This document shows, one piece after another, positions 1 to 64,000 of a DNA stretch of 64,000 nt (position 1 is its first letter; every line of letters begins with the position of its first letter). Location: the NCBI GenBank assembly GCA_016124755.1, contig WGNA01000022.1:1-64000 (forward strand). The letters are read 5' to 3'. The translations under genes and the position numbers were made by a program. The DNA is from Bacteroidota bacterium. GTDB taxonomy: Bacteria; Bacteroidota; Bacteroidia; NS11-12g; UBA9320. The notes below the pieces were generated by a model. It was not told the DNA's origin, searched no databases, and saw only the letters and a list, made by a program, of their open reading frames with translations.

Positions 1-19
1 TGACAAATTCCCGCCGGGG

Positions 20-140
20 CTATCCCGCCTTTCCGACGGACCACCCACGCGTTCCTATTCTTGTTTTAGATCCGCTTCGCACGATTCATTTTGAACTTTT
101 TAATACAAAAAATGAAGTGATCCAGAAGTTGGTGTAATTA
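20..140. repeat. Direct repeat R1, copy 1
   Basis: About 120 bp nearly identical to 1277-1396 in the same orientation. Shared blocks include CTATCCCGCCTTTCCGAC, CCCACGCGTTCCTATTCTTG and GAAGTGATCC. The two copies bracket the DUF6090 gene at 231-977. No coding potential is seen. The bases from 141 to 230 hold nothing recognisable. Confidence 0.85.
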
Positions 141-230
141 TAAGGAGAAGCATTAAAGTAAAAATGCTTGAAACATTCATTATCTTCTAATTGGCATTAA
201 CGCGTACAGAAGCAATCCTATATCTGCTTA

Positions 231-977
231 TTACTTCAATTTCAATTCGCTGTTAATGAATTTTATTAATTGTTCATTCACTGCCTTAACCCGTTCCCAG
301 TGTTCAATCTGCACCCTTACCAGACCAAGTTTTTGGGTCAATAGTTTTCGATACCGGGGACTACCACATATTTCCGGAATGTTCCACTGAGGGAAATTTG
401 TTTGAACATCCAGCACCATGGCATATTCCATTGAATGGCTCACGATGTCATTCCACTCCGCACGAAGGTTGTCCATGTCGTGGTTTATGATAATGTCCGC
501 ACCCAGACTTTGCAGTTGAACCTCGTAGTAATCGAGAATACTTCTGCGGAGGCTGTCCGACAAGATCAACGATAACCTACCGGAAGACAGGCTCTCAACA
601 TAGGATCCCTTGGTGGCCAGAAAGCTGCCATAGTAGGAGTAGAGGGCATTGTGGCGAATAAAATCCATCGGGGAGTAGCCCTCCGGGTTGAAGCACACTT
701 CGTGAAGCATGGTGTCCAGCACTGCAATTTGAAACATATTATTTTGGATGTTGATGTCGAACACTTCCGTGTCTTTATGGAGGTCCTGAAGAATATTCTG
801 CAACAGCTTTTTTTCTGCCACCCGATCAATCCGATGAAGGTTCCAGTCGTTGATTTGAAGCGCTATCAATATCCCGATGACCACGAGCACAATCTCTCCG
901 GTGAAATAAAACAGGTATTTGCTGAGTCGGTTTTCGCTGATGAGTTTTTGCCGGATTGTTCTGAAGATTTTTATCAT
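231..977 (-). CDS. DUF6090 family membrane protein
   Basis: The 248-residue protein has the DUF6090 hallmark near the N-terminus: a short basic stretch (MIKIFRTIRQKLISENR), then one transmembrane helix around residues 27-45 with the core EIVLVVIGILIALQINDWN. The rest is predicted helical and extracytoplasmic. DUF6090 is a Bacteroidota family of unknown function, usually found in paralogue groups. A second member lies at 7742-8542 and shares the same TM core. The gene stands alone between two copies of direct repeat R1, so it may be movable or deletable by recombination. The family call is firm; the function is unknown. Confidence 0.85.
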   Translation of the reverse strand: MIKIFRTIRQKLISENRLSKYLFYFTGEIVLVVIGILIALQINDWNLHRIDRVAEKKLLQNILQDLHKDTEVFDINIQNNMFQIAVLDTMLHEVCFNPEGYSPMDFIRHNALYSYYGSFLATKGSYVESLSSGRLSLILSDSLRRSILDYYEVQLQSLGADIIINHDMDNLRAEWNDIVSHSMEYAMVLDVQTNFPQWNIPEICGSPRYRKLLTQKLGLVRVQIEHWERVKAVNEQLIKFINSELKLK

Positions 978-1148
978 TTTTAATTTTGGGTTGGTGCTAA
1001 TCTATGTGAAAAATTAGCTAAAATTTAGGAAATCACTTTTTCGAAATTAACATAAATCGGGTGGAAGAATTTTTTTAATACTTCTCCGTTTGAATATACC
1101 AAGATTGTAAATTGGTTTGGGGATCGATGTTCAATCTCTTTTCTTCTC

Positions 1149-1185
1149 ACTTTTTTCTTGATAAAAAAGTAGGCAAAAAATCAAG
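1149..1185. repeat. Nested inverted repeat (CTTGAT family)
   Basis: ACTTTTTT (1149-1156) pairs with AAAAAAGT (1163-1170). Overlapping this, CTTGAT (1157-1162) pairs with ATCAAG (1180-1185). Similar dispersed repeats are common between genes in Bacteroidota. It could act as a weak terminator for neighbouring genes, which is an inference. Confidence 0.5.
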
Positions 1186-1224
1186 TCGGAAAGAAAGCTG
1201 GCAAGCGCCCTTTATCATTTGTTG

Positions 1225-1263
1225 AAAATCTGGGAAAGAAGTGTCAAGCACTTTCCCGATTTT
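1225..1263. other. Imperfect hairpin
   Basis: AAAATCTGGGAAAG (from 1225) pairs with CTTTCCCGATTTT (to 1263), with one bulge and a 12-nt loop that itself contains GTG/CAC pairing. It lies in the 487-bp gene-free stretch 978-1464, just left of R1 copy 2. No gene ends close by on the right side, so its role is open. Confidence 0.5.
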
Positions 1264-1276
1264 CTAGCGAATGACA

Positions 1277-1396
1277 CTATCCCGCCTTTCCGACTGCCCA
1301 CCCACGCGTTCCTATTCTTGTTTTAGGATCCGCTTTGCACAAATCATTTTGTTCTTTTAATATTAAAATTGAAGTGATCCGGAGGTTGGTGTAATT
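1277..1396. repeat. Direct repeat R1, copy 2
   Basis: Second copy of the roughly 120-bp element at 20-140, in the same orientation, with scattered substitutions and one-base indels. It separates the DUF6090 gene from the decayed DUF695/barrel operon. The rest of 978-1464 holds only the two inverted repeats listed separately. Confidence 0.85.
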
Positions 1397-1464
1397 TTGC
1401 GGGAAACATTATTTTTTTATAATTCGAATCGCAATTTGCGCACGTCTCAGATCCCACAGAATAT

Positions 1465-2149
1465 CTATAAAGTCCAGAACAACATTATTCCTCGCACAGA
1501 ATTCCAATAGGTTCTCCAATCCGTTTCGCGTCCGGAATAAGTCGGGCCGGAATACCTGCTGTCGGATAAAGATCGATATTGCAAAACTGCATTCGTTTCA
1601 ACGGTGATATTCAGTTTAGCATTAATTCGGTAGTTAATAGAAAGGTTCGGCAAAAGCCCGTACGAATTATAGGTTCCTGTGTAATCCGAAAACGATTTCC
1701 TCGGTAAAGGAATGCCGTTGTATCGCCCGGTAATTTGTCCTCTCGAGTAAGACATATCCAATCCTACCAAAAGATTCAGAAATGACAACCGGTACTTTGT
1801 TTCTAAACCGAGCCTGAATTCAAAAAAAGTTGTCGTTGCCCATTTCTTTATAATAGATGATTTCATGATCTACCGTTGAAAAACTTGAAGTGGAGGTGTA
1901 ACTAAAACTTGTTTTATAATAATCGAATGCGACCCGCAATGTGTTTTTCTTTAATCTTTTTTTCGCCATGATTCCGGCAGGAATATTTGAAAAATTAGAA
2001 AATCCAATATCATTGTTATTTCTCTGAATTTTGGTGATCGAAAGAAGATTTATCCCAATGTTCCAGTGCTTATCATCACTTGTGGAATCCTGGCCCAAAG
2101 AGTTGAGGGACTGAGTAACCAGAATAGCGAGAATTAAAAAATATTTCAT
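1465..2149 (-). pseudogene. Outer-membrane beta-barrel-like protein, frameshifted
   Basis: The reading begins at 2149 with a signal peptide (MKYFLILAILVTQSLNSLGQ) and runs 109 residues to a TGA inside a homopolymer. The run on the minus strand is seven T (plus-strand A at 1822-1828). With six T the frame continues from NDNFF straight into EFRLGLETKYRLSFLNL and on to 1465, giving about 226 residues rich in alternating polar/aromatic strands and ending in an aromatic-rich strand. That layout suggests a small outer-membrane barrel of unknown family. Its ATG overlaps the TGA of the upstream DUF695 gene (ATGA), so the two were one operon. A sequencing error in the homopolymer, or slippage-based phase variation, cannot be excluded. 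Confidence 0.75.
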
Positions 2150-2622
2150 TTTAAAAGTCCTGAAACAAAATGCCAGTTTTCATCTCTGTCAATTCTAAAA
2201 TTTAGATGTCGGATGTCGTTCATTCGATCGAGGAAATCTGCAGTAGAATTCTCTTCAAAATTGGGTTTGTCAACATAAAAAATGATATCACGATAGTCGC
2301 GTCTGGTGACTCTGCCGATATAATGAGTTTGATGATGCTGTTTAATAAAAGCCTCTAATTCTTCTTCCATGTCGTTCAGTACTATCGCTTCCGTATCATC
2401 CGGGAGTCCGCTTTCATTTTTATTTTGATATTCCAGAGTAATTTGAATACATCATGGAAAGAATTTTTTGTTCGGGTAGTTGTAATAAGCTGTATTCACA
2501 ATTACAAAACCGACTCCTTCTTCAAATTCGACTTTACCGGCAGAGAAATTTCCAATAGGGAAAATAGGTTCAACAAGTTTGTCTACGACGCGATCAGACT
2601 TTTTGAAAATATTCTTAAACAT
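2146..2622 (-). pseudogene. DUF695-like protein with an in-frame TGA
   Basis: One continuous minus-strand frame of 159 codons starts at ATG 2622 and is broken only by a TGA at 2454-2452. The front half reads MFKNIFKKSDRVVDK... through EFEEGVGFVIVN to KKFFP. After the TGA it continues CIQITLEYQN, GLPDDTEAIVL and HYIGRVTRRDYRDIIFYVDK. This matches the DUF695 pattern, where a Trp usually follows the Tyr/Phe-Pro, so TGG to TGA is the simplest change. The remaining open frame from an internal ATG at 2370 covers only the last 74 residues. The function of DUF695 is unknown. The downstream barrel gene is also broken, so operon decay is more likely than recoding. Confidence 0.75.
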
Positions 2623-2806
2623 ATATACGGACTTCGCAGCATTGTATTAAATGTACATACTGTACTACCAGTTAAATCAGTATTATGGTGAGCACAAACA
2701 TTCTGTCGAAGATAAACCAATCCGGGAAAGATCCATCATTTGGTTTGGTACTCTTGCATCAGCTATTCAGCGGGTTATGTACAGTTCAGAATTGACCTAC
2801 TATACA

Positions 2807-3475
2807 TCAATGGTTCAGTAATGCTAATGATTTGGAAGCATCGCCAAAAATCACAAATCCCTGATCGGGGTTGTAGTAAGCAATTTTAGCAGTGTCAGTC
2901 ACATTGAACTGGATCCATTCGGAGAAATGATTAACTGCTGTGGTTTGATATATAGTCCAAAGATTGATGAAAGTTTGTCCGTACTGAGCGTGTTGAGGCA
3001 CACACGAATCATAATTTTGACTACTTCCGAATCCATCGCCAAGACGGGTTGCAAAGGTTTGTTGATCAACTTGCAGTATCAAATACATTTGTTTCTTATC
3101 AGGAGCACCCAATAATGTAATGTCAAAGGATTTTGTTCCCGATGAATTCATGAATTGAAATTGTTTTCTTTCCCGGTGTATTTCATCATAGGAAAGCAGG
3201 TGTTCGGGGTCTGTGGGGTGGATTATTAAAGTATCGTTATTGACCTGATTTAAATGGTATAGTATGGTGTCGTAATTTCCGCTTCCGTTTAGTTCGATGA
3301 ATTTCAGGGAATCAAATTTCTGGAAATCGGCCAATACATTTTCCAGATTTTCAAAATGCAGTTTTTCAAATTGGGGTGACGTAACAAATTGATCACGGTG
3401 GCATGCAACGCACATAAAAGGCAGAAGCCAAGCCAATACTTTGTGAATATGTTGAAATGGATGTGATGTAATCAA
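2807..3475 (-). CDS. Putative lipoprotein of unknown function
   Basis: 222 residues. The N-terminus has a hydrophobic stretch followed by CVAC around residues 22-25, which could serve as a lipobox, so the protein may be anchored in the envelope. The body is a mixed alpha/beta sequence with no motif I recognise. It lies upstream of the decayed DUF695/barrel pair on the same strand with a 184-bp gap. The start is the first ATG after the hydrophilic residues MITSHPFQHIHK; a downstream start is possible. I do not recognise the family. Confidence 0.6.
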   Translation of the reverse strand: MITSHPFQHIHKVLAWLLPFMCVACHRDQFVTSPQFEKLHFENLENVLADFQKFDSLKFIELNGSGNYDTILYHLNQVNNDTLIIHPTDPEHLLSYDEIHRERKQFQFMNSSGTKSFDITLLGAPDKKQMYLILQVDQQTFATRLGDGFGSSQNYDSCVPQHAQYGQTFINLWTIYQTTAVNHFSEWIQFNVTDTAKIAYYNPDQGFVIFGDASKSLALLNH

Positions 3476-3553
3476 CTCTGTGTGAATATTTTGTTTGTTG
3501 GTTTATCGGAGTTTTGATCCGGAGAATTTTGTAAGACCCTCAAATGATTTCCT

Positions 3554-4084
3554 CTACCCGCATTTGCTATACGGCAGGTTGTGCTCAGTTATTATCCGGC
3601 CAAGTTCCTTTTTAACTTTTGTAAAATTCCATTCAGCCCAAATAGGAAATAGGTATAAACCGATAACGGCATTTAAGACAAGGAATATTACCAAACCAAA
3701 ATCAGTCAGATCATTTTCAAAGATCATTTTGGCGATCAAGACAATCGCGATGAGGAAATTCGATATGCTGAAGTATTTACCAAAAAGTGTGTAATAAGCT
3801 TCAATATTAAGTTTTGAACCTTGGTCATCGGATTCTATTTTCCCCTTTAGGGTAATAATGAAGGGCATAAATAATCCAAGAGTTAAGCGTTCACCAAAAA
3901 TCCGAAACTCTCCATTTTTAGCAACTCCTTCAAATCTGTTTCGGCGAGATATAAAGGGATAAATGCTATGCACGATTTGATGTATAAAAAACGATTTTTC
4001 TAGTTCCAGACCTTCGGCAATGTCATTTATAAGTACATCTGCTTTTTTCGAAGATTGCATTACAATATTTCTAGACCACGTCAT
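3554..4084 (-). CDS. Small two-helix membrane protein in a cassette-like unit
   Basis: I start this 176-residue protein at ATG 4084 (MTWSRNIVMQSSKK). The longer frame to 4138 would run through the cassette boundary at 4094-4103. Two hydrophobic segments (FLIAIVLIAKMIF and VIFLVLNAVIGLYLF) near residues 110-150 suggest a hairpin membrane anchor behind a cytoplasmic N-terminal half. The last codons (EHNLPYSKCG) run into the right end of the unit, whose TGAGCACAAC is the exact inverse of GTTGTGCTCA at the 5' end. The C-terminus therefore appears to be made partly by recombination-site DNA. The family is unknown. Confidence 0.65.
   Translation of the reverse strand: MTWSRNIVMQSSKKADVLINDIAEGLELEKSFFIHQIVHSIYPFISRRNRFEGVAKNGEFRIFGERLTLGLFMPFIITLKGKIESDDQGSKLNIEAYYTLFGKYFSISNFLIAIVLIAKMIFENDLTDFGLVIFLVLNAVIGLYLFPIWAEWNFTKVKKELGRIITEHNLPYSKCG
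3578..3587. repeat. Cassette end, inverted partner of 4094-4103
   Basis: Plus strand GTTGTGCTCA is a perfect inverted copy of TGAGCACAAC at 4094-4103, on the other side of the gene at 3554-4084. The sequence to its left (CGCATTTGCTATACGGCAG) resembles that left of 4217 (CACGTGGGCTATAACGCAG). This suggests related right arms of recombination sites. Confidence 0.6.
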
Positions 4085-4093
4085 GGTTGGAAT

Positions 4094-4226
4094 TGAGCAC
4101 AACGGTTTGGGTTGTGGTTGATGCGATTTGGGAGCCATACTTAATTGACCGTAAATAGTGTATCTTGGTTAGAAGGATTTCATTCTGTTTTCGCCAGCAC
4201 GTGGGCTATAACGCAGGTTGGGGTAC
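4094..4226. repeat. Degenerate attC-like site between cassettes
   Basis: On the plus strand the stretch starts TGAGCACAACGGTTTG and ends GGCTATAACGCAGGTTGGGG. Its left arm resembles the start of the better site at 5098 (AAC-GGTTTG), and its length of about 130 bp is alike. Its two arms do not pair well with each other, so it may be a hybrid of two sites or inactive. It contains the last codons of the gene at 4206-5090. Confidence 0.45.
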
Positions 4227-5090
4227 GTATATCTTGACCCATTGGCAAACATTTCTAAATCCTGATAAGGGGATTTTCTCATTGTCAATATTTTCCAAAG
4301 AGTCACATTTAAGGTCAAACCAACATCTGGATACTAAACTGTCTTCATCAGATAAGAATTCTCCATAATTTGATTGCAGCAGTGGATAAAGTTCATTTCG
4401 ATACAATGCGTTAGCACGAAGAGTAATATTGTGCCAACGATTCTGACATAGTCCAATTTTAGGTTTGGTGAAAGATGTATCAAGTGCAGTAACACATTTG
4501 ATAAATTGATTTGATTTAATGCTTTTGTTTCTATAAGAGTCAACCGCCAACTGGTATTCACTCTTTGTGGGTAATCTGTATTGCGGATAGTAAACAAATT
4601 TAGGAAGAGGCTTTTTTAACTTTACATCCCCATCTGCCAAAGATCTAATTGAAAATCGAGAATCGAGGTCTACTTCCAGATAACCAGCTTGGATCAGGAA
4701 TGTTTCCATAACACGATCACTTCTCCATGAACTATAATCTTGAGCTTGTTTTTTGGATATTCCAACAACTGGGTAGCGGCGGAATCTTAGATCTTTAAAG
4801 TATCCCTCTTCAGCTTCATACAGCAGTGGATTTATTTGAGTCCATTGACTTGAATCTGGGGATATATTGGAAATTAACTCAATGGAGTCTGGGTATTGCC
4901 TGGTAACCCACCCGAAGTACTCGAGATAGGATTGATTGTCAATTTCATTCTGGTCAATAAATAGATTCGAACCAATCTTTATGCATCCGAAAGGATACAG
5001 GGTGTTCACTTTCTTTTCAGATGATATTCGTTTGGCAGGATTACACGAAAAAACCAGTAACGCAGTAAGTGGTAATAATATGACCTTCAT
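4206..5090 (-). CDS. SUMF1/formylglycine-generating-enzyme-like lipoprotein
   Basis: 294 residues. A lipoprotein signal ends LLVFSC at residue 16, placing the protein in the envelope. The body has landmarks of the SUMF1 (FGE-sulfatase) fold: YPVVGISKKQAQDYSSW around residues 108-124, YRLPTKSEYQLAV around 172-184, and GFRNVC near the C-terminus in place of the usual GFRCV. In Bacteroidota this fold also occurs in gliding/T9SS lipoproteins (GldJ, GldK), so a structural role is as likely as an enzymatic one. The copper-binding Cys pair of true FGE is not obvious. The gene is the middle unit of a cassette-like array: its 5' side begins GTTAGATAC, and the stop lies in a degenerate attC-like site. 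Confidence 0.75.
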   Translation of the reverse strand: MKVILLPLTALLVFSCNPAKRISSEKKVNTLYPFGCIKIGSNLFIDQNEIDNQSYLEYFGWVTRQYPDSIELISNISPDSSQWTQINPLLYEAEEGYFKDLRFRRYPVVGISKKQAQDYSSWRSDRVMETFLIQAGYLEVDLDSRFSIRSLADGDVKLKKPLPKFVYYPQYRLPTKSEYQLAVDSYRNKSIKSNQFIKCVTALDTSFTKPKIGLCQNRWHNITLRANALYRNELYPLLQSNYGEFLSDEDSLVSRCWFDLKCDSLENIDNEKIPLSGFRNVCQWVKIYVPQPAL

Positions 5091-5097
5091 TTAATAT

Positions 5098-5232
5098 GTA
5101 TCTAACGGTTTGCGGCTTGCCGAAGGCGGGGTTTTGGAGCGACCAACTGTAGGCTGGTGCTAATGTAAATAAAACCCGTAAACTTTTGGCTACCACGTCA
5201 CCCCCGCTTTTGGCAAGCCGCTGTTAGTGGCA
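5098..5232 (-). repeat. attC-like recombination-site hairpin
   Basis: On the minus strand it reads TGCCACTAACAGCGGCTTGCC ... CGGCAAGCCGCAAACCGTTAGATAC. The arms pair over CGGCTTGCC and GGCGGGG, with 3-4 unpaired bases between outer and inner boxes, around a variable centre of about 75 bp. GTTAGAT fits the integron core GTTRRRY; the outer left box CACTAAC deviates from RYYYAAC at two bases. The length (135 bp) is within the attC range. It sits directly after the stop of the gene at 5241-5741, on the 3' side, as an attC should. No integrase is in the window. Confidence 0.65.
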
Positions 5233-5240
5233 GTTTTTTT

Positions 5241-5741
5241 TTAATTAATTTTTGTCCTATCACCCAATTCCGTTTCCACGGTCACTTTATAAGAGGTAAT
5301 ATTTGATTCTTTTTTGTCATTAAAAGTTAACGCAGCTTTTAAAGCTTGCATAACTAACTCATCAAAGTCATAGGAATTGTCAATATTCTGTTCCCAAATC
5401 TCAGGGATATTAACAGAAAGAGTAAGTGAGTCAATATTGTTGCCGTCTTGTTTTTCGAGACTAGAAAAATATATAACTCCGTTTGTTCCGTCAACGAAAG
5501 CAAGAATCTGTTTATTCATAAAATAATGTTCGTCCTGAATTTTCGAATAAACTTTAGCTAAGTCAGAAATGAGTTCCGTTTCATTTTCCGCTTGCGAAGT
5601 TGTTGCTAATAAATCTGAAGCAACGCTTTTCCATTCCATTTTCGTCTTATTTGAATAATTGTCACTTTTTTTTTGATTATTGTCTTGACATGAGTAAAGT
5701 AATTGAACGCCTGTAAATAATGTCAAAATGATTTTTTTCAT
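5241..5741 (-). CDS. Lipoprotein of unknown function in a cassette-like unit
   Basis: 166 residues. A lipoprotein signal ends LLYSC (Cys 18), followed by a charged linker and an alpha/beta domain with no family I recognise. The gene is the sole cargo of a unit bounded by TGCCACTAAC at 5794-5803 and its inverse GTTAGTGGCA at 5223-5232. The outer end abuts a promoter element (-7 box CAAATATA on the plus strand at 5817-5824) pointing into this gene. It is therefore the first gene of the array and probably the best expressed. Confidence 0.75.
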   Translation of the reverse strand: MKKIILTLFTGVQLLYSCQDNNQKKSDNYSNKTKMEWKSVASDLLATTSQAENETELISDLAKVYSKIQDEHYFMNKQILAFVDGTNGVIYFSSLEKQDGNNIDSLTLSVNIPEIWEQNIDNSYDFDELVMQALKAALTFNDKKESNITSYKVTVETELGDRTKIN

Positions 5742-5793
5742 TCTACGATTTAATTCATTTAATCCTTGTGTAATCTATGTTTTGCGGTAAAAT

Positions 5794-5803
5794 TGCCACT
5801 AAC
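5794..5803. repeat. Cassette 5' end, inverted partner of 5223-5232
   Basis: Plus strand TGCCACTAAC; read on the minus strand it is GTTAGTGGCA, the first bases of the cassette. It forms a perfect 10-bp inverted pair with 5223-5232. Its GTT marks the exact edge of homology with promoter-element copies at 8564 and 10467. Confidence 0.7.
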
Positions 5804-6031
5804 CTGTTTATATCCCCAAATATAACAAACCAACCCATCAGAAATCAAAGGATAAACCCAAGATCAGAAATTTATTTGTATCGCCTATTATACCTATCAC
5901 AGATAGATTCTTGGTTTGTGATAGTTCTAAGTGAAATATCTCGCCTGCAACTTTTAAAATTAAACCCAAATGTGATTAATCGAAGCAGAGAGAATTAGAA
6001 AGCGCAAAAACCTGATCGGCTTCGGTATATT
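5804..6031 (-). promoter_or_regulatory. Dispersed promoter element, copy A
   Basis: About 228 bp, closely similar to 8565-8795 along its whole length and to part of 10468-10555. Read on the minus strand it carries TTTG (plus CAAA 5846-5849), a 21-bp spacer, then TATATTTG (5824-5817), which fits the Bacteroidota -33/-7 consensus. It drives the cassette-like array to its left. Its far end lies just past the stop of the gene at 6050-6733, so it fills the whole gap between two modules. Confidence 0.75.
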
Positions 6032-6049
6032 CTTCTTAGATTAACGCGC

Positions 6050-6733
6050 CTATTGTTTTATCCAAATTACGTTCGAACTGTTGAAAATCCTTTTGCCTTT
6101 TGAAAATACGGTTGTAATTTCTGTGGAACTATCAAGATTTACAATCGGATAGAAAGGAGGTGAAGATTTTTGAACTTCAAATTCAGTATCATTTAACCAA
6201 TTCAGGGAATATGGTATCCACCTCGGTAAATTATTGAAATTTTCTCCGCCGTAGTTTAGCAGAATTTTTGAACTTTTAAAGGGATTCAGTTTGAACAATG
6301 TATCGTTTTCATAATAGAAATACATTTTCCCTTTCTGGCAATACCATACAAGTACATAATACTTTCTGTTGTCCTTTATGGCATCCGCTGTTGCAATAGA
6401 GTCTTCATTATATGGGTATTGAAACAGGTCTGCTGCTTTTATGGTAACGTAATCATAAGTTGTATCCGGAATTTGAAATGATGGAATGTTGTTTATACAG
6501 GATGTTGATTTCCCCGCGTAATAATAGAAAAATGTGTCTCCATTATTCATGCGGTAATTACCCACCATGAAGTCATCGTTTAGCGCTCTCTCCAAGGAAT
6601 CGTTTACCTCAGTGGAAACCGGAACTCCAGCAATATTATTTTTACTTGTTGCCTGGTAACCGAAAGCTAAAATAGGAAATACCAAAATCAGAATGAAATC
6701 AGCACCTTTTGTGTGAATGAGCTGCATAACCAA
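6050..6733 (-). CDS. Secreted protein of unknown function
   Basis: 227 residues. An N-terminal hydrophobic segment around residues 12-26 (DFILILVFPILAFGYQA) looks like a signal peptide after an unusually long n-region (MVMQLIHTKGA); a start at the second Met is possible. The body is rich in Tyr, Asn and Asp, with no known motif. It is the last gene of the module that starts at promoter-element copy B, after the DUF6090 and esterase genes, with a 111-bp gap from the esterase. The family is not recognised. Confidence 0.6.
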   Translation of the reverse strand: MVMQLIHTKGADFILILVFPILAFGYQATSKNNIAGVPVSTEVNDSLERALNDDFMVGNYRMNNGDTFFYYYAGKSTSCINNIPSFQIPDTTYDYVTIKAADLFQYPYNEDSIATADAIKDNRKYYVLVWYCQKGKMYFYYENDTLFKLNPFKSSKILLNYGGENFNNLPRWIPYSLNWLNDTEFEVQKSSPPFYPIVNLDSSTEITTVFSKGKRIFNSSNVIWIKQ

Positions 6734-6844
6734 TTCTGCTACAATTGTGATTGTAAGTGCCTTTTTGATCTTTTTGCCGAACAGTTTTATTTCGTTTTGC
6801 GGTTAAGTCAACGTTTTATTTTAGTCGTTCTTATAACCACTTAA

Positions 6845-7738
6845 TTAGTTTTCATTATTACTGATAACAGCATTTTTAAAGTACTGGTAAAATAATAGGT
6901 GAAATGTATTATACCCCATTTCCTGAATTATACTGTTGAAAGGTCCGTGGCTGACGCCTTGTATAACTGTAAATGTATGAGGGATATTGAGACTATCTAA
7001 ATAAGACGAATAGGCAACATTGGATTCATAATTAGCATCCTTGTTGCCAACGATCATATATAAATGTATAGGTAGTGAAGGATCTTTTTTATATGTTTTT
7101 GCCAAATCCCAGGAATTGTCATTTGGTTGAAATTCGCCATCGAATCCTGAGCTGTCAGCATTTTGTTTTTCCCATTGATGACCTGGCGAAATTGATACCG
7201 AAACTGAAAATAACTCTGGATATCTGAATATATACCTGGCAGCAGCTCTACCGCCCATGCTGTAACCCAAAAGACCTCTTGCGGTTCGGTCAGGAACTGT
7301 TCTGTATGTACTGTCAATAAAAGGAATTAGTTCCTCGATAAAACTTGATTCAGCAAAAGAATTGAATTGTGGGAAATCGTAATGACTTCTGTGCTTACCA
7401 CCATTGTTCCATACATAAATTATTGGGAAAAGCGAATCGACTTCATCCGTAGGTCTAATGAAATATGTTCGGGTTTCATTTCCGGGATTTCCACCATGAA
7501 GAAAATAGACCACAGGATATCTTCGGTTGGCATTTGCTGAATCTGAATATCCGGGAGGTAATGCGATTGAATATCCAATCTCTGTCTTGTTTAATTCACT
7601 GTAAAAGGTTTTGTGAACTAACCCCCTTGGGTAATTTTCCGGAATTTCATTTACCCATTTATGGTCGTCGGTCTGTGCGTTCAATGAAAACGACAGGCAT
7701 ATTAAGCCAAAAAAGCATGTTATAAATTTGGGGAACAT
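6845..7738 (-). CDS. Secreted alpha/beta-hydrolase esterase (esterase D/enterochelin-esterase-like)
   Basis: 297 residues with a signal peptide (cleavage probably after SLNAQ). The alpha/beta-hydrolase landmarks are in order: oxyanion-hole HGG in VVYFLHGG around residue 80, the nucleophile elbow GYSMGG with Ser near residue 161, and a C-terminal GVSHG supplying the likely catalytic His near residue 265. This is the putative-esterase family that includes feruloyl esterases and enterochelin esterases. The substrate is not predictable but is likely a carbohydrate ester or siderophore ester in the periplasm. It starts 3 nt after the DUF6090 gene, so the two are co-transcribed. Confidence 0.85.
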   Translation of the reverse strand: MFPKFITCFFGLICLSFSLNAQTDDHKWVNEIPENYPRGLVHKTFYSELNKTEIGYSIALPPGYSDSANANRRYPVVYFLHGGNPGNETRTYFIRPTDEVDSLFPIIYVWNNGGKHRSHYDFPQFNSFAESSFIEELIPFIDSTYRTVPDRTARGLLGYSMGGRAAARYIFRYPELFSVSVSISPGHQWEKQNADSSGFDGEFQPNDNSWDLAKTYKKDPSLPIHLYMIVGNKDANYESNVAYSSYLDSLNIPHTFTVIQGVSHGPFNSIIQEMGYNTFHLLFYQYFKNAVISNNEN

Positions 7739-7741
7739 AGG

Positions 7742-8542
7742 CTAAAGCGGATTATTTTTAATGTAGGCATCAATTTCTTTCAGGCAGTTATTGATCAAAG
7801 CTATCGTTGATTTGAGATCCTGTATCATCATTGTTCTTCCTATCAATGCTTCATTTACTAGCGTTTCGTATTCCGGATCATTCATTAATTTATCGTAGTC
7901 GTTTGGTATTCCGAAAAGCATTATTTTGGTATTTTGACCTAATTTAGGAACGTAGGCAGTGATCGATTTTACGGTTGATGTATCGCAAATATTCAAATTG
8001 TTTTTGCTCCTAAAATTTGCCTGATAATATGGGAATAATACTCTTGCAGCATTACGTCGAGTGTTCACTTTTTGTGTAATGCGGTCATAACCTGATTCAT
8101 ATATCTCGGTAATAAGCGAAAGAAGTTTATCAGATTTGATAATATTCAAATTTCCATTTTTAAGTGCTTCGTAGGATGATTTCTTCGGGAAGGTGTAGTT
8201 AAAAGAGACACTGTTGTAAAAGTCGACATACATGGAATCGTGCAGTTCAGGTTTAGAAGCAATATATTTTAAAATGTCCAACGTAGATTGTTGATATGAT
8301 GTGTGATCTCGAAGATCAACTTCCAGTTCCAACAACTGAACCTTTAATTCGGTCTCAATGTTTTTCAACTGAATATGCTCCGCAACACGGTTTTTTCGTT
8401 CATCATTCCAATTGTTTATTTGAAGTGCGATCAAAATACCGATTACAACAAGAACGATCTCTCTTAAAGCATACAAGAGATAATTGCTAAATTTTTTTTC
8501 ATTGATTAGGCTCTGCTTTATGCTTTGAAAGACTCTTATCAT
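7742..8542 (-). CDS. DUF6090 family membrane protein
   Basis: 266 residues: a basic N-terminal segment (MIRVFQSIKQSLINEKK), one TM helix around residues 28-46 (EIVLVVIGILIALQINNWN), then a helical extracytoplasmic region. It is a paralogue of the protein at 231-977. It is the first gene downstream of promoter-element copy B and is followed within 3 nt by the esterase gene. The function of DUF6090 is unknown; the pairing with an esterase may reflect only shared promoter use. Confidence 0.85.
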   Translation of the reverse strand: MIRVFQSIKQSLINEKKFSNYLLYALREIVLVVIGILIALQINNWNDERKNRVAEHIQLKNIETELKVQLLELEVDLRDHTSYQQSTLDILKYIASKPELHDSMYVDFYNSVSFNYTFPKKSSYEALKNGNLNIIKSDKLLSLITEIYESGYDRITQKVNTRRNAARVLFPYYQANFRSKNNLNICDTSTVKSITAYVPKLGQNTKIMLFGIPNDYDKLMNDPEYETLVNEALIGRTMMIQDLKSTIALINNCLKEIDAYIKNNPL

Positions 8543-8564
8543 AATCTTTTAATTGGGTATAAAC

Positions 8565-8795
8565 AAGTTCATATCCCCAAATATAACTTTCCGATCCATC
8601 TAAAATTAAAGGATAGACCCAAGATCAGAAATTTATTTGTATCTCGTATTGTGCCCATCACGGATAGATTCTTGGTATTTAATAGATCTAAGTGGAATAT
8701 CTCACCTGCAACTTTTAAACATTAAACCCAAATGTGATTAATCGAAGCAATGAGAATTAGAAAGTGCCAACACCTGATCGGCTTCGGTATATTTA
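8565..8795 (-). promoter_or_regulatory. Dispersed promoter element, copy B
   Basis: About 230 bp matching copy A (5804-6031) from end to end, including the segments AAACCCAAATGTGATTAATC and CTGATCGGCTTCGGTATAT. On the minus strand the -7 box is TATATTTG (8585-8578). The -33 position reads TTTA instead of TTTG. Homology ends at GTT (plus AAC 8562-8564), 14 nt from the -7 box, exactly as in copies A and C. It promotes the DUF6090-esterase module. From here to 8875 no gene is seen. Confidence 0.75.
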
Positions 8796-8875
8796 AATCA
8801 TTACAACTCCAAGTAGAATTTCAATTTTCAGATTCATCAATTTTTTTAAGGTTTGGTTGGCAAACGTTTGGGATA

Positions 8876-9475
8876 TTATTTTATATAGGCTTTGAGTTCA
8901 TTAAGACCAATTCCTTTTGTCTTAGTAATTTGCCAAATGCCAATTTTTTCTACTGTTGCATACCAAGTAAACACCTGATCATCCTTTACACGATAGGCCA
9001 TAATGCTCCCTCTTTGGTTAATTTGTGTGTTTGACGAAAACCAAATAAAAAGTCCGTTTGAAGTGTATTCTGCGATTCGATTATGAATGTTGTCTTTGCT
9101 ACTTCTACGCCTGTGAAGGGTCTTTTTAATTTTTTCGTTTCCCGTGTCCTGTTTTATAAAGAACTTTGAATAGACCACACGGTTGGGGTTGAAAGGTGGG
9201 ACTGAAATTTTTTCTCGCCATACATTTTCAAGTGCTGCATCTATTTGATCTTTCATTCCTCCAAAGTCAAATGGTACGACAGTTTGGCCTGAGTAATTTA
9301 ACCATTTGTGATCAAACCAGTTTTTTATTTTTACAAATACAACCTCTTTTATCGAGTACTGAAATATTAAGGATCCCATTATGGCATTTACAATGTCAAT
9401 GAACTCTTGGGAGTCACCTTTTTCAACTTGTATTTTCTGATAATCTTTCAGCATCTTTAATTGTGTGCTAACCAT
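8876..9475 (-). CDS. Protein of unknown function
   Basis: 199 residues from ATG 9475 (MVSTQLKMLKDYQK). A longer frame from a TTG at 9505 would overlap the upstream gene and is less likely. The protein looks soluble: no signal peptide or TM segment, many Lys and Trp, and a C-terminal half with short predicted strands (IAYTSNG-like, MAYRVKDDQ). It follows the lipoprotein gene at 9498-10475 with a 22-nt gap, so it is co-transcribed from promoter-element copy C. I do not recognise the family. Confidence 0.6.
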   Translation of the reverse strand: MVSTQLKMLKDYQKIQVEKGDSQEFIDIVNAIMGSLIFQYSIKEVVFVKIKNWFDHKWLNYSGQTVVPFDFGGMKDQIDAALENVWREKISVPPFNPNRVVYSKFFIKQDTGNEKIKKTLHRRRSSKDNIHNRIAEYTSNGLFIWFSSNTQINQRGSIMAYRVKDDQVFTWYATVEKIGIWQITKTKGIGLNELKAYIK

Positions 9476-9497
9476 TTGAAGGTTTGGCAGTAGGCAT

Positions 9498-10475
9498 TTA
9501 ATCAACTTTTACTAACTCCTCTTTAATCTTGAAAGTAGCCATGTCCATTGATCTAACTACAACATAACCCTTGTGCTGGTTGCTTTTTTCAATTACATCA
9601 ACACCTGCTTCCCATTGATCGCAATGTGTTGTGATTGGTTCAACAAAATTTTGCCATGAACTGGCACCTTTAGTCAATACCAAATATGACCTCCAACAGC
9701 TTGTCCACCATTTAGGTAATAGCCCAATCTCATCAGTTCCATTATTATCTAAATCTCCCTCATTTATCGGCGAGCCCCCAATACATGACTCCACCGTTAT
9801 AGGCTTAAGATTTGAGTTGGAAAACACAATTTGGCATTGACATTTTCCTATGCATTCACCAAAGCTTTCACCTTCTTTACCAGGTTCTGGAAAATCTGGT
9901 TCTAACAACCACATGAATTCTTTCTTACCATCCCCATCATAATCTCCTTCAACAGCATCAGCAGGAATACGAATTTCATACTTGGCGGTTTGGTTGTTCT
10001 TCTTTTCTGGGTTCGATTTGGTTGAAAGATTCGCATCTGTGATCATATCGCCTTCATTTATAATAACCCAATTCTTGTCAACATATTCGAATACTAAGTA
10101 CGAAGGGTAATCAACACTTTGTCCATCTATAGTTACTTTTTTAACAAAGCTGCATTTTTGACCTTTACCATAAGATTCGATCTCAATTTCTCCCACGATT
10201 TGCTGATAAAAAGCCTTTTGATTATTTAGAAGCTTTAACTTCCTCTCAACACATAAGATTCTTGATAGACTCTGTTGATAGAAGATCACTGAATCTCCGT
10301 ACAAAGTCGAAAACTGGGTTTGGTTTTTTTCGTTGTGAGCTTTATTCCATGCTTCGACCAAATTCCTCAGGGTTTGTTGATCATTTTCATTAGTACGGTC
10401 AGAATTATTACAACTAAATATCAGTTGTGAAAGGAATATGACAAGGAGAATGTTTATAACTGCCAACTTGTTCAT
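9498..10475 (-). CDS. Lipoprotein with NTF2-like and Asp-rich (FG-GAP-like) regions
   Basis: 325 residues from ATG 10475. The in-frame ATG at 10502 is excluded because it lies inside the promoter. The lipobox LIFSC follows MNKLAVINILLVIFLSQ. Residues about 30-125 resemble a SnoaL/NTF2-like domain (TLRNLVEAWNKAHNEKN and a later VIINEGDM). The later part has two calcium-loop-like motifs, DYDGDGKKEF and DLDNNGTDEI, plus several Cys (CIGKCQCQ), as in FG-GAP/VCBS-type repeats. It is an envelope protein of unknown partner. The start codon lies only 5 nt past the -7 box, so its mRNA is probably leaderless. Confidence 0.7.
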   Translation of the reverse strand: MNKLAVINILLVIFLSQLIFSCNNSDRTNENDQQTLRNLVEAWNKAHNEKNQTQFSTLYGDSVIFYQQSLSRILCVERKLKLLNNQKAFYQQIVGEIEIESYGKGQKCSFVKKVTIDGQSVDYPSYLVFEYVDKNWVIINEGDMITDANLSTKSNPEKKNNQTAKYEIRIPADAVEGDYDGDGKKEFMWLLEPDFPEPGKEGESFGECIGKCQCQIVFSNSNLKPITVESCIGGSPINEGDLDNNGTDEIGLLPKWWTSCWRSYLVLTKGASSWQNFVEPITTHCDQWEAGVDVIEKSNQHKGYVVVRSMDMATFKIKEELVKVD

Positions 10476-10555
10476 ACCCTCAAATATAACTCTCCAACCC
10501 ATCCGAAATCAAAGGATAAACCCGACCTTCAGAATTTATTGGTGTCTCAGTTTAA
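10468..10555 (-). promoter_or_regulatory. Dispersed promoter element, copy C (short)
   Basis: About 80 bp of homology to copies A and B. On the minus strand: TTTG (plus CAAA 10510-10513), a 21-bp spacer, then TATATTTG (10488-10481), identical in spacing to copy A. Homology ends at GTT (plus AAC 10465-10467), already inside the coding region of the gene it drives. The outer 150 bp found in A and B is missing here. Confidence 0.7.
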
Positions 10556-10606
10556 TGAATAGAAAACACCGTTATTCCGAAATTCAACCAACACACATCA
10601 TCCGCT

Positions 10607-11131
10607 TCATTCCTCATTTACCGCAAACCAGGATGCGATTCGTTTTGCAAAAACCACGCAGCAAACTCCTATAAGTACTTTAATGGCGGATGCGATATAC
10701 CAGTTGGATTTTAACCAATTATCTCTTCGTTCTTCGGGAGATAAAGGGATCATATTTTTTAACTGAACAAGAAGATAGGGCAGTGTCCAGGCGAGTAGGA
10801 GAATTCCGGATACGATCAGCGCTATTTCATAACTGACTCTGCGATTAACGGAAATATTTACAGACTCTTCAAAATCGGATTGACCGCAAACTAATTTAAC
10901 AATGCTTTGGGTTTTAAAAGTAAGAATCAAACCAAAAATAAAGGTGAATAGAAAGGTTAGAATACTCAGATAAATTACCCAGGTTTCACTGATGCTAAAG
11001 AATAAATCGGTTCCTGCAAAGCTGATCAGATAAATGGTGTTCAAAACATCCCGGAGATTATCGAATGAGGATAAGAATACATAAATACCAAGGAGTTTGA
11101 TGGATACTTCGTAGATGTCGGATTTTTTCAT
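10607..11131 (-). CDS. Four-helix membrane protein of unknown function
   Basis: 174 residues with four hydrophobic segments, around residues 10-35, 47-72, 100-125 and 148-168. The short N-terminus MKKSDIYEVSIKLLG suggests a cytoplasmic start. No catalytic or transport motif is evident. It is the last gene of the module that begins at promoter-element copy D, after the CoiA-like and NTR-like genes, although the 151-bp gap upstream may hold its own promoter. The family is not recognised. Confidence 0.65.
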   Translation of the reverse strand: MKKSDIYEVSIKLLGIYVFLSSFDNLRDVLNTIYLISFAGTDLFFSISETWVIYLSILTFLFTFIFGLILTFKTQSIVKLVCGQSDFEESVNISVNRRVSYEIALIVSGILLLAWTLPYLLVQLKNMIPLSPEERRDNWLKSNWYIASAIKVLIGVCCVVFAKRIASWFAVNEE

Positions 11132-11282
11132 GAGGATTATTTTGTAATGAGTTGAGTTTGTAATTTGCTATAAATCTTTCATGAGTGGGGAGCCAAAAAA
11201 TTACAAAGGATAATCTTAATGCTAATACACATATCATTAAATATAAATACAGTAAATGAACAATATCTTGGGCTTAATACAG

Positions 11283-11858
11283 TCATCTTTTGTATCTAAT
11301 CATAAGTGTTAAATTCAATAAAATAGATAAACCCAGCAGAGAGATTAAAATTACCTCACCTGTATATACAGTTTTGGAATTTGTCTTTGTTTGTACCTTT
11401 GACTTTCTATAGATTTTTTTAGGTTTACCTAAAATTTCAAAATCAAGAGCAGCCTCACTTGACAGTTTATTGGGATCGCAGATACTTGCGACATAGATGG
11501 GATTGGAGCACATGGGTATTCCAACATTAACTGCATAAATTAAATAAGTGGAATCGACCCGAAAGTTATAACTGCTGGATTTCCCTTCCCGGAAGATCTT
11601 AATTAAGTGACTCATTTCACTTGTTCTTGTCCATGCTCTAAATGGCTCGATCAAATAATAATTTTCCGGGAAATCCCGAAATTGGTCAACGTTGTTTGAA
11701 TCTTTGACTATCTCAACTATTTTTCCCTCAAAAACAAATACATCGGAGTTATTTAAAAAACGATGAATTTGGTTAGCTAAAGTTGTGTCAATTTGAAGGC
11801 AGCAGGCATTAGCGATGGAACTGAGGACTAAAAGTAAAATGGTGAGTCTGGATTTCAT
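11283..11858 (-). CDS. Secreted NTR/TIMP-like domain protein with C-terminal anchor
   Basis: 191 residues. A signal peptide ends SIANA before CCLQ. The pattern DVFVFEGKIVEIV, then STYLIYAVNVG, then C-x-NPIYVASIC resembles bacterial netrin/TIMP-like OB folds (Cys near the new N-terminus, a FxGKV strand, YLVYA and a Cys pair). A hydrophobic helix around residues 168-186 followed by RYKR anchors the C-terminus, so the domain would face the periplasm. Such proteins are often of unknown function. The NTR assignment comes from pattern only, and I am moderately sure of it. Confidence 0.6.
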   Translation of the reverse strand: MKSRLTILLLVLSSIANACCLQIDTTLANQIHRFLNNSDVFVFEGKIVEIVKDSNNVDQFRDFPENYYLIEPFRAWTRTSEMSHLIKIFREGKSSSYNFRVDSTYLIYAVNVGIPMCSNPIYVASICDPNKLSSEAALDFEILGKPKKIYRKSKVQTKTNSKTVYTGEVILISLLGLSILLNLTLMIRYKR

Positions 11859-11965
11859 TGAGCGTAAATGTAAGCATTTGGGTTGGACAAAATTCTAATC
11901 TTAAAACTGTTAATCATAGTTAGATGAATTAAGGCAAAGTTGTCGGAATTTCCTTGACCTATAAC

Positions 11966-12676
11966 CTATAAGGGGCATGGCGAATGTTGATTGTAATATT
12001 CATAATTCCCACCATATTTTTTTATAAAATCTGTTTTGGCTATATATGTTCCCCTGATCTGGTTTGTCCCCATCCCTTCTTTGACCCAAAAAAGTTTATC
12101 GCAATTAAAATCAATAAATATATGCCTTTCGACCGCAATCCAACTTCGTCTTGGTCGCTTCCAATCAAAGAACTGGTCATTTTTGCCTTTTATAATTTCT
12201 GGTTTTTTTCTTATCCAACGCACAGGTTTTTGAGGAAGACTTTTTATCATTCGATAATCCTCATCTTCCCAAAAATCCTTGACTATTAAATTTTGTTTGA
12301 AACTTGCCCCGTTGATCAACCAAATCATACGTTCACCATAGAATTCTTCGCGTTCTCTTATGGTTGTCTTGGAAATAAGGGAGTTCTGTAGTTCTATTAT
12401 AACCTTATTATTTGTTAAAACATCTGCAATATGCCACTTACCATCTTTGTCAATTCTAATTTCATTATTATCCTTTCCAAATGTTAATTTCCATTGTTTG
12501 TGCCATAGAGATTCAGGTTCATTCCAGAGGTCGCAATCAGTTTTTTTAAAATGCGACCAATGCCAAATATTAGTCTCACCACACTTTGAAAAGACAGGTT
12601 CTTGACAAGCAGGACAGATCCCTTTTGTTTTTGGAAGAGCTTCAACTTTTTCACCACTAACAATTGCCCAAATCAT
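11966..12676 (-). CDS. CoiA-like nuclease family protein
   Basis: 236 residues. The N-terminal part has a zinc-like pattern: C21-x2-C24, H39/H42 and C48, inside CPACQEPVFSKCG and WHWSHFKKTDCD. A PD-(D/E)xK-type core follows, with D85 in WHIADV and E95-x-Q97 in VIIELQNSLIS. This arrangement is that of competence CoiA-like proteins, which act on DNA; in Bacteroidota such genes often sit in accessory islands with no competence locus. No other competence gene is nearby. It heads a module behind the diverged promoter-element copy D. The family call is reasonably firm; the biological role is open. Confidence 0.8.
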   Translation of the reverse strand: MIWAIVSGEKVEALPKTKGICPACQEPVFSKCGETNIWHWSHFKKTDCDLWNEPESLWHKQWKLTFGKDNNEIRIDKDGKWHIADVLTNNKVIIELQNSLISKTTIREREEFYGERMIWLINGASFKQNLIVKDFWEDEDYRMIKSLPQKPVRWIRKKPEIIKGKNDQFFDWKRPRRSWIAVERHIFIDFNCDKLFWVKEGMGTNQIRGTYIAKTDFIKKYGGNYEYYNQHSPCPL

Positions 12677-12709
12677 CTCGTTGGTATAAAATTACTAATT
12701 GCTTCTTTT

Positions 12710-12765
12710 CCCAAATATAATCATCCCTTTCATCCAATATTAACAGAACTCCTATCCCAATCAAT
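12710..12765 (-). promoter_or_regulatory. Dispersed promoter element, copy D (diverged)
   Basis: On the minus strand it reads TTAATATTGGATG, then TTATATTTGGG, aligning with TTAATTTTAGATGG and TTATATTTGGG of copy B. The -7 box TATATTTG is at 12719-12712, and the CoiA-like start is 35 nt downstream. The -33 box is not clear, and the GTT junction seen in A-C is absent. Confidence 0.45.
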
Positions 12766-12830
12766 TTTTTCTGTTCCATTTATGCTGATAAAGCTATAGA
12801 CATATCATTCTTTGAAACTCAAAATAAAAA

Positions 12831-13435
12831 GGCTTTCGTCAGTAATTCTCCAATTTATGCTGACAATGCCGAACCTTAAAAATATTTGGATAACCAGATG
12901 AACGAAGGCATTCGTCAGTAATTCCCCAATTTATACTGACAATGCCAAACCTTTAAATACTTGAATAACCAGATTAAAAGAGGCATTCGTCAGTAATTCC
13001 CCAATTTATACGGACAATGCCGAGCCTTAAAAATATTTGGATAACCAGATGAATGAAGGCATTCGTCAGTAATTCTCGTATTCTCCAATTCTCCATTTCT
13101 CCATTTCCCCAATTTATACTGACAATGCCGAACCTTAAAAATATTTGGATAACCAGATGAACGAAGGCATTCGTCAGTAATTCTCGTATTCCCCAATTTA
13201 TACTGACAATGCCAAACCTTTAAATACTTGAATAACCAGATTTAAAGAGGCATTCGTCAGTAATTCTCCAATTCCCCAATTTATACGGACAATGCCAAAC
13301 CTTAAAAATATTTGGATAACCAGATGAACGAAGGCATTCGTCAGTAATTCTCGTATTCCCCAATTTATACGGCCAATGCCGAACCTTAAAAATATTTGGA
13401 TAACCTGATGAACGAAGGCATTGTCAGTATTTCCC
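12831..13435. repeat. Tandem hairpin-unit array, 7 full units plus one truncated
   Basis: Units begin with GGCATTCGTCAGTAATT (first unit GGCTTTCGTC) at 12831, 12907, 12982, 13058, 13166, 13249, 13333 and 13417. Each holds GGCATTcGTCAGTA paired with TACTGACAATGCC, a hairpin with one bulged C. Two tail types alternate: type A (AAAAATATTTGGATAACC) and type B (TTTAAATACTTGAATAACC). The order is A-B-A-A-B-A-A, so units 1-3 and 4-6 form a duplicated triplet. Unit 4 is longer through a short run of TTCTCCA-like repeats. The last unit is cut at 13435 next to the GH92 promoter. No coding potential is seen. Confidence 0.9.
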
Positions 13436-13452
13436 CAACATCAATATCTTTG
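13421..13452 (+). promoter_or_regulatory. Promoter of the GH92 gene
   Basis: TTG at 13421-13423, a 21-bp spacer and TATCTTTG at 13445-13452 fit the Bacteroidota -33/-7 pattern. The start codon is at 13471. The -33 box lies in the truncated last unit of the tandem array. It also rules out the in-frame ATG at 13396 as the start. Confidence 0.6.
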
Positions 13453-13470
13453 TCCACCCAGCACTGTGTT

Positions 13471-16272
13471 ATGACCGCATTCATTAAAAGATTCTCTGTA
13501 TTTCTATTTTTTATTTTGGATTTACATGCGCTCTCTGCACAAAATCTGAATCGTACTTCCTATGTGAATCCGTTTGTGGGAACGGGCGGACACGGACACA
13601 CATTTCCCGGTGCAACCACGCCGTTCGGAATGGTGCAGCTTTCGCCCGATACGCGCATCGACGGGAGCTGGGATGGCTGCGGCGGCTATCATTACAGCGA
13701 TTCTTTTATTTACGGATTTTCACATACACACCTCAGTGGAACCGGTGTGAGTGATTACGGCGACATCCTGATTATGCCGCAAACCGGAAAAACTTCTTTT
13801 GATCCGCAGCAATACAAAGCGGTCTTTTCGCATAAAAATGAAATCGCAAAACCCGGCTATTATTCTGTTATTTTTAACAATGGAATTAAAGCCGAACTCA
13901 CAGCCTCAACCCATGTGGGAATGCATCGGTACACCTTTCCGGAAAAGTCGTTTAGTGTTGTAATTGATCTTCAACATCGAGATAAGCTACTCGATTATAA
14001 AATAGAATTTAAGGAATACGGCATCGGTGTGAAACGCGTTTCGAGAGCCTGGGCTGTTGAACAACATTGTTACGGTTATTTGCAATTTTCTCTACCGTAT
14101 CAACACGAATTCAATTCGGATTCTTCCAAACTGATTTTACATTTTAACAATTCTCAAAAACAACTTTTAGTGAAATGCGGAATTTCTTTCACCGGAATAG
14201 AAGGTGCCTATCATAATCTCGATGCCGAAAAACCCGATTGGGATTTTGATGAATGCGTTTCGGATGCAAATAATTTCTGGATTAAAGAATTAAATCATAT
14301 TGTGGTGGAAGACCGCGACGAGGAAAAACTAAAAGTATTTTTTACCGCGCTTTATCACACCATGGTTCACCCCAATATCGCGATGGATTATGATGGACTT
14401 TACCGGGGAATGGATAATCAGATTCATCAGGCCGACAACTTCACGTATTATTCGGTTTTTTCGCTCTGGGACACGTTTCGCGCTTTTCATCCGCTGTACA
14501 CTTTGCTCGATCCGGAGCGCGTAAACGACTTCATTAAAACCATGCTTACAATGTACCAACAGGGCGGAAGACTGCCGGTTTGGGAGTTGTGCGCCAATGA
14601 AACCGATTGCATGATTGGCTATCACAGTGTTTCGGTAATTGCCGATGCGGTGGCGAAAATCAAAACGGATTTTAATAAAGAACTCGCGTTTGAAGCCATG
14701 AAGAAAAGTGCCAACTGGAATCATCTCGGATTGCCGGAATACAGCCGTTACCATTTTTTGTCGATTGACGACGAGCATGAAAGTGTTTCCAAAACTTTGG
14801 AATATGCATACGACGATTGGTGTATTGCGCAAATGGCAAAAGCACTAAACAAAACCGACGAATACGAGTATTACCTCAATCGTTCGAATGCGTGGCGAAA
14901 TCTTTTCGATCCCGAAACACATTTGATGAGGCCGCGTAAAAACGGCGGTTGGTTAACACCATTTGATCCGCGTGAAGTGAATAATTATTATACCGAAGGA
15001 AATTCATGGCAGTATTCGTTTTTTGTTCCGCAGAATATTCCCGGACTCATCGAAGCGACCGGTGGAAATGCTGCCTTTGAAAAACATCTCGATTCTTTAT
15101 TTACCGCTCCGGAAGCCACCACCGGCAGATCGCAACCCGATATCAGCGGCATGATTGGTCAATATGCGCACGGAAACGAACCAAGTCATCACATTGCGTA
15201 TTTGTATAATTATGTAAGGAAACCGGAAAAGACAAAAGCCATTGTTCACCGTGTGTTAAAGGATTTTTACACCAATGCACCAGACGGATTAATCGGCAAC
15301 GAAGACTGCGGACAAATGAGCGCTTGGTATGTGATGTCGGCTTTGGGAATTTATGCGGTCACACCGGGAATTCCGGAATACCAGTTGGTGGAACCGTATC
15401 TCGATCGCTATGAAGTAAATCCGAGTATTTTTAGTTTTACAGATACATTAATTCGCAACCGATTAAAAAGCGGAAAAACATCGGTTACCCATTCTGAATT
15501 ACTATTTAAAAAAGGGGATGATTTCCGGTTGGAGGAGCCTTCTACCTTTATTCCGTCACCGGTATTTTATGCGCCGAATATGTTGTTCCGCGATTCCATG
15601 AAGGTGCGCATTGAAACGGATAAAAATTGCATTGTAGGTTATAAGATTCCGGGAGAAAATCATTTTCATATTATTAATTACCATGAATATGTTTTAACGA
15701 TAAAAACCGGCACAATCATCGAAGCCTGGGCATGTTGCGGAAGCGACACCAGTGCGCATGTGAGGGCTCAGTATGTAAAATTTCCGCATCCCGATTGGAA
15801 TGTAAAATTGAATTGCACGTATAATCCGCAATACAACGCCGGCGGTCCGAACGGCTTAATCGACGGGCTACATGGTGATAAAAACTGGCAGAAAGGAGGT
15901 TGGCAGGGATATCAGGGGCAGGATTTCGAAGCGGTGATCGATATGAAGAAAGTGCAACCGGTTGAATTTATCGGAATTACTTTTTTGCAGGATACCCGAT
16001 CGTGGATTGTGTTTCCGAAAGAAGTGGTGATTTCCACTTCGACAGACGGCAAGAATTTTAACGTTTTTACCACGATGCATTGCAACGATTCTATTCAGAA
16101 TTTTAATGTTATAATATCGCAACTGAGTATCGATATTGATGCGAATAAATCTCCATTTAAAACGAGGTATATTAAAATTCAGGCTAAAAACTACGGAACG
16201 CTTCCACACTGGCATCAGGGAGCGGGAGGGGAGGCTTTTATTTTTGTTGATGAGATTGAGATTGTGAATTGA
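13471..16272 (+). CDS. GH92 family alpha-mannosidase with C-terminal discoidin-like domain
   Basis: 933 residues from ATG 13471, which gives a proper signal peptide (MTAFIKRFSVFLFF ... ALSAQ). GH92 enzymes are calcium-dependent exo-alpha-mannosidases, mostly alpha-1,2, acting on N-glycan or yeast-mannan chains. Family landmarks are VGTGGHGHTFPGATTPFGM (about residues 35-53), GCGGYHYSD, FSLWDTFRAFHP, DISGMIGQYAHGNEPSHH (ending near 571) and GNEDCGQMSAWYVMSALG (about 609-626). Residues about 785-930 look like an F5/8-type (discoidin) carbohydrate-binding domain (NGLIDGLHG, WQGYQGQDFEAVIDM). It is probably secreted or surface-exposed. It stands alone, with no SusC/D pair nearby, between two repeat blocks. 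Confidence 0.95.
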   Translation: MTAFIKRFSVFLFFILDLHALSAQNLNRTSYVNPFVGTGGHGHTFPGATTPFGMVQLSPDTRIDGSWDGCGGYHYSDSFIYGFSHTHLSGTGVSDYGDILIMPQTGKTSFDPQQYKAVFSHKNEIAKPGYYSVIFNNGIKAELTASTHVGMHRYTFPEKSFSVVIDLQHRDKLLDYKIEFKEYGIGVKRVSRAWAVEQHCYGYLQFSLPYQHEFNSDSSKLILHFNNSQKQLLVKCGISFTGIEGAYHNLDAEKPDWDFDECVSDANNFWIKELNHIVVEDRDEEKLKVFFTALYHTMVHPNIAMDYDGLYRGMDNQIHQADNFTYYSVFSLWDTFRAFHPLYTLLDPERVNDFIKTMLTMYQQGGRLPVWELCANETDCMIGYHSVSVIADAVAKIKTDFNKELAFEAMKKSANWNHLGLPEYSRYHFLSIDDEHESVSKTLEYAYDDWCIAQMAKALNKTDEYEYYLNRSNAWRNLFDPETHLMRPRKNGGWLTPFDPREVNNYYTEGNSWQYSFFVPQNIPGLIEATGGNAAFEKHLDSLFTAPEATTGRSQPDISGMIGQYAHGNEPSHHIAYLYNYVRKPEKTKAIVHRVLKDFYTNAPDGLIGNEDCGQMSAWYVMSALGIYAVTPGIPEYQLVEPYLDRYEVNPSIFSFTDTLIRNRLKSGKTSVTHSELLFKKGDDFRLEEPSTFIPSPVFYAPNMLFRDSMKVRIETDKNCIVGYKIPGENHFHIINYHEYVLTIKTGTIIEAWACCGSDTSAHVRAQYVKFPHPDWNVKLNCTYNPQYNAGGPNGLIDGLHGDKNWQKGGWQGYQGQDFEAVIDMKKVQPVEFIGITFLQDTRSWIVFPKEVVISTSTDGKNFNVFTTMHCNDSIQNFNVIISQLSIDIDANKSPFKTRYIKIQAKNYGTLPHWHQGAGGEAFIFVDEIEIVN

Positions 16273-16286
16273 AACAGACTTCTGCA

Positions 16287-16435
16287 TTTCACACAAAAGC
16301 ACAAAGAATTCTGGTTCTAAAATCATTCTCTAAAGCAAAAAGCAACTGCTTAAAACAAATTTCGATTCAAGGCGTATTGTGGAATCTTTCAGTAATGTAC
16401 AAATGGGAGAAGAACTTCGTGTCGTCGTGTGAAAC
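16287..16435. repeat. Short MITE-like element E1
   Basis: Starts TTTCACACAAAAGCACAAAG and ends CTTCGTGTCGTCGTGTGAAAC, an imperfect terminal inverted repeat of about 20 bp, total 149 bp. The interior carries CTCTAAAGCAAAAAGC and GGAATCTTTCAG, as in the other E1 copies at 20650, 21854 and 22013. It is non-coding. Confidence 0.8.
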
Positions 16436-16443
16436 AAATCTGA

Positions 16444-17022
16444 AGTTCACACAAAGGCATAAAGAATAAAGGGACTAAAATTATTCTCTAAAGCAAAAAA
16501 CAAATGCTTATTACCATCGCGGACAGGTTCCTGGCTTTGCGGTTAAATACTATAAGCCATTTGAATTAGGCTGAACAAAAATCGGATTGACTTCGGCATA
16601 ACTTATAGTTTTCAGCGTTGAGAAATCATAGATATACCAAGGCTCCCAATCAAAAATATAACCCCGAAGGGGTAACATATTTATAACAAAATCAACCCAC
16701 CGATCCCAACCCCGAAGGGGTGATATGCTATTCCCGAAAACAAATCGACTATGTCACCCTTTCTGGATTTCCCCACAATTTGGATTGTGGTTTTATTATA
16801 ATGACAACCCTTCGGGTTTATACCCATCAGGAATATAAGCGTGGTTTGCACGAATTCTCAAATGCACAATGCGCCCGTAACCAATGAGTATGAGCAAATA
16901 ATCAGATATGATAGTACCCAAACTTGATCAACTTCAGTATATCAAATTTCGATTTGAGGCTTGCTGTTGAATCTTTCCGAAATCTTTTTGTGTATGTAAA
17001 ACGTAGTATCGTTGTGTGAAAC
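16444..17022. repeat. Composite element: E1 carrying insert E2
   Basis: The left arm is E1-like (TTCACACAAAGGCATAAAG ... AAATGCTTA). An insert E2 follows with CATCGCGGACAGGTTCCTGG, palindromes CCCCGAAGGGG (twice) and a pair of related blocks around CACCC-TTTCTGG and ACCCTTCGGGT. The right arm resumes E1 (GGCTTGCTGTTGAATCTTTCC) and ends GTATCGTTGTGTGAAAC. It closely matches 20809-21400. It ends 7 bp from the stop of the T9SS gene. Confidence 0.8.
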
Positions 17023-17028
17023 AAAAAA

Positions 17029-20000
17029 TTACTCCTTAAAAAATAATCTTCGATACGTCGATTCATTATTTTCAATGATCAGAATATACGATCCATTAAT
17101 GAGTTGTGAGATGTCAAGGGTGTTGTCATTCACGGTGCCTTCCGAAATTAATCGTCCGTTGATTTCAATTATTTTATACCGGAATTCCTGCACTCCGTTC
17201 ACCACTAACTTGTCATGTGCCGGATTCGGAAAAACCTTGATATCACGGGATAATTCGTTCACCGACAACGCTTCAAACGCTTTGTTAACCGAACACGAAT
17301 TGCCAAAATAAATAGTTTCCAACCTCACTGAATCGCCGGCAGTTAAATTCCGGGGAAGTTTATTGTGCCACAATTCATTCGCAAAATAATTGGGTAAAAG
17401 GTCTCCGTTTAAATACCACTTGTATTCATCCAATCCGGTGAAACTGGCGATTACATATAAATTATTATCCTGAATCAGATGGCTCAACTGAAAATCACTG
17501 CATGGATCCGGATCGAGCTGAATGAACATGGTATCCGACACGCTCGTACAGTTTTTAGCCTGCTTATTCACCACATAAATAAACGATGTAAACGGATATG
17601 TTTTTCGGTTGTATGGCAGCGTGATTTCGTTTGAAAATCCGGCTTTTGTTGCGAGTGAAAAATTGGGATCGCTGCCAAACCAGGTAAAATCAGCACCTGA
17701 AGTATCTGTGGTTTGAATTAATAATTTCTGTTGGTTTTCAGAAATTAATATCGTGTCGTTTGGTAAATAATTCCGGCGATCGGAATCGTAAATGCCAAAT
17801 GTTACGGAATCAACCGGACAATCTTTTCCGGATGCCATTTTTAAAAAATGATCTCCATCCGGCAGTTGATTTTGGTTGATGGAGGGTGTTGGTAGAACTT
17901 TATTATCCAAAGTCCAGACCGCCGGGTAATCATCGCTTTGCAAAATCAGGGAATCTTCGCCCCGGCAGAGCATTAAATTCCCATTATTATTAAACCATTT
18001 CAGCTTGTCAATTTTTCGGGGATATAAAAAAGTGAGCGGCGCATGAGAATTACTTTCGCAACCGAATGAATCCGTTAAAGAAAGTTTTAATTCTATTTTT
18101 TTAAAAGCATTCAGACTATCTGGCGCGAAAAACGGAATCAGATTAAAAGTAGGTTGGTTGTTTGAATTGCTGAAAAAACTATCCCATTCTGCCGAACTAC
18201 ATCCCAGGCATTCCCATTCATAATGATAATTTTTCCATTTGATGTTGGGTGTAAATCCGATCGCATCCGGGTTTACTATATTGGCATTGGTACAAATAGA
18301 AAGCGGTTTTAACGTTTCCGGTAATCGCGGGCGGATATGAAGGTTTAGATCCCGCTGGTAATCACATCCCGAAGTGGAATAGGCATAATTTAATGTGTAA
18401 TTTCTTGCTACATCTGCACAAATTGGGTTGGGATTAAATATCGTGTCGTTGAGGCTTTGAGGTGAATTTGTGCAAGTCCAGATACCGCCGGTAGAGTTTT
18501 TATTTTCAAAATTCCGGAGATTAACAATTCCGTTTTCACAACAATAAACCGAATCGCTTTTCACGTAAAAAGCATGTGCTCCGGAAATGGTTATGGTGTC
18601 TGTGAATTCAGATGTACATTTAAAGGTGTTGGTGGCCAACATCCGGATAATATATTGCTGATCAGAATGTGCCTCCAAGGTATCGACAGGTTGATTAGAA
18701 AAATGCTGTCCGTTTCGGAAAGTTGCCCGATTTTCAACCGGATTAACCGGCCCGGAAGTATCATTTAAAACCTCCCAGAAATACGATGTTCCGGTAATTA
18801 CGCTGTCAGTGCGAACTGATATTCTTCCGCATGAAAGAGATTCGCTAATGATCTTTCCGGAAGGTGATTTTACCACTTTTACGCTGAATCGTCTTCCGGT
18901 ATTATTGGGGAGCGGACAGTGATTGTCCGTGGCAAAAACATCGAAAATATAAGGTTCAGAACGAACATCCGAATCGTGCGGAGTCCAGCAAAAATGAAGT
19001 GATGGTTGTCGGGCAGTATCGCTGCTGATGGAGAATTGAGCGCCCGGAATTTCAGATTCCCATTTAATGGAAACCGAATCAGGTGCTTGATTTGGCAGAG
19101 GTTTGTCTTCAATTAGTATGTCGGTGCAAAATGAAGATCCGGAACAAATGCTAAAGTTTGAACCGGTTTTAAAGACCGGTGCAGGGTTATTTGAACTCTG
19201 TACGGATGAAACAAAATTGCGGTATGAAGAAGCCACCTGAAATAATTTTCCGGATGAGTCTTTTTTCCATTCCTTTATTGTATATCCTAATAAAAAATTC
19301 GCGCTGTAAACCGGAGTATAAATAATATCCCCAACAATGGAATCAAAATAAAAACCGATGGGCGTTGCGGCATACGGATTAATAATATTTTTACCAGTTG
19401 GATCATACGCGTCAACCGGACGTTTAAGACTGTAATTTGAAGTAAACGAAATAACCTTTTCGTTACCGGATAACCGTTCCTCAAAGTGAAAACTCAACGA
19501 ATCATAATCGCTGTTCGAAAAAGTATTTCGGGTCCAGAAAGGTTGATTGAGCAAACCATACGAAACCAGTCCGGAGGTAATTCCGGTGCCACGGTTCGAC
19601 ACAAAACGGCAGCGGTCCACCTCATAATTTCCGTACAGTTGTTCGTTTGAACCGCCGTTACGAAAGCCCGATTCTACGCAACAACCTGAGACTTCAAACA
19701 TGAGTTTACAGGCATGCTGCAGACTTTCGTAAGGTTGTTCCCGGATGTCTATTGTGTCTGTTAATATCAGGATTTCAACACCTTGTCCGGAAGCATTTGT
19801 GTTCGCCGGTGTACAATCGTTGGCAGCCAGACATTTATTTTCCATTTTTCGGATGGATGTGTATTGCGGGTGCAGGGAATAGGATTTTGAGGAGTCTGAG
19901 TTTCGAACGGTAAAGTCGAACAAACCGATGGTCATTCCGCCTTTTGAACAGTCGCGGTAAAACGTAAAAACTGCCTCGTACCGGTAGGCATCGAGAGCAA

Positions 20001-20103
20001 TAACGGTTACCTCGGAACTGAACATATTGTATCCCAATCCGCGAAACGGACAAAAGGATAAAACCACGAAAGCCAGCAGGAACCGGAAGAGAAGTGCGCG
20101 CAT
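17029..20103 (-). CDS. Large secreted protein with T9SS type A sorting domain
   Basis: 1,024 residues. A signal peptide ends FRGLGYN. The N-terminal region (YRYEAVFTFYRDCSKGG) matches a Bacteroidota adhesin-type start often seen in gliding-associated proteins (Y-x-VT-x-YRDCSG). The middle is many immunoglobulin-like strands with Cys pairs and PKD-like segments (SYFWEVLND, DFTWFGSDP). The C-terminus is a T9SS type A sorting domain, beginning IKVFPNPAHDKLVVNG and ending NGSYILIIENNE ... RLFFKE, about residues 945-1024. It should therefore be exported by T9SS and attached to or released from the surface. It is bracketed by E1/E2 repeats on both sides. A large filament or adhesion role is likely but unproven. 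Confidence 0.85.
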   Translation of the reverse strand: MRALLFRFLLAFVVLSFCPFRGLGYNMFSSEVTVIALDAYRYEAVFTFYRDCSKGGMTIGLFDFTVRNSDSSKSYSLHPQYTSIRKMENKCLAANDCTPANTNASGQGVEILILTDTIDIREQPYESLQHACKLMFEVSGCCVESGFRNGGSNEQLYGNYEVDRCRFVSNRGTGITSGLVSYGLLNQPFWTRNTFSNSDYDSLSFHFEERLSGNEKVISFTSNYSLKRPVDAYDPTGKNIINPYAATPIGFYFDSIVGDIIYTPVYSANFLLGYTIKEWKKDSSGKLFQVASSYRNFVSSVQSSNNPAPVFKTGSNFSICSGSSFCTDILIEDKPLPNQAPDSVSIKWESEIPGAQFSISSDTARQPSLHFCWTPHDSDVRSEPYIFDVFATDNHCPLPNNTGRRFSVKVVKSPSGKIISESLSCGRISVRTDSVITGTSYFWEVLNDTSGPVNPVENRATFRNGQHFSNQPVDTLEAHSDQQYIIRMLATNTFKCTSEFTDTITISGAHAFYVKSDSVYCCENGIVNLRNFENKNSTGGIWTCTNSPQSLNDTIFNPNPICADVARNYTLNYAYSTSGCDYQRDLNLHIRPRLPETLKPLSICTNANIVNPDAIGFTPNIKWKNYHYEWECLGCSSAEWDSFFSNSNNQPTFNLIPFFAPDSLNAFKKIELKLSLTDSFGCESNSHAPLTFLYPRKIDKLKWFNNNGNLMLCRGEDSLILQSDDYPAVWTLDNKVLPTPSINQNQLPDGDHFLKMASGKDCPVDSVTFGIYDSDRRNYLPNDTILISENQQKLLIQTTDTSGADFTWFGSDPNFSLATKAGFSNEITLPYNRKTYPFTSFIYVVNKQAKNCTSVSDTMFIQLDPDPCSDFQLSHLIQDNNLYVIASFTGLDEYKWYLNGDLLPNYFANELWHNKLPRNLTAGDSVRLETIYFGNSCSVNKAFEALSVNELSRDIKVFPNPAHDKLVVNGVQEFRYKIIEINGRLISEGTVNDNTLDISQLINGSYILIIENNESTYRRLFFKE

Positions 20104-20159
20104 TAAATTTGGTCCTGAGTGCGCAAGGTAGCGGGAAGTTCTGATTATTTTTGGATGCG

Positions 20160-20641
20160 GTTGGTCAGTTTCTTCTAATTAAATGTTTCGATCATTTCAC
20201 TAAATGCGCATTGACTAAGGTTCAGATGAAATTCGCTAAAACTAAAAAGCAAAAAGAAAAAGCTTATTTAATCATTGTGAACTGGTTCTTGGCTTTGAGG
20301 TTAAATACTCGAAGCCATTTGAATAATAAAGCGCCAAACATCTCATCGGCTTCGGCATAAGTTATAGTTTTCTGTCTTTGAAAATCTTACATGTACCAAC
20401 ACTTCCAACCAAAAAAATAACCCCGAATGGGTAAAATATATATAACAAAATCAACCCATCGATCCCAACCCCGAAGGGGTGACATGATGTTCCTGAAACA
20501 AATCGACTATGTCACCCATTCTGGGTTTTTCCACAATTTGGATTGTGGTTTTATAACTATGACAACCCTTCGGGTTTTTAAATAATATACCTATCAGGAA
20601 TATGTTAATGGAAAAAGAATCTGGTGTTGTTGTGTGAAGCA
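20160..20641. repeat. E2-containing composite, left arm degraded
   Basis: The left part is a worn E1 arm (AAAAAGCAAAAAGAAAAAGC). From about 20280 it follows E2 (ACTGGTTCTTGGCTTTGAGG, then ATAACCCCGAATGGGT, CCCCGAAGGGGTGACAT and ACCCTTCGGGT). It ends GGTGTTGTTGTGTGAAGC. The paired bases of the first palindrome are partly lost. Confidence 0.7.
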
Positions 20642-20649
20642 AATCTACA

Positions 20650-20800
20650 GTTCACACAAAGGCACAAAGAATGAAGGTTCTTACATCATTATCTAAAGCA
20701 AAAAACAAAAGCTTAAATCAAAATTAGATTCAAGGCTTACTGTTGAATCTTTCTGAAATGTATTAATGGAAAAAGAACTTGGTGTCGTTGGGAGAAACAA
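20650..20800. repeat. Short MITE-like element E1
   Basis: Begins TTCACACAAAGGCACAAAG and ends GGTGTCGTTGGGAGAAAC. About 150 bp, with no E2 insert. It is separated from its neighbours by spacers of about 9 bp (AAATCTACAG-like) that recur between all copies. Confidence 0.8.
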
Positions 20801-20808
20801 ATCTTCAG

Positions 20809-21400
20809 TTCACACAACAGCACAAAGAATTAAAGTTCTTAAATTAATCTCTAAAGCAAAAAATAAAAGCATATTTACCCATCGCGGACAGGTTCCTGGC
20901 ATTGTGGCTAAATACTCGAAGCCATTTGAATTAGACGGCGCCATAATTCTGATCGCTTCGGCATAACATCTGGTTTTCTGTCTTTAAAAATCCCGGATGA
21001 ATCAACACTTCCAACTAAAAAAATAACCCCGAAAGGGTAAAATATTTATAACAAAAATCAACCCACCGATCCCAACCCCGAAGGGGTGACATATTCTTCC
21101 CGAAGACAAATCGACTATGTCACCCTTTCTGGGTTTCGCCACAATTTGGCTTGAGGTTTTATAATAATGACAACCCTTCGGGTTTATACCCATCAGGAAT
21201 ATAAGCGTGGTTTGCACGAGTTCTCAAGGACATAATGCGCCCGTAACCAATGAGTATGAGACGCACACGCAAATAATCAGATATGATAGTACTCAAACCT
21301 GATCAACTTCAGTATATCAAATTTCGATTTGAGGCTTGCTGTTGAATCTTTCCGAAATCTTTTTGTGTATGTAAAACGTAGTATCGTTGTGTGAAACAAA
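20809..21400. repeat. Composite element: E1 carrying insert E2 (long form)
   Basis: The left E1 arm ends AAAATAAAAGC. The E2 insert begins at the CATCGCGGACAGGTTCCTGG block. The right E1 arm begins ATCAAATTTCGATTTGAGGC and ends GTATCGTTGTGTGAAAC. It is nearly identical to 16444-17022, including the rare tail block CGCCCGTAACCAATGAGTATGAG (written here as CGCCCGTAACC and ATGAGTATGAG). Confidence 0.8.
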
Positions 21401-21407
21401 TCTACAG

Positions 21408-21845
21408 TTCACACAAAGGCACAAAGAATTAAGGTTCTTAAATTATTCTGTAAAGCAAAAAATAAAAGCTTATTACCATCGCGGACAGGTTCCTGGCATT
21501 GTGGCTAAATACTCGAAGCCATTTGAATTAGGCTGCACAAAAATCGGATTGACTTCGGCATAACTTATAGTTTTCAGCGTTGAGAAATCATAGATATACC
21601 AAGGCTCCCAATCAAAAATATAACCCCGAAGGGGTAACATATTTATAACAAAATCGACCCACCGATCCCAACCCCGAAGGGGTGACATGCTATTCCCGAA
21701 AACAAATCGACTATGTCACCCATTCTGGGTTTTTCCACAATTTGGATTGTGGTTTTATAACAATAACAACCCTTCGGGTTTTGAAATAATATACCTATCA
21801 GGAATATGTTAATGGAAAAAGAATCTGGTGTTGTTGTGTGAAACA
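21408..21845. repeat. Composite element: E1 carrying insert E2 (short form)
   Basis: The same left arm and E2 insert as the long form, but the right side joins E1 at TGTTAATGGAAAAAGAATC, as in 20160-20641, and ends GGTGTTGTTGTGTGAAAC. E2 therefore occurs with two different right junctions. Confidence 0.8.
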
Positions 21846-21853
21846 AATCTATA

Positions 21854-22002
21854 GTTCACACAAAGGCACAAAGAATTAAGTTTCTTACATCATTATCTAA
21901 AGCAAAAAACAAAAGCTTGTATCAAATTTCGATAAAAGGCTTACAATTGAATCTTTCAGGAATTTATCAATGGAAATAGTACTTCGTGTCGTTGTGTGAA
22001 AC
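21854..22002. repeat. Short MITE-like element E1
   Basis: TTCACACAAAGGCACAAAG at the left and ACTTCGTGTCGTTGTGTGAAAC at the right. No insert; about 149 bp. Confidence 0.8.
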
Positions 22003-22012
22003 CTAAGAGCCA

Positions 22013-22162
22013 TTTCACACAAAGGCACAAAGACTCACGTTTCCGATATCATTATCTAAAGCCAAAAACAAAAGCTTAAATCAAAATTCGATTCAAGGCT
22101 TTCTGTTGAATCTTTCCGAAATGTGTTAATGGTAAAAGAACTTCGTGTCTTTGTGTGAAACA
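22013..22162. repeat. Short MITE-like element E1, best-conserved ends
   Basis: TTTCACACAAAGGCACAAAG at the left and CTTCGTGTCTTTGTGTGAAAC at the right form the most regular terminal inverted repeat of the set. The 68 bp from here to the next gene end hold a doubled TCGTCCTTCTAAA and nothing else. Confidence 0.8.
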
Positions 22163-22230
22163 AATCGAAAAGTGAAAAGCGAAAAAGCGAAATCAAAAAA
22201 ATCGTCAATCGTCCTTCTAAAATCGTCCTT

Positions 22231-22599
22231 CTAAAGACTCACTTTCAGATTTCCGCTCACATAATCGATGTGGCATTCATCTGCTTTTATCGTGATCACC
22301 TCATTCACCCAAATGCTGTCTTTAATCACACCGTGAAACCGGAACAATTCCTCGCGGCCCGCAATTAAATTCTGTGAATTATCATCCAGCACCGCATACG
22401 TATTTTCGAATTGAGTTCCAATGCGAATCGTATCGTTGTTGCTCAACCGGATCGTATACCAATCGTCCAGAGTTTTGCCCGTTACTTCAATTCCGACCGT
22501 TCTGAATTCGGTTGTACAGGCCGTTCCTCCGTCATCCACAAAGCATCCCGACTGCATCCATAAAAATGCAGCCGGAAGCAGTAATCGTAAGGATGTCAT
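22231..22599 (-). CDS. Small lipoprotein of unknown function
   Basis: 122 residues from ATG 22599, chosen because it lies one base past the fumC stop and puts the lipobox MQSGC at the expected place. A start at 22617 would overlap fumC. The mature part begins FVDDGGTACTTEF and has two or three short beta-rich repeats (WYTIRLSNNDTIRIG). It is probably a periplasmic or outer-membrane lipoprotein with an immunoglobulin-like fold. It is co-transcribed with fumC. The family is not recognised. Confidence 0.65.
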   Translation of the reverse strand: MTSLRLLLPAAFLWMQSGCFVDDGGTACTTEFRTVGIEVTGKTLDDWYTIRLSNNDTIRIGTQFENTYAVLDDNSQNLIAGREELFRFHGVIKDSIWVNEVITIKADECHIDYVSGNLKVSL

Positions 22600-22600
22600 G

Positions 22601-24001
22601 TTAATAAACATCGACATCTCCCACCATATCCTCGGGTCTTACCCATTCGTCGAATTGCTCTTCTGTGAGGAGTCCGAGTGCAAGAGCAGCCGCCTTTAAC
22701 GTGGTGTCTTCGGCATGAGCTTTCTTGGCAATCTTCGCCGCGTTGTCGTAGCCGATGTGCGTGTTTAATGCGGTAACTAACATCAGAGAGTTTTCGAGTT
22801 TGCGTTTGATTTCGGCGTAATTCGGCTCGATGCCTTCCGCACAATTATTATTAAAACTCAAACACGCTTGTCCTAATATTCTGGCGGATTGCAACAGGTT
22901 AGCAGCAATCAGGGGTTTGAAAACGTTGAGCTCAAAATGTCCGTTGCTGCCTCCGATCGTTACGGCAACATCGTTCCCCATAACCTGCGCGCAAACCATG
23001 GTAAGTGCCTCGCATTGGGTCGGATTTACTTTTCCCGGCATGATGCTCGATCCCGGTTCATTGGATGGAATAATAATTTCCCCGATTCCGCTTCTTGGTC
23101 CGGATGCAAGCAGTCGGATATCGCTACCGATTTTAAACAGTGAAACAGCCGCACGTTTTAATGCACCGTGCAATTCTACCATGGCGTCGTGTGCCGCTAA
23201 TGCTTCGAATTTATTTACAGCCGTCTTCAGAGGAAGAGCGGTTTCTTTCGAAATTTTTCGGGCAACGAGTTCTGCATATCCTTTGGGAGTATTCAAGCCG
23301 GTGCCAACTGCCGTTCCGCCAAGTGCCAGTTCTGACGCCGTTTCCATCGCTTTTTCAATGGCGGCAATGCTCATTGTAAGCTGTCGGTGATAACCCGAAA
23401 ATTCTTGTCCGAGTGTTAATGGCGTTGCATCCATCAGATGCGTTCTTCCGATTTTTACCACGTTGCGAAATTCACGGGCTTTCTTTTTAAAGGTGTCTTT
23501 GAGAACCTGAAGTCCGGGAATAGCGAAGTCAACCATTTGCTGATAAACGGCAATCGACATCGCGGTTGGGAAGGTATCGTTCGACGATTGCGATTTGTTT
23601 ACGTCGTCGTTCGGGTGGAGCACTTTTTTCTCATCGCTGAGCAGGCCTCCGTTCAACACATGGCCGCGGTTGGCAATTACCTCGTTCACGTTCATGTTGC
23701 TCTGGGTCCCGGAACCGGTTTGCCAGATCACTAAGGGAAATTCATCATCGAGTTGGCCTTCGATTATTTCATCACAAACCCGGCAAATGAGATCACACTT
23801 TTCGTCACTGAGAACACCGAGTTCGTTATTAGTGAGGGCAGCGCATTTTTTCAGGACACCAAATGCCCGGATGATTTCGATCGGCATACGCTGGTTGCCG
23901 ATTTTAAAATTTTCAAGGGATCGCTGGGTTTGAGCTCCCCAATATCTTTCGGCCGGTACCTGTACCTCGCCCAGACTGTCTCGTTCAATTCGGAATGACA
24001 T
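22601..24001 (-). CDS. fumC: Class II fumarate hydratase
   Basis: 466 residues, the usual length. It converts fumarate to L-malate in the TCA cycle in the cytosol. The signature [16 protein letters not shown] lies around residues 317-332, carrying the flexible loop with the catalytic Ser. Other landmarks are [18 protein letters not shown] near 97, [11 protein letters not shown] near 140 and [16 protein letters not shown] near 185. The C-terminal [17 protein letters not shown] is typical of FumC rather than aspartase, and no aspartase-specific feature is seen. A TAnnTTTGC box lies 16 nt upstream. A small lipoprotein gene follows after 1 nt. Confidence 0.96.
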
Positions 24002-24016
24002 AGTTTTGGATTTGGC

Positions 24017-24025
24017 GCAAAATTA
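24017..24025 (-). promoter_or_regulatory. -7 box of fumC
   Basis: On the minus strand TAATTTTGC, a perfect TAnnTTTGC, 15 nt before the fumC ATG. A -33 box at the ideal distance is not obvious. Confidence 0.55.
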
Positions 24026-24472
24026 CTCGAAGCCATCTCAAAAATGTCGTTGAACATAAAGCAGGGTCATATACTGCGTTAAATTCATTTCTGCGAAGTC
24101 AGTTACAAGAGTAAAATCTCATTCTCGAAATGAATTTGCCTTGTCTCTGACTCTGACGACTATTTTTGAATTGGCTTCGACCGCCAAACATTATTAATTG
24201 AAGGTTTCCTGATTGCGTAACTGTAAGTTGCCGGTGAATCAGTTTCCAAAATTTATGATTGGGGTACAAATGAAACCTTACACACATGGGAAAGCCGAAA
24301 TAATAAAGAGCAAGGACACAACATAAATTCAAGTGAGCTTGAAAAAACCTCTGGTCTGTGTTTAAAATACTGGATGCGAATTCCCGAATCCGGTAAAACG
24401 ATTTTTATACCGATAGCACGAACTAAAATCACCGGAATAAACTTGCGGGTTGAACCATAATACACATCATAT
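24026..24472. other. Gene-free stretch with an orphan open frame
   Basis: Between divergent fumC and the SPOR-like gene lie about 450 bp. On the plus strand a frame is open from about 24229 to a TAA at 24458-24460 (includes KIYDWGTNETLHTW and WMRIPESGKTIFIPIA) but has no plausible start codon early on and matches nothing I know. It may be the 3' remnant of a lost gene. The first 200 bp show nothing. Confidence 0.35.
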
Positions 24473-25051
24473 ATGAAATGTTTTAAGGCCCTTTTGGTTG
24501 TTTCTTTAGTTGGATTTGCTTTCGGATCCGTTCAGGCTCAAAGCCTCAGTAAAGTCGAAAAGAAAAAGCTGAAGAAGGAAATCAAAGAATATAAAAAAGA
24601 CCCGGCTTCCTATAAAAATATGAAGGAAAACAACAAACGGGAGATAGATGAGCGCGATCAGACCATTGAAATGCTGACCAAACAGATTGACGAACTTAAC
24701 GCCAAAAACATGGCCCTCCGGGATTCAATCAGGAGTCTGATCGGCCGGTACGAAGCGTTAATGTCGCGTTATAATGAATTAGGAAAAGTGCCCGACGGAA
24801 CTGTTTACGCTGTGCAAATCGGATATTACCAATTGCTCGATCTCGAGTCGTTTAACGGAACGGCCAAATACGTTAAGGCCGAAGAAGCAAACGGAGCCAA
24901 ACGCTATGTGATCGGATACTTCGACAACCTGAAAGACGCCATGCAATTCGATGAGGATATCAAGACACTGGGAATTAATGATGCCTTTGTATCGCAATAC
25001 GTCAACGGCGTGCGGAACATGAAATTCGACGCCCAGAAAGTCAAGAAATAA
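24473..25051 (+). CDS. Secreted coiled-coil protein with SPOR-like C-terminal domain
   Basis: 192 residues. A signal peptide ends GSVQAQ. Residues about 25-110 are highly charged and heptad-like (KKKLKKEIKEYKK, DQTIEMLTKQIDELNAKN), a predicted coiled coil. The C-terminal 75 residues (VYAVQIGYYQL, RYVIGYFDNLKDAMQF) resemble a SPOR-type domain, which in other bacteria binds denuded peptidoglycan. Bacteroidota relatives are often labelled ezrin/radixin/moesin-like. It lies immediately before the ccm operon but is separated from it by 178 bp containing a promoter, so a functional link is unproven. Confidence 0.7.
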   Translation: MKCFKALLVVSLVGFAFGSVQAQSLSKVEKKKLKKEIKEYKKDPASYKNMKENNKREIDERDQTIEMLTKQIDELNAKNMALRDSIRSLIGRYEALMSRYNELGKVPDGTVYAVQIGYYQLLDLESFNGTAKYVKAEEANGAKRYVIGYFDNLKDAMQFDEDIKTLGINDAFVSQYVNGVRNMKFDAQKVKK

Positions 25052-25123
25052 TATGGGAAATTTCAGGTGACGATCATCATCAACAGATGCGTCACATTTA
25101 CTGTTCAGACTAATCAATTCGCA

Positions 25124-25132
25124 TATCTTTGC
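25124..25132 (+). promoter_or_regulatory. -7 box of the ccm operon
   Basis: TATCTTTGC matches TAnnTTTGC exactly. The ccmC start is 98 nt downstream, leaving a long leader. A clear -33 TTG was not found at the standard spacing. Confidence 0.5.
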
Positions 25133-25229
25133 AGCCGTTTTTAAGGCTTGCAAAACCGTTTGAAGCGGCGTGAATTCAGCGTTTTCGGCGATAATTCAAA
25201 TCGGGATTTCAGGTCAACAATTCAACTGA

Positions 25230-26300
25230 ATGGTAACAATTCGATCCCTTTGGTGGAAAATTCTGGCGGCTCTTCTGGTGCTCGTCAGCATGTATTTCGG
25301 ACTCACGACCAAAACCGGTCCCGGACTCGCTTATGTTTCTCCGGAAAGAGTCGATGCGTCGTCAGATTTTGAAATCACGATTACCGGTTACAACACAAGC
25401 TTCTTCCCCGACGCAACGCCCAAAGTGTGGCTGAAAAAAAAGAACCGATTGTATTGTGCTAATTCGGTTACTGTAATCGATCGAAATCACCTTCAGGTGG
25501 GCTTTAATGCATTTGAAGGAAAGGTAGATTCGGCTCAGCGAATTGTAATGACTGTTGTTGTGGAAGACGAGGTAAACGGAATGTTCCTCGGTGTTAACCG
25601 ACTTGAAATTGATCAGTCGGATACCTTAAAAACGTATGCGGCAGCTTGCACGTTAAAACCCGAAAAGCTTTCTGCCATTCAATACAGCTTTCCGTATCGC
25701 ACCACACTTTACGAAACCATCCGGAATCTGCATTTCCATGTTCCGATGTGGTTTTCCATGATCACCGTTCTGTTTTTATCTTTCCTTTCCAGCATTTTAT
25801 TCCTCAATAAATCGGACGTGAAATACGATCATTGGGCTAATGCTTTTGCGGCAACCGGTCTGGTTTTCGGTATTGCCGGAATTATCACCGGTGCTTTTTG
25901 GGCGAGATTTACCTGGGGAACTTTCTGGACCGCCGATCCGAAACTCAACGGTGCTGCAGTCGCTGTTCTCATGTATATCGCATATCAGATTTTGCGGTCG
26001 TCGATCGAAGACGAAGACAAATTAGCAAGGATTGCAGCGATTTATAACATTCTGGCTTTTCCGATTTATATCGTTCTGATAATTGTTCTACCGACTATCG
26101 CTGAGTTTTCGCTTCATCCCGGAAGTGGCGATAGCGTTGGGTTTAAAGATTACGATCTCGACAGTAATCTCCGGATGGTTTTTTATCCGTCTGTAATGGG
26201 TTGGGTTTTAACTTCTGTCTGGATTGCAACGTTGGTTTACCGAACGAAACGATTGGAATTTCAGCAAACCGAAAGTGAAATTAATAATGAAGAGAATTGA
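25230..26300 (+). CDS. ccmC: Cytochrome c maturation haem-handling protein CcmC
   Basis: 356 residues with six likely TM helices in the C-terminal 215. CcmC delivers haem to CcmE in the inner membrane. The WWD-type haem-handling region reads WARFTWGTFWTADPKLN, around residues 228-244; conserved His candidates are in HFHVPMW before it and ...FSLHPGSGD after it. It is about 110 residues longer than typical CcmC because of an N-terminal helix plus a periplasmic domain (about 20-160, with YVSPERVDASSDFEITITG), probably Ig-like. It is the first gene of an operon with a ccmD-like gene, ccmE and ccmF. Confidence 0.88.
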   Translation: MVTIRSLWWKILAALLVLVSMYFGLTTKTGPGLAYVSPERVDASSDFEITITGYNTSFFPDATPKVWLKKKNRLYCANSVTVIDRNHLQVGFNAFEGKVDSAQRIVMTVVVEDEVNGMFLGVNRLEIDQSDTLKTYAAACTLKPEKLSAIQYSFPYRTTLYETIRNLHFHVPMWFSMITVLFLSFLSSILFLNKSDVKYDHWANAFAATGLVFGIAGIITGAFWARFTWGTFWTADPKLNGAAVAVLMYIAYQILRSSIEDEDKLARIAAIYNILAFPIYIVLIIVLPTIAEFSLHPGSGDSVGFKDYDLDSNLRMVFYPSVMGWVLTSVWIATLVYRTKRLEFQQTESEINNEEN

Positions 26301-26523
26301 CATGATGCACAAAATCTTTTCAATGCTTCTGAGTGTTCTGTTGCTGGTGGCTTCCGCAGGGATGGCGAGTGCAGCGGACCTCGATCTTGACGATACCTTC
26401 TTTCAGGCAGGTAAATATTACGTGGTTGCAGTTATCCTGCTGATCATTTTTGCCGTGTTGTTCACCTTTTTAATGCGTCTCGAAATGCGCGTGAGAAAAC
26501 TGGAAAAAAGAAGCAAGTCATGA
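26287..26523 (+). CDS. CcmD-like small membrane protein
   Basis: 78 residues from ATG 26287, which overlaps the end of ccmC; ATG 26302 is an alternative. A signal-like hydrophobic stretch (IFSMLLSVLLLVASAGMASAA) is followed by one TM helix (YYVVAVILLIIFAVLFTFL) and a basic tail (RLEMRVRKLEKRSKS). A single helix followed by a positively charged cytoplasmic tail, between ccmC and ccmE, is the position and shape of CcmD, which helps release holo-CcmE. Sequence similarity to proteobacterial CcmD is weak, so the call rests on context. Confidence 0.7.
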   Translation: MKRIDMMHKIFSMLLSVLLLVASAGMASAADLDLDDTFFQAGKYYVVAVILLIIFAVLFTFLMRLEMRVRKLEKRSKS

Positions 26524-26915
26524 AATTAAAACACATCATTATTCTGGTGGTGATCGCCGTGGGAATCGCGATGATCCTTAGCACATATACCGATGCCAGC
26601 ACAACGGCAAACTTTCGGGAGGCTTCTGAACAACCGGAGAAAACCTTCCATGTTAAAACCACTTTAATTAAAACCAAAACCATCGATTACGATCCGGTTA
26701 AAGATCCCGAACTCTTCACATTTTACGCTGAAGATGCCGAGGGGCAAACCCGTCAGGTGATTTGTTATAAAGAAAAACCCCGCGACTTTGAACTTTCGGA
26801 AGAAGTGGTGCTGATTGGTAAAATAAAAGACGATCACACCTTCGTTGCCACCGACTTGCAAACCAAGTGTCCGAGCAAGTACGAGAATGAAGTTGAAGAT
26901 ATAGAGGAGATCTGA
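26520..26915 (+). CDS. ccmE: Cytochrome c maturation haem chaperone CcmE, CxxxY type
   Basis: 131 residues: one N-terminal TM helix (IIILVVIAVGIAMIL) and an OB-fold periplasmic domain (TFHVKTTLIKTKTI ... EEVVLIGKIKDDHTFVATDL). The haem-binding site near the C-terminus is C117-P-S-K-Y121, that is CxxxY instead of the HxxxY of the classical protein. The same variant is known from archaeal, sulfate-reducer and some other Ccm systems (system I*). CcmE takes haem from CcmC and passes it to CcmF. Its ATG overlaps the ccmD-like stop (ATGA), indicating coupling. Confidence 0.92.
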   Translation: MKLKHIIILVVIAVGIAMILSTYTDASTTANFREASEQPEKTFHVKTTLIKTKTIDYDPVKDPELFTFYAEDAEGQTRQVICYKEKPRDFELSEEVVLIGKIKDDHTFVATDLQTKCPSKYENEVEDIEEI

Positions 26916-26921
26916 CGTTCG

Positions 26922-29564
26922 ATGGAGGAAATCTTTTTTAACGGAGAACATCTCTTTGTCGGTAACCTCGGGAAAGTATTTGTAGCACTCGCTTTTGTTT
27001 CTGCACTTTTCGGAACCTTTGCCTTCTGGCATGCTAATCAATCGGGTGATAAAACCAGCGCGGTTTCAGGCCGGCTTGCCTTTATAGTTCACGGAATTTC
27101 GGTGCTCGGAATCATTTCCACGCTCTTCTTCATTATTTACAATCACTATTTCGAATACGATTACGCCTGGCAACATTCTTCACTTTCGCTGCCCACACAT
27201 TTCATGATCAGTTGTTTCTGGGAAGGGCAGGAGGGAAGCTTCTTACTCTGGTTGTTCTGGCAGGCGGTACTGGGAGTCTTTATTATACGGAAAAATACCA
27301 AATGGACTTTTCCGGTGATGACGATCATCATGTTGTCGCAGGCAGTGCTCGCTTCCATGCTGTTGGGCTGGAAGTTCGGAGATTACTCTTTCGGCAGCAG
27401 TCCGTTTATTTTATTGCGAATTAAAAATCCGGAATTGCTGCAATTGCCGGTGATGATCATGAATAACATTCCGCCGGCAGATTACCTGAAAGTAATCACT
27501 GACGGAACCGGACTCAATCCGTTGCTCCAGAATTACTGGATGGTAATTCATCCGCCAACCCTGTTCTTCGGATTTGCCACGACGATCATTCCGTTTGCTT
27601 TCGCGATTTCCGCTTTGTGGATTAAAGACTACCGTGGTTGGATGCGTCCGGCATTACCGTGGGCTTTAATCTCAGCGGCTGTTTTGGGAACCGGAATTAT
27701 CATGGGTGGAATCTGGGCGTATGAAGCATTGAGTTTCGGAGGTTACTGGGCCTGGGATCCGGTTGAAAATGCTTCTTTGGTACCGTGGCTCGTGTTGATT
27801 TCCGGCATTCACGTAATTCTGATTTCACGCGCAACCGGGAAGTCACTCGGGTTGGCAATGATCCTTGTTATGCTGACGTACATTTTGGTTTTGTACGCGA
27901 CCTTTCTTACAAGAAGCGGTGTGTTGGGCGATTCGTCGGTTCACTCGTTTACAGACCTGGGTCTTTCCGCGCAACTACTGGTTTTCCTGTTCATGTTTGC
28001 GATACTGCCAACGTTGGTCTCCTTTCCGAAACCCTGGCATCGCTGGCTTTTTGTCTTTTCGGTTTTACTGATTTTCTTACTGAACGTAATCGCTCAAACC
28101 TTCATCGTTTGGTTGAATGGATTGGCTTTTATCGCAGCATTGGTTTTACTCGGATCAAATCTTACGCGCCATTTGCCGAATCCCGGAGGAAAAGATGAAA
28201 CCGTTCATTCGCGCGAATTCTGGATGTTCATCGGTTCACTGATTCTGCTTCTATCTGCGGTTCAGGTTACGATGTCGACCAGCATTCCGGTCTTTAATAA
28301 AATTACGTTGGCAATTGCACCGCTGTTCGAGGTTTTGCATCGCATTATTCCGATTGAAGTTTTCAAAAACATGGCGCAGGGTAAAATTGCCAAACCGGTG
28401 GATGCCATGATGCATTACAATCGCTGGCAAATGCCGCTGGCCATCATCATTGCATTGCTGAGCGGACTGATTCAATTTTTTCCGTATAAGTCCACAAGCT
28501 GGAATCAGATCGGCAAACGACTGGGAATTATTTCCGCCATTGCGATTGTACTAACTGCTTTGCTTTCCTGGAATTTTCATTTCAGCGTGAAAAGCGAATT
28601 CATGCTCATCCTGTTTATGTTCACGGCGTTCTTTACGATTACCGGCAACATACTGTTTATGGTTCGCGGTTTAAAAGGCAACTGGACACTTTCTGGAGCA
28701 TCGATCGCGCACATTGGTTTTGGGCTGATGTTGATCGGGGTTCTGATCAGTTCTGCACGCAAAGAAGTGATTTCACTCAACGAAAGAACCAGTTACGGAG
28801 AACGCTTCGACGCCAAAGAAACCCGGCAGAATATTCTGGTGATGAAAAACCAGCCAACGGAAATGGGAGATTACGAACTCACATACCGGGGCGATTCGGT
28901 TCACGGCCCGAACACGTATTATCAGGTCGATTATCAGAATAAAAAAACCGGAGAAAAGTTTACGCTCTATCCGAATGCACAATACAACGAGCAACAAGGA
29001 TTAATGCCGAGTCCGGATACCCGTCATTATTTATTAAAGGATATTTACACACACGTTTCTTCTGTTCCGGAACACGCGGAATCCGAAGATTTTTGGGAAG
29101 ATCAGGAAGTACACAACATGGCTATCGGAGATACGATTGTTGTGAACCGAAGTATAATTATTCTAGAAGGTGTTGAAATAATTTTGGGTGGTAGCATTTC
29201 GAAAGATCTCAACGGGCATGTGCTTCAGGTCGCAACTTTAAAGGTGATGTTCGGCGATAGCGTCTGGTGGTCGAAACCGGTTTTCGGAGTGAAAGACGGT
29301 ATTTCATCTTACAACATGTATTCGATTGTGAATACCGCCGGATTGCGTTTTAATTATTTCCCTCCGGAAAAAACGGCGGAAGAAACCGGTGGAAAGGCAC
29401 TGCACAGAATTGTTACCGAAACTCAGCCACCGCGGTACATTATAATGAAAGCGATCGTGTTTCCGTACATCAATTTTCTTTGGTTCGGAACCATCATCAT
29501 GATCGTTGGATTCGGAGTTGCGATCTACCGGAGAAAATCAGAAACTAAAAAACGTGAAGCTTGA
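26922..29564 (+). CDS. ccmF: Cytochrome c haem lyase subunit CcmF
   Basis: 880 residues with about 15 hydrophobic helices. CcmF, with other Ccm proteins, ligates haem to apocytochrome c at the outer face of the inner membrane. The WWD-type motif is GGYWAWDPVENASLVPWL around residues 272-289; other family landmarks are HPPTLFFGF near 207, FLTRSGVLGDSSVHSF near 330 and a late periplasmic domain of about 200 residues before a final helix. It is longer than E. coli CcmF by about 230 residues, mostly in the C-terminal periplasmic region (about 640-840). It follows ccmE by 6 nt. Confidence 0.93.
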   Translation: MEEIFFNGEHLFVGNLGKVFVALAFVSALFGTFAFWHANQSGDKTSAVSGRLAFIVHGISVLGIISTLFFIIYNHYFEYDYAWQHSSLSLPTHFMISCFWEGQEGSFLLWLFWQAVLGVFIIRKNTKWTFPVMTIIMLSQAVLASMLLGWKFGDYSFGSSPFILLRIKNPELLQLPVMIMNNIPPADYLKVITDGTGLNPLLQNYWMVIHPPTLFFGFATTIIPFAFAISALWIKDYRGWMRPALPWALISAAVLGTGIIMGGIWAYEALSFGGYWAWDPVENASLVPWLVLISGIHVILISRATGKSLGLAMILVMLTYILVLYATFLTRSGVLGDSSVHSFTDLGLSAQLLVFLFMFAILPTLVSFPKPWHRWLFVFSVLLIFLLNVIAQTFIVWLNGLAFIAALVLLGSNLTRHLPNPGGKDETVHSREFWMFIGSLILLLSAVQVTMSTSIPVFNKITLAIAPLFEVLHRIIPIEVFKNMAQGKIAKPVDAMMHYNRWQMPLAIIIALLSGLIQFFPYKSTSWNQIGKRLGIISAIAIVLTALLSWNFHFSVKSEFMLILFMFTAFFTITGNILFMVRGLKGNWTLSGASIAHIGFGLMLIGVLISSARKEVISLNERTSYGERFDAKETRQNILVMKNQPTEMGDYELTYRGDSVHGPNTYYQVDYQNKKTGEKFTLYPNAQYNEQQGLMPSPDTRHYLLKDIYTHVSSVPEHAESEDFWEDQEVHNMAIGDTIVVNRSIIILEGVEIILGGSISKDLNGHVLQVATLKVMFGDSVWWSKPVFGVKDGISSYNMYSIVNTAGLRFNYFPPEKTAEETGGKALHRIVTETQPPRYIIMKAIVFPYINFLWFGTIIMIVGFGVAIYRRKSETKKREA

Positions 29565-30327
29565 GATAGCTTTTATCGGCGCCGGAAATGTGGCGTGGCA
29601 TCTCGCTCATGCCATGGACAAAGCCGGTCATTCCATTTCTCAAATCATTAGCAGAACCGAAGAAAGTGCCAAAGAACTGGCGGTGAATTTTGGTGCTCAT
29701 TTTAGCACAAATCTCAATTCTCTTTATGCTAAAAATGATGTCTGTCTTATATGTGTTCCCGACGATCAACTCGAAATGGTTCTCGAAAAAATGCCTCCGG
29801 TGAATGCCATATTAGCCCATACATGCGGACCGAAACCGATGGAAATGTTGTATCAGAAATCGTCGGTTTACGGAATATTTTATCCGCTTCAGACTTTTAG
29901 CAAACACCGTGAGCTCAATATGCTTGAGGTTCCGGTGATGATTGAAGCATCATCTCCCATTGCACATCAGACACTCTTTTCATTAGCCGATGATATTTCA
30001 AACCGGGTGATGAATGTGAATTCGGAGGATCGCAGGAAGTATCATTTATCGGCAGTATTCACAAACAACTTTGTGAATTATCTCTACTCGTTGAGCGATC
30101 AGTATCTGGAAATGAACCAACTCGATTTTGAAGTACTAAAACCGATTATTCTTGAAACGGCAGAAAAGATTCGAAGCATGAAACCTGAAGATGCACAAAC
30201 GGGTCCGGCGAGAAGAGGTGACATTCATACGCTCGAAAAACATATCGAAATGCTGGGAGAGAATTCTGAACTAAAGGAAGTTTATGAATTGCTCTCCAAA
30301 AGCCTGATCGCAAAATACAAACGTTGA
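29554..30327 (+). CDS. Rossmann-like/DUF2520 domain protein
   Basis: 257 residues from GTG 29554, which overlaps the end of ccmF by 11 nt; the longer frame would run 16 residues inside ccmF. The start VKLEIAFIGAGNVAWHLAHAM shows a Rossmann GxGxxA dinucleotide fold, followed by a helical C-terminal DUF2520 domain (FTNNFVNYLYSLSDQYLEM, TGPARRGDIHTLEKHIEML). The family is related to NAD(P)-dependent dehydrogenases such as pyrroline-5-carboxylate reductase, but its substrate is not known. Overlap with ccmF suggests translational coupling; a role in cytochrome assembly is not implied. Confidence 0.88.
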   Translation: MKLEIAFIGAGNVAWHLAHAMDKAGHSISQIISRTEESAKELAVNFGAHFSTNLNSLYAKNDVCLICVPDDQLEMVLEKMPPVNAILAHTCGPKPMEMLYQKSSVYGIFYPLQTFSKHRELNMLEVPVMIEASSPIAHQTLFSLADDISNRVMNVNSEDRRKYHLSAVFTNNFVNYLYSLSDQYLEMNQLDFEVLKPIILETAEKIRSMKPEDAQTGPARRGDIHTLEKHIEMLGENSELKEVYELLSKSLIAKYKR

Positions 30328-30354
30328 GCGATCGGTAACTGTAACAGAAACGGT

Positions 30355-30396
30355 AACAGTAACAGTAACAGTAACAGTAACAGTAACAGTAACAGG
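30355..30396. repeat. Hexanucleotide microsatellite (AACAGT)n
   Basis: Six full tandem AACAGT units and a partial one, ending AACAGG. It is preceded by related words (GTAACTGTAACAG), so it grew from local sequence. It lies between the DUF2520 gene and a gene remnant. Confidence 0.9.
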
Positions 30397-30418
30397 TTCG
30401 CATTACCAATACAGTTGA

Positions 30419-30643
30419 TGTTACCGTTGCAGTTACCACTGCCCCGTTCTTTTAAATGTGGAAGGCAGGCTGAGTAAAGACAAAGGAACGGTTATTCGAT
30501 CGGAGGGAAATTTTAGTCTTGGTATGGCTATTAAACAATGGAAGAAAAACATAGTCGGGTTGGGCGCATTTTATTCGGCAGCCAGTTATTACGAAACTGT
30601 TTTTATTAATAATGCAGGCGTAAAACTCACGTTCGATTATTGA
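30419..30643 (+). pseudogene. 3' remnant of an outer-membrane barrel gene
   Basis: An open frame with no good start codon codes for about 74 residues: GRLSKDKGTVIRSEGNFSLG, then GLGAFYSAASYY and a final AGVKLTFDY. The last strand ending in an aromatic residue and the short turns are typical of the C-terminus of an outer-membrane beta-barrel. The 5' part is missing, and a microsatellite lies directly upstream. It is probably the tail of a deleted gene. A short functional protein starting at GTG 30458 is less likely. Confidence 0.45.
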
Positions 30644-30711
30644 ATGCGATTGGGGAAAAGAGGGTGAAAAATGACTTTGTCGCGGTGTCACAAAAAAGTA
30701 AATTTACAACA

Positions 30712-30873
30712 ATGAAAAAAGACGAATACAACGATCTTAGCCGATCAGAGCATCAGGAAGGGGACAGCACAGCTTCGTACAACTATTTCAAGATCTGCCA
30801 CAACTTTGTGAGCCGGATGCGTGTCTTGAACGAGTTGAACCGGATGGACAAGCTGAACCAGGCAAATTGTTGA
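30712..30873 (+). CDS. Small hypothetical protein
   Basis: 53 residues from ATG 30712 (MKKDEYNDLSRSEHQEG). Acidic and hydrophilic, with no signal peptide; the C-terminal half (NYFKICHNFVSRMRVLNELNRMDKLNQANC) is predicted to be amphipathic helix. It ends 14 nt before the next gene, which suggests an operon. The family is not recognised. The preceding in-frame ATG at 30640 is rejected because the first 24 residues look non-coding. Confidence 0.5.
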   Translation: MKKDEYNDLSRSEHQEGDSTASYNYFKICHNFVSRMRVLNELNRMDKLNQANC

Positions 30874-30887
30874 AACAAAATCGACAG

Positions 30888-31307
30888 ATGATCAAAAGAA
30901 TTTTAATGGTGTTGTTTTTAGCAACAACCTTCGGAACCGTATTAGCCCAACACAAGGAAATTAATCCGAACATTGATTCGGAATGGCGATTTATTCGCAG
31001 TCAGGAAATGAATTTACTGAGCGGAAGTTTTTACAGCTTTGAGTTTCCGGCCGAAAAAGGTTTCGATTACATTTTTAACCTCACGCATAATCAGGATAAG
31101 GTGTATGCAGCCATCTCGGTTTTTGATATGCAGGATCGTTTGGTGAAGAAAGTTGTATTGAACGAAAGCAACAGTTCGTGTGATCTGGCTTTTGATGTGG
31201 ATGCTTCCGCAACTTACAGGGTGGTGGTTGGAATTACCGATCCCAAAGGAAGTAAGGGAACGGCCATCACTTCTCAATTCAGCCTGATCCGGCGAATTAA
31301 AATCTGA
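30888..31307 (+). CDS. Small secreted protein of unknown function
   Basis: 139 residues. A signal peptide (MIKRILMVLFLATTFGTVLAQ) is followed by a beta-rich domain: SGSFYSFEFPAEKGFDYIFNL, AAISVFDMQDRLVKKVVL and TYRVVVGITDPKG. The alternating strands look like an immunoglobulin/jelly-roll-type binding domain of the kind seen in Bacteroidota envelope proteins. No catalytic residues are evident. It follows the 53-residue gene by 14 nt and ends convergently with the barrel gene at 31314. Confidence 0.65.
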   Translation: MIKRILMVLFLATTFGTVLAQHKEINPNIDSEWRFIRSQEMNLLSGSFYSFEFPAEKGFDYIFNLTHNQDKVYAAISVFDMQDRLVKKVVLNESNSSCDLAFDVDASATYRVVVGITDPKGSKGTAITSQFSLIRRIKI

Positions 31308-31313
31308 TCCGTT

Positions 31314-32288
31314 TTACCAGTTAATCTCTTTTTTCTTTTCAGGTTCTTTTTCCTGTTCCTTAATCGGTTTTGAGGAAGATACTTTCTTCTTTTTAGGAGT
31401 CGGTGAGGTTGATGAATTTCCTTGATTATTTCCGGAAGAACCGGAAGAGTTTGCGTTTGTTCTAACGGTTGTGCCTCCGGCGGGTGTTGATGATGTGGAG
31501 GATGAACTACGGCTCTTTTCGTAATTATCGTAATAATCATCGCGGGTTTTCGGCTCGGAGGAATTATTGGCAGTTGCTGTAGAATGACTTCGAATGAGTT
31601 TCCAGTTAACAGCAATGGTTCCGATGAATAAATCGGTATGCGGCCAGGATTCATTTTGATAAACAATGGCATCGTCTTTTTCGGCTACCGATTTCAGATC
31701 GAAGTAACGTGCACTATTTCCTCGTGTGTAATCAATGCGCATTTCAATACCGAACGATTTCCCAACAGAATACCGGGCGCCAAAACCAACTCCGTGTCTC
31801 CAGGTATTGTACCGGTGGATCTTTTGAACGTCGTCCTGATATTGGGGATCATCCTGCTTAAGTCCGGTTGTGATATCCGATTTAAATAAACGGTGTCCGA
31901 CAATCAAATCGGTGAAAACCACCCAACGGGGTGTAACGGTATAGCCGTAACGCATGAGCAGGTGCTGGCCTGTGTGATAATTATTCAGAGTTGATTGGCC
32001 GGCTCCCCCAACAGGATCGTTGAGTGTGACATCAATCGATTTGGAACCTGCGTACTGAATATCGAAATACGATCCGAACTGAAGTCTCCACGCACTCTGG
32101 CGACTCAATACCGAACCTGTCATCACATTGAAAAACATTCCGCCACCCGGACGATAAACCGTACCGACAAAGCGATCAACCGGTGCGGAGTAAATTCCCC
32201 CGAATCCCAACTCCCATTGAGCAAAAGCTGATTGAACGGAAATCAGAAAGAAACTTAAAATCAGGATTCGGTATCGGAGTAACTTCAT
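31314..32288 (-). CDS. Outer-membrane beta-barrel protein with low-complexity tail
   Basis: 324 residues. A signal peptide ends SAFAQ, and the mature protein begins WELGFGGIYSAP. Alternating strands with aromatic ends (LRYGYTVTPRWVVFTDLIVG, HGVGFGARYSVGKSFG) suggest a small barrel of about residues 22-240. The remaining 80 residues form a Ser/Thr/Asn-rich then Lys/Glu-rich tail (SSSSTSSTPAGG, KKKKVSSSKP, EKEPEKKKEINW) that lacks a barrel or T9SS signature. The tail may be a flexible periplasmic extension, perhaps contacting peptidoglycan or another acidic/basic partner. It does not look like an OmpA domain. Confidence 0.7.
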   Translation of the reverse strand: MKLLRYRILILSFFLISVQSAFAQWELGFGGIYSAPVDRFVGTVYRPGGGMFFNVMTGSVLSRQSAWRLQFGSYFDIQYAGSKSIDVTLNDPVGGAGQSTLNNYHTGQHLLMRYGYTVTPRWVVFTDLIVGHRLFKSDITTGLKQDDPQYQDDVQKIHRYNTWRHGVGFGARYSVGKSFGIEMRIDYTRGNSARYFDLKSVAEKDDAIVYQNESWPHTDLFIGTIAVNWKLIRSHSTATANNSSEPKTRDDYYDNYEKSRSSSSTSSTPAGGTTVRTNANSSGSSGNNQGNSSTSPTPKKKKVSSSKPIKEQEKEPEKKKEINW

Positions 32289-32357
32289 GGCGAACAGGGA
32301 TTGTCAATTCAAAATTATTGAAATCCCTGATCACCCCAAATCCTGAACAAAGTCTGA

Positions 32358-33131
32358 TTATTTCTTGAAGAACAGATTAAAGGTATCTCCTCTAAGCCCA
32401 AGACGAAGCGTTTCCAAAGGAATTACTTCATTGGGTGCGATATTTCCGAGGTTAATATTAGAACCATACAATTCGAGGAACCATACCTGTTGAGCTTTCT
32501 GAGGAGCTTCCCAAAGAATTCTTTCCTGAGAAATCTGGGTTAAAATTTCCTCAACCAAACCGGAACGCACCTCGCCTGATTTTCTGAAAATTCCCACGGT
32601 TCCGCTTTCTCGTGCTTCTGCAATTACCTTCCAGGCACCGGCTTCGAGTTCAGCTTTCATCATCGCGATCCATTTGTACGGCGGGATGATTTTGTCGGCA
32701 TCTTTGGAACCTACTTCCGATAACACCGTGAAATGTTTGCTGAGTTTGGAAATGTATCCGCACTTTTCTTCTTCCGAAATCTCAATCGATCCGTCTGAAA
32801 TTTCCGCATGGGTAATTCCGAATTTGTCGAGCAGCTTCATGTAATCGTCAACCAATCCGCGCACGACAAAAGCCTCGAATAAGGTACCTCCGAGATACAC
32901 CGGAATATTGGCTTGCTTGTACAAATCAATTTTTTCCTTCAGCTTCGGAGTTACCAGCGAAGTCCCGAATCCGAGTTTGATAATATCCGTATAATCAGCA
33001 CAGTTGGAAAGGAAGTCTTCCACTTCGCGGAGGCTTAATCCCTTGTCCATCACCATGGTCATACCTCTTTCGCGAGGTTTTACCGTTCTCTCCGGCAAAT
33101 TGGGGAGAGGATAATTATAAGTGTTTAACAT
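32358..33131 (-). CDS. Phosphosulfolactate synthase (ComA-like)
   Basis: 257 residues from ATG 33131; a longer frame to 33161 overlaps the upstream TPR gene. ComA adds sulfite to phosphoenolpyruvate to give (R)-phosphosulfolactate, the first step of one coenzyme M route. Landmarks are KPRERGMTMVMDKG near residue 18, DIIKLGFGTS near 50, YLGGTLFEA near 79 and EARESGTVGIFRKSGEVR near 172. Bacteroidota keep this gene without making coenzyme M; in gliding members it might feed sulfonolipid precursors, which is speculation. It sits 1 nt after the TPR gene, so the two are co-transcribed. Confidence 0.85.
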   Translation of the reverse strand: MLNTYNYPLPNLPERTVKPRERGMTMVMDKGLSLREVEDFLSNCADYTDIIKLGFGTSLVTPKLKEKIDLYKQANIPVYLGGTLFEAFVVRGLVDDYMKLLDKFGITHAEISDGSIEISEEEKCGYISKLSKHFTVLSEVGSKDADKIIPPYKWIAMMKAELEAGAWKVIAEARESGTVGIFRKSGEVRSGLVEEILTQISQERILWEAPQKAQQVWFLELYGSNINLGNIAPNEVIPLETLRLGLRGDTFNLFFKK

Positions 33132-33132
33132 A

Positions 33133-34539
33133 TTATTCGATGTCTTTGCGATAAAGATCAATGATGTCGATCACCGCTTTAACTCTTTCTAAAAACGGAG
33201 CATCTTCGAAAAGCAGAATGTGCTCTTCGAAGTTTATGGTTAAAGCGTCTGTGAGGTGTTCGTAACCTTCCTGAGCCTTTCCCATTCCGAGGTAATAAGC
33301 GGCGAGTTTATAGTGTAGTTTGCTTTTGTCCCGTACACGATCCAAACCTTCCAGCAACGTTTCAATGGCCTGAATATCATCCTGTAATTCGTGTTGAAGT
33401 GTGGCTAAGAGTAACCAGGCTTCGGGCATTGTGGGATGGTCGTTTACCAGATTGTTGAGATGTCGCTCTGCATCATCCAATTGCTCAAGAATAAAATACG
33501 TTTGAGCAAGTTCGTATTCAATGGTTTCATCTTCCGGCTGATGTCTGTGCGCTTTCTGGTAAAAAGGAAGCGCGTCTGAAAACCGTTCCTGCGCTGCATA
33601 GGTTTGTGCAAGTCCGAGCCAGGCGGGTGAAAACTTAGCGTCAATTTTAAGTGCCTGCCGGTAAAATACCCGTGCTCTTGCAAACTCTTCCAAAAACTTG
33701 TGGCAATCGCCTAATTGGGTAAGAGAAAACGAATCGGGACCTTCGATTTTAATGTATTCCCGAAAGGATTTCGATGCCTCATCAAACCGGTCGAGCTGCA
33801 TCAGGCAATATCCTTTTTCAAGAATAGGTTCGCCGTATGTATCGTCGATCGCCATGGCAAATTCAAATGCCTCAATTGCTTCTTCGTATTTCGAGTCGCA
33901 TGCGCAAAGCTGCCCGAGATGGTACCAAACGATTTCCTGAAACGGATCGAGTTCGAGATAAGATCTGAAAATTCTTTGTCCTTCGTCGTAGGCTTCCATC
34001 ATCTGAAGACAGAAGTGCGTTTCCATTACAATGCGTTCCTCATCGATCTTTTCGGAAAAGATTTTTTCGATCATCCCGATTGCCAGATCATTATTGTTCA
34101 TGTTGAAATACACGAACATCTTCATCACCAAAACATCTGGTTCGTGTGCTCCGTGTTCGATGGCTTCGTCGAAAACCTCAAGCGCGGCAAGAGGCTTATT
34201 CATCAATTCGTAAATGGAACCTTTCTGCGTTAAGAAATCAGGATTACCGGGTTCCAGATCAAGCGCCCGGTTTATTTCTTCTAATGCTTCCCGTGTTTCT
34301 TCATTTACGGTGTGCAGAAATGCTTTTTTAGAAAAGAAATGGGCGTTGTAAGGATGTTGCTCAATAGCCAGTTCGATGGCATCGGTGGCCATGTCATAAT
34401 TCGCCTGATCGATGTAGTGATCGGCAAGCGCGATGAGGAGGTGGGGAGCGTAATAATCGAAGCTGTTATTCGCTGCATCCGATTCAAAACGTCTGATAAG
34501 ATCGGTCAGCTCGTTTTCTGAGATTTCTTCATCATCCAT
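33133..34539 (-). CDS. Tetratricopeptide-repeat protein
   Basis: 468 residues with at least ten TPR motifs from about residue 30 to 440, for example AFEFAMAIDDTYGEPILEKGY and ARVFYRQALKIDAKFSPAWL. There is no signal peptide or TM helix, so it is cytoplasmic and probably a protein-interaction scaffold. It starts with an acidic MDDEEISENELTD segment. It is the first gene of a two-gene operon with the phosphosulfolactate synthase gene and is divergent from the M1 peptidase, with 96 bp between them. The partner is unknown. Confidence 0.9.
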   Translation of the reverse strand: MDDEEISENELTDLIRRFESDAANNSFDYYAPHLLIALADHYIDQANYDMATDAIELAIEQHPYNAHFFSKKAFLHTVNEETREALEEINRALDLEPGNPDFLTQKGSIYELMNKPLAALEVFDEAIEHGAHEPDVLVMKMFVYFNMNNNDLAIGMIEKIFSEKIDEERIVMETHFCLQMMEAYDEGQRIFRSYLELDPFQEIVWYHLGQLCACDSKYEEAIEAFEFAMAIDDTYGEPILEKGYCLMQLDRFDEASKSFREYIKIEGPDSFSLTQLGDCHKFLEEFARARVFYRQALKIDAKFSPAWLGLAQTYAAQERFSDALPFYQKAHRHQPEDETIEYELAQTYFILEQLDDAERHLNNLVNDHPTMPEAWLLLATLQHELQDDIQAIETLLEGLDRVRDKSKLHYKLAAYYLGMGKAQEGYEHLTDALTINFEEHILLFEDAPFLERVKAVIDIIDLYRKDIE

Positions 34540-34635
34540 TGACGCCGGTAATTTCGAACAAAGTTAGACATAAGGGGATTAACGGAATAGAGTAGCCATT
34601 CAATTCCCCTAATTTGCGGCCCAAATAGAACCGTT

Positions 34636-37600
34636 ATGAGGAAGTGGATTTTTACCCTTTTCTGTATTGCATCACTAATGGCAAAGTCACAGATTTCGGA
34701 GACGCAAAGTGAGTGGCAACAAAGGGTTGATTACGAAATTGAAGTTCGGCTCGACGACCAGAAACACATGCTTTACGGCTGGGTAAAAATGGTGTATAAA
34801 AATAATTCCAAGGTCGCCTTGAACGAGATGTATATGCATTTGTGGCCTAATGCCTATAGCGATAGGAACACGCCTTTTGCTAAACAGCAAATGCTTAATG
34901 GCAATCTGGATTTTTACTTTTCAGAACTCTCCGATCGAGGTTTTATCGATAGTCTTGATTTTAAAATGAACGGAACAAAATGCCAGTGGCAGTTGCTCCC
35001 GGAACAAAGTGATATTGCCAGACTCAACCTGCCCGATGCAATTGCTCCGGGAAAATCGGTTACCATCACAACTCCATTCCGCGTTAAAGTTCCGGGTAGT
35101 TTTTCCCGAATGGGGCACGAAGCACAGAGTTATCAGATTACGCAATGGTTCCCCAAACCCGCCGTGTATGATGTAAATGGATGGAACCCGATTTCGTATC
35201 TCGATCAGGGAGAATTTTATTCGGAATTCGGATCGTTTAAAGTGAAAATTACAGTGCCTGAAAATTACGTGATTGCTGCTACCGGCGTACTTCAGGAGAA
35301 AGAAGAATGGAGTTTCATCCGAAAGCGCCGAGATAATCCCATCAGTACGTTTACCGGAATATCAAGTTCGGAAAAGTTTAAAACGTTAACGTATGTTCAA
35401 GACAGCATCCACGATTTTGCCTGGTTTGCGAGTAAGTATTTTAATGTAGAAGAAAGCTCGATTAAGCTTAAAAATGGTCATACGGTTCAAACCTTTGTGT
35501 TCGCCGAGGAATTGAAACCTACAGGAACCTCCAGCATCAATGAAGCACTAAAGTTTTATTCGGAACACTGTGGGTATTATCCGTACAAGTACTGCACTGC
35601 GGTAAAGGGTGCGCTCAAAGCCGGTGGTGGAATGGAGTACCCGATGATCACCGTTCTGGATGGTTTATCGAGAGAAGTGATTATTCACGAAGTAGGGCAC
35701 AACTGGTTTTACGGAATGCTCGCCAACAACGAACGCCGATATCCCTGGATGGACGAGTCGATCAATAGTTTTTTTGAAGGAAAAACAATGTTCGGTGATC
35801 AGAACAAACCTGTCTTGAACAGTATAAACCTTACCAGAGAAAATGGTACCGACTGGTTTATGGAGGCCGCAAATATTTCCATTGAGCGTGCACATCTCAA
35901 TCAGGCGGTGGCAGACAGTTCGGAACAATTCAGTTCTTATAATTATGGTGTGATGGTGTATGGAAAAGGTTCGCTCATTTTTGATCATTTAAGAGGATAC
36001 CTGGGAGATGAAATGTTTTATAACTGCTTTAGAAAGTACTTCGACAAATGGGCTTTTCACCATCCGTTGCCGGGAGATATGGAGCAAGTTTTTGTGAAAA
36101 CATCCGGAAAAGATCTCTCCTGGTTTTTCGGCGATCTGATGCACAGTGAAGCACCGGTTGACTACCGCGTAAACAAGGTGGAAGACGGAAATGTGTTAAT
36201 AGAAAATGTTGGCGGAATTAAAGCCCCGTATTCGGTTGGCTATTATTATAAAGGTGAATTGCAAAAGGAGATTTGGTATGATGGACACACCGGGGTGATG
36301 AAACATCCGATTCCTTCCGGAGCAGTTGATCTCATTAAAATTGATCCGAGATCTATGATGGCAGAATCAAACCGGAAGAATAATTCGTACCGGCTGAATA
36401 GTCTGTTTGGTAAAATTGAGCCACTCAATGTTGACTTCTCTATTAAAGGATACATTGAAAATCCCGATAGAACCACCATGGCGTGGTCACCCATCATAGG
36501 ATGGAATTCTTGTAACCGCGGCATGATCGGCGTGTTGTTGAACAATCCGGTAGCACCGGTACAGAAATACAATTTTGTGGCAACACCGATGTATGCATTC
36601 GGAACAAAAGACCTCAATGGTTATTTCAATTTTGCATGGCATCGTTACGGAGACAACAAACCGCAGGATATTACATTCGGTATGAAAAGCGCCCGTTTTG
36701 CGTATGCTCCTTCTGATACATTTACCTACAACCGGATTGCTCCGTATGTGTCTTTTAAATTCAGAAATAAAGACAAGCGGTATTTCAACAACACAGTTGT
36801 AACCCTGAAATACACCAACACGTCGTTCACTCCCAAATTTGATCAGGATGCGAAGCTCAAAGTGCTGGAAAACGACATCTCGACTTACAACAGAAGAACA
36901 TTTACCGAAAATCTTCCGGACCAGTTTTTTGATTTCATTGTGCAGGGAGACGACGGGCAAAAGCTCAATCACACTTCTTACAAGCTCGACTTTCAATACG
37001 GAATGATTGCCGATAATCAGTTCATGTTCGATAGCATTAGCGGAAAAATTATTTCGAAAAAAATCACCGATAATTTTGCCAAACTGAGTTTCACGTTTAA
37101 ACACAGAATCAATTACAGCCTTAAAAACAAAGGACTCGACATTAGGGTGTTTGCCGGAGTTATGCTCGATAAAGCGGATAACGGTTTATACCAATACCGG
37201 ATCGGTTCACAGGGCGGACGATACGATTATACGTTTGAAGAAACCGCTTTGGGAAGAAATCAGACATCGGGTGTTTTTGTGAATCAGGTGATGACCAACA
37301 ACATGTTTGTAAAGGCGGTTGGTAATTTTGGAAACATTGACGGATATACGGTTTCTGCAAATCTTGTAACGGATCTGCCCGGGAAACTGCCGCTTCATCT
37401 TTATGCCGACATCTTCACTTTTAATGATATTAAAAACCATGTGAACAACACCGATCAGCAATCGTTTGGTTACACCGGCGGCGTTTCACTGAGATTTGCA
37501 AAAGATGTTTTTGAAATTTACTTCCCGTTGGTGAGTTCCTCCATTATCACTAAAACACAGGACGCTCAACAGTTGACTAATTACAAACAGCAAATCAGTT

Positions 37601-37665
37601 TCACTCTTAATTTGAACAAACTCACTGGTTTTAGTCTCGAAGATATGTTGCGAAAAGCGCTCTGA
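34636..37665 (+). CDS. M1 family metallopeptidase
   Basis: 1,009 residues. A signal peptide (MRKWIFTLFCIASLMAKSQ) points to a periplasmic or secreted enzyme. The zinc site is HEVGH at residues 351-355 with the third ligand Glu 374 in WMDES, exactly 18 residues later, the gluzincin M1 spacing. The exopeptidase motif GGGMEYP is at about 331-337 (M1 consensus GxMEN, here Tyr in place of Asn). The M1 core is preceded by a beta-rich N-terminal domain and followed by a C-terminal part of about 500 residues that has repeated aromatic-ended strands. That part is unusual for aminopeptidases and may be a beta-barrel-like domain. Confidence 0.9.
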   Translation: MRKWIFTLFCIASLMAKSQISETQSEWQQRVDYEIEVRLDDQKHMLYGWVKMVYKNNSKVALNEMYMHLWPNAYSDRNTPFAKQQMLNGNLDFYFSELSDRGFIDSLDFKMNGTKCQWQLLPEQSDIARLNLPDAIAPGKSVTITTPFRVKVPGSFSRMGHEAQSYQITQWFPKPAVYDVNGWNPISYLDQGEFYSEFGSFKVKITVPENYVIAATGVLQEKEEWSFIRKRRDNPISTFTGISSSEKFKTLTYVQDSIHDFAWFASKYFNVEESSIKLKNGHTVQTFVFAEELKPTGTSSINEALKFYSEHCGYYPYKYCTAVKGALKAGGGMEYPMITVLDGLSREVIIHEVGHNWFYGMLANNERRYPWMDESINSFFEGKTMFGDQNKPVLNSINLTRENGTDWFMEAANISIERAHLNQAVADSSEQFSSYNYGVMVYGKGSLIFDHLRGYLGDEMFYNCFRKYFDKWAFHHPLPGDMEQVFVKTSGKDLSWFFGDLMHSEAPVDYRVNKVEDGNVLIENVGGIKAPYSVGYYYKGELQKEIWYDGHTGVMKHPIPSGAVDLIKIDPRSMMAESNRKNNSYRLNSLFGKIEPLNVDFSIKGYIENPDRTTMAWSPIIGWNSCNRGMIGVLLNNPVAPVQKYNFVATPMYAFGTKDLNGYFNFAWHRYGDNKPQDITFGMKSARFAYAPSDTFTYNRIAPYVSFKFRNKDKRYFNNTVVTLKYTNTSFTPKFDQDAKLKVLENDISTYNRRTFTENLPDQFFDFIVQGDDGQKLNHTSYKLDFQYGMIADNQFMFDSISGKIISKKITDNFAKLSFTFKHRINYSLKNKGLDIRVFAGVMLDKADNGLYQYRIGSQGGRYDYTFEETALGRNQTSGVFVNQVMTNNMFVKAVGNFGNIDGYTVSANLVTDLPGKLPLHLYADIFTFNDIKNHVNNTDQQSFGYTGGVSLRFAKDVFEIYFPLVSSSIITKTQDAQQLTNYKQQISFTLNLNKLTGFSLEDMLRKAL

Positions 37666-37670
37666 GGAAA

Positions 37671-38360
37671 TCAGAGTTTGCCATCGTCGGCGAAACTGTA
37701 ATAACCTCCAGAACTCACAATAATGTGGTCGAGTACCTGAATGTCGAGCATTTCTCCGGCGAGTTTAACTTTTCGTGTGAGATCCATATCCGAGGTACTT
37801 GGCTTGAGATTGCCGCTCGGATGATTGTGGCAAAGAATGATTCCGCTTGCTCCGCGATCGATTGCGAGTTTGTAAATCTTTCGCGGATCGGCAACAGTAC
37901 CGGAAATGCTTCCCTCGCTTATTTTATATTCCTTGATTAAACGGTTTGAGCGGCTCAATAAAATCACCCAGAATTCTTCGTACGGTTTATCCTGAAGATA
38001 TTGACTCATGTATTGATAGGCTTCGCGACTGCTTCCGATTCTGCGCGAGAGTTTTATTTCTTCTGATGCTCTTCTGGCGCCGAGTTCCAGTGCACTCAAA
38101 ACGGATATTGCTTTTGCCGGGCCGATACCTTCTATCCGGCATAAATCGGCAACGGTCATTCGGGCGAGAGAGTGAAGACTATTATCTGCAAGGTTGAGAG
38201 CGTCTCGGGCAAGATCAATGGCAGATTTCGATTTGGATCCGGTGCCGAGCAGAATTCCGATCAGTTCAGAATTGCTGAGGGCATTTCTTCCGAGGTGTTC
38301 AAATTTCTCGCGTGGTTGTTCATCCGCATGGCGGTTTTTCAGGGTTACATAGTCTGGCAT
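37671..38360 (-). CDS. radC: RadC family DNA repair-associated protein
   Basis: 229 residues. The N-terminal helix-hairpin-helix region (IEGIGPAKAISVLSALELG, around residues 73-91) is followed by an MPN/JAB domain with the JAMM zinc site HNHPSGNLKPSTSD near residues 177-190. RadC proteins were linked to repair of DNA but the biochemical role is uncertain; the JAMM site suggests a hydrolase. It lies after rpsT on the same strand, beyond a terminator, and converges with the M1 peptidase gene with a 5-bp gap. Confidence 0.93.
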   Translation of the reverse strand: MPDYVTLKNRHADEQPREKFEHLGRNALSNSELIGILLGTGSKSKSAIDLARDALNLADNSLHSLARMTVADLCRIEGIGPAKAISVLSALELGARRASEEIKLSRRIGSSREAYQYMSQYLQDKPYEEFWVILLSRSNRLIKEYKISEGSISGTVADPRKIYKLAIDRGASGIILCHNHPSGNLKPSTSDMDLTRKVKLAGEMLDIQVLDHIIVSSGGYYSFADDGKL

Positions 38361-38372
38361 TTGGTAAAAATA

Positions 38373-38404
38373 AAAAGCCCCGACGTTTGAACATCGGGGC
38401 TTTT
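38373..38404 (-). terminator. Rho-independent terminator after rpsT
   Basis: AAAAGCCCCGA (38373-38383) pairs with TCGGGGCTTTT (38394-38404) around a 10-nt loop, with a T-run on the minus strand. It lies between rpsT and radC, so radC probably needs its own promoter or read-through. Confidence 0.88.
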
Positions 38405-38428
38405 AAAATATTTTATTGAACGCTCTTC

Positions 38429-38680
38429 TTACAGAGAGTTAACGTGCTTAGTGAGGCTGCTTTTCAGGTTGCCCACTTTGTTTTTATGAATGATATTGTT
38501 TTTGGCAAGCTTATCGAGTTTAGCAAAAGTCTCTCTTAACAATTGTTCTGCTTCTGCTTTAACGGTGCTGGTTCGTACTTTTTTAATCCAGGTTCTGGCC
38601 GTTTTATGCTGATAGCGGTTAAGCTCGTTGCGGGCTTCGTTGCTTCTTATTCTCTTTAATGCGCTTTTATGATTCGCCAT
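38429..38680 (-). CDS. rpsT: 30S ribosomal protein S20
   Basis: 83 residues, typical length. The start MANHKSALKRIRSNEARNEL is the S20 signature, and the whole protein is basic and helical, binding 16S rRNA in the 30S subunit. A TAATTTTGC -7 box lies 21 nt upstream and a strong terminator follows, so it is a single-gene unit. Confidence 0.97.
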   Translation of the reverse strand: MANHKSALKRIRSNEARNELNRYQHKTARTWIKKVRTSTVKAEAEQLLRETFAKLDKLAKNNIIHKNKVGNLKSSLTKHVNSL

Positions 38681-38701
38681 CGAAATTCTGTATTAAGGGC
38701 T

Positions 38702-38732
38702 GCAAAATTAAAATCTCTTCAGACAATTGCAA
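38702..38732 (-). promoter_or_regulatory. Promoter of rpsT
   Basis: On the minus strand TTG (38732-38730), a 19-bp spacer and TAATTTTGC (38710-38702), a near-ideal Bacteroidota promoter. The start codon is 21 nt beyond. Confidence 0.7.
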
Positions 38733-38817
38733 TTAAAGTCTGAATATTTTTTTATCTCAGAAGAATTTGCCTGAGATTGATGATGAGAACAGAAATCAAA
38801 ACTTCCATAAAAGAGGA

Positions 38818-38843
38818 AGTCCTGATTCTCATCAGGACTTCTC
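38818..38843. other. Perfect 11-bp hairpin in a gene-free stretch
   Basis: GAAGTCCTGAT and ATCAGGACTTC flank the loop TCTC. There is no T-run, so it is a weak terminator at best. It lies in the 444-bp gap between divergent rpsT and the DUF1016 nuclease gene. Nothing else coding is seen there; the stretch from 38844 to 39124 is A+T rich without clear signals. It may belong to a leader or small RNA. Confidence 0.6.
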
Positions 38844-39124
38844 CAACAAAAGTCTTTACTAGACCTTGTTAACCAATTACTAACTTAAATTACTGATGTG
38901 CACAGTAAAGCTACTGATGCGATACAAAACAAAACCCAAAAATTTTAACAGACAAGAAAAAATGTGATCGGAATCATTTGCCGTGAGTCGCAGAAGAAAT
39001 TCGAATTTTGGAAAACACCTTTTCATCGCATTGACCGATGGCGTTCAGCAATTTAATGATGCATTAATCGGCGTTGGGTTATGTAAAGATTGTATGCACC
39101 AACCGGTTACTATTTGTTTGAAGG

Positions 39125-40249
39125 ATGAGGCTCGATCGTTTAGTTGGTCAGATAACACGAATTGATTCAGAGATACGGAAAGAAACTGCCAAAGCTGTGA
39201 ATTCTATGCTGACAATACGCAATTGGCTAATTGGTTTTTATGTGATTGAATATGAACAAAGAGGTGAAGATCGAGCAACTTACGGAGATCGACTTCTGGA
39301 AAAGCTCTCTGAAAAATTATCCTCGCGAAACATTCGGGGAATGACAACACCGGAATTGAGTCGTTACAGACAATTTGCATCGATCTATTTTCGATTTGGA
39401 TCTGAGGTGCAACTCATTTTAAATCAGCACAGAAGAAATCTTGGGACACTGTCCCAAGATTTCAATAAGCAAGTTGTATTTCATATAACTGGGTCAGTTA
39501 CAGAGAATTCGAAAGACCGTGAAGTACCGACGAAAATACTTCTTACCAAATTGGCTTTTAGTCACTTTGTCGAGTTGATAAAGATTAACGAAACTGAAAA
39601 GCGCCTCTTTTATGAAGTTGAATGTATTAATGGAACCTGGAGTGTAAGGGAACTCAAAAGGCAGATAAACAGTCTGTACTTTGAGAGATGTGGAATTTCG
39701 GGTAAACCTGAATTGTTGCAACGCCAATTAAGCGAAGAAAATAACTCATCTGCCCCTGCTCACTTCATTAAAGACATCTACGCTTTCGAATTTTTGGGTC
39801 TGCCGATTAAAGATGCGGTGGAAGAATCAGATTTGCAATCCGCTCTGTTGGGTCATCTACATGAATTTATTTTAGAATTAGGAAATGGTTTTTGTTTGGA
39901 AGCACGTCAAAAACGAATTTTGATTGGTGATGAATATTTTTTCATTGATTTGGTTTTTTACCACAGACTACTCCGGTGTCACGTTTTGGTTGAACTGAAA
40001 ATTGATGCCTTTAATCATTCCAATGCAGGGCAATTGAACACTTATCTCAATTATTATAACGAGGAAATAAAACAAAAAGGGGATAATGACCCAATATGGA
40101 TTCTTATGGTTACCGATAAAAACAATGCATTAGTTAAATATGCTACTGCCGGCATGGATCAAAACCTGTTTGTAAGTAAATATTTAGTGCAACTACCACC
40201 AGTTCATCAATTGGAAAATTTTATTAAAAAGGAACTAAAGCACATCTAA
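39125..40249 (+). CDS. PDDEXK nuclease domain protein (DUF1016/YhcG type)
   Basis: 374 residues. The N-terminal DUF1016 helical domain shows AVNSMLTIRNWLIGFYVIEYE near residue 25 and ERGMTTPELSRYRQF-like segments near 70. The C-terminal nuclease core shows EARQKRILIGDEYFFIDLVFYH around 258-280 and VELKIDAF around 289-296, giving the D...ExK active site, followed by GQLNTYLNYY. Family members often associate with type I restriction loci or other mobile defence islands. Here it is alone, with no hsdR/M/S or methylase nearby. Residues 1-12 may not be authentic; the start could lie a few codons later. Confidence 0.88.
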   Translation: MRLDRLVGQITRIDSEIRKETAKAVNSMLTIRNWLIGFYVIEYEQRGEDRATYGDRLLEKLSEKLSSRNIRGMTTPELSRYRQFASIYFRFGSEVQLILNQHRRNLGTLSQDFNKQVVFHITGSVTENSKDREVPTKILLTKLAFSHFVELIKINETEKRLFYEVECINGTWSVRELKRQINSLYFERCGISGKPELLQRQLSEENNSSAPAHFIKDIYAFEFLGLPIKDAVEESDLQSALLGHLHEFILELGNGFCLEARQKRILIGDEYFFIDLVFYHRLLRCHVLVELKIDAFNHSNAGQLNTYLNYYNEEIKQKGDNDPIWILMVTDKNNALVKYATAGMDQNLFVSKYLVQLPPVHQLENFIKKELKHI

Positions 40250-40259
40250 CAATTTAAAT

Positions 40260-40850
40260 TCACTTCTCCAACTTTGTTACGTCCACTTCAAAGTCCCGGG
40301 TTTTGGGAATAATTTTTAAAAGTGAGGAATCCTGAGAAACCGTGCAGTTGGAGGGAATTTCCCCACTTATATAACAACTGGCTCCAATGGTAACGTTGCT
40401 CCCGATTTTAGTTCCTGCTACGATGCAACAATTGGCGCCGATCCAAACATTATCCCCGATTTCAACACCTTTTGTATGCGAAGTTTTGCGGTGATCGTAT
40501 TTGTAATGGTTTGTTGTCGCTATAATTACGTTCGGACCTAACAGCACATTGTGCCCGATTTTTAATCCGCCTGATGCGTTAATGTAATTTCCGGGATTGT
40601 CGCCCGGTTCGGTGCAGGTGCCTTTTTCAATGAGTTCCCAACTGATAACCTTGGAACGAAAATCAACGGGCCAGGGTACGCTTCCATTTATTCGAAGAAT
40701 TTTCTGAAAGAAAAAATAGCGCCTGAAAACTTCGTGATACATCATGTAGCCTACCTTGGTTTTGCGATACCGGGGCCACAACCACAAAACAACCGGCTTG
40801 AAAAACGGATCGTCGATATCATCCAGAAATTGTCGGATAGCCTTTCTCAA
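40260..40850 (-). CDS. Serine-type O-acetyltransferase with left-handed beta-helix
   Basis: About 196 residues from TTG 40850, overlapping the flippase stop as TTGA. The first ATG of the frame is at 40955, 109 nt inside the flippase, and would add a stretch (MFQAYRKKYFHQRG...) unlike the family. Hexapeptide turns GLKIGHNVLLGPNVIIATTNH, GVEIGDNVWIGANCCIVAGTKIGSN and VTIGASCYISG build the left-handed helix, with a conserved His in TTNHYKYDHRKT. It probably O-acetylates a sugar or lipid of a surface polysaccharide, matching its flippase partner. Confidence 0.85.
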   Translation of the reverse strand: MRKAIRQFLDDIDDPFFKPVVLWLWPRYRKTKVGYMMYHEVFRRYFFFQKILRINGSVPWPVDFRSKVISWELIEKGTCTEPGDNPGNYINASGGLKIGHNVLLGPNVIIATTNHYKYDHRKTSHTKGVEIGDNVWIGANCCIVAGTKIGSNVTIGASCYISGEIPSNCTVSQDSSLLKIIPKTRDFEVDVTKLEK

Positions 40851-42178
40851 ATCAGAAGGAACTTTATTACAAGGTTTAGCAAAGTTAATCCGCCCAAAAT
40901 CATTAGTGCTTTCACCACGCTGATGAAAATATTTTTTCCGGTAAGCCTGAAACAATCAAACAACATGGCGATCCTCACCAATGAAGCAATAAATGCATAA
41001 CCGGTCAGCGCAATTAGCACATCACCGGTTTGTTTTAAAAGAAGAAACAACACAAATCCTGAAAGCACTGTGAATAATGCGGTAAACCACAGTTGCCTTT
41101 TTAATGAATTGAATACTTCGTATGCTGCAGCAAAAGGGCTTGAAAGATAAATTACGAAATAAAGCAGAACCAGAATCTGCACCATTGAACCGGAAGGTTC
41201 CCAACTGGAACCGAGTATAAATGGAATCAAAACATCACCCCAGATCATTAATACGGAAACCGGAATTACCGATAACCAGAATAAAAATCGGAGCAGGTTT
41301 AGTGATAAACTCAAACGCCCCGCAACATCATCACGAAGTCTTGCAAGTCTTTCAAAATATACCTGACCAACGGCATAACTGATTGCGCTCAGAGGAATAA
41401 AAGTGAGTTTTACCGCATTGCCGTATAAGCCGTTAATTTCTTCACCGAGAAACGCCCCTATTAAAAAAACCGGCAGATACGAACCGAATACATTGATAAG
41501 TGTGGAAGGTGTTGCCAACAACGGAAAAGCCTTGTAGCGAACCGCTATTTCTTTTAGTCGTGTCGGATTTAATTGCAGAACCGGTTTCAGTTTTTTCGGC
41601 AAAAGCAGAATCAGTTGTAAAAACTGTCCGACCACATGCCCGATCACCAAACCGTTTCCGGGAACAACGGCCTGAAACGGGTGAAGTACTTTGTATGCCG
41701 AGCCGCCTGCCATACCAATCACACGATTAGAAGCTACTTTTTTATACCTGCGTTCCCGGTTAAACCAAACTAAAATAGTATCTGCTGCACCGGTAATAAA
41801 AACTGTGATTGGAATCCAAAACATCCAGTTTCCCGAATCTTCCATTCCGAATATTGAGCAGATCGAAGAACCACCTATTAAAACAATCAGAAAAAAAAGC
41901 AGACTCCACAAAAAGTTTAAAATCATGGAAAGCATTACCAGATCTTTTGCCCGGTTACGATCGCTTTCTACGATTATCGCCTGATTGTACTGGAGTCCGG
42001 AAAGGGTTACCAATACGGCAACAATCGAGGTAAAAAGTACCGCGACACCGTGTTCCGATTTAGAATAAACACGTGACAAAACCGGAATGATGAGAAACGA
42101 AATAATCTGGGCGATTCCGGTGCTGCTGAACAGAACACCGGCATTTTTCAGAAAGTCGTTTCGTAAAATCTGCTTCAA
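40847..42178 (-). CDS. Oligosaccharide flippase family protein (Wzx-like)
   Basis: 443 residues with about 12 TM helices. The start MKQILRNDFLKNAGVLFSSTGIAQIISFLIIPVLSRVYSKSEHG (quoted in parts: NAGVLFSSTGIAQIISF and PVLSRVYSKSE) is the typical Wzx/MATE-like N-terminus. It would move lipid-linked glycans across the inner membrane for capsule, O-antigen or exopolysaccharide. Only one other polysaccharide gene, the acetyltransferase, is adjacent, so the glycosyltransferases must be encoded elsewhere. The two genes are translationally coupled. Confidence 0.88.
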   Translation of the reverse strand: MKQILRNDFLKNAGVLFSSTGIAQIISFLIIPVLSRVYSKSEHGVAVLFTSIVAVLVTLSGLQYNQAIIVESDRNRAKDLVMLSMILNFLWSLLFFLIVLIGGSSICSIFGMEDSGNWMFWIPITVFITGAADTILVWFNRERRYKKVASNRVIGMAGGSAYKVLHPFQAVVPGNGLVIGHVVGQFLQLILLLPKKLKPVLQLNPTRLKEIAVRYKAFPLLATPSTLINVFGSYLPVFLIGAFLGEEINGLYGNAVKLTFIPLSAISYAVGQVYFERLARLRDDVAGRLSLSLNLLRFLFWLSVIPVSVLMIWGDVLIPFILGSSWEPSGSMVQILVLLYFVIYLSSPFAAAYEVFNSLKRQLWFTALFTVLSGFVLFLLLKQTGDVLIALTGYAFIASLVRIAMLFDCFRLTGKNIFISVVKALMILGGLTLLNLVIKFLLI

Positions 42179-42240
42179 TGCGGAAGAATATTTTCCGCAT
42201 CAAGATTAGTCTAAAATAATGTGATTGGGAATCCGGGATT

Positions 42241-42639
42241 TCAGGATTTGCCGGAACCAGGTATAAATCGGAGTAATGTATTTCGCTCCTGATACATCAC
42301 AATTAAACAGCAAATGAAAGTTGCTAATGCCAGTGTGAATAGTGTTCCTCCGTCGCCCTGAACATCAATTCCCAACGATGTGAGATGAAAGAACAAGGCG
42401 CCCGACATAACACCCGCACCCAAAACCGCTCCGAAGTGAGACTTCCCGGGAACCAGCAATAAAATGGCGGCAATAAGCTCTGTAACTCCACTTCCGTAGC
42501 GTCCCCAGGGTTCCATGTGAACTGTTTCGAAAATGTAAATGCTTTCGGGTTGACCTGTAAATTTAAAATACAAAGTCTGGAACATAATGATGGCCGGAAC
42601 CATTCGAACCACCCAATAGAGAATTCTTTTCAGTTGCAT
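42241..42639 (-). CDS. DoxX family membrane protein
   Basis: 132 residues with four hydrophobic helices, DoxX-type: FQTLYFKFTGQPESI near the N-terminus, GVTELIAAILLLVPG near 50-65 and GALFFHLTSLGIDVQGDG near 82-99. Members are small inner-membrane proteins, linked in some bacteria to thiosulfate:quinone oxidoreductase or redox stress complexes; the specific function here is unknown. It is co-directional with a VOC protein gene, 22 nt upstream. Confidence 0.82.
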   Translation of the reverse strand: MQLKRILYWVVRMVPAIIMFQTLYFKFTGQPESIYIFETVHMEPWGRYGSGVTELIAAILLLVPGKSHFGAVLGAGVMSGALFFHLTSLGIDVQGDGGTLFTLALATFICCLIVMYQERNTLLRFIPGSGKS

Positions 42640-42661
42640 ATTTTTAAGGTTGGGGAAAAGC

Positions 42662-43099
42662 TCACTTGGTGGTTTTACCGTCGTAAAGTCTGGTGAAAAC
42701 CGAGTCGACCGGTTCCCACAATTCGATCTTTACGCCATCGGGATCCAGGATGTGAACAAACTTTCCGTATTCGTATGTCTCTATGTCGTCGACAACATGC
42801 ACTCCTGACTCGCGAAGCTGATCCACTAACCTCTCGATGTTCTTCACCCGAAAATTAATCATGAACGAATGTCCCGAAGGTTCAAAATAATCGGTGTTGG
42901 TTGCCATCGGACTCCATTGCAAATAGGCGATCTTTTCGGGATCGCTCCCCTCGCGGTATTCGAAAAGACTTCCGTACTCGTTGGTTGTAAGACCGAGATT
43001 TTTAGAATACCACAATCGGCTGTCTTCGGGGTTTGATGATTTAAAAAAGATTCCACCGACTCCGGTTACTCTTCCTTTTTGAGGTTGGTCGTTTTCCAT
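42662..43099 (-). CDS. VOC (glyoxalase/bleomycin-resistance) family protein
   Basis: 145 residues, a single VOC domain. GIFFKSSNPEDSRLWYSKNLGL is the first strand-helix unit and FMINFRVKNIERLVDQLRESGVHVVDDIETYEYGKFVHILDPDGVKIELWEP the second (quoted for positions 80-129 as separate blocks: NFRVKNIERLVDQLRE, DPDGVKIELWEP). VOC enzymes bind a metal with His/Glu ligands; H is visible in FVHILDPDG and E in IELWEP. The substrate is not predictable. It is in an operon with the DoxX gene. Confidence 0.85.
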   Translation of the reverse strand: MENDQPQKGRVTGVGGIFFKSSNPEDSRLWYSKNLGLTTNEYGSLFEYREGSDPEKIAYLQWSPMATNTDYFEPSGHSFMINFRVKNIERLVDQLRESGVHVVDDIETYEYGKFVHILDPDGVKIELWEPVDSVFTRLYDGKTTK

Positions 43100-43183
43100 T
43101 TGGTTTGTGATTTGAGTTGAATCAAAATTGGGGATTTGAAAACAAAATGAAAACGATTCGCGAAAAAGTTTTGGTTGAAATAT

Positions 43184-44254
43184 TTAGTGATTCACCTTTT
43201 CAAATGCTTCAATTTCCTGAATGTGTTGTTTGGCCGTCGGAACATTCGGATGATCAGGAAATTCTTTAATAAAAGATTGATACGCTTCAATGGTATGCGT
43301 TCGCAATGCGTTTGTCCAGCTAAGTTCCGGGATTCGCCGGCGGGCTTCAGCAACATGCAATCCTTTGGGATAATTGCGGATATACCATCGGTAATACGGT
43401 ATTTCATCAACCTGCTGAATTTGTTGCCAACGCAAATCCTCAATATCCTTTAATGCCTGTTCGCGGTGTTTACTATCGGGATAATGGTCGAGAAATTCCT
43501 GATAATATTTTATGTCTTTGGTTTGAACAGATTGTTGCCAGTAGGCGTCTTCGATGTGATTGAGAACATCTTGTTTATACGATGTATTGGGATATTGCTC
43601 CAAAAATTTCTCGTATTCCTCAACCGAATTTAATCGAACTGCTCTTTCGTATTTTAATTTTTCCATGGCATCCTGCGCCTGTTTTACCTGTTTAGCGTCG
43701 GGATATTGTTCGATGAAATTAGAATAAAGCAGCAGTTTGTCTTCTTTTTTAGCATGCTCAAATTCCCAGTCCTGTAGAATTTCTTTTGCCTTTTTTACTA
43801 ATGTAGTGTGCTGAGGATACGCTGTAATAAAGGATTTGAGTTCCGTACTTCTTTTCGATTTGATTGCTTTTTCGAGAATGGCGGAAGCATATTGTTCTTT
43901 TCTGTGATTTACCGTATCAACACAGGCTTCATAAGATTTACAAACCACTACATCGGTGCGCGGATCAAAAGTAGTCGGGTAATAAATCACGGTCTGCATT
44001 ATCCTGTACGCAGTGTCGGGATTATAATATGGTGACTGCGGATCTCCGAAACACCGTGCGTCGAGTAGCTTGAAACAATTGTTTTGCTGATTCTCGTTTT
44101 TCTTTAAATACAGGTTGAGTTCTTCTCTGGCTTCCTGATAATTGAGTTGAAAGATGGCTTTTTCAACGCGTTCGAGTTGCCTTTTTTGAGCAAATGCACA
44201 AATGGTATTGAGCAGAATTAAGATAGGAATCAGAGAAAGCCGGGCAGATTTCAT
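43184..44254 (-). CDS. Secreted tetratricopeptide-like repeat protein
   Basis: 356 residues with a signal peptide (ILILLNTICAFAQ). After an N-terminal region with a Cys pair (NNCFKLLDARCFGDP) it consists of helical repeats of about 35 residues, each ending with a proline-marked turn such as FLEQYPNTSYKQDVLNHIED, FLDHYPDSKHREQALKDIED and FIKEFPDHPNVPTAKQHIQE. These are TPR-like (BamD/YbgF-style). A periplasmic or outer-membrane scaffold is likely; no lipobox is seen. It lies upstream (84 bp) of the VOC gene on the same strand. Confidence 0.8.
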   Translation of the reverse strand: MKSARLSLIPILILLNTICAFAQKRQLERVEKAIFQLNYQEAREELNLYLKKNENQQNNCFKLLDARCFGDPQSPYYNPDTAYRIMQTVIYYPTTFDPRTDVVVCKSYEACVDTVNHRKEQYASAILEKAIKSKRSTELKSFITAYPQHTTLVKKAKEILQDWEFEHAKKEDKLLLYSNFIEQYPDAKQVKQAQDAMEKLKYERAVRLNSVEEYEKFLEQYPNTSYKQDVLNHIEDAYWQQSVQTKDIKYYQEFLDHYPDSKHREQALKDIEDLRWQQIQQVDEIPYYRWYIRNYPKGLHVAEARRRIPELSWTNALRTHTIEAYQSFIKEFPDHPNVPTAKQHIQEIEAFEKVNH

Positions 44255-44413
44255 TTCAGGCTCAATAATAATTTAAATATGGATGTGAAGATTCGATACG
44301 CTGTTCACACAATTGCGCTGAAATAAATGAGTGGAGAAGAAAACGGAAGTTGACTCTCCCTTTTTTCGGGTGACACATGTTCCCGAATACAAATCCTCAA
44401 TCAGAGGTAAATC

Positions 44414-45208
44414 CTAACGAAAAAAATTGTATCGTTCGAGTTCCTTGGTTGTATAGGTTTTAGTGTTGCTCTCCGGGCTAATGAACGGTTTTGAATCTTC
44501 ATGTGTAACAATCATTCCAAGAGCAATGCCTCTGATTTTAACATAATCCACTTTTGACTTTACTTCTTTCGGCGCTGTGCCCCAGCGGTACATATTGATA
44601 GTAAAATCCAAATCCTGTCGTACATCCAGTATTTCGGTAACAACTTCCATTTCGTCGTGGAAAGCATAAAGTTTAACACTCATATTTGAGTCGGGAATAA
44701 AATCGGCATGCAACCGGAAATAGCCATTTGAATCGGAAACCGCTGATGCGATCAGAGAATCTCGACTAAACAATTGGAGTTTTACTCCCGGAATAACCTT
44801 TCCCGAATCTAATGCTTCGTACACATAGCCTCTCGCATAAAAGTTCCGGGTGTAGAGGGAATCGTCGGCATCCGGGTTCGAATTTTCGATAGTGGTTTGG
44901 TTTGTTTGCCCGCTTGAAAGGGTAGGAAATAACAGCGCCCAAATAATGGCTATCTGGCTGAAGAGGTACTTAAACCCCCATCTTCGAACGCTGTTGTATT
45001 TTGATAATTGATCGGTTGGAACCCGGATGCACATTTGCCGGCCGGAACTTTCATACGCTTTTAAAAATTTCCGTTTAGACCAGCCCGAAATGTCGGTTAC
45101 TTGTTTGTTGCAACGCTCACACTGGCGGGCTTTGCCGACCGGCGTCATGGCATCCCAGTCTTCGAAACAGGGTTTGGCAATTTCAAGGGTGGTAATTGGA
45201 ACTTTCAT
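44414..45208 (-). CDS. Membrane protein with Cys-rich N-terminal domain and carboxypeptidase-regulatory-like domain
   Basis: 264 residues. The cytoplasmic start has a zinc-ribbon-like set: PCFEDWDAMTPVGKARQCERCNKQVTD (the motif is C14 and C30-x2-C33), then MCIRVP at about 59. This N-domain is common in Bacteroidota and is of unknown function. One TM helix follows (YLFSQIAIIWALLFPTLSSG). A carboxypeptidase-regulatory-like fold (YVYEALDSGKVIPGVKLQLFS, SDSNGYFRLHADFIP) occupies the middle of the extracytoplasmic part. It may couple a cytoplasmic metal-binding domain to a periplasmic ligand. It is divergent from glyS. Confidence 0.75.
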   Translation of the reverse strand: MKVPITTLEIAKPCFEDWDAMTPVGKARQCERCNKQVTDISGWSKRKFLKAYESSGRQMCIRVPTDQLSKYNSVRRWGFKYLFSQIAIIWALLFPTLSSGQTNQTTIENSNPDADDSLYTRNFYARGYVYEALDSGKVIPGVKLQLFSRDSLIASAVSDSNGYFRLHADFIPDSNMSVKLYAFHDEMEVVTEILDVRQDLDFTINMYRWGTAPKEVKSKVDYVKIRGIALGMIVTHEDSKPFISPESNTKTYTTKELERYNFFR

Positions 45209-45362
45209 AGTTTAAATGTCGTACCGGATTTATAAATGGGAAATGCACACAATACCATTGAAGCAAACCGATTTAGGAAAGGCAGATTTTCGTTACCAGT
45301 GGCTTGGGACGTATTAACCAAGAATTCACAAGTCCTTTCAACAGAACCTTTACTCAAACCCA

Positions 45363-45371
45363 TATTTTTGC
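45363..45371 (+). promoter_or_regulatory. -7 box of glyS
   Basis: TATTTTTGC fits TAnnTTTGC; the ATG is 17 nt downstream. It fixes the start at 45388, since earlier in-frame codons would be untranscribed. Confidence 0.6.
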
Positions 45372-45387
45372 GGCTTTCATAAAAACC

Positions 45388-46920
45388 ATGTCTGAAGAAC
45401 TTTTTAAAAATGTGATTTCTCACGCTAAGGAATACGGATTTGTATTTCCGGGAAGTGAGATTTATGATGGATTGGCTGCGGTTTACGACTACGGTCAGAA
45501 CGGAGTGGAACTGAAGAACAACATCAGAACCTATTGGTGGAAGAGCATGGTTCAGATGCATGAGAATATCGTGGGTCTTGATTCCGCGATCTTCATGCAC
45601 CCGAAAGTATGGAAAGCCAGTGGTCACGTTGATGGATTTAACGATCCTATGATCGATAACAAGGATTCTAAAAAGCGTTATCGGGCGGATGTTCTCATCG
45701 AAGATCAGGTTGAGAAATATGTTCAGAAGATCGAGAAAGAAGTTGAAAAAGGTCGCAAGAGATTCGGTGACAGTTTCGATGAAGTTCAGTTTCGGGCAAC
45801 GAATCCGAATGTTCAGCGAAGTCAGAAAACAATCGATTATATCAACGGTCGTATGAAGAATGCCTTAGAAGCCGGTGATCTTGCAGACTTAAAAGAACTT
45901 ATCGAGGAACTGGCAATTGCCTGTCCGATTTCCGGAAGTAAGAACTGGACGGAAGTTCGCCAGTTTAATCTGATGTACAGCACTCAGATGAGTGCAACGG
46001 ATGGTGAATCTCAGATTTATTTAAGACCGGAAACGGCACAGGGGATTTTTGTTAATTATCTCAACGTGCAAAAAACCGGTAGAATGAAACTGCCATTCGG
46101 AATCGCACAAACCGGAAAGGCGTTCAGAAATGAAATTGTTGCCCGGCAATTCATTATGCGAATGAAGGAATTTGAGCAAATGGAAATGCAATTCTTTGTG
46201 CAACCGGGAACCGAACTCGAATGGTATAAGTACTGGAAAGAAGCTCGTTTGAAATGGCATTTGAATCTGGGTACCGATGCAAAAAAATACCGCTATCACG
46301 ATCATGTGAAACTCGCACATTATGCGAATGCTGCTGTTGATATTGAATACGACTTCCCTTTTGGTTTTAAAGAAGTAGAAGGAATTCACAGCCGCACCGA
46401 TTTCGATCTGGGACGACATCAGGAATTCTCGGGAAAGAAAATTCAGTATTTCGATCCGGAGCGAAACGAAAATTATGTTCCGTATGTAATCGAAACTTCG
46501 ATCGGTCTGGACCGGATGTTCCTCGTGATGATGACCAATTCTTTAAAAGAAGAAAAACTCGAAAACGGAGAGAACCGCTCGGTACTTTCATTACCACCGG
46601 CTCTGGCACCCTTTCAATGTGCGATTCTTCCTTTAATGAAAAAGGATGGTTTGCCGGAAATGGGAGAGAAAATCTTCAAAAAACTTCGGTTGGATTTTAA
46701 CTGCTATTACGAAGACAAAGACAGTATTGGCAAACGATACCGACGTCAGGATGCAATAGGAACACCCATCTGTATAACGGTGGATCACGATAGTTTAGCG
46801 AATGAAGATGTTACAATCCGTTTCCGTGATACCATGGAACAAAAGCGGGTTAAAATTGCTGAACTCTCCGAAATTATTGATAAAGAAGTTTCGATGAAGT
46901 CGCTATTGGGCGGACTTTAA
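45388..46920 (+). CDS. glyS: Glycine--tRNA ligase (single-chain type)
   Basis: 510 residues from ATG 45388 (MSEELFKNVISHAKEYGFVF). Class II synthetase that charges tRNA-Gly. This is the dimeric, archaeal/eukaryote-like type, not the alpha2beta2 bacterial form. Motif 2 is FRNEIVARQFIMRMKEFEQME around 250-270, motif 3 GLDRMFLVMM around 373-382, and the anticodon domain starts near ALAPFQCAILPL at about 409. A longer frame to 45304 is rejected because the promoter lies inside it. It converges with the PBP gene, with 4 nt of overlap. Confidence 0.95.
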   Translation: MSEELFKNVISHAKEYGFVFPGSEIYDGLAAVYDYGQNGVELKNNIRTYWWKSMVQMHENIVGLDSAIFMHPKVWKASGHVDGFNDPMIDNKDSKKRYRADVLIEDQVEKYVQKIEKEVEKGRKRFGDSFDEVQFRATNPNVQRSQKTIDYINGRMKNALEAGDLADLKELIEELAIACPISGSKNWTEVRQFNLMYSTQMSATDGESQIYLRPETAQGIFVNYLNVQKTGRMKLPFGIAQTGKAFRNEIVARQFIMRMKEFEQMEMQFFVQPGTELEWYKYWKEARLKWHLNLGTDAKKYRYHDHVKLAHYANAAVDIEYDFPFGFKEVEGIHSRTDFDLGRHQEFSGKKIQYFDPERNENYVPYVIETSIGLDRMFLVMMTNSLKEEKLENGENRSVLSLPPALAPFQCAILPLMKKDGLPEMGEKIFKKLRLDFNCYYEDKDSIGKRYRRQDAIGTPICITVDHDSLANEDVTIRFRDTMEQKRVKIAELSEIIDKEVSMKSLLGGL

Positions 46921-49454
46921 TTCAGGTTATTATCGTTGTCTTCTTCTGGTTGCGACTCCGGTGATTCCGGAACGGGAATCAGTTCCATATCGCCGAGTTC
47001 TTCTTCCAGTTCTTCCAGGGCTGAGGTATCAATTTCTATCTGTACCGTGTCCTGAGGAGTTTCATCCATTTGTTTGAAATTAGGATAACAACTGATGTTT
47101 TGATCGTAATCAGAAGGCTTGTGAAATTCGCCTTTCGCGATTCCACAAGAAGCATCGCCGTAAATCAACTGCATATAACGGCCGTAAATTGGCAAAGCCG
47201 TTCTCCCGCCCATTCCCATTCCGGTTTCAAAATGGATTCGGGTATCGTCGGCACCAACCCAAACACCTGTTACTAAATTATGGGTGACTCCCACAAACCA
47301 ACCGTCGATATAATCGCTGGTAGTTCCTGTTTTTCCTCCCATTTCGTTGTCTTTACAAATGCCGTAACTGAACAACCGATGGGCGGTTCCCTGAGGATCT
47401 TCAACCGGGCCGCGCAGGAAGAAAGACATGGTATATGCAGTTGATTTCGACATCGCCTGTTGCTCTTCAGACTCATCTTCCATGTTGTAAATTTCTTTTC
47501 CGCGACTGTCTTCAATAGACTCAACCAAATGGGCACGAATGGCTTTTCCGCCATTTGCAAACGGCAGGTAAGCGCGGGTTAATTCGAGCAAAGTCATTTC
47601 GCTGCTGCCCAAAGCAAGCGATGGTAATTCTTCGAGTTTTGATTCGATACCAAGTTTCTCCGCCATCTTTATCACGTTCTTAATTCCGGTTTCCATCATC
47701 ACTTTCACTGCGATGGTATTGGTAGAATAAGTGAGAGCGCTTCGAAGTCGGTACGGTCGGTTACTAAAGGATTTGCTGGAATTCTGAGGAGCCCATTTGT
47801 CGGGTTTACCATCGGTTAACACATCGAGTTCAATGGGTTCGTCGACAAAAGTCTGGCAGGGATCCATGCCTCTTTCTAAAGCGGTTGCGTAAACGATCGG
47901 TTTGAATGCAGAACCGGGTTGACGTTTCGCCTGATCAACATGGTCGAACTGAAACACATCGGGATGAACACCTCCAACCCATGCCTTAATGGCTCCGGTT
48001 ACCGGGTCGATCGACACAAGTCCTGATTGAAAAATCTGAAGCATGTGTTTCAGTGAATCCGAAGTTGATATTTTTACAGTCGCTTTTGGTTGATATCCGT
48101 TTTGAGTAATCTGAACTTTATGCGGAATCCTGAGTTGTTCGAATGCCTGCGATTCTGTCATTCCCGAATTAATGCAATCCCGATAAGCGGAAGTTTGTTT
48201 CAGTAAATTATTAAAACGCTTCTCGGTTGGAGTGGGATTAGTCTTATCCTTTAATTCGGCGCGTTCTCTGGCAATCTGTCGGTCGTACCAGTATTTCTCC
48301 CCGCCCAGGCCCCATTGAAAAGTTTGCTGAATATTAACCATGTTTTCCGCAATAGCTTTCTCGGCGTGTTTCTGCATTTTGGAATTGAGTGTGGTTTTAA
48401 TTTTTAATCCGTCGATATAAATATTGAGACCTCTTTCTTCGCACCAGGATTTTAAATCACGGGCAACAGCATTCTGAAACCAGGGAGCAAGACTTTCTTC
48501 CTTGATTACCTTTTTGAATTTGAATTTCATGGGCTTCAGAGAAACCTTCTTAAAGGTTGTGCTGTCGATAAACTGGTATTTCGACATTTGGGCCAGTACA
48601 GTATTCCGTCGGTTGAAGACCCGTTCGTACTGCGTTTTCGGATTGTAGTATCCGGGGCCTTTTAATATTCCAACCAACATGGCGGATTCTTCGAGTTTTA
48701 GTTTTTGGGGGTCTTTGCTAAAATAAAACTGAGACGCCATCTTTAAGCCGAAAGTATTATTCCCGAATTCTACCGCATTAAAATACATGGTAAGGATTTC
48801 GTTTTTAGAATACACCATTTCGATTTTAAGTGCCGTAACCCATTCTTTGGTTTTGGCAATCAGAGTTCGGATGAGCGGAATTCTCCCCAATAAACCAACC
48901 CGGTTTCGCTGGCGGGTTTTGTAAACATTTTTAACCAACTGATTGGTGATAGTGCTTCCGCCGCGTTTATCTCCTGTCATGGTTGAAAATGCAGCGGAGA
49001 ACAGGGCATAAAGATCGAGACCGTGATGCTTGTAAAACCGAACGTCTTCCGTTGCAATAAGGGCTTTTATGGTATTCGAATCAATTTCTTCAAAGATCAC
49101 CGGATCCCGTTTTTCGAGAGAATAGGTTCCGATTAAAACATTGTCATTAGTATAGACTTCCGAAATCAGCGGTATTCTCGGATTTCGCACTTCCTGCATA
49201 CTCGGGAGATATCCGAATAAGTAGAGAAAATTCATCTCCATTGCCAGAAGAAAAAGTACGATGGTGAGAAAGAAAGAATAAATCAGGCTTCCTGTTTTTC
49301 GCAACCAGGACAGTGTTCGAAAGCGCTTGAAATTATAAACGGAAGGAAAAAAGATCTTACGTGTAATCTTCAGAACAAAAGAAAAGATTTTGTGAACCCA
49401 GTCTGGCAGCCTGTTGTAGACATCTGATAGTTTGCTGCGAAGTGTTTCGAACAT
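46917..49454 (-). CDS. Class A penicillin-binding protein (PBP1A-like)
   Basis: 845 residues. A cytoplasmic tail and one TM helix (YSFFLTIVLFLLAMEM near residue 58) lead to a periplasmic bifunctional enzyme. The glycosyltransferase (GT51) domain has ALIATEDVRFYKHHGLD around 124-140 and RGGSTITNQLVKN near 160. The transpeptidase domain has SxxK in GSAFKP near 511, SxN in YSTNTIAV near 575 and KTGT near 708. It polymerises and cross-links peptidoglycan. It ends with an acidic tail (EELEEELGDMEL, EDNDNNLN). It is longer than most by about 50 residues. Confidence 0.93.
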   Translation of the reverse strand: MFETLRSKLSDVYNRLPDWVHKIFSFVLKITRKIFFPSVYNFKRFRTLSWLRKTGSLIYSFFLTIVLFLLAMEMNFLYLFGYLPSMQEVRNPRIPLISEVYTNDNVLIGTYSLEKRDPVIFEEIDSNTIKALIATEDVRFYKHHGLDLYALFSAAFSTMTGDKRGGSTITNQLVKNVYKTRQRNRVGLLGRIPLIRTLIAKTKEWVTALKIEMVYSKNEILTMYFNAVEFGNNTFGLKMASQFYFSKDPQKLKLEESAMLVGILKGPGYYNPKTQYERVFNRRNTVLAQMSKYQFIDSTTFKKVSLKPMKFKFKKVIKEESLAPWFQNAVARDLKSWCEERGLNIYIDGLKIKTTLNSKMQKHAEKAIAENMVNIQQTFQWGLGGEKYWYDRQIARERAELKDKTNPTPTEKRFNNLLKQTSAYRDCINSGMTESQAFEQLRIPHKVQITQNGYQPKATVKISTSDSLKHMLQIFQSGLVSIDPVTGAIKAWVGGVHPDVFQFDHVDQAKRQPGSAFKPIVYATALERGMDPCQTFVDEPIELDVLTDGKPDKWAPQNSSKSFSNRPYRLRSALTYSTNTIAVKVMMETGIKNVIKMAEKLGIESKLEELPSLALGSSEMTLLELTRAYLPFANGGKAIRAHLVESIEDSRGKEIYNMEDESEEQQAMSKSTAYTMSFFLRGPVEDPQGTAHRLFSYGICKDNEMGGKTGTTSDYIDGWFVGVTHNLVTGVWVGADDTRIHFETGMGMGGRTALPIYGRYMQLIYGDASCGIAKGEFHKPSDYDQNISCYPNFKQMDETPQDTVQIEIDTSALEELEEELGDMELIPVPESPESQPEEDNDNNLN

Positions 49455-49458
49455 GCAC

Positions 49459-49466
49459 CAAAAGTA
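49459..49466 (-). promoter_or_regulatory. -7 box before the PBP gene
   Basis: On the minus strand TACTTTTG fits TAnnTTTG, 4 nt before the ATG at 49454. It implies a leaderless or nearly leaderless mRNA if used. Confidence 0.4.
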
Positions 49467-49877
49467 ATAACTGGATGAACAGAATGTTAACAGGGGCAGC
49501 CAGATTTTGATTTGGGAAAATCGGCCGCTTTTTTTCCCGCGATGGGAAGAATGAAATAGACAGAAATGGCATGATGAAACTCAAGTGTCTGGTAAATAGC
49601 GTTTTAGTTGTTTGGCTTTTTGCTGGCATATCGATTGAAAACTTTAGAATACAAGCACAGGATGAAACCTGTTGATCGGTCGCACCGTAGAAAAGTTCTC
49701 CAATCAACATCCGGAACCTGTTTTACTTCACTCCGGAAAATCCACGCGCTTACCTTACTATATGAATTGTATTCGCTTTGTCAATACAGTAGTATGATCA
49801 TGAAAAGGCATTGTTGGGAAACATTGTCACACAGTAGCACTTAGTAATTACCATTAATAACACAGTAGTAGTAAAGG

Positions 49878-49902
49878 GGCAGCCGGGAGGCTGCCTTTTT
49901 TT
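49878..49902 (+). terminator. Orphan Rho-independent terminator
   Basis: GGCAGCC (49878-49884) pairs with GGCTGCC (49889-49895) around GGGA, followed by T7. No annotated gene runs into it on the plus strand: the gap 49467-49991 between the divergent PBP and PKD-protein genes has only short, unconvincing frames. It may end a small RNA, or an attenuated leader of the PKD gene. Confidence 0.8.
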
Positions 49903-49991
49903 ATCAGGTGTTTTCAGAAATTTTAGAAAAAAAGTAAAAGCCGCCAACGTTTTATTAAATACTCCCGTATGAAGGGGTAAACAATGAAATT

Positions 49992-51857
49992 ATGAAACGA
50001 ATCTTAACTCTTTTAATAGGCTTTTTTGCGCTCGGTATCACAACTATTTTAGCCCAGTGTGATGCCACTTTTACCTATACCAAAAGTGCCGTTAACCCAT
50101 CACTCTACTATTTCTACGATTCCACAGGATCAGCTGCTTACAATAGTTATTGGAGTGTAAGTGACGGCACTTCTTCTACCTCTATGCATTCCTTTACGCA
50201 TTCGTTTGCCAACAACGGAACATACACCGTTTGTCACATCGTTTCAGACGGAAAAGGAACTTGTTTAGATTCCTTTTGTGCGACGGTTGTGGTTACCGGA
50301 ATCAAATTTTGCAGCGCTGATTTTTCATATACGTTGCGGGGAGATTCGGTTTATTTTATAACCAAACCATCAGCAACAACTTATTCATGGAGTTATGGTG
50401 ATGGTACATCTTCAAGTACATATTCCGGTTGGCATAAATACAATACCGGCGGAGTTACCAAAACCTACACGGTTTGTTGTTCGATAACCGATACGTCTGG
50501 AGGTGGTTGCAGCGATACGGTTTGCAAAACCATAACGGTTACGCCAACCAATCCGTGTCACGCATATTTTTATGCTGATGTAAAAGACAGTTCTGCCGGG
50601 TTTGTGAATCAGTCGAGTTATAAAACCGGATCATCAACGGTGCACTGGTACTGGTCTATGGGAGATGGTTCAACCTACAATGTGAAAGGTCCTTACCATA
50701 CATACTCCAAACCGGGAGCTTATTTAGTATGCATGTATATGGCGGATACTGTTAATAATTGCTTTTCATCTTATTGTGATTCGGTAGTAATAGACAGCGC
50801 GAAAACGCTTCCGTGTGTTTCTGATTTCTCCTATAAACAAAATCACAATGAAGTATATTTCTTTAACCGGAACACCGGTGGAGTGAGTTGGGTTTGGTAC
50901 TTTGGAGACGGAGATTCATCTACTGCCGCTCACCCGTTTCACCAGTATAATAAAGTTGGGACTTATAGTGTCTGTCTTACGATTACCTGTGCCGGCGGAT
51001 ATTGTTTCACCAAATGCGATAGTATTGTTGTTGACACCATTATTAATAATTGTGTTGCAGATTTCGATTTCAGTACATCGAGTTTGTATGTTGCATTTAC
51101 GAACAAATCAACCGGCACAGCGACAGGCGGTGGAATGTCTTACCAATGGAGTTTTGGAGACGGAAGTTCATCTACTGCCGTGAGTCCGTCGCACACTTAT
51201 TCCAGTGCCGGAACATACACGGTGTGTCTGTTTATGTATAATTCGAATTGTTCTGATTCGATATGTAAAACCGTAAAAGTGGATTCGGCTGCGTGCAAAG
51301 CCCAATTCAGAATTGCGGTTGACACAACCCAAAAATTCAAGCTCTACCTGATCAATAGTTCGAGCAATCTTACAACCCATACCTATTCGTGGAGCTTTGG
51401 CGACGGGTCTTCATCGAGCCAAAGAAATCCGACTCACAGCTACAGCACCTTCGGGCTGTATCAGGTTTGCCTGACGGTTGCTGACACGCTGTGGGGTTGC
51501 ACATCTACCTGGTGTGATTCACTCGGATTAGATTCAAACGGTAAGTTGTTAAAAGCCGGAGCATGGGAACTTGAAGTGATTGAAGACGATTTCTCTTCGG
51601 TTGAGAACATTAGCAAAAGCAACGTTACAGTTTATCCGAACCCGGCGAAAACCGAACTGATCGTTGAAACGCAAAGTTTTATAAAAGCGGATCAGATCGA
51701 AGTGTACAATATGAATGGAGTTCGCATGAATGTGAATGTTGAAGCGAAGGGACAACAGGCAATTGTAGATGTTTCACAGATCAATCCCGGAATGTATGTC
51801 ATAATCGTGAACAACGGAACTTCTGTTAGCCGAAGCCGATTCGTTAAAATTGATTAA
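49992..51857 (+). CDS. PKD-repeat secreted protein with T9SS sorting domain
   Basis: 621 residues. A signal peptide ends TTILAQ. Six PKD-like domains of about 80 residues follow, each with FGDG or an equivalent (SYGDGTSS, SMGDGS, YFGDGDSST, SFGDGSSST, SFGDGSSSS) and paired Cys (TVCHIVSD, SVCLTITC, TVCLFMYNS, QVCLTVAD), about residues 22-520. The C-terminal T9SS type A domain runs from VTVYPNPAKTELIVETQ to RSRFVKID. It is likely a surface adhesin or matrix protein. The sigma factor gene starts 37 nt downstream, suggesting joint transcription. Confidence 0.88.
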   Translation: MKRILTLLIGFFALGITTILAQCDATFTYTKSAVNPSLYYFYDSTGSAAYNSYWSVSDGTSSTSMHSFTHSFANNGTYTVCHIVSDGKGTCLDSFCATVVVTGIKFCSADFSYTLRGDSVYFITKPSATTYSWSYGDGTSSSTYSGWHKYNTGGVTKTYTVCCSITDTSGGGCSDTVCKTITVTPTNPCHAYFYADVKDSSAGFVNQSSYKTGSSTVHWYWSMGDGSTYNVKGPYHTYSKPGAYLVCMYMADTVNNCFSSYCDSVVIDSAKTLPCVSDFSYKQNHNEVYFFNRNTGGVSWVWYFGDGDSSTAAHPFHQYNKVGTYSVCLTITCAGGYCFTKCDSIVVDTIINNCVADFDFSTSSLYVAFTNKSTGTATGGGMSYQWSFGDGSSSTAVSPSHTYSSAGTYTVCLFMYNSNCSDSICKTVKVDSAACKAQFRIAVDTTQKFKLYLINSSSNLTTHTYSWSFGDGSSSSQRNPTHSYSTFGLYQVCLTVADTLWGCTSTWCDSLGLDSNGKLLKAGAWELEVIEDDFSSVENISKSNVTVYPNPAKTELIVETQSFIKADQIEVYNMNGVRMNVNVEAKGQQAIVDVSQINPGMYVIIVNNGTSVSRSRFVKID

Positions 51858-51894
51858 GATTGATCAGACAGTCAGGTAAGATGACTGAAAACCG

Positions 51895-52458
51895 ATGCCG
51901 AAGGATATTGATAAGGAAATTATTGAACAATGCCTTAAAAGGGAAGAGAGAGGTTACAACCGACTCTACCGGGAGATGTTCAGCTTCCTTATCAATATCT
52001 GCATGCGGTATAAAAACAACTATGATGAGGCCGGAGCTGCAACCAATGAAATATTTTTAAAGATCGTGAACGGGCTTTCAGACTTTGATATAAACCGGCC
52101 TATTTATCCATGGGCTAAAACCATTGCGATCCGGTTTTTAATTGATGAGTTCCGGACAAATAAACCGCACCGTGAAAACCAGATTGACGCCGGAGAAACA
52201 TTGGTGAATGCGGTGGGAAGTGAATCCCGTACCGATGAAAATCTGGGAGTAAAAGATCTGATCAAGATGATCCGCCAGCTTCCGGAAACGATGGCAGAAG
52301 TGTTTAATCTTTTTGCAATCGACGGATATCAGCATAAAGAGATTGCGGAGATGCTGGGTATTTCAGAAGGAACTTCCCGATGGTATTTATCAAAAGCAAG
52401 AGAAATTCTGAAGCAACGGATTTACCACGAAGAGAAAACCACAACCGTGACAAAATGA
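51895..52458 (+). CDS. Sigma-70 family RNA polymerase sigma factor (ECF-like)
   Basis: 187 residues. Region 2 (RLYREMFSFLINICMRYKNNYDEAGAATNEIFLKIVNGL, quoted as blocks around residues 25-65) is followed by YPWAKTIAIRFLIDEFRTNK; region 4 with a helix-turn-helix is PETMAEVFNLFAIDGYQHKEIAEMLGISEGTSRWYLSKARE, around 130-170. An alternative, ECF-type sigma factor. Its stop overlaps the start of the next gene (ATGA), which codes for a protein with an anti-sigma-like short cytoplasmic domain and TM helix. Confidence 0.9.
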   Translation: MPKDIDKEIIEQCLKREERGYNRLYREMFSFLINICMRYKNNYDEAGAATNEIFLKIVNGLSDFDINRPIYPWAKTIAIRFLIDEFRTNKPHRENQIDAGETLVNAVGSESRTDENLGVKDLIKMIRQLPETMAEVFNLFAIDGYQHKEIAEMLGISEGTSRWYLSKAREILKQRIYHEEKTTTVTK

Positions 52459-53777
52459 AGAACGAGGATATGGATATCGATAAATTGTTCAGGGAGGGTA
52501 CACAACAAGATTACCCTTACGATGAAGCACTTTGGAATCAGGTTTCCGGAAGATTACCCGTCTCAGGCGGTGGAAGAAAAGCAGGACTCATTATAGATTC
52601 GGTGATAATCGCTTTATTGGCATGTATGCTCACTATATTCTGGCCTTCTTCAGATCGTATCGCTTCTGCAAATCGCGGAACAGATTGGAAAAAGCAATTT
52701 CATTATTTCGCTCACAAGCATCAAAACATTTCAACTCAAACCAAATTAACAGACCACGATTTCTCTGTTAAAATTGAATCGTCGGTTCAAAAAAATATCG
52801 AATCGTCAGGGAAAATTATAGTAGCAACAGAGAAATTTCAGTTGGAATCAATTCAACAAAATATTGATCCAACTTCGGAAAAAACAGTATTGCCGAGGAT
52901 TGAAACAGAATCAGTGGAAGCATACCATCACGTGATTGGAAATTACTGGAATTTAGAGACACAGAAACCCGAATACATCGGACAAATACTGTCTGGCTCG
53001 GCATTAAACCTGACACCACAGAACACTTTACTTAATTTTGGTATTGAACATCGAAGATGGATTTACTCGATTCAATTGGAAGCGGCGACCTCAATTTCCG
53101 GATCGAAAAATTTCCGGGATCTACGACCTTTAGTTCAAAACTATCGTAGTAAAAATGAATCCTTTGTGAATGCTCAAAACGCGGGGGTACTTTTCGGTAT
53201 TCACCGAAGATTCGCATTTATACAAACCGGATTTTTCCAACAGCAAATAACCGAACATCTTGATTATACCTGGTTTGATCCGAAGACTTCGTATAACGTA
53301 ACTCAGAGTCGCTTCAAGATTCTCAATAATTCATTTTTAAAAGACGGACAAATTGTTACACTTCTCGGGCATGAATACGATACCGCCGTTGTTCAGGATT
53401 CGGCAATGCAGAAATTTACAGCAGATCAGAAGTTCAAATCGTTGATAATTCCGATACGGGTAGGTCGCGAATGGGATTTTGGGAAACTCAGCTTTGCGAT
53501 TTGGGCTCAACCGTCTGTTCGTTTTAATTCAACTTTCAGAGGTGTTTATATATTAGATAATTTAAAAGGTGTTCAACAGGAAGGAGCAAACCAAAATGTG
53601 GTTCGTTCAACTTCTTATCAATTGGGATTCGGAGGGAATGTTCAATACCATATAAATCCGAATTATGCATTTGGAATAAATCTTTCGGGAAATCGGGAGT
53701 TGAGTTCGTCTTTGATGGCTGCGAATCAATACTTCCGTTGGACGTCGGCAGGTTTCTATATCCGGAGAGAATTCTGA
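52455..53777 (+). CDS. Membrane-anchored, anti-sigma-like protein with outer-membrane barrel-like region
   Basis: 440 residues from ATG 52455 (MKNEDMDIDKLFREGTQQ); the frame further left overlaps the sigma gene. A cytoplasmic segment of about 45 residues and one TM helix (IDSVIIALLACMLTIFW) resemble a sigma-factor regulator. Residues 70-170 are linker-like, and 180-440 are strand-rich and Arg-dense (RRWIYSIQLEAATSISG, AFIQTGFFQQQ, FGGNVQYHINPNYAFGINLSG), like barrel or carbohydrate-binding proteins. Translational coupling to the sigma gene supports a regulatory link. The anti-sigma role is an inference; a classical ZAS motif is not visible. Confidence 0.65.
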   Translation: MKNEDMDIDKLFREGTQQDYPYDEALWNQVSGRLPVSGGGRKAGLIIDSVIIALLACMLTIFWPSSDRIASANRGTDWKKQFHYFAHKHQNISTQTKLTDHDFSVKIESSVQKNIESSGKIIVATEKFQLESIQQNIDPTSEKTVLPRIETESVEAYHHVIGNYWNLETQKPEYIGQILSGSALNLTPQNTLLNFGIEHRRWIYSIQLEAATSISGSKNFRDLRPLVQNYRSKNESFVNAQNAGVLFGIHRRFAFIQTGFFQQQITEHLDYTWFDPKTSYNVTQSRFKILNNSFLKDGQIVTLLGHEYDTAVVQDSAMQKFTADQKFKSLIIPIRVGREWDFGKLSFAIWAQPSVRFNSTFRGVYILDNLKGVQQEGANQNVVRSTSYQLGFGGNVQYHINPNYAFGINLSGNRELSSSLMAANQYFRWTSAGFYIRREF

Positions 53778-53834
53778 TTAACTTAAAATGTGAGCAAAAG
53801 TGATTGAGTACTTTTGAACCTCATTTCACATTGC

Positions 53835-55280
53835 ATGATCATTATAAAGAATTTCATTAACGGGGAAATGGTTGATCCCGTTGACGGAGATTGGGTAGAT
53901 AACTATGAACCGGCAACCGGGAAAGTTTATTCGAAAATTCCTGCCTCCAACTCGAAGGATGTTGAAAGAGCAGTTGAAGCGGCCAAGAATGCATTTGCAG
54001 AATGGAGTGAATGGCGGTTGGAAGATCGATCCAGAGTTCTGCTCCGGTTATCCGAATTAATTGATGAAAATCTTGAGATTCTGGCCAAAGCTGAAAGTCG
54101 AGATAACGGCAAACCGCTTTGGTTGGCGAAAAGTGTTGATATACCAAGAGCCAGAGATAATTTTTCCTTCTTCGCAACCGGTATAAGGCATTTTGCTTCT
54201 GAAAGTCACCGTACCTCAGATCACATTATTAATTATACAACCCGGAAACCGATAGGTGTAGCCGGTTGTATTTCGCCCTGGAATCTGCCCTTATATTTAT
54301 TTAGTTGGAAAGTTGCGCCGGCACTGGCAGCCGGCAACACGGTGGTTGCCAAACCGAGTGAGGTGACACCAATGAGTGCCTATTTATTATCCGAACTGAT
54401 TAATCAAGCGGGAATTCCCAAAGGAGTTTTCAATATTGTTCATGGTCTGGGTGGTGATGTGGGAATGGCGATCGTTGAACATCCGGATGTTCCGTTAATT
54501 TCATTCACCGGTGGAACTGTTACCGGAGCAACCATCGCCCGAACAGCAGCACCAATGTTTAAAAAACTAAGTCTGGAACTTGGTGGCAAAAACCCAAATC
54601 TGATTTTTGATGATTGCAATTTTGAAAAAGCCTTAAAGACGACACTTAATTCATCGTTTGCCAATCAGGGTCAGATATGTCTTTGCGGTTCCCGGATTTA
54701 TGTTCAGCGCGGCATTTATGAGAAATTCAGAGATGCTTTTGTTGAAAAGGTTTCTAAAATGAAAGTCGGAAATCCGGCAGATGACGACAGCAGATTGGGA
54801 GCGATAGTTTCCAAACCTCATTTCGAAAAAGTGAAATCGTATATTCAATTGGCGCAGGAAGAAGGCGGTAAAATTCTCACCGGCGGGGTTGAGGTAAAAA
54901 TGGATGGAGAATTTTCGGAAGGCTGGTATTTACGACCAACCATCATAGAAGGATTGAACGAAAGCTGCCGGACAAATCAGGAAGAGATTTTTGGTCCGGT
55001 GGTTACCATTCAACCATTTGATACGGAGGAAGAAGCGATTCGACTTGCGAATAGTACGGGATATGGTCTTGCGGCTACGGTCTGGACAGAATCTATTAAC
55101 CGTGCACATCGGGTTTCGGACAAACTGAAATCTGGAATTGTATGGGTGAATTGCTGGTTGGTTCGCGATCTGAGAACGCCGTTTGGCGGTGTAAAAAATT
55201 CGGGTGTTGGAAGAGAAGGAGGCTGGGAAGCATTGAGATTCTTTACGGAGCCGAAGAACATCTGCATTAAATACGATTGA
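53835..55280 (+). CDS. Aldehyde dehydrogenase (2-hydroxymuconic/aminomuconic semialdehyde type)
   Basis: 481 residues from ATG 53835. NAD-dependent oxidation of an aldehyde to an acid. Catalytic landmarks are ISPWNLPLYLFSWKVAPALAAGNTVVAKPSE at about 150-180 (in parts), LELGGKNPN with Glu near 246, and NQGQIC with Cys near 281. The C-terminal WVNCWLVRDLRTPFGG is typical of 2-hydroxymuconic/2-aminomuconic semialdehyde dehydrogenases (ALDH8-like). That would place it in aromatic or kynurenine-type tryptophan breakdown. No other catabolic gene is near, so the substrate is uncertain. Confidence 0.9.
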   Translation: MIIIKNFINGEMVDPVDGDWVDNYEPATGKVYSKIPASNSKDVERAVEAAKNAFAEWSEWRLEDRSRVLLRLSELIDENLEILAKAESRDNGKPLWLAKSVDIPRARDNFSFFATGIRHFASESHRTSDHIINYTTRKPIGVAGCISPWNLPLYLFSWKVAPALAAGNTVVAKPSEVTPMSAYLLSELINQAGIPKGVFNIVHGLGGDVGMAIVEHPDVPLISFTGGTVTGATIARTAAPMFKKLSLELGGKNPNLIFDDCNFEKALKTTLNSSFANQGQICLCGSRIYVQRGIYEKFRDAFVEKVSKMKVGNPADDDSRLGAIVSKPHFEKVKSYIQLAQEEGGKILTGGVEVKMDGEFSEGWYLRPTIIEGLNESCRTNQEEIFGPVVTIQPFDTEEEAIRLANSTGYGLAATVWTESINRAHRVSDKLKSGIVWVNCWLVRDLRTPFGGVKNSGVGREGGWEALRFFTEPKNICIKYD

Positions 55281-55404
55281 GCATTCAGACGAGGTCAATT
55301 GTAAGGTGTCTGACAAAAGATGCTGATCGTTGGAATTGTTTGCTGAACGATGGTGAGGAAGTGGGAGGTGTTGGGGTAATTCGTGTGCGCATGCGGGTGC
55401 GAAG

Positions 55405-55420
55405 AAGCCCTTAAGGGCTT
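55405..55420. repeat. Palindrome AAGCCCTTAAGGGCTT, copy 1
   Basis: A perfect 16-bp palindrome, flanked by GAAG...TCTC. An identical copy lies at 55685-55700, with similar flanks (GCGCATGCGGG-like and TACGCGCACAGG-like). It is in the 523-bp gap 55281-55803, where nothing coding is seen. Confidence 0.85.
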
Positions 55421-55684
55421 TCTCAATGGGAGCAAATCAGCTTTCGATCTCACCCAATTCTCTATCCATTTTTTGACCAATCGCATTTTTTAGGTACGAG
55501 ATCTCACGCTAATAATCAGATCCAACTTCCAGTTTCAACCCATAACCACGAATCAACATTCAATTCGGATTCAACCGATAAACTCATTGGTGTAAAATGA
55601 TGATAAACGAAGGGAAATTTTTCTTAACGCCGGTTGTTTAAATGTGAAACGGAGGTAAACTCGCTCACGTACGCGCACAGGTAG

Positions 55685-55700
55685 AAGCCCTTAAGGGCTT
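55685..55700. repeat. Palindrome AAGCCCTTAAGGGCTT, copy 2
   Basis: Identical to copy 1 at 55405 and in the same setting (TCTCATTGG after it, against TCTCAATGG). Such short palindromes between genes recall REP-type elements. A terminator role is possible but no long T-run follows. Confidence 0.85.
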
Positions 55701-55779
55701 TCTCATTGGTCTCAGGTCAACCCCAATCCTCCCCAAAACCACACCCATCTTCCTTACAATTTCCTGTCTCCGTTCATCC

Positions 55780-55788
55780 TATATTTGC
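55780..55788 (+). promoter_or_regulatory. -7 box of the DUF4290-murA operon
   Basis: TATATTTGC, a perfect TAnnTTTGC. It decides the DUF4290 start: the ATG at 55792 is 3 nt beyond and would be before or at the transcript start, so 55804 is preferred. Confidence 0.65.
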
Positions 55789-55803
55789 CCCATGGAACAC
55801 GGC

Positions 55804-56427
55804 ATGACCTACAACACTCAGGAAGTTCCCATGGTAATTTCTGAATACGGACGAATCATTCAGAAAATGACGAACGAACTTCTCTTAGTGAACGACAGAA
55901 TTAAACGAACCGAACTGGCCGAAGGCATCATTCAGGTGATGATAAGTCTGAATCCTCAGGTGAAAGAACTCGATAATTACGAACAAAAACTTTGGGATCA
56001 CCTGCATATTATTTCTGAATACAATCTGGATGTGGATTCGCCATTTCCGGCTCCGCAAAAAGAATCGGCCGGACTAAAACCCGACCCAATTCCATACAAA
56101 GATGAGCTGATCAAATTCCGGTTCTACGGCCGCAATCTTCAGCAAATGGTTGAGCAAGCTGCCGAGATCGACAACACCGAAATGAAACGCGCAATGGTTA
56201 ATTATATCGCGTCATTCATGGTGAATTCTTCGCGCAACTGGAATGATGAAAATCTCGATAAACAAACCGTAATTCAACATCTCAAGACACTTTCAAAAGG
56301 ACAGTTGAAAGTAGAAGAAGACGATCTCGAGATTTATATCGAAAATCGCCAGAAGCGACCGAAGAATAATCACGGAGGCAACCATAAAAACTTCAAGAAG
56401 AAAAAACCTAAAAGAAATATCCGGTAA
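55804..56427 (+). CDS. DUF4290 domain protein
   Basis: 207 residues from ATG 55804 (MTYNTQEVPMVISEYG). DUF4290 is a Bacteroidota family that regularly precedes murA. The protein is helical and soluble: LVNDRIKRTELAEGIIQVM near 35, ELIKFRFYGRNLQQMVEQA near 105 and a very basic tail (NRQKRPKNNHGGNHKNFKKKKPKRNIR in blocks). The tail suggests nucleic-acid or membrane-surface contact. The role in cell-wall synthesis is unproven. It ends 5 nt before murA. Confidence 0.9.
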   Translation: MTYNTQEVPMVISEYGRIIQKMTNELLLVNDRIKRTELAEGIIQVMISLNPQVKELDNYEQKLWDHLHIISEYNLDVDSPFPAPQKESAGLKPDPIPYKDELIKFRFYGRNLQQMVEQAAEIDNTEMKRAMVNYIASFMVNSSRNWNDENLDKQTVIQHLKTLSKGQLKVEEDDLEIYIENRQKRPKNNHGGNHKNFKKKKPKRNIR

Positions 56428-56432
56428 AAACT

Positions 56433-57740
56433 ATGGGAACATTCAGAATCGAAGGCGGACATAAGCTAAAAGGCAGTATCACTCCACAAGGCGCAAAAAA
56501 CGAGGCGCTTCAGGTATTGTCGGCAGTTCTGCTCACCGATCAGGATGTAACCATTTCCAACATTCCCGATATCCGGGATGTGAACCGGTTGATCGATCTT
56601 TTAAAAGGCCTCGGGGTTGCCGTTGAACAAACGGGAGAAGGAGCTTACCGCTTCAACGCCTCCTCCATTGACCTTCAATATCTTCACTCCCCCGAATTCA
56701 GAAAAAAAGCTGCGAGCATCCGCGGATCAGTGATGATAATCGGACCATTACTTGCCCGATTTGGCAAAGGCTACATTCCGAGTCCGGGAGGAGATAAAAT
56801 CGGAAGACGAAGACTCGACACACATTTTATCGGTTTTGAAAAACTGGGAGCCCGTTTCAATTTTTTACGGGAAGAGAATTTTTATGCCATCGAAACCGAC
56901 GGGTTGAAAGGAACATACATGTTGCTTCCGGAAGCCTCGGTAACAGGAACAGCAAACATTGTTATGGCCGCTGTTTTGGCAGAGGGAATTACGCAGATTT
57001 ATAATGCAGCATGCGAACCTTATGTTCAGCAACTCTGCAAAATGCTGAACCGAATGGGGGCAAAGATTTCGGGTGTCGGGTCTAATTTGCTTACCATAGA
57101 AGGCGTAAGCTCACTTTCAGGATGCGATCACAGGTTGCTGCCAGACATGATCGAAATCGGAAGTTTTATCGCCATGGCTGCGCTCACCGATTCCGATATT
57201 ACCGTTCCCGATTGTGCAGTTTCCGAATTGGGAATGATCCTCGAAACCTTCAGCAGGTTGGGTGTTAACTTCGATGTGAACGGCGATACAATTCATATAC
57301 ACGACAACCGCGAATACACCATTGAAAGTTTTATCGACGGTTCCATGATGACCATTGCCGACGCTCCCTGGCCCGGCCTTACTCCGGATTTGCTGAGTGT
57401 AATTCTGGTAATGTGTACCCAGGCAAACGGCAATGTGCTCATACATCAGAAAATGTTTGAAAGCCGCTTGTTCTTTGTCGACAACCTCATTGATATGGGG
57501 GCGCAAATCATTTTGTGCGATCCGCACAGAGCAACTGTTATGGGATTAAACCGCAGAGTAAAACTTCGGGGAATCCAAATGACTTCCCCCGACATTCGCG
57601 CAGGGGTTTCTCTACTAATTGCCGCGATGAGTGCCGACGGCATCAGCCATATTCACAACATTGAGCAAATCGACCGGGGATATCAGAATATTGAGGGAAG
57701 ACTCAATGCCATCGGTGCTAAAATCGAACGTCTTTCCTGA
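56433..57740 (+). CDS. murA: UDP-N-acetylglucosamine 1-carboxyvinyltransferase
   Basis: 435 residues. It transfers enolpyruvate from PEP to UDP-GlcNAc, the first committed step of peptidoglycan synthesis, in the cytosol. Landmarks are the GGHKLKGSITPQGAKNEAL start with catalytic Lys near 22, RGSVMIIGPLLARFGKGYIPSPGGD near 98-122 and TPDLLSVILVM near 311. The active-site loop reads PGGDKIG: residue 121 is Asp where most MurA have Cys (E. coli Cys115), the residue alkylated by fosfomycin. It is followed 2 nt later by a thioredoxin-like gene. Confidence 0.95.
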   Translation: MGTFRIEGGHKLKGSITPQGAKNEALQVLSAVLLTDQDVTISNIPDIRDVNRLIDLLKGLGVAVEQTGEGAYRFNASSIDLQYLHSPEFRKKAASIRGSVMIIGPLLARFGKGYIPSPGGDKIGRRRLDTHFIGFEKLGARFNFLREENFYAIETDGLKGTYMLLPEASVTGTANIVMAAVLAEGITQIYNAACEPYVQQLCKMLNRMGAKISGVGSNLLTIEGVSSLSGCDHRLLPDMIEIGSFIAMAALTDSDITVPDCAVSELGMILETFSRLGVNFDVNGDTIHIHDNREYTIESFIDGSMMTIADAPWPGLTPDLLSVILVMCTQANGNVLIHQKMFESRLFFVDNLIDMGAQIILCDPHRATVMGLNRRVKLRGIQMTSPDIRAGVSLLIAAMSADGISHIHNIEQIDRGYQNIEGRLNAIGAKIERLS

Positions 57741-57742
57741 CG

Positions 57743-58252
57743 ATGATCCGGCGCTTTTTCTTCCTCTTTTTTAGTTTAATCGCCTTCCGGTCTTTAGCCC
57801 AAACCCACCCAAATACAGGTGATTCGATACATCTTTCAACTTGCCGGCTTGCAGGAGATTCGTTAAACCTACCGGAACTTTCAAAAGGTTATGTGCTAAT
57901 GGAATTCTGGGCGAGTTGGTGTGCGCCCTGCAGATTTCGGAACCGGGAAATCGAAAATTATCGTAAAGCAAGACTCTTGCTTGATTCAGGTGAAATTAAA
58001 CTTTCGTTTATCGGTGTTTCACTTGATACGAGTTTGGGAATTTGGCAAAAGGCACTCACAAACGACAAACTGAAATGGGACGCTCAGTTATGCGACACGT
58101 TGCGCTTTAAAGGCTGTGTGAATCAACGTTGGGGAATCACGTATTTGCCGTTTAATTTTTTAATTAATCCGGAAGGAATTGTTATCGGACAAGGACTTTC
58201 CATTCGCGAGATCGAGGAGATACTGGAAGCTGAGCAATCGAAAAAAGAATAA
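57743..58252 (+). CDS. TlpA/ResA-like thioredoxin-fold protein
   Basis: 169 residues with a signal peptide (IRRFFFLFFSLIAFRSLAQ). The thioredoxin domain has the motif W-C-A-P-C in MEFWASWCAPCRFRNREIE, near residues 51-69, and the cis-Pro in WGITYLPFNFLINPEG near 131-146. It should be a periplasmic disulfide reductase. Partners in cytochrome c maturation or cell envelope are possible. Its position directly after murA looks like a shared promoter rather than a shared pathway. Confidence 0.88.
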   Translation: MIRRFFFLFFSLIAFRSLAQTHPNTGDSIHLSTCRLAGDSLNLPELSKGYVLMEFWASWCAPCRFRNREIENYRKARLLLDSGEIKLSFIGVSLDTSLGIWQKALTNDKLKWDAQLCDTLRFKGCVNQRWGITYLPFNFLINPEGIVIGQGLSIREIEEILEAEQSKKE

Positions 58253-58335
58253 TTCGGGTGTCACATTGGCACTTTTAATTTAAAATATTCACTGGCAACA
58301 CATTTGTTAAAACCGTTGCGTACTTGAAAAAGGCT

Positions 58336-58905
58336 ATGAAGAAAACTAATGACGAAAAGATTCAGGCTGAAACTCCCGAGCAAAACGAAGAAGTGAAAAA
58401 CGGAGATGGTCAGACAACCGAATCAGATAAAAACAGTGAGCAAACTGCTGATGCATCAAAAGATGTTGCAGCACAGATTGCAGAACTCAACGACAAATAC
58501 CTCAGACTTTATTCTGAGTTTGACAATTACCGCAGAAGAACGGCAAAGGAAAAACTTGACATGATGAAGTCGGCCTCCGCTGACTTGCTGACAGAATTAC
58601 TGCCGATTGCCGACGACTTTGACCGAACAGTGGGTTCATTCGAAAATGTGAATGAAAAAGATATGAATGCCATCATTGAAGGAATCGTATTAGTGCACAA
58701 CAAATTCAAAGGTGTGCTCGAGAAACAAGGGCTGAAGTTTTTTGAAGCTAAAGAGCAACCTTTCGATCCTGATTTTCATGAAGCCATCACCAAAATACCT
58801 GCACCTTCAAGTGATTTAAAAGGGAAGGTGGTTGATGTGATTGAAAAGGGATATATGTTAAATGATAAGGTTTTGCGCTACGCCAAAGTTGTAGTGGGAG
58901 AATAA
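58336..58905 (+). CDS. grpE: Nucleotide exchange factor GrpE
   Basis: 189 residues from ATG 58336 ([19 protein letters not shown]). An acidic N-terminus is followed by a long coiled coil ([26 protein letters not shown] around 51-76) and the C-terminal beta domain ([17 protein letters not shown] near 137, [18 protein letters not shown] at the end). GrpE releases ADP from DnaK. dnaJ follows after 4 nt; dnaK is not in the window. A TTG at 58324 is a possible earlier start. Confidence 0.95.
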
Positions 58906-58909
58906 AAAT

Positions 58910-60040
58910 ATGGCTAAAAGAGATTATTACGAAGTTCTTGGGGTTGATAAAAATGCAACGGAAGCCGAGCTAAAAAAGGCGTATCGAAAACTTGCAATTC
59001 AGTATCACCCGGATAAGAATCCCGATAACAAAGAAGCGGAAGAGAAATTTAAAGAAGCTGCAGAAGCATACGAAGTTCTTAGCAACCCGGACAAAAAAGC
59101 CCGTTACGATCGGTTCGGACATCAGGGAGTTGGCGGCCCGGCAAGTGGAGGTTATAGCGGTGGCGGTATGTCGATGGACGACATATTCAGTCAGTTTGGT
59201 GATATCTTCGGTGGGCACAATCCGTTCGAAAGTTTCTTCGGTGGCGGAGGTGGCGGACGCAGCGGCAGAACGCGACAGGCAGTTGGTTCTAATATTCGTA
59301 TTAAACTAAAATTAACGCTTGAGGAAGTCACACACGGCGTTGAAAAGAAAATTAAATACACCAAAAAAGTAGTTGCCGACGGAGTTCAATTCGCTACGTG
59401 TTCAAAGTGTGGCGGACGTGGTCAGGTGGTGCAGGTAACCAATACCTTTTTGGGTCAGATGCAAACGGCAACAACCTGCCCGGTCTGCGGAGGTTCCGGA
59501 AAAACAATCAGCAATCGCCCGGCGGGTTCCGATCAGCACGGACTTGTTAGTCAGGAGGTAACCACAACCATTAACATTCCCGGCGGAGTTGAACAAGGCA
59601 TGCAACTTTCGGTGGGTGGAAAAGGAAATGAGATCGCGGGTGGAATACCGGGAGATCTCATTATAGTGATTGAAGAGAAACTTCACGACAACTTAAAGCG
59701 GGAAGGAAATAATATCATTTATAACCTATACATCAGTTTTCCGACGGCTGCTTTGGGAGGAGACGTTGAAGTTCCGACGGTAGATGGGAAAGTCCGGATT
59801 AAAATTGATCCGGGAACACAGGCAGGAAAAATTCTAAGACTAAAAAATAAAGGGGTTCCGGAATTAAACGGTTACCACAAAGGCGACCAGCTAATTCAGG
59901 TTAACGTGTGGACACCAACCAAGTTAAGTTCCGAAGAAAAATCCCTGTTAAAGGAATTAGAGAAATCCGAAAACTTTAAACCGAATCCGGGAAAATCAGA
60001 GAAAGGTTTCTTCGACAGAATGAAGGAGTACTTTCATTGA
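58910..60040 (+). CDS. dnaJ: Chaperone DnaJ with reduced zinc domain
   Basis: 376 residues. J-domain 1-70 with HPD at residues 33-35, then a Gly-rich/Phe linker ([20 protein letters not shown]) and a Cys-rich region. Only two CxxCxGxG motifs are present (CSKCGGRG near 163-170 and CPVCGGSG near 190-197), where classical DnaJ has four; a single zinc centre is expected. The C-terminal substrate-binding domains are intact ([43 protein letters not shown] in parts). The two-motif form is common in Bacteroidota. Confidence 0.94.
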
Positions 60041-60041
60041 T

Positions 60042-62309
60042 TTAATTCGAAATCTTCACGTATTTAAAATACGATATCCGGTTTCTTTCAGAAATGCAGA
60101 TAAGGTAAATATCATCCGGGAAGTTCCTTAAATCGGCCGAATTGGATACGATCTGCACATCTGAAATATGGTTTCCCAAAACATCAAACACCTGAATTTT
60201 TCCCTCAGAAAAATCGTGTGTGTTAATCGTTAGATATCCGTTTCCGGGATTAGGAAATATGTTTATTCTGGTTTCGGAAATGTTGCTTACTCCCAAATCA
60301 CGGATGAAAGATGCGTTGAGTGTAGTTGATTCGGAAGCTTTAAAACTGTAGTTTGGATTTGCAGATAAAATGGTTGTTCCTTTCCACCAGGCTTCGAATT
60401 TATACCCGGGTGAAGGTGTTGCACCCAACTGAACCGTAGAATCACAATTGTAATCACCCGATCCGCTCACACTTCCCAAACCGGATTTAACACCAGTTAG
60501 AATCGGGAAGGTTTTTATTTCAAAAACGGCCACCAGTTGAATGTCTGATGTAACTTCCAGACTAATACTTTTTGTGGTTGCGTATTGAATACCGTTCATT
60601 CTCCATTCGATGAAAGAATAACACGATCCGGGGTTTGCGGTAATCGTTCTTTTCACACCTTCATCACAAGGATATTTCCCTCCTCCGCTGAATGTGCCTG
60701 CATTGCTGATATTCGCCTCAACAGAAACCGTGAATTCTTTCTGTTTTATAACGGCCTTGAAACTCCGGTCGAATTGAACCGGAATCGAAAACATGGTGTC
60801 GTAACTAAAAATTGTATCCGCCTCTTCCCAATGATCAAAAGTGTAACAATCCGAATTAATGTGTACGGAAATTTTAGCAATGGAATCTTTCATATATCTG
60901 TTACTTCCGGCAACAGATCCTCCAACTGAATCGGAGGATTCGATGCGAACCCGGTAACTTTCGAATGGCGATTCAAATGCCCCGAGATCAACCTTTCCGG
61001 AAATAATCCGCGAACTGTCATTCAGGTCTGATGCTGAATATTTCGATGGCAGATAGCTGTTCAAACCGGCATTAACTGCAGGGGAGGAGAACGTGAGATA
61101 ATAATTTGAAAAGTTGTCTTCAAACGGCGCATCACCCGACGATTTCGGATTTATAAGTTTCGGCGAAGTTGTGTCTGTGTTGCTCCCCCATAAATAGCCT
61201 CCCTCCATAATGCAATGGTCAATTACCGGTGAGAGATTGGCACTCGGACCTTCATAAATTGCTTTGCCGCTGGTCGTTTTATTATCCCAGATAATACAGT
61301 TGTAGAGGGCCGAATTATATTCAATATGCATGGCCTCATCATCGGCATTGTCGGAGTTTGTTGCATTGCCAACAATAGTGCAATTGATAAATGAGCAATA
61401 ATCGAAAAAGGTCGACTGAATAACAGAGCCTTTTAACTCTGCATAATTACCTATAAAGAGTGAGTTGTATATTTTTACGTCAGAGGAACTTGAAATATTC
61501 AAAGCGCCTCCGTAATACAAATTGGCATTATTGCCGGTAAATGAACAGCGATCCATTTCGATCGTAGTGCCACCACTGGTTATTGCTCCGCCAAAATGGG
61601 CTGTATTGCCACTGAAATTACAATTGGTGAATGTGATTTTGGTAGCTGCGCAATACATCGCTCCACCACTTGATGCAGTATTGTCTCCACAGGTGTTATT
61701 GATGAAATCAACATTTTCAAATGTGAGAACGCTGCTTCCGGTAACGTATAAAGCTCCCCCTCTTTTATATGAATAATTATCACGGAAAACACAATTCTTA
61801 AACAACAACTTGCTGTTGTCGATGCGCAATGCTCCGCCGCCATAAACACTGGAACTGGATACATCATAACTGTATCCATCCTGAATTACAAAGCCGTCCA
61901 ATAAGGTTTGCGAGCTGAGATTGGATGCATTCAAAACCTTTCGGCAGTTGTCGTTATCAATATTGGCTTTACCAACATCCCCGCTTAAGATGGTTTTATT
62001 TTTCGTTAAATCCCTTTCTGTAAGTGAGCTTTCATCTCCTTTAAATCCACCGTAAAGTTTTAGTCCGTTTACTAAATTAAAAGTAGATGAAGGTGCGTCA
62101 CCATCGGGAACATAGGTGCCGGATTTAATCCAGACGGAATCGCCATTTGAAGTATTGGAAAAGGCTTCTTCAATAGATAAAAATGCATTAGCCCAGGAAT
62201 TTCCGTATTGGTTTCCGGAAGTTGCAGACGGATCAACATAAAATCTGTTTTGGGCTAAAACCGGAAGAGCAAACAGAATTATTCCCGAAAGAATAAGAGG
62301 CTTTTTCAT
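60042..62309 (-). CDS. Secreted right-handed beta-helix protein with T9SS sorting domain
   Basis: 755 residues, signal peptide ending FALPVLAQ. Residues about 25-430 repeat the parallel beta-helix pattern (KITFTNCNFSGNTAHFGGAI, EMDRCSFTGNNANLYYGGAL, KIYNSLFIGN), as in pectate-lyase-like and polymorphic outer-membrane proteins. Two InlB-B-like repeats follow (about 455-655), with SxGGSVAGSNRYMKD and CYSFIEWRMNG. The T9SS type A domain starts RINIFPNPGNGYLTINTHD and ends YFKYVKISN. It is probably a surface polysaccharide binder or lyase; catalytic residues cannot be assigned. It converges with dnaJ with 1 nt between stops. Confidence 0.88.
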   Translation of the reverse strand: MKKPLILSGIILFALPVLAQNRFYVDPSATSGNQYGNSWANAFLSIEEAFSNTSNGDSVWIKSGTYVPDGDAPSSTFNLVNGLKLYGGFKGDESSLTERDLTKNKTILSGDVGKANIDNDNCRKVLNASNLSSQTLLDGFVIQDGYSYDVSSSSVYGGGALRIDNSKLLFKNCVFRDNYSYKRGGALYVTGSSVLTFENVDFINNTCGDNTASSGGAMYCAATKITFTNCNFSGNTAHFGGAITSGGTTIEMDRCSFTGNNANLYYGGALNISSSSDVKIYNSLFIGNYAELKGSVIQSTFFDYCSFINCTIVGNATNSDNADDEAMHIEYNSALYNCIIWDNKTTSGKAIYEGPSANLSPVIDHCIMEGGYLWGSNTDTTSPKLINPKSSGDAPFEDNFSNYYLTFSSPAVNAGLNSYLPSKYSASDLNDSSRIISGKVDLGAFESPFESYRVRIESSDSVGGSVAGSNRYMKDSIAKISVHINSDCYTFDHWEEADTIFSYDTMFSIPVQFDRSFKAVIKQKEFTVSVEANISNAGTFSGGGKYPCDEGVKRTITANPGSCYSFIEWRMNGIQYATTKSISLEVTSDIQLVAVFEIKTFPILTGVKSGLGSVSGSGDYNCDSTVQLGATPSPGYKFEAWWKGTTILSANPNYSFKASESTTLNASFIRDLGVSNISETRINIFPNPGNGYLTINTHDFSEGKIQVFDVLGNHISDVQIVSNSADLRNFPDDIYLICISERNRISYFKYVKISN

Positions 62310-62365
62310 TAAAATTAAATTGGAAACCGAATTTAACGGATTGAAATATATTTCGGGCGATAGAA

Positions 62366-63280
62366 TTATTTCGCCTTCATAATTCCATCTTCATACCGGC
62401 TGCGGTTGGCCGGATCCATGGTAGACAGAAGTTCAACCACTTTTACTTTCTGAGACGGTGTGGCTTGTGAAAAAATCTGAATCAGTTCGTCGCTTTTAGC
62501 ATTAAAGAAGAGTTTTAGAAATAACGCATTGGGTAATGCATCCCGAACAATTTTCAGATCTTTTAAACTCAGGTAAATTTCCTCACGGCCTTCTTCCATG
62601 TTCGATGTCATTACATCCAGTCCCTTAATATGATAACGGTACATCGCAGCACGAAGCGGTTTAAATCGCTGATCGAGCATGTTGTCTATCAGGAAATATT
62701 TGTTTTTACTTCCGTTTCCGTCGTTTGATGCCCAACCCGGAGGACTGTTAGGCGCATTCATCGCAAGATCGCGAACGTTGAGTGCCTTTTTAAAATACGG
62801 ATCGCCGCCATTAAGTTGGTAAGTGTCGAAATCCAATCCGATAATCATATAAGCATAAAACGCGAGAACACTGGTTAGGTTAGAAGTGTACGAATTGTCC
62901 TGATATTCCAGATTCTGAAATCGCGCGTAGGTAAAGACAACCTGATTGTCGACATAACTCAAAACCCGCGTGTTGTAGGTCGTGTTGTAAACCGTTCTGC
63001 TCGATTGAAAATTAAAATTAGCCGTGATAACATCCACCTCAAACTTGGTAATATCAATTACCAGATTGCACTCAATTTTTTCATTCACATCGACCTGACC
63101 TGTAATCCATTTTCGGTTATTCATAAATTGAGTAACCGCATTTTTCAGATCGTCGAAGATCTGAGCACTTGTTGTCTGAACCTGTGGGTGAACAATGTCG
63201 ACCATGCAGTTCAAATCCTGTGCGGTTAGCAACCGGAATCCTGAAAGCCAGATAAATAAAAGGATAGCAGCTCTACGCAA
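62366..63280 (-). CDS. DUF4835 family protein
   Basis: 304 residues with a signal peptide (AAILLFIWLSGFRLLTAQ). DUF4835 is a Bacteroidota family near coaBC. Landmarks are CMVDIVHPQVQTTSAQIFDDL near 25-45, SRTVYNTTYNTRVLSYVD near 92-109 and PPGWASNDGNGSKNKYFLIDNMLD near 175-198. It is predicted to be periplasmic. The function is unknown. It overlaps the coaBC 3' end by 8 nt, so the two are translationally coupled. Confidence 0.93.
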   Translation of the reverse strand: MRRAAILLFIWLSGFRLLTAQDLNCMVDIVHPQVQTTSAQIFDDLKNAVTQFMNNRKWITGQVDVNEKIECNLVIDITKFEVDVITANFNFQSSRTVYNTTYNTRVLSYVDNQVVFTYARFQNLEYQDNSYTSNLTSVLAFYAYMIIGLDFDTYQLNGGDPYFKKALNVRDLAMNAPNSPPGWASNDGNGSKNKYFLIDNMLDQRFKPLRAAMYRYHIKGLDVMTSNMEEGREEIYLSLKDLKIVRDALPNALFLKLFFNAKSDELIQIFSQATPSQKVKVVELLSTMDPANRSRYEDGIMKAK

Positions 63281-64000
63281 CGGTCAATAATTCTTTAATT
63301 TGATCAACAATGTCCCGGGCAACTTCGGTCTTTTTACGGAGCCCGAAATTATGTACTTCACCGGATTTCGAAATAGTCGTGATTTTATTTGTATCGTATC
63401 CGAAACCGGCTCCCTCGTCGTTGAGTGAGTTTAATACAATCAAATCCAGATTTTTCTTTTGCAATTTACCCCTGGCGTTTTCCATTTCATTTTCTGTCTC
63501 TAAAGCGAAACCAATCAACAGTTGATCTGGTGATTTTTTAGATCCGAGTCCAGCCAGGATGTCCGCTGTTTTAACGAGGTGAATATCGAGGCTATCTGAC
63601 GATTTTTTAATCTTTTGGTCAGATTTGCTTTCTGGACGAAAGTCGGCCACGGCAGCAGACAATACCGCAATTTTCATTTCAGAGAAAAGCGCAGAACAGG
63701 CATCGTTCATTTCCTCAGCAGAGGTAACACGCACAATCTTAACAGTAGGATGAATTTTATGGTCAATCTCTGTGGGACCTAAAATTAAATGCACATCACA
63801 ACCTCTTTTTGCCATTTCGTTCGCGATGGCAACACCCATTTTGCCGGTTGACCGGTTGCCGATAAACCGAACCGGATCAATTGATTCATGAGTGGGGCCT
63901 GCGGTAATCATTACCGGAACATCCCGGAAGTCCGGTTCCGGTAAAAGCACTTTTTTGAGTTCCTGAAATATCGTTTCCGGCTCAGCCATTCTTCCCGGCC
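63273..64000 (-). CDS. coaBC: Phosphopantothenate--cysteine ligase/decarboxylase, C-terminal part (cut by window end)
   Basis: About 242 codons visible; the upstream part lies beyond position 64000. The visible part is the CoaB ligase domain: PVMITAGPTHESIDPVRFIGNRSTGKMG (in blocks near the start), LILGPTEI, AAVADFRPES and FALETENEMENARGKLQKKN. CoaB joins cysteine to 4'-phosphopantothenate with CTP in CoA synthesis. The GRMAEPE just before it is typical of the end of the CoaC decarboxylase half, so the gene is the usual bifunctional coaBC. It heads the DUF4835 operon. Confidence 0.93.
   Translation of the reverse strand, partial: PGRMAEPETIFQELKKVLLPEPDFRDVPVMITAGPTHESIDPVRFIGNRSTGKMGVAIANEMAKRGCDVHLILGPTEIDHKIHPTVKIVRVTSAEEMNDACSALFSEMKIAVLSAAVADFRPESKSDQKIKKSSDSLDIHLVKTADILAGLGSKKSPDQLLIGFALETENEMENARGKLQKKNLDLIVLNSLNDEGAGFGYDTNKITTISKSGEVHNFGLRKKTEVARDIVDQIKELLTVA

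Follow-up and report, generated by a model that had tools for sequence, protein, structure and literature searches.

Why should a promoter-like element recur several times in one array of genes, each time breaking off at the same point and each time followed by different genes? This question is raised by the first 13 kb of a 64,000-nt stretch of Bacteroidota DNA, referred to here as the window, for which a first-pass annotation had claimed three good copies and a weaker fourth of such an element, the good ones with unrelated DNA beyond a fixed GTT. It had also proposed that all copies be aligned and the right edge of homology be mapped in each. We found three homologous elements on the minus strand (B1, B2 and B3, 82-88% identical), and alignment places the edge of all three at a G (5803, 8564 and 10467). 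The minus strand here reads ...GGATATAAACAG G/TTAGTGGC in B1, ...GGATATGAACTT G/TTTATACCC in B2 and ...GGGTATGAACAA G/TTGGCAGTT in B3, the slash marking the edge. A repeat search of the window aligned B1 with B2 at 83% identity for 5801-5970/8562-8731 and at 91% for 5952-6031/8714-8793, and detected the third copy (10465-10546) at 79%; a similarity search of the organism's own genome gave 88% across 8567-8793 and 82% across 10465-10546. Compared column by column, 16-17 of every 20 nt are identical upstream of the G and mostly 3-9 downstream of it, with the exception of one stray block of 13 matches at 61-80 nt. The description of repeated copies with unrelated DNA past a fixed GTT is thereby borne out.

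As to the number and extent of the copies, the annotation needs correction. Three of its four copies were confirmed, while the one at 12710-12765 shares with the others no more than the -7 box and a portion of the left arm and lacks the GTT; the best rank near it with the attI matrix described below is 270 of 127,962 positions (62 without the GTT columns). We regard this copy as doubtful, either decayed or a chance resemblance. The long copies at 5804-6031 and 8565-8795 are real but composite, consisting of a GTT-proximal part of about 85 nt, the only part common to all three copies, and a distal part of about 140 nt (repeat A), which recurs elsewhere in the genome about a dozen times. For the proximal promoter half no further copy was found anywhere in the own genome beyond this array, and a search of 58 relatives and 395 class genomes returned the own genome only, plus trivial matches. 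An Rfam search of positions 1-13500 (E up to 1) gave no match. The features of the array are compiled in Table 1.

Table 1. Features of the array in the window; a slash marks the crossover point.
Feature	Position or sequence	Strand	Remarks
Cassette 3	3579..4103	-	begins G/TTGTGCTCA at 4103; R'' complement TGAGCACAAC at about 3580-3589
ORF of cassette 2, FGE-sulfatase-like	4206..5090	-	begins just past attC G/TT
attC of cassette 1	5098..5231	-	model R1, 124.6 bits; site itself among the 18 of R1
Gene cassette 1, inserted at B1	5106..5802	-	TTAGTGGC...attC...G; start is the complement of its own attC R''
ORF of cassette 1, 166 aa	5241..5741	-	no Pfam match
attI-like site B1 with promoter, left half	5803..5886	-	crossover between G5803 and T5802
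B1 core	TTGGGGATA-TAAACAG-G/TTAGTGGCAA	-	crossover at G/
Promoter-like TTTG-N21-TATATTTG of B1	5817..5849	-	14 nt from crossover; no transcription data
Module 2	5803..8563	-	DUF6090 gene 7742-8542, esterase 6845-7738, ORF 6050-6733, then B1
Repeat A copy 1, outside attI	~5891..6031	-	genome-dispersed
attI-like site B2	8564..8650	-	TTGGGGATA-TGAACTT-G/TTTATACCCAA; -7 box only, at 8578
Module 3	8564..10466	-	lipoprotein-like ORF, ORF 8876-9505, then B2
Repeat A copy 2	~8654..8793	-	genome-dispersed
attI-like site B3	10467..10546	-	TTGAGGGTA-TGAACAA-G/TTGGCAGTTA
Promoter-like TTTG-N21-TATATTTG of B3	10481..10513	-	no expression data
Doubtful fourth copy	12698..12765	-	upstream of CoiA-like ORF 11966-12676

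The DNA beyond the edge of B1 has the form of an integron gene cassette. Its attC is a 134-nt hairpin site (GCCACTAACAGCGGCTTGCC...GGCAAGCCGCAAACCGTTAGATAC, read from 5231 to 5098), and the cassette start GTTAGTGGC is the exact complement, over 10 nt, of the R'' end GCCACTAAC of this attC. Such complementarity marks an integron cassette, the two ends of which come together in the circle as a single attC. The covariance model R1, built from 18 aligned attC sites including this one, finds 5098-5231 as its sole match within the window. Cassette 3 carries an attC of a different type that R1 misses; the pairing of its start with R'' has one mismatch at the tested offset and rests in addition on direct reading of the sequence. 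Modules 2 and 3, which have attI on both sides, contain no R1 match and no clear R'', and the starts of their cargo are a poorer fit to the R-box consensus. The lipoprotein-like ORF of module 3, with its stop at 9498, starts either at an ATG within the attI (10475) or at a TTG at the crossover. By analogy with known delta-attI cassettes, we infer that the modules 8563-5803 and 10466-8564 are attI-to-attI units. No integrase gene lies within the window, where the attI copies are orphan, and no integrase remnants were found upstream of B1-B3.

The attC of cassette 1 belongs to a family that is common in the class. A DNA similarity search detected related sites in 49 of 295 class genomes, and R1 matches were present in 142 of 198 (E up to 0.01, scoring being limited to 16 candidates per genome). 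The 18 aligned sites share a conserved stem of 17 conserved pairs, 8 of which show compensatory double changes. Arrays often comprise 10 to 30 sites in one orientation. In 49 of 58 consecutive site pairs, at least 6 of the 7 positions compared are complementary between cassette start and R'', as against a mean of 3.1 and a maximum of 11 for shuffled pairs; the same complementarity is seen in the integron on contig C18 of the own genome and in genome G117. The attC criterion for integrons, an imperfect inverted repeat with R'', L'', L' and R' boxes and unequal spacers, is met.

The C18 integron carries its own integrase, a 355-aa tyrosine recombinase encoded at C18:140520-141584 with the catalytic hexad R-K-H-R-H-Y. 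Seventy-odd nt after its stop codon lies G/TTAGCGGTA, the start of a cassette whose genes we named by eye as CRP-like, SRPBCC-like and SDR-like, and whose attC, at 143739-143869 where the contig ends, carries an R'' TACCGCTAAC exactly complementary to the cassette start. Relatives of this integrase head arrays in G246, G153, G086, G216, G137, G092, G191, G133, G104, G166, G098, G180, G187 and G239, and in most genomes examined the integrase adjoins arrays. Such a recombinase (E up to 1e-50) is present in 99 of 198 genomes, and 91 of these 99 also have R1 sites (Fisher p 1.8e-10); among the named hosts are Flavobacterium ichthyis, whose protein is 70% identical to the C18 integrase, Labilibacter marinus and Neolewinella persica. 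By the cut-off of the NCBI model for integron integrases, a canonical integrase is present in only one of the 198, and the TIGR02249 score of the integrase described here stays below cut-off. When it is aligned with 2a3v, the solved integron integrase of Vibrio, the alignment is interrupted at IntI residues 188-242, where IntI has its specific domain with the I2 helix, and this insert of about 55 residues is absent from every family member aligned. The C18-type integrase thus fails the integron criterion of an IntI with this specific additional domain. The I2 helix is held to enable the use of single-stranded attC hairpins by integron integrases (PMC7790495). In sequence the C18-type integrase is closest to Xer/XerA (NF040815, 216.8 bits at a cut-off of 220), which likewise lacks the insert; it differs from Xer/XerA in its association with attC arrays, in about 70 extra amino acids at the N-terminus and in a SPLD/NPFD-type C-terminus, as in IntI.

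At the first-cassette junctions of these integrons the layout is TTGnnnnTA, 7 nt, G/TTAnnnnCAA, and an attI with the G/TT crossover was found beside the integrase in C18 and in at least 15 other genomes or records. A weight matrix for the left half of attI including the GTT, derived from 16 integrase-adjacent sites with the own genome left out, ranks B3, B1 and B2 as 1, 2 and 3 of 127,962 window positions, and with both attI halves B1 ranks first. Without the GTT columns the copies rank 11, 16 and 35, and 103-175 when three training sites, the most similar ones, are removed too; with the GTT kept and only these sites dropped, the ranks are 2, 3 and 5. Because the copies are homologous, these ranks are not three independent tests, and the result is strongest for B1, where an attC cassette is in place. 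The attI of the own integrase, AATGGGCTA-CAAGATA-G, bears no close similarity to B1-B3, scores lower and is not singled out by the left-half matrix; the copies may therefore belong to another or a lost integrase. A tandem repeat at 12.8-13.4 kb, considered as a flank common to the array and the C18 integron, was uninformative, having 69 matches in the genome.

The spacing of TTTG, 21 bp and a -7 box reported earlier for the two best promoters is indeed present in B1 and B3 (TTTG-N21-TATATTTG), copy 2 having TTTA at -33. The motif alone is weak evidence, with 5 occurrences in the window versus 2.07 expected, which is not significant. Both boxes occur at 3 of 22 other attI sites versus 0.3 expected, the motif alone again being common. 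The promoter-like boxes stop 14 nt before the crossover, and therefore transcription would begin immediately before the inserted DNA, read into it and cover a module from its very first bases, promoter activity being inferred.

Repeated attI sites with the same G/TT homology edge were found in two unrelated genomes, G216 (3 copies) and G117 (2 copies, 3.4 kb apart), and therefore multi-attI arrays recur. In G216 one attI follows the integrase (C2) and two more lie in another array (C28:199409 and C28:193797); about 100 nt upstream of G/TT are 93-99% identical and the downstream DNA is unrelated. Of the two additional copies, one retains the final 27 codons of an integrase, and the other adjoins a chromosomal gene that by eye is mnmA-like.

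Could the copies have arisen without any integrase, by ordinary homologous or segmental duplication of one promoter region, the GTT edge being a coincidence or the remnant of one attI? The homology of copies 1 and 2 extends over 228 nt and takes in the neighbouring repeat A, as a segmental duplication predicts, and modules 2 and 3 have no recognised attC. Duplication would account for the copy number, but not for every edge lying at the integrase crossover: the same G/TT edge occurs three times, at a position top-ranked by the attI matrix of other genomes, an attC cassette sits exactly at the edge of B1, and G216 and G117 show the same pattern. We consider this explanation unlikely, though it deserves to be kept in mind.

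Much less can be said for a mobile promoter or insertion element of the MITE or REP type upstream of genes, with the GTT as its end or target site. The distal half is genome-dispersed, and one copy of repeat A lies beside a Y1-transposase-like (RAYT-type) gene, but repeat A is missing from B3, and the promoter half, which matches attI, has all three copies in this array and so fails the criterion of dispersed copies outside it; such an element seems very improbable. Our first idea took the repeat for an attC belonging to the preceding cassette; attC repeats too end at G/TT before unrelated cassettes. It was rejected, as within the window R1 picks out 5098-5231 alone, and the copies match attI and lack arms of the attC-family kind, which leaves this the least credible of the three.

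As far as can be judged from sequence, B1-B3 are thus probably attI-type sites of a Bacteroidota integron, accompanied by promoters and multiplied by units that end in attI. The site architecture, the inserted cassette, the linkage of integrase and array and the recurrence of repeated attI are observed. The first-pass annotation had likened the element to an integron attI-Pc region, only repeated, which is supported by the attC cassette at the first GTT and by the own integrase with its attI and cassette. Its suggestion of a dispersed landing site gains further support from the same layout at integrase-adjacent attI of other genomes and from the repeats in G216 and G117; a promoter cassette spreading by recombination, its other suggestion, is the same idea seen from the side of the modules, which are bounded by attI on both sides.

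We propose that a tyrosine recombinase without I2, for example that of C18:140520-141584, would insert circular cassettes at G/TT by recombination of attI with attC, as at 5106-5802, each attI being fused to a promoter that would point into whatever enters at its G/TT. Units ending in an attI left half with promoter, and no attC, would be inserted or fused by attI x attI recombination, homologous duplication being an alternative route to extra copies, and each module would bring the landing site and promoter for the next. Promoter activity, recombination and the route of duplication are inferences, as is the notion that a recombinase without I2 is at least as able at attI x attI recombination. 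IntI1 is documented to recombine two attI sites along the usual double-strand pathway (PMC4792948).

More tentatively, and with somewhat more doubt than confidence, we suggest that Bacteroidia possess a widespread separate class of integrons, whose integrase recombines folded attC although it never gained the I2 helix, and in which attI x attI recombination spreads landing-site and promoter modules, making many cassettes first in line for expression. Repeated attI-promoter copies would relax the rule that expression is limited to the first few cassettes of an array. As genuine attC arrays and an I2-less recombinase go together in about half of the class genomes sampled, the account given of I2 becomes directly testable. 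We found no earlier account of attC arrays combined with I2-less integrases in Bacteroidota, although subscription literature was not covered and a prior report is not excluded.

Compared with class 1 integrons (attI1-Pc) and sedentary chromosomal integrons, the Bacteroidia system likewise has an integrase gene, a G/TT attI with inverted L and R boxes, attC cassettes with R''/R' complementarity mostly in one orientation, and promoter-like boxes at the attI (activity inferred). It differs in that the IntI insert is missing from the integrase, copies of the attI recur within an array, the -7 box overlaps the L box and the putative promoter is of Bacteroidota type. By every feature visible in the DNA it would be an integron, yet the defining I2 domain is absent, and its naming hinges on the integrase. 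Delta-attI cassettes (attI-ORF-delta-attI) are known and functional in class 1 and 2 integrons (PMC12901181), and their 3' end is an attI left half in place of attC; modules 8563-5803 and 10466-8564 meet this criterion, with attI at the 5' side, an attI remnant at the 3' side and no attC recognised. The known remnants are mostly 14-18 nt and in mobile integrons, delta-attI2-238 keeping 244 nt (PMC12901181), whereas the attI ends in the window are about 80-230 nt with promoter-like boxes, repeated three times, chromosomal and in Bacteroidota. CALIN and In0 elements as defined by IntegronFinder resemble this system in having attC arrays without a recognised adjoining integrase; for Bacteroidetes, that survey listed earlier only In0 and then one complete integron, in Salinibacter ruber (PMC9024848). 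In contrast, we found sites in 142 of 198 class genomes and an integrase under the canonical cut-off, which suggests that integrons are far commoner in Bacteroidota than standard tools report: this kind is largely missed by current tools in the phylum and is common in Bacteroidia.

The attC count for these genomes is an underestimate, because R1, the covariance model built from 18 aligned attC sites, missed a second attC-like type, CAACCTGCnnTATAGC, present on the minus strand of the window at 4221-4200 and 3590-3570. Additional R1 matches were found in the window's own genome, some of them at contig ends, so that the array has probably been split by the assembly. Among 198 genomes of the class Bacteroidia only one canonical integron integrase was identified (G196:C40:3592-4530, 421.9 bits). 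At the outer end of the window's array lies a CoiA-like (competence) ORF (11966-12676).

Repeats and additional attC sites in the window and its own genome (C, contigs; L, loci with repeat copies)
Feature	Location	Remarks
Repeat, ~120 nt	window 20-139 and 1277-1396	two copies, 81-96% identity in pieces
Additional attC sites	C21:12-7107, C33:9636, C28:42407, C4:101410, C23:215723	R1 matches
Dispersed repeat, ~140 nt	window 5891-6031 and 8654-8793; L003, L004, L006-L010	
Tandem array	window 12804-13475	units ~75-84 nt, GGCATTCGTCAGTAATTC...

The DUF6090 gene at 231-977, which the ~120 nt repeats flank, is paralogous to the one at 7742-8542. The tandem array has 69 matches in the own genome, among them sequence just upstream of the integrase (tyrosine recombinase) gene on C18 (140520-141584). 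The repeat of about 140 nt (TATACCGAAGCCGATCAGG...CCAAGAATCTATCCGTGATGGGTATA) is dispersed across the same genome, and one copy immediately adjoins a Y1/RAYT-like transposase gene (L004:1624-2274, RAYT assigned by eye), which suggests a REP-type element.
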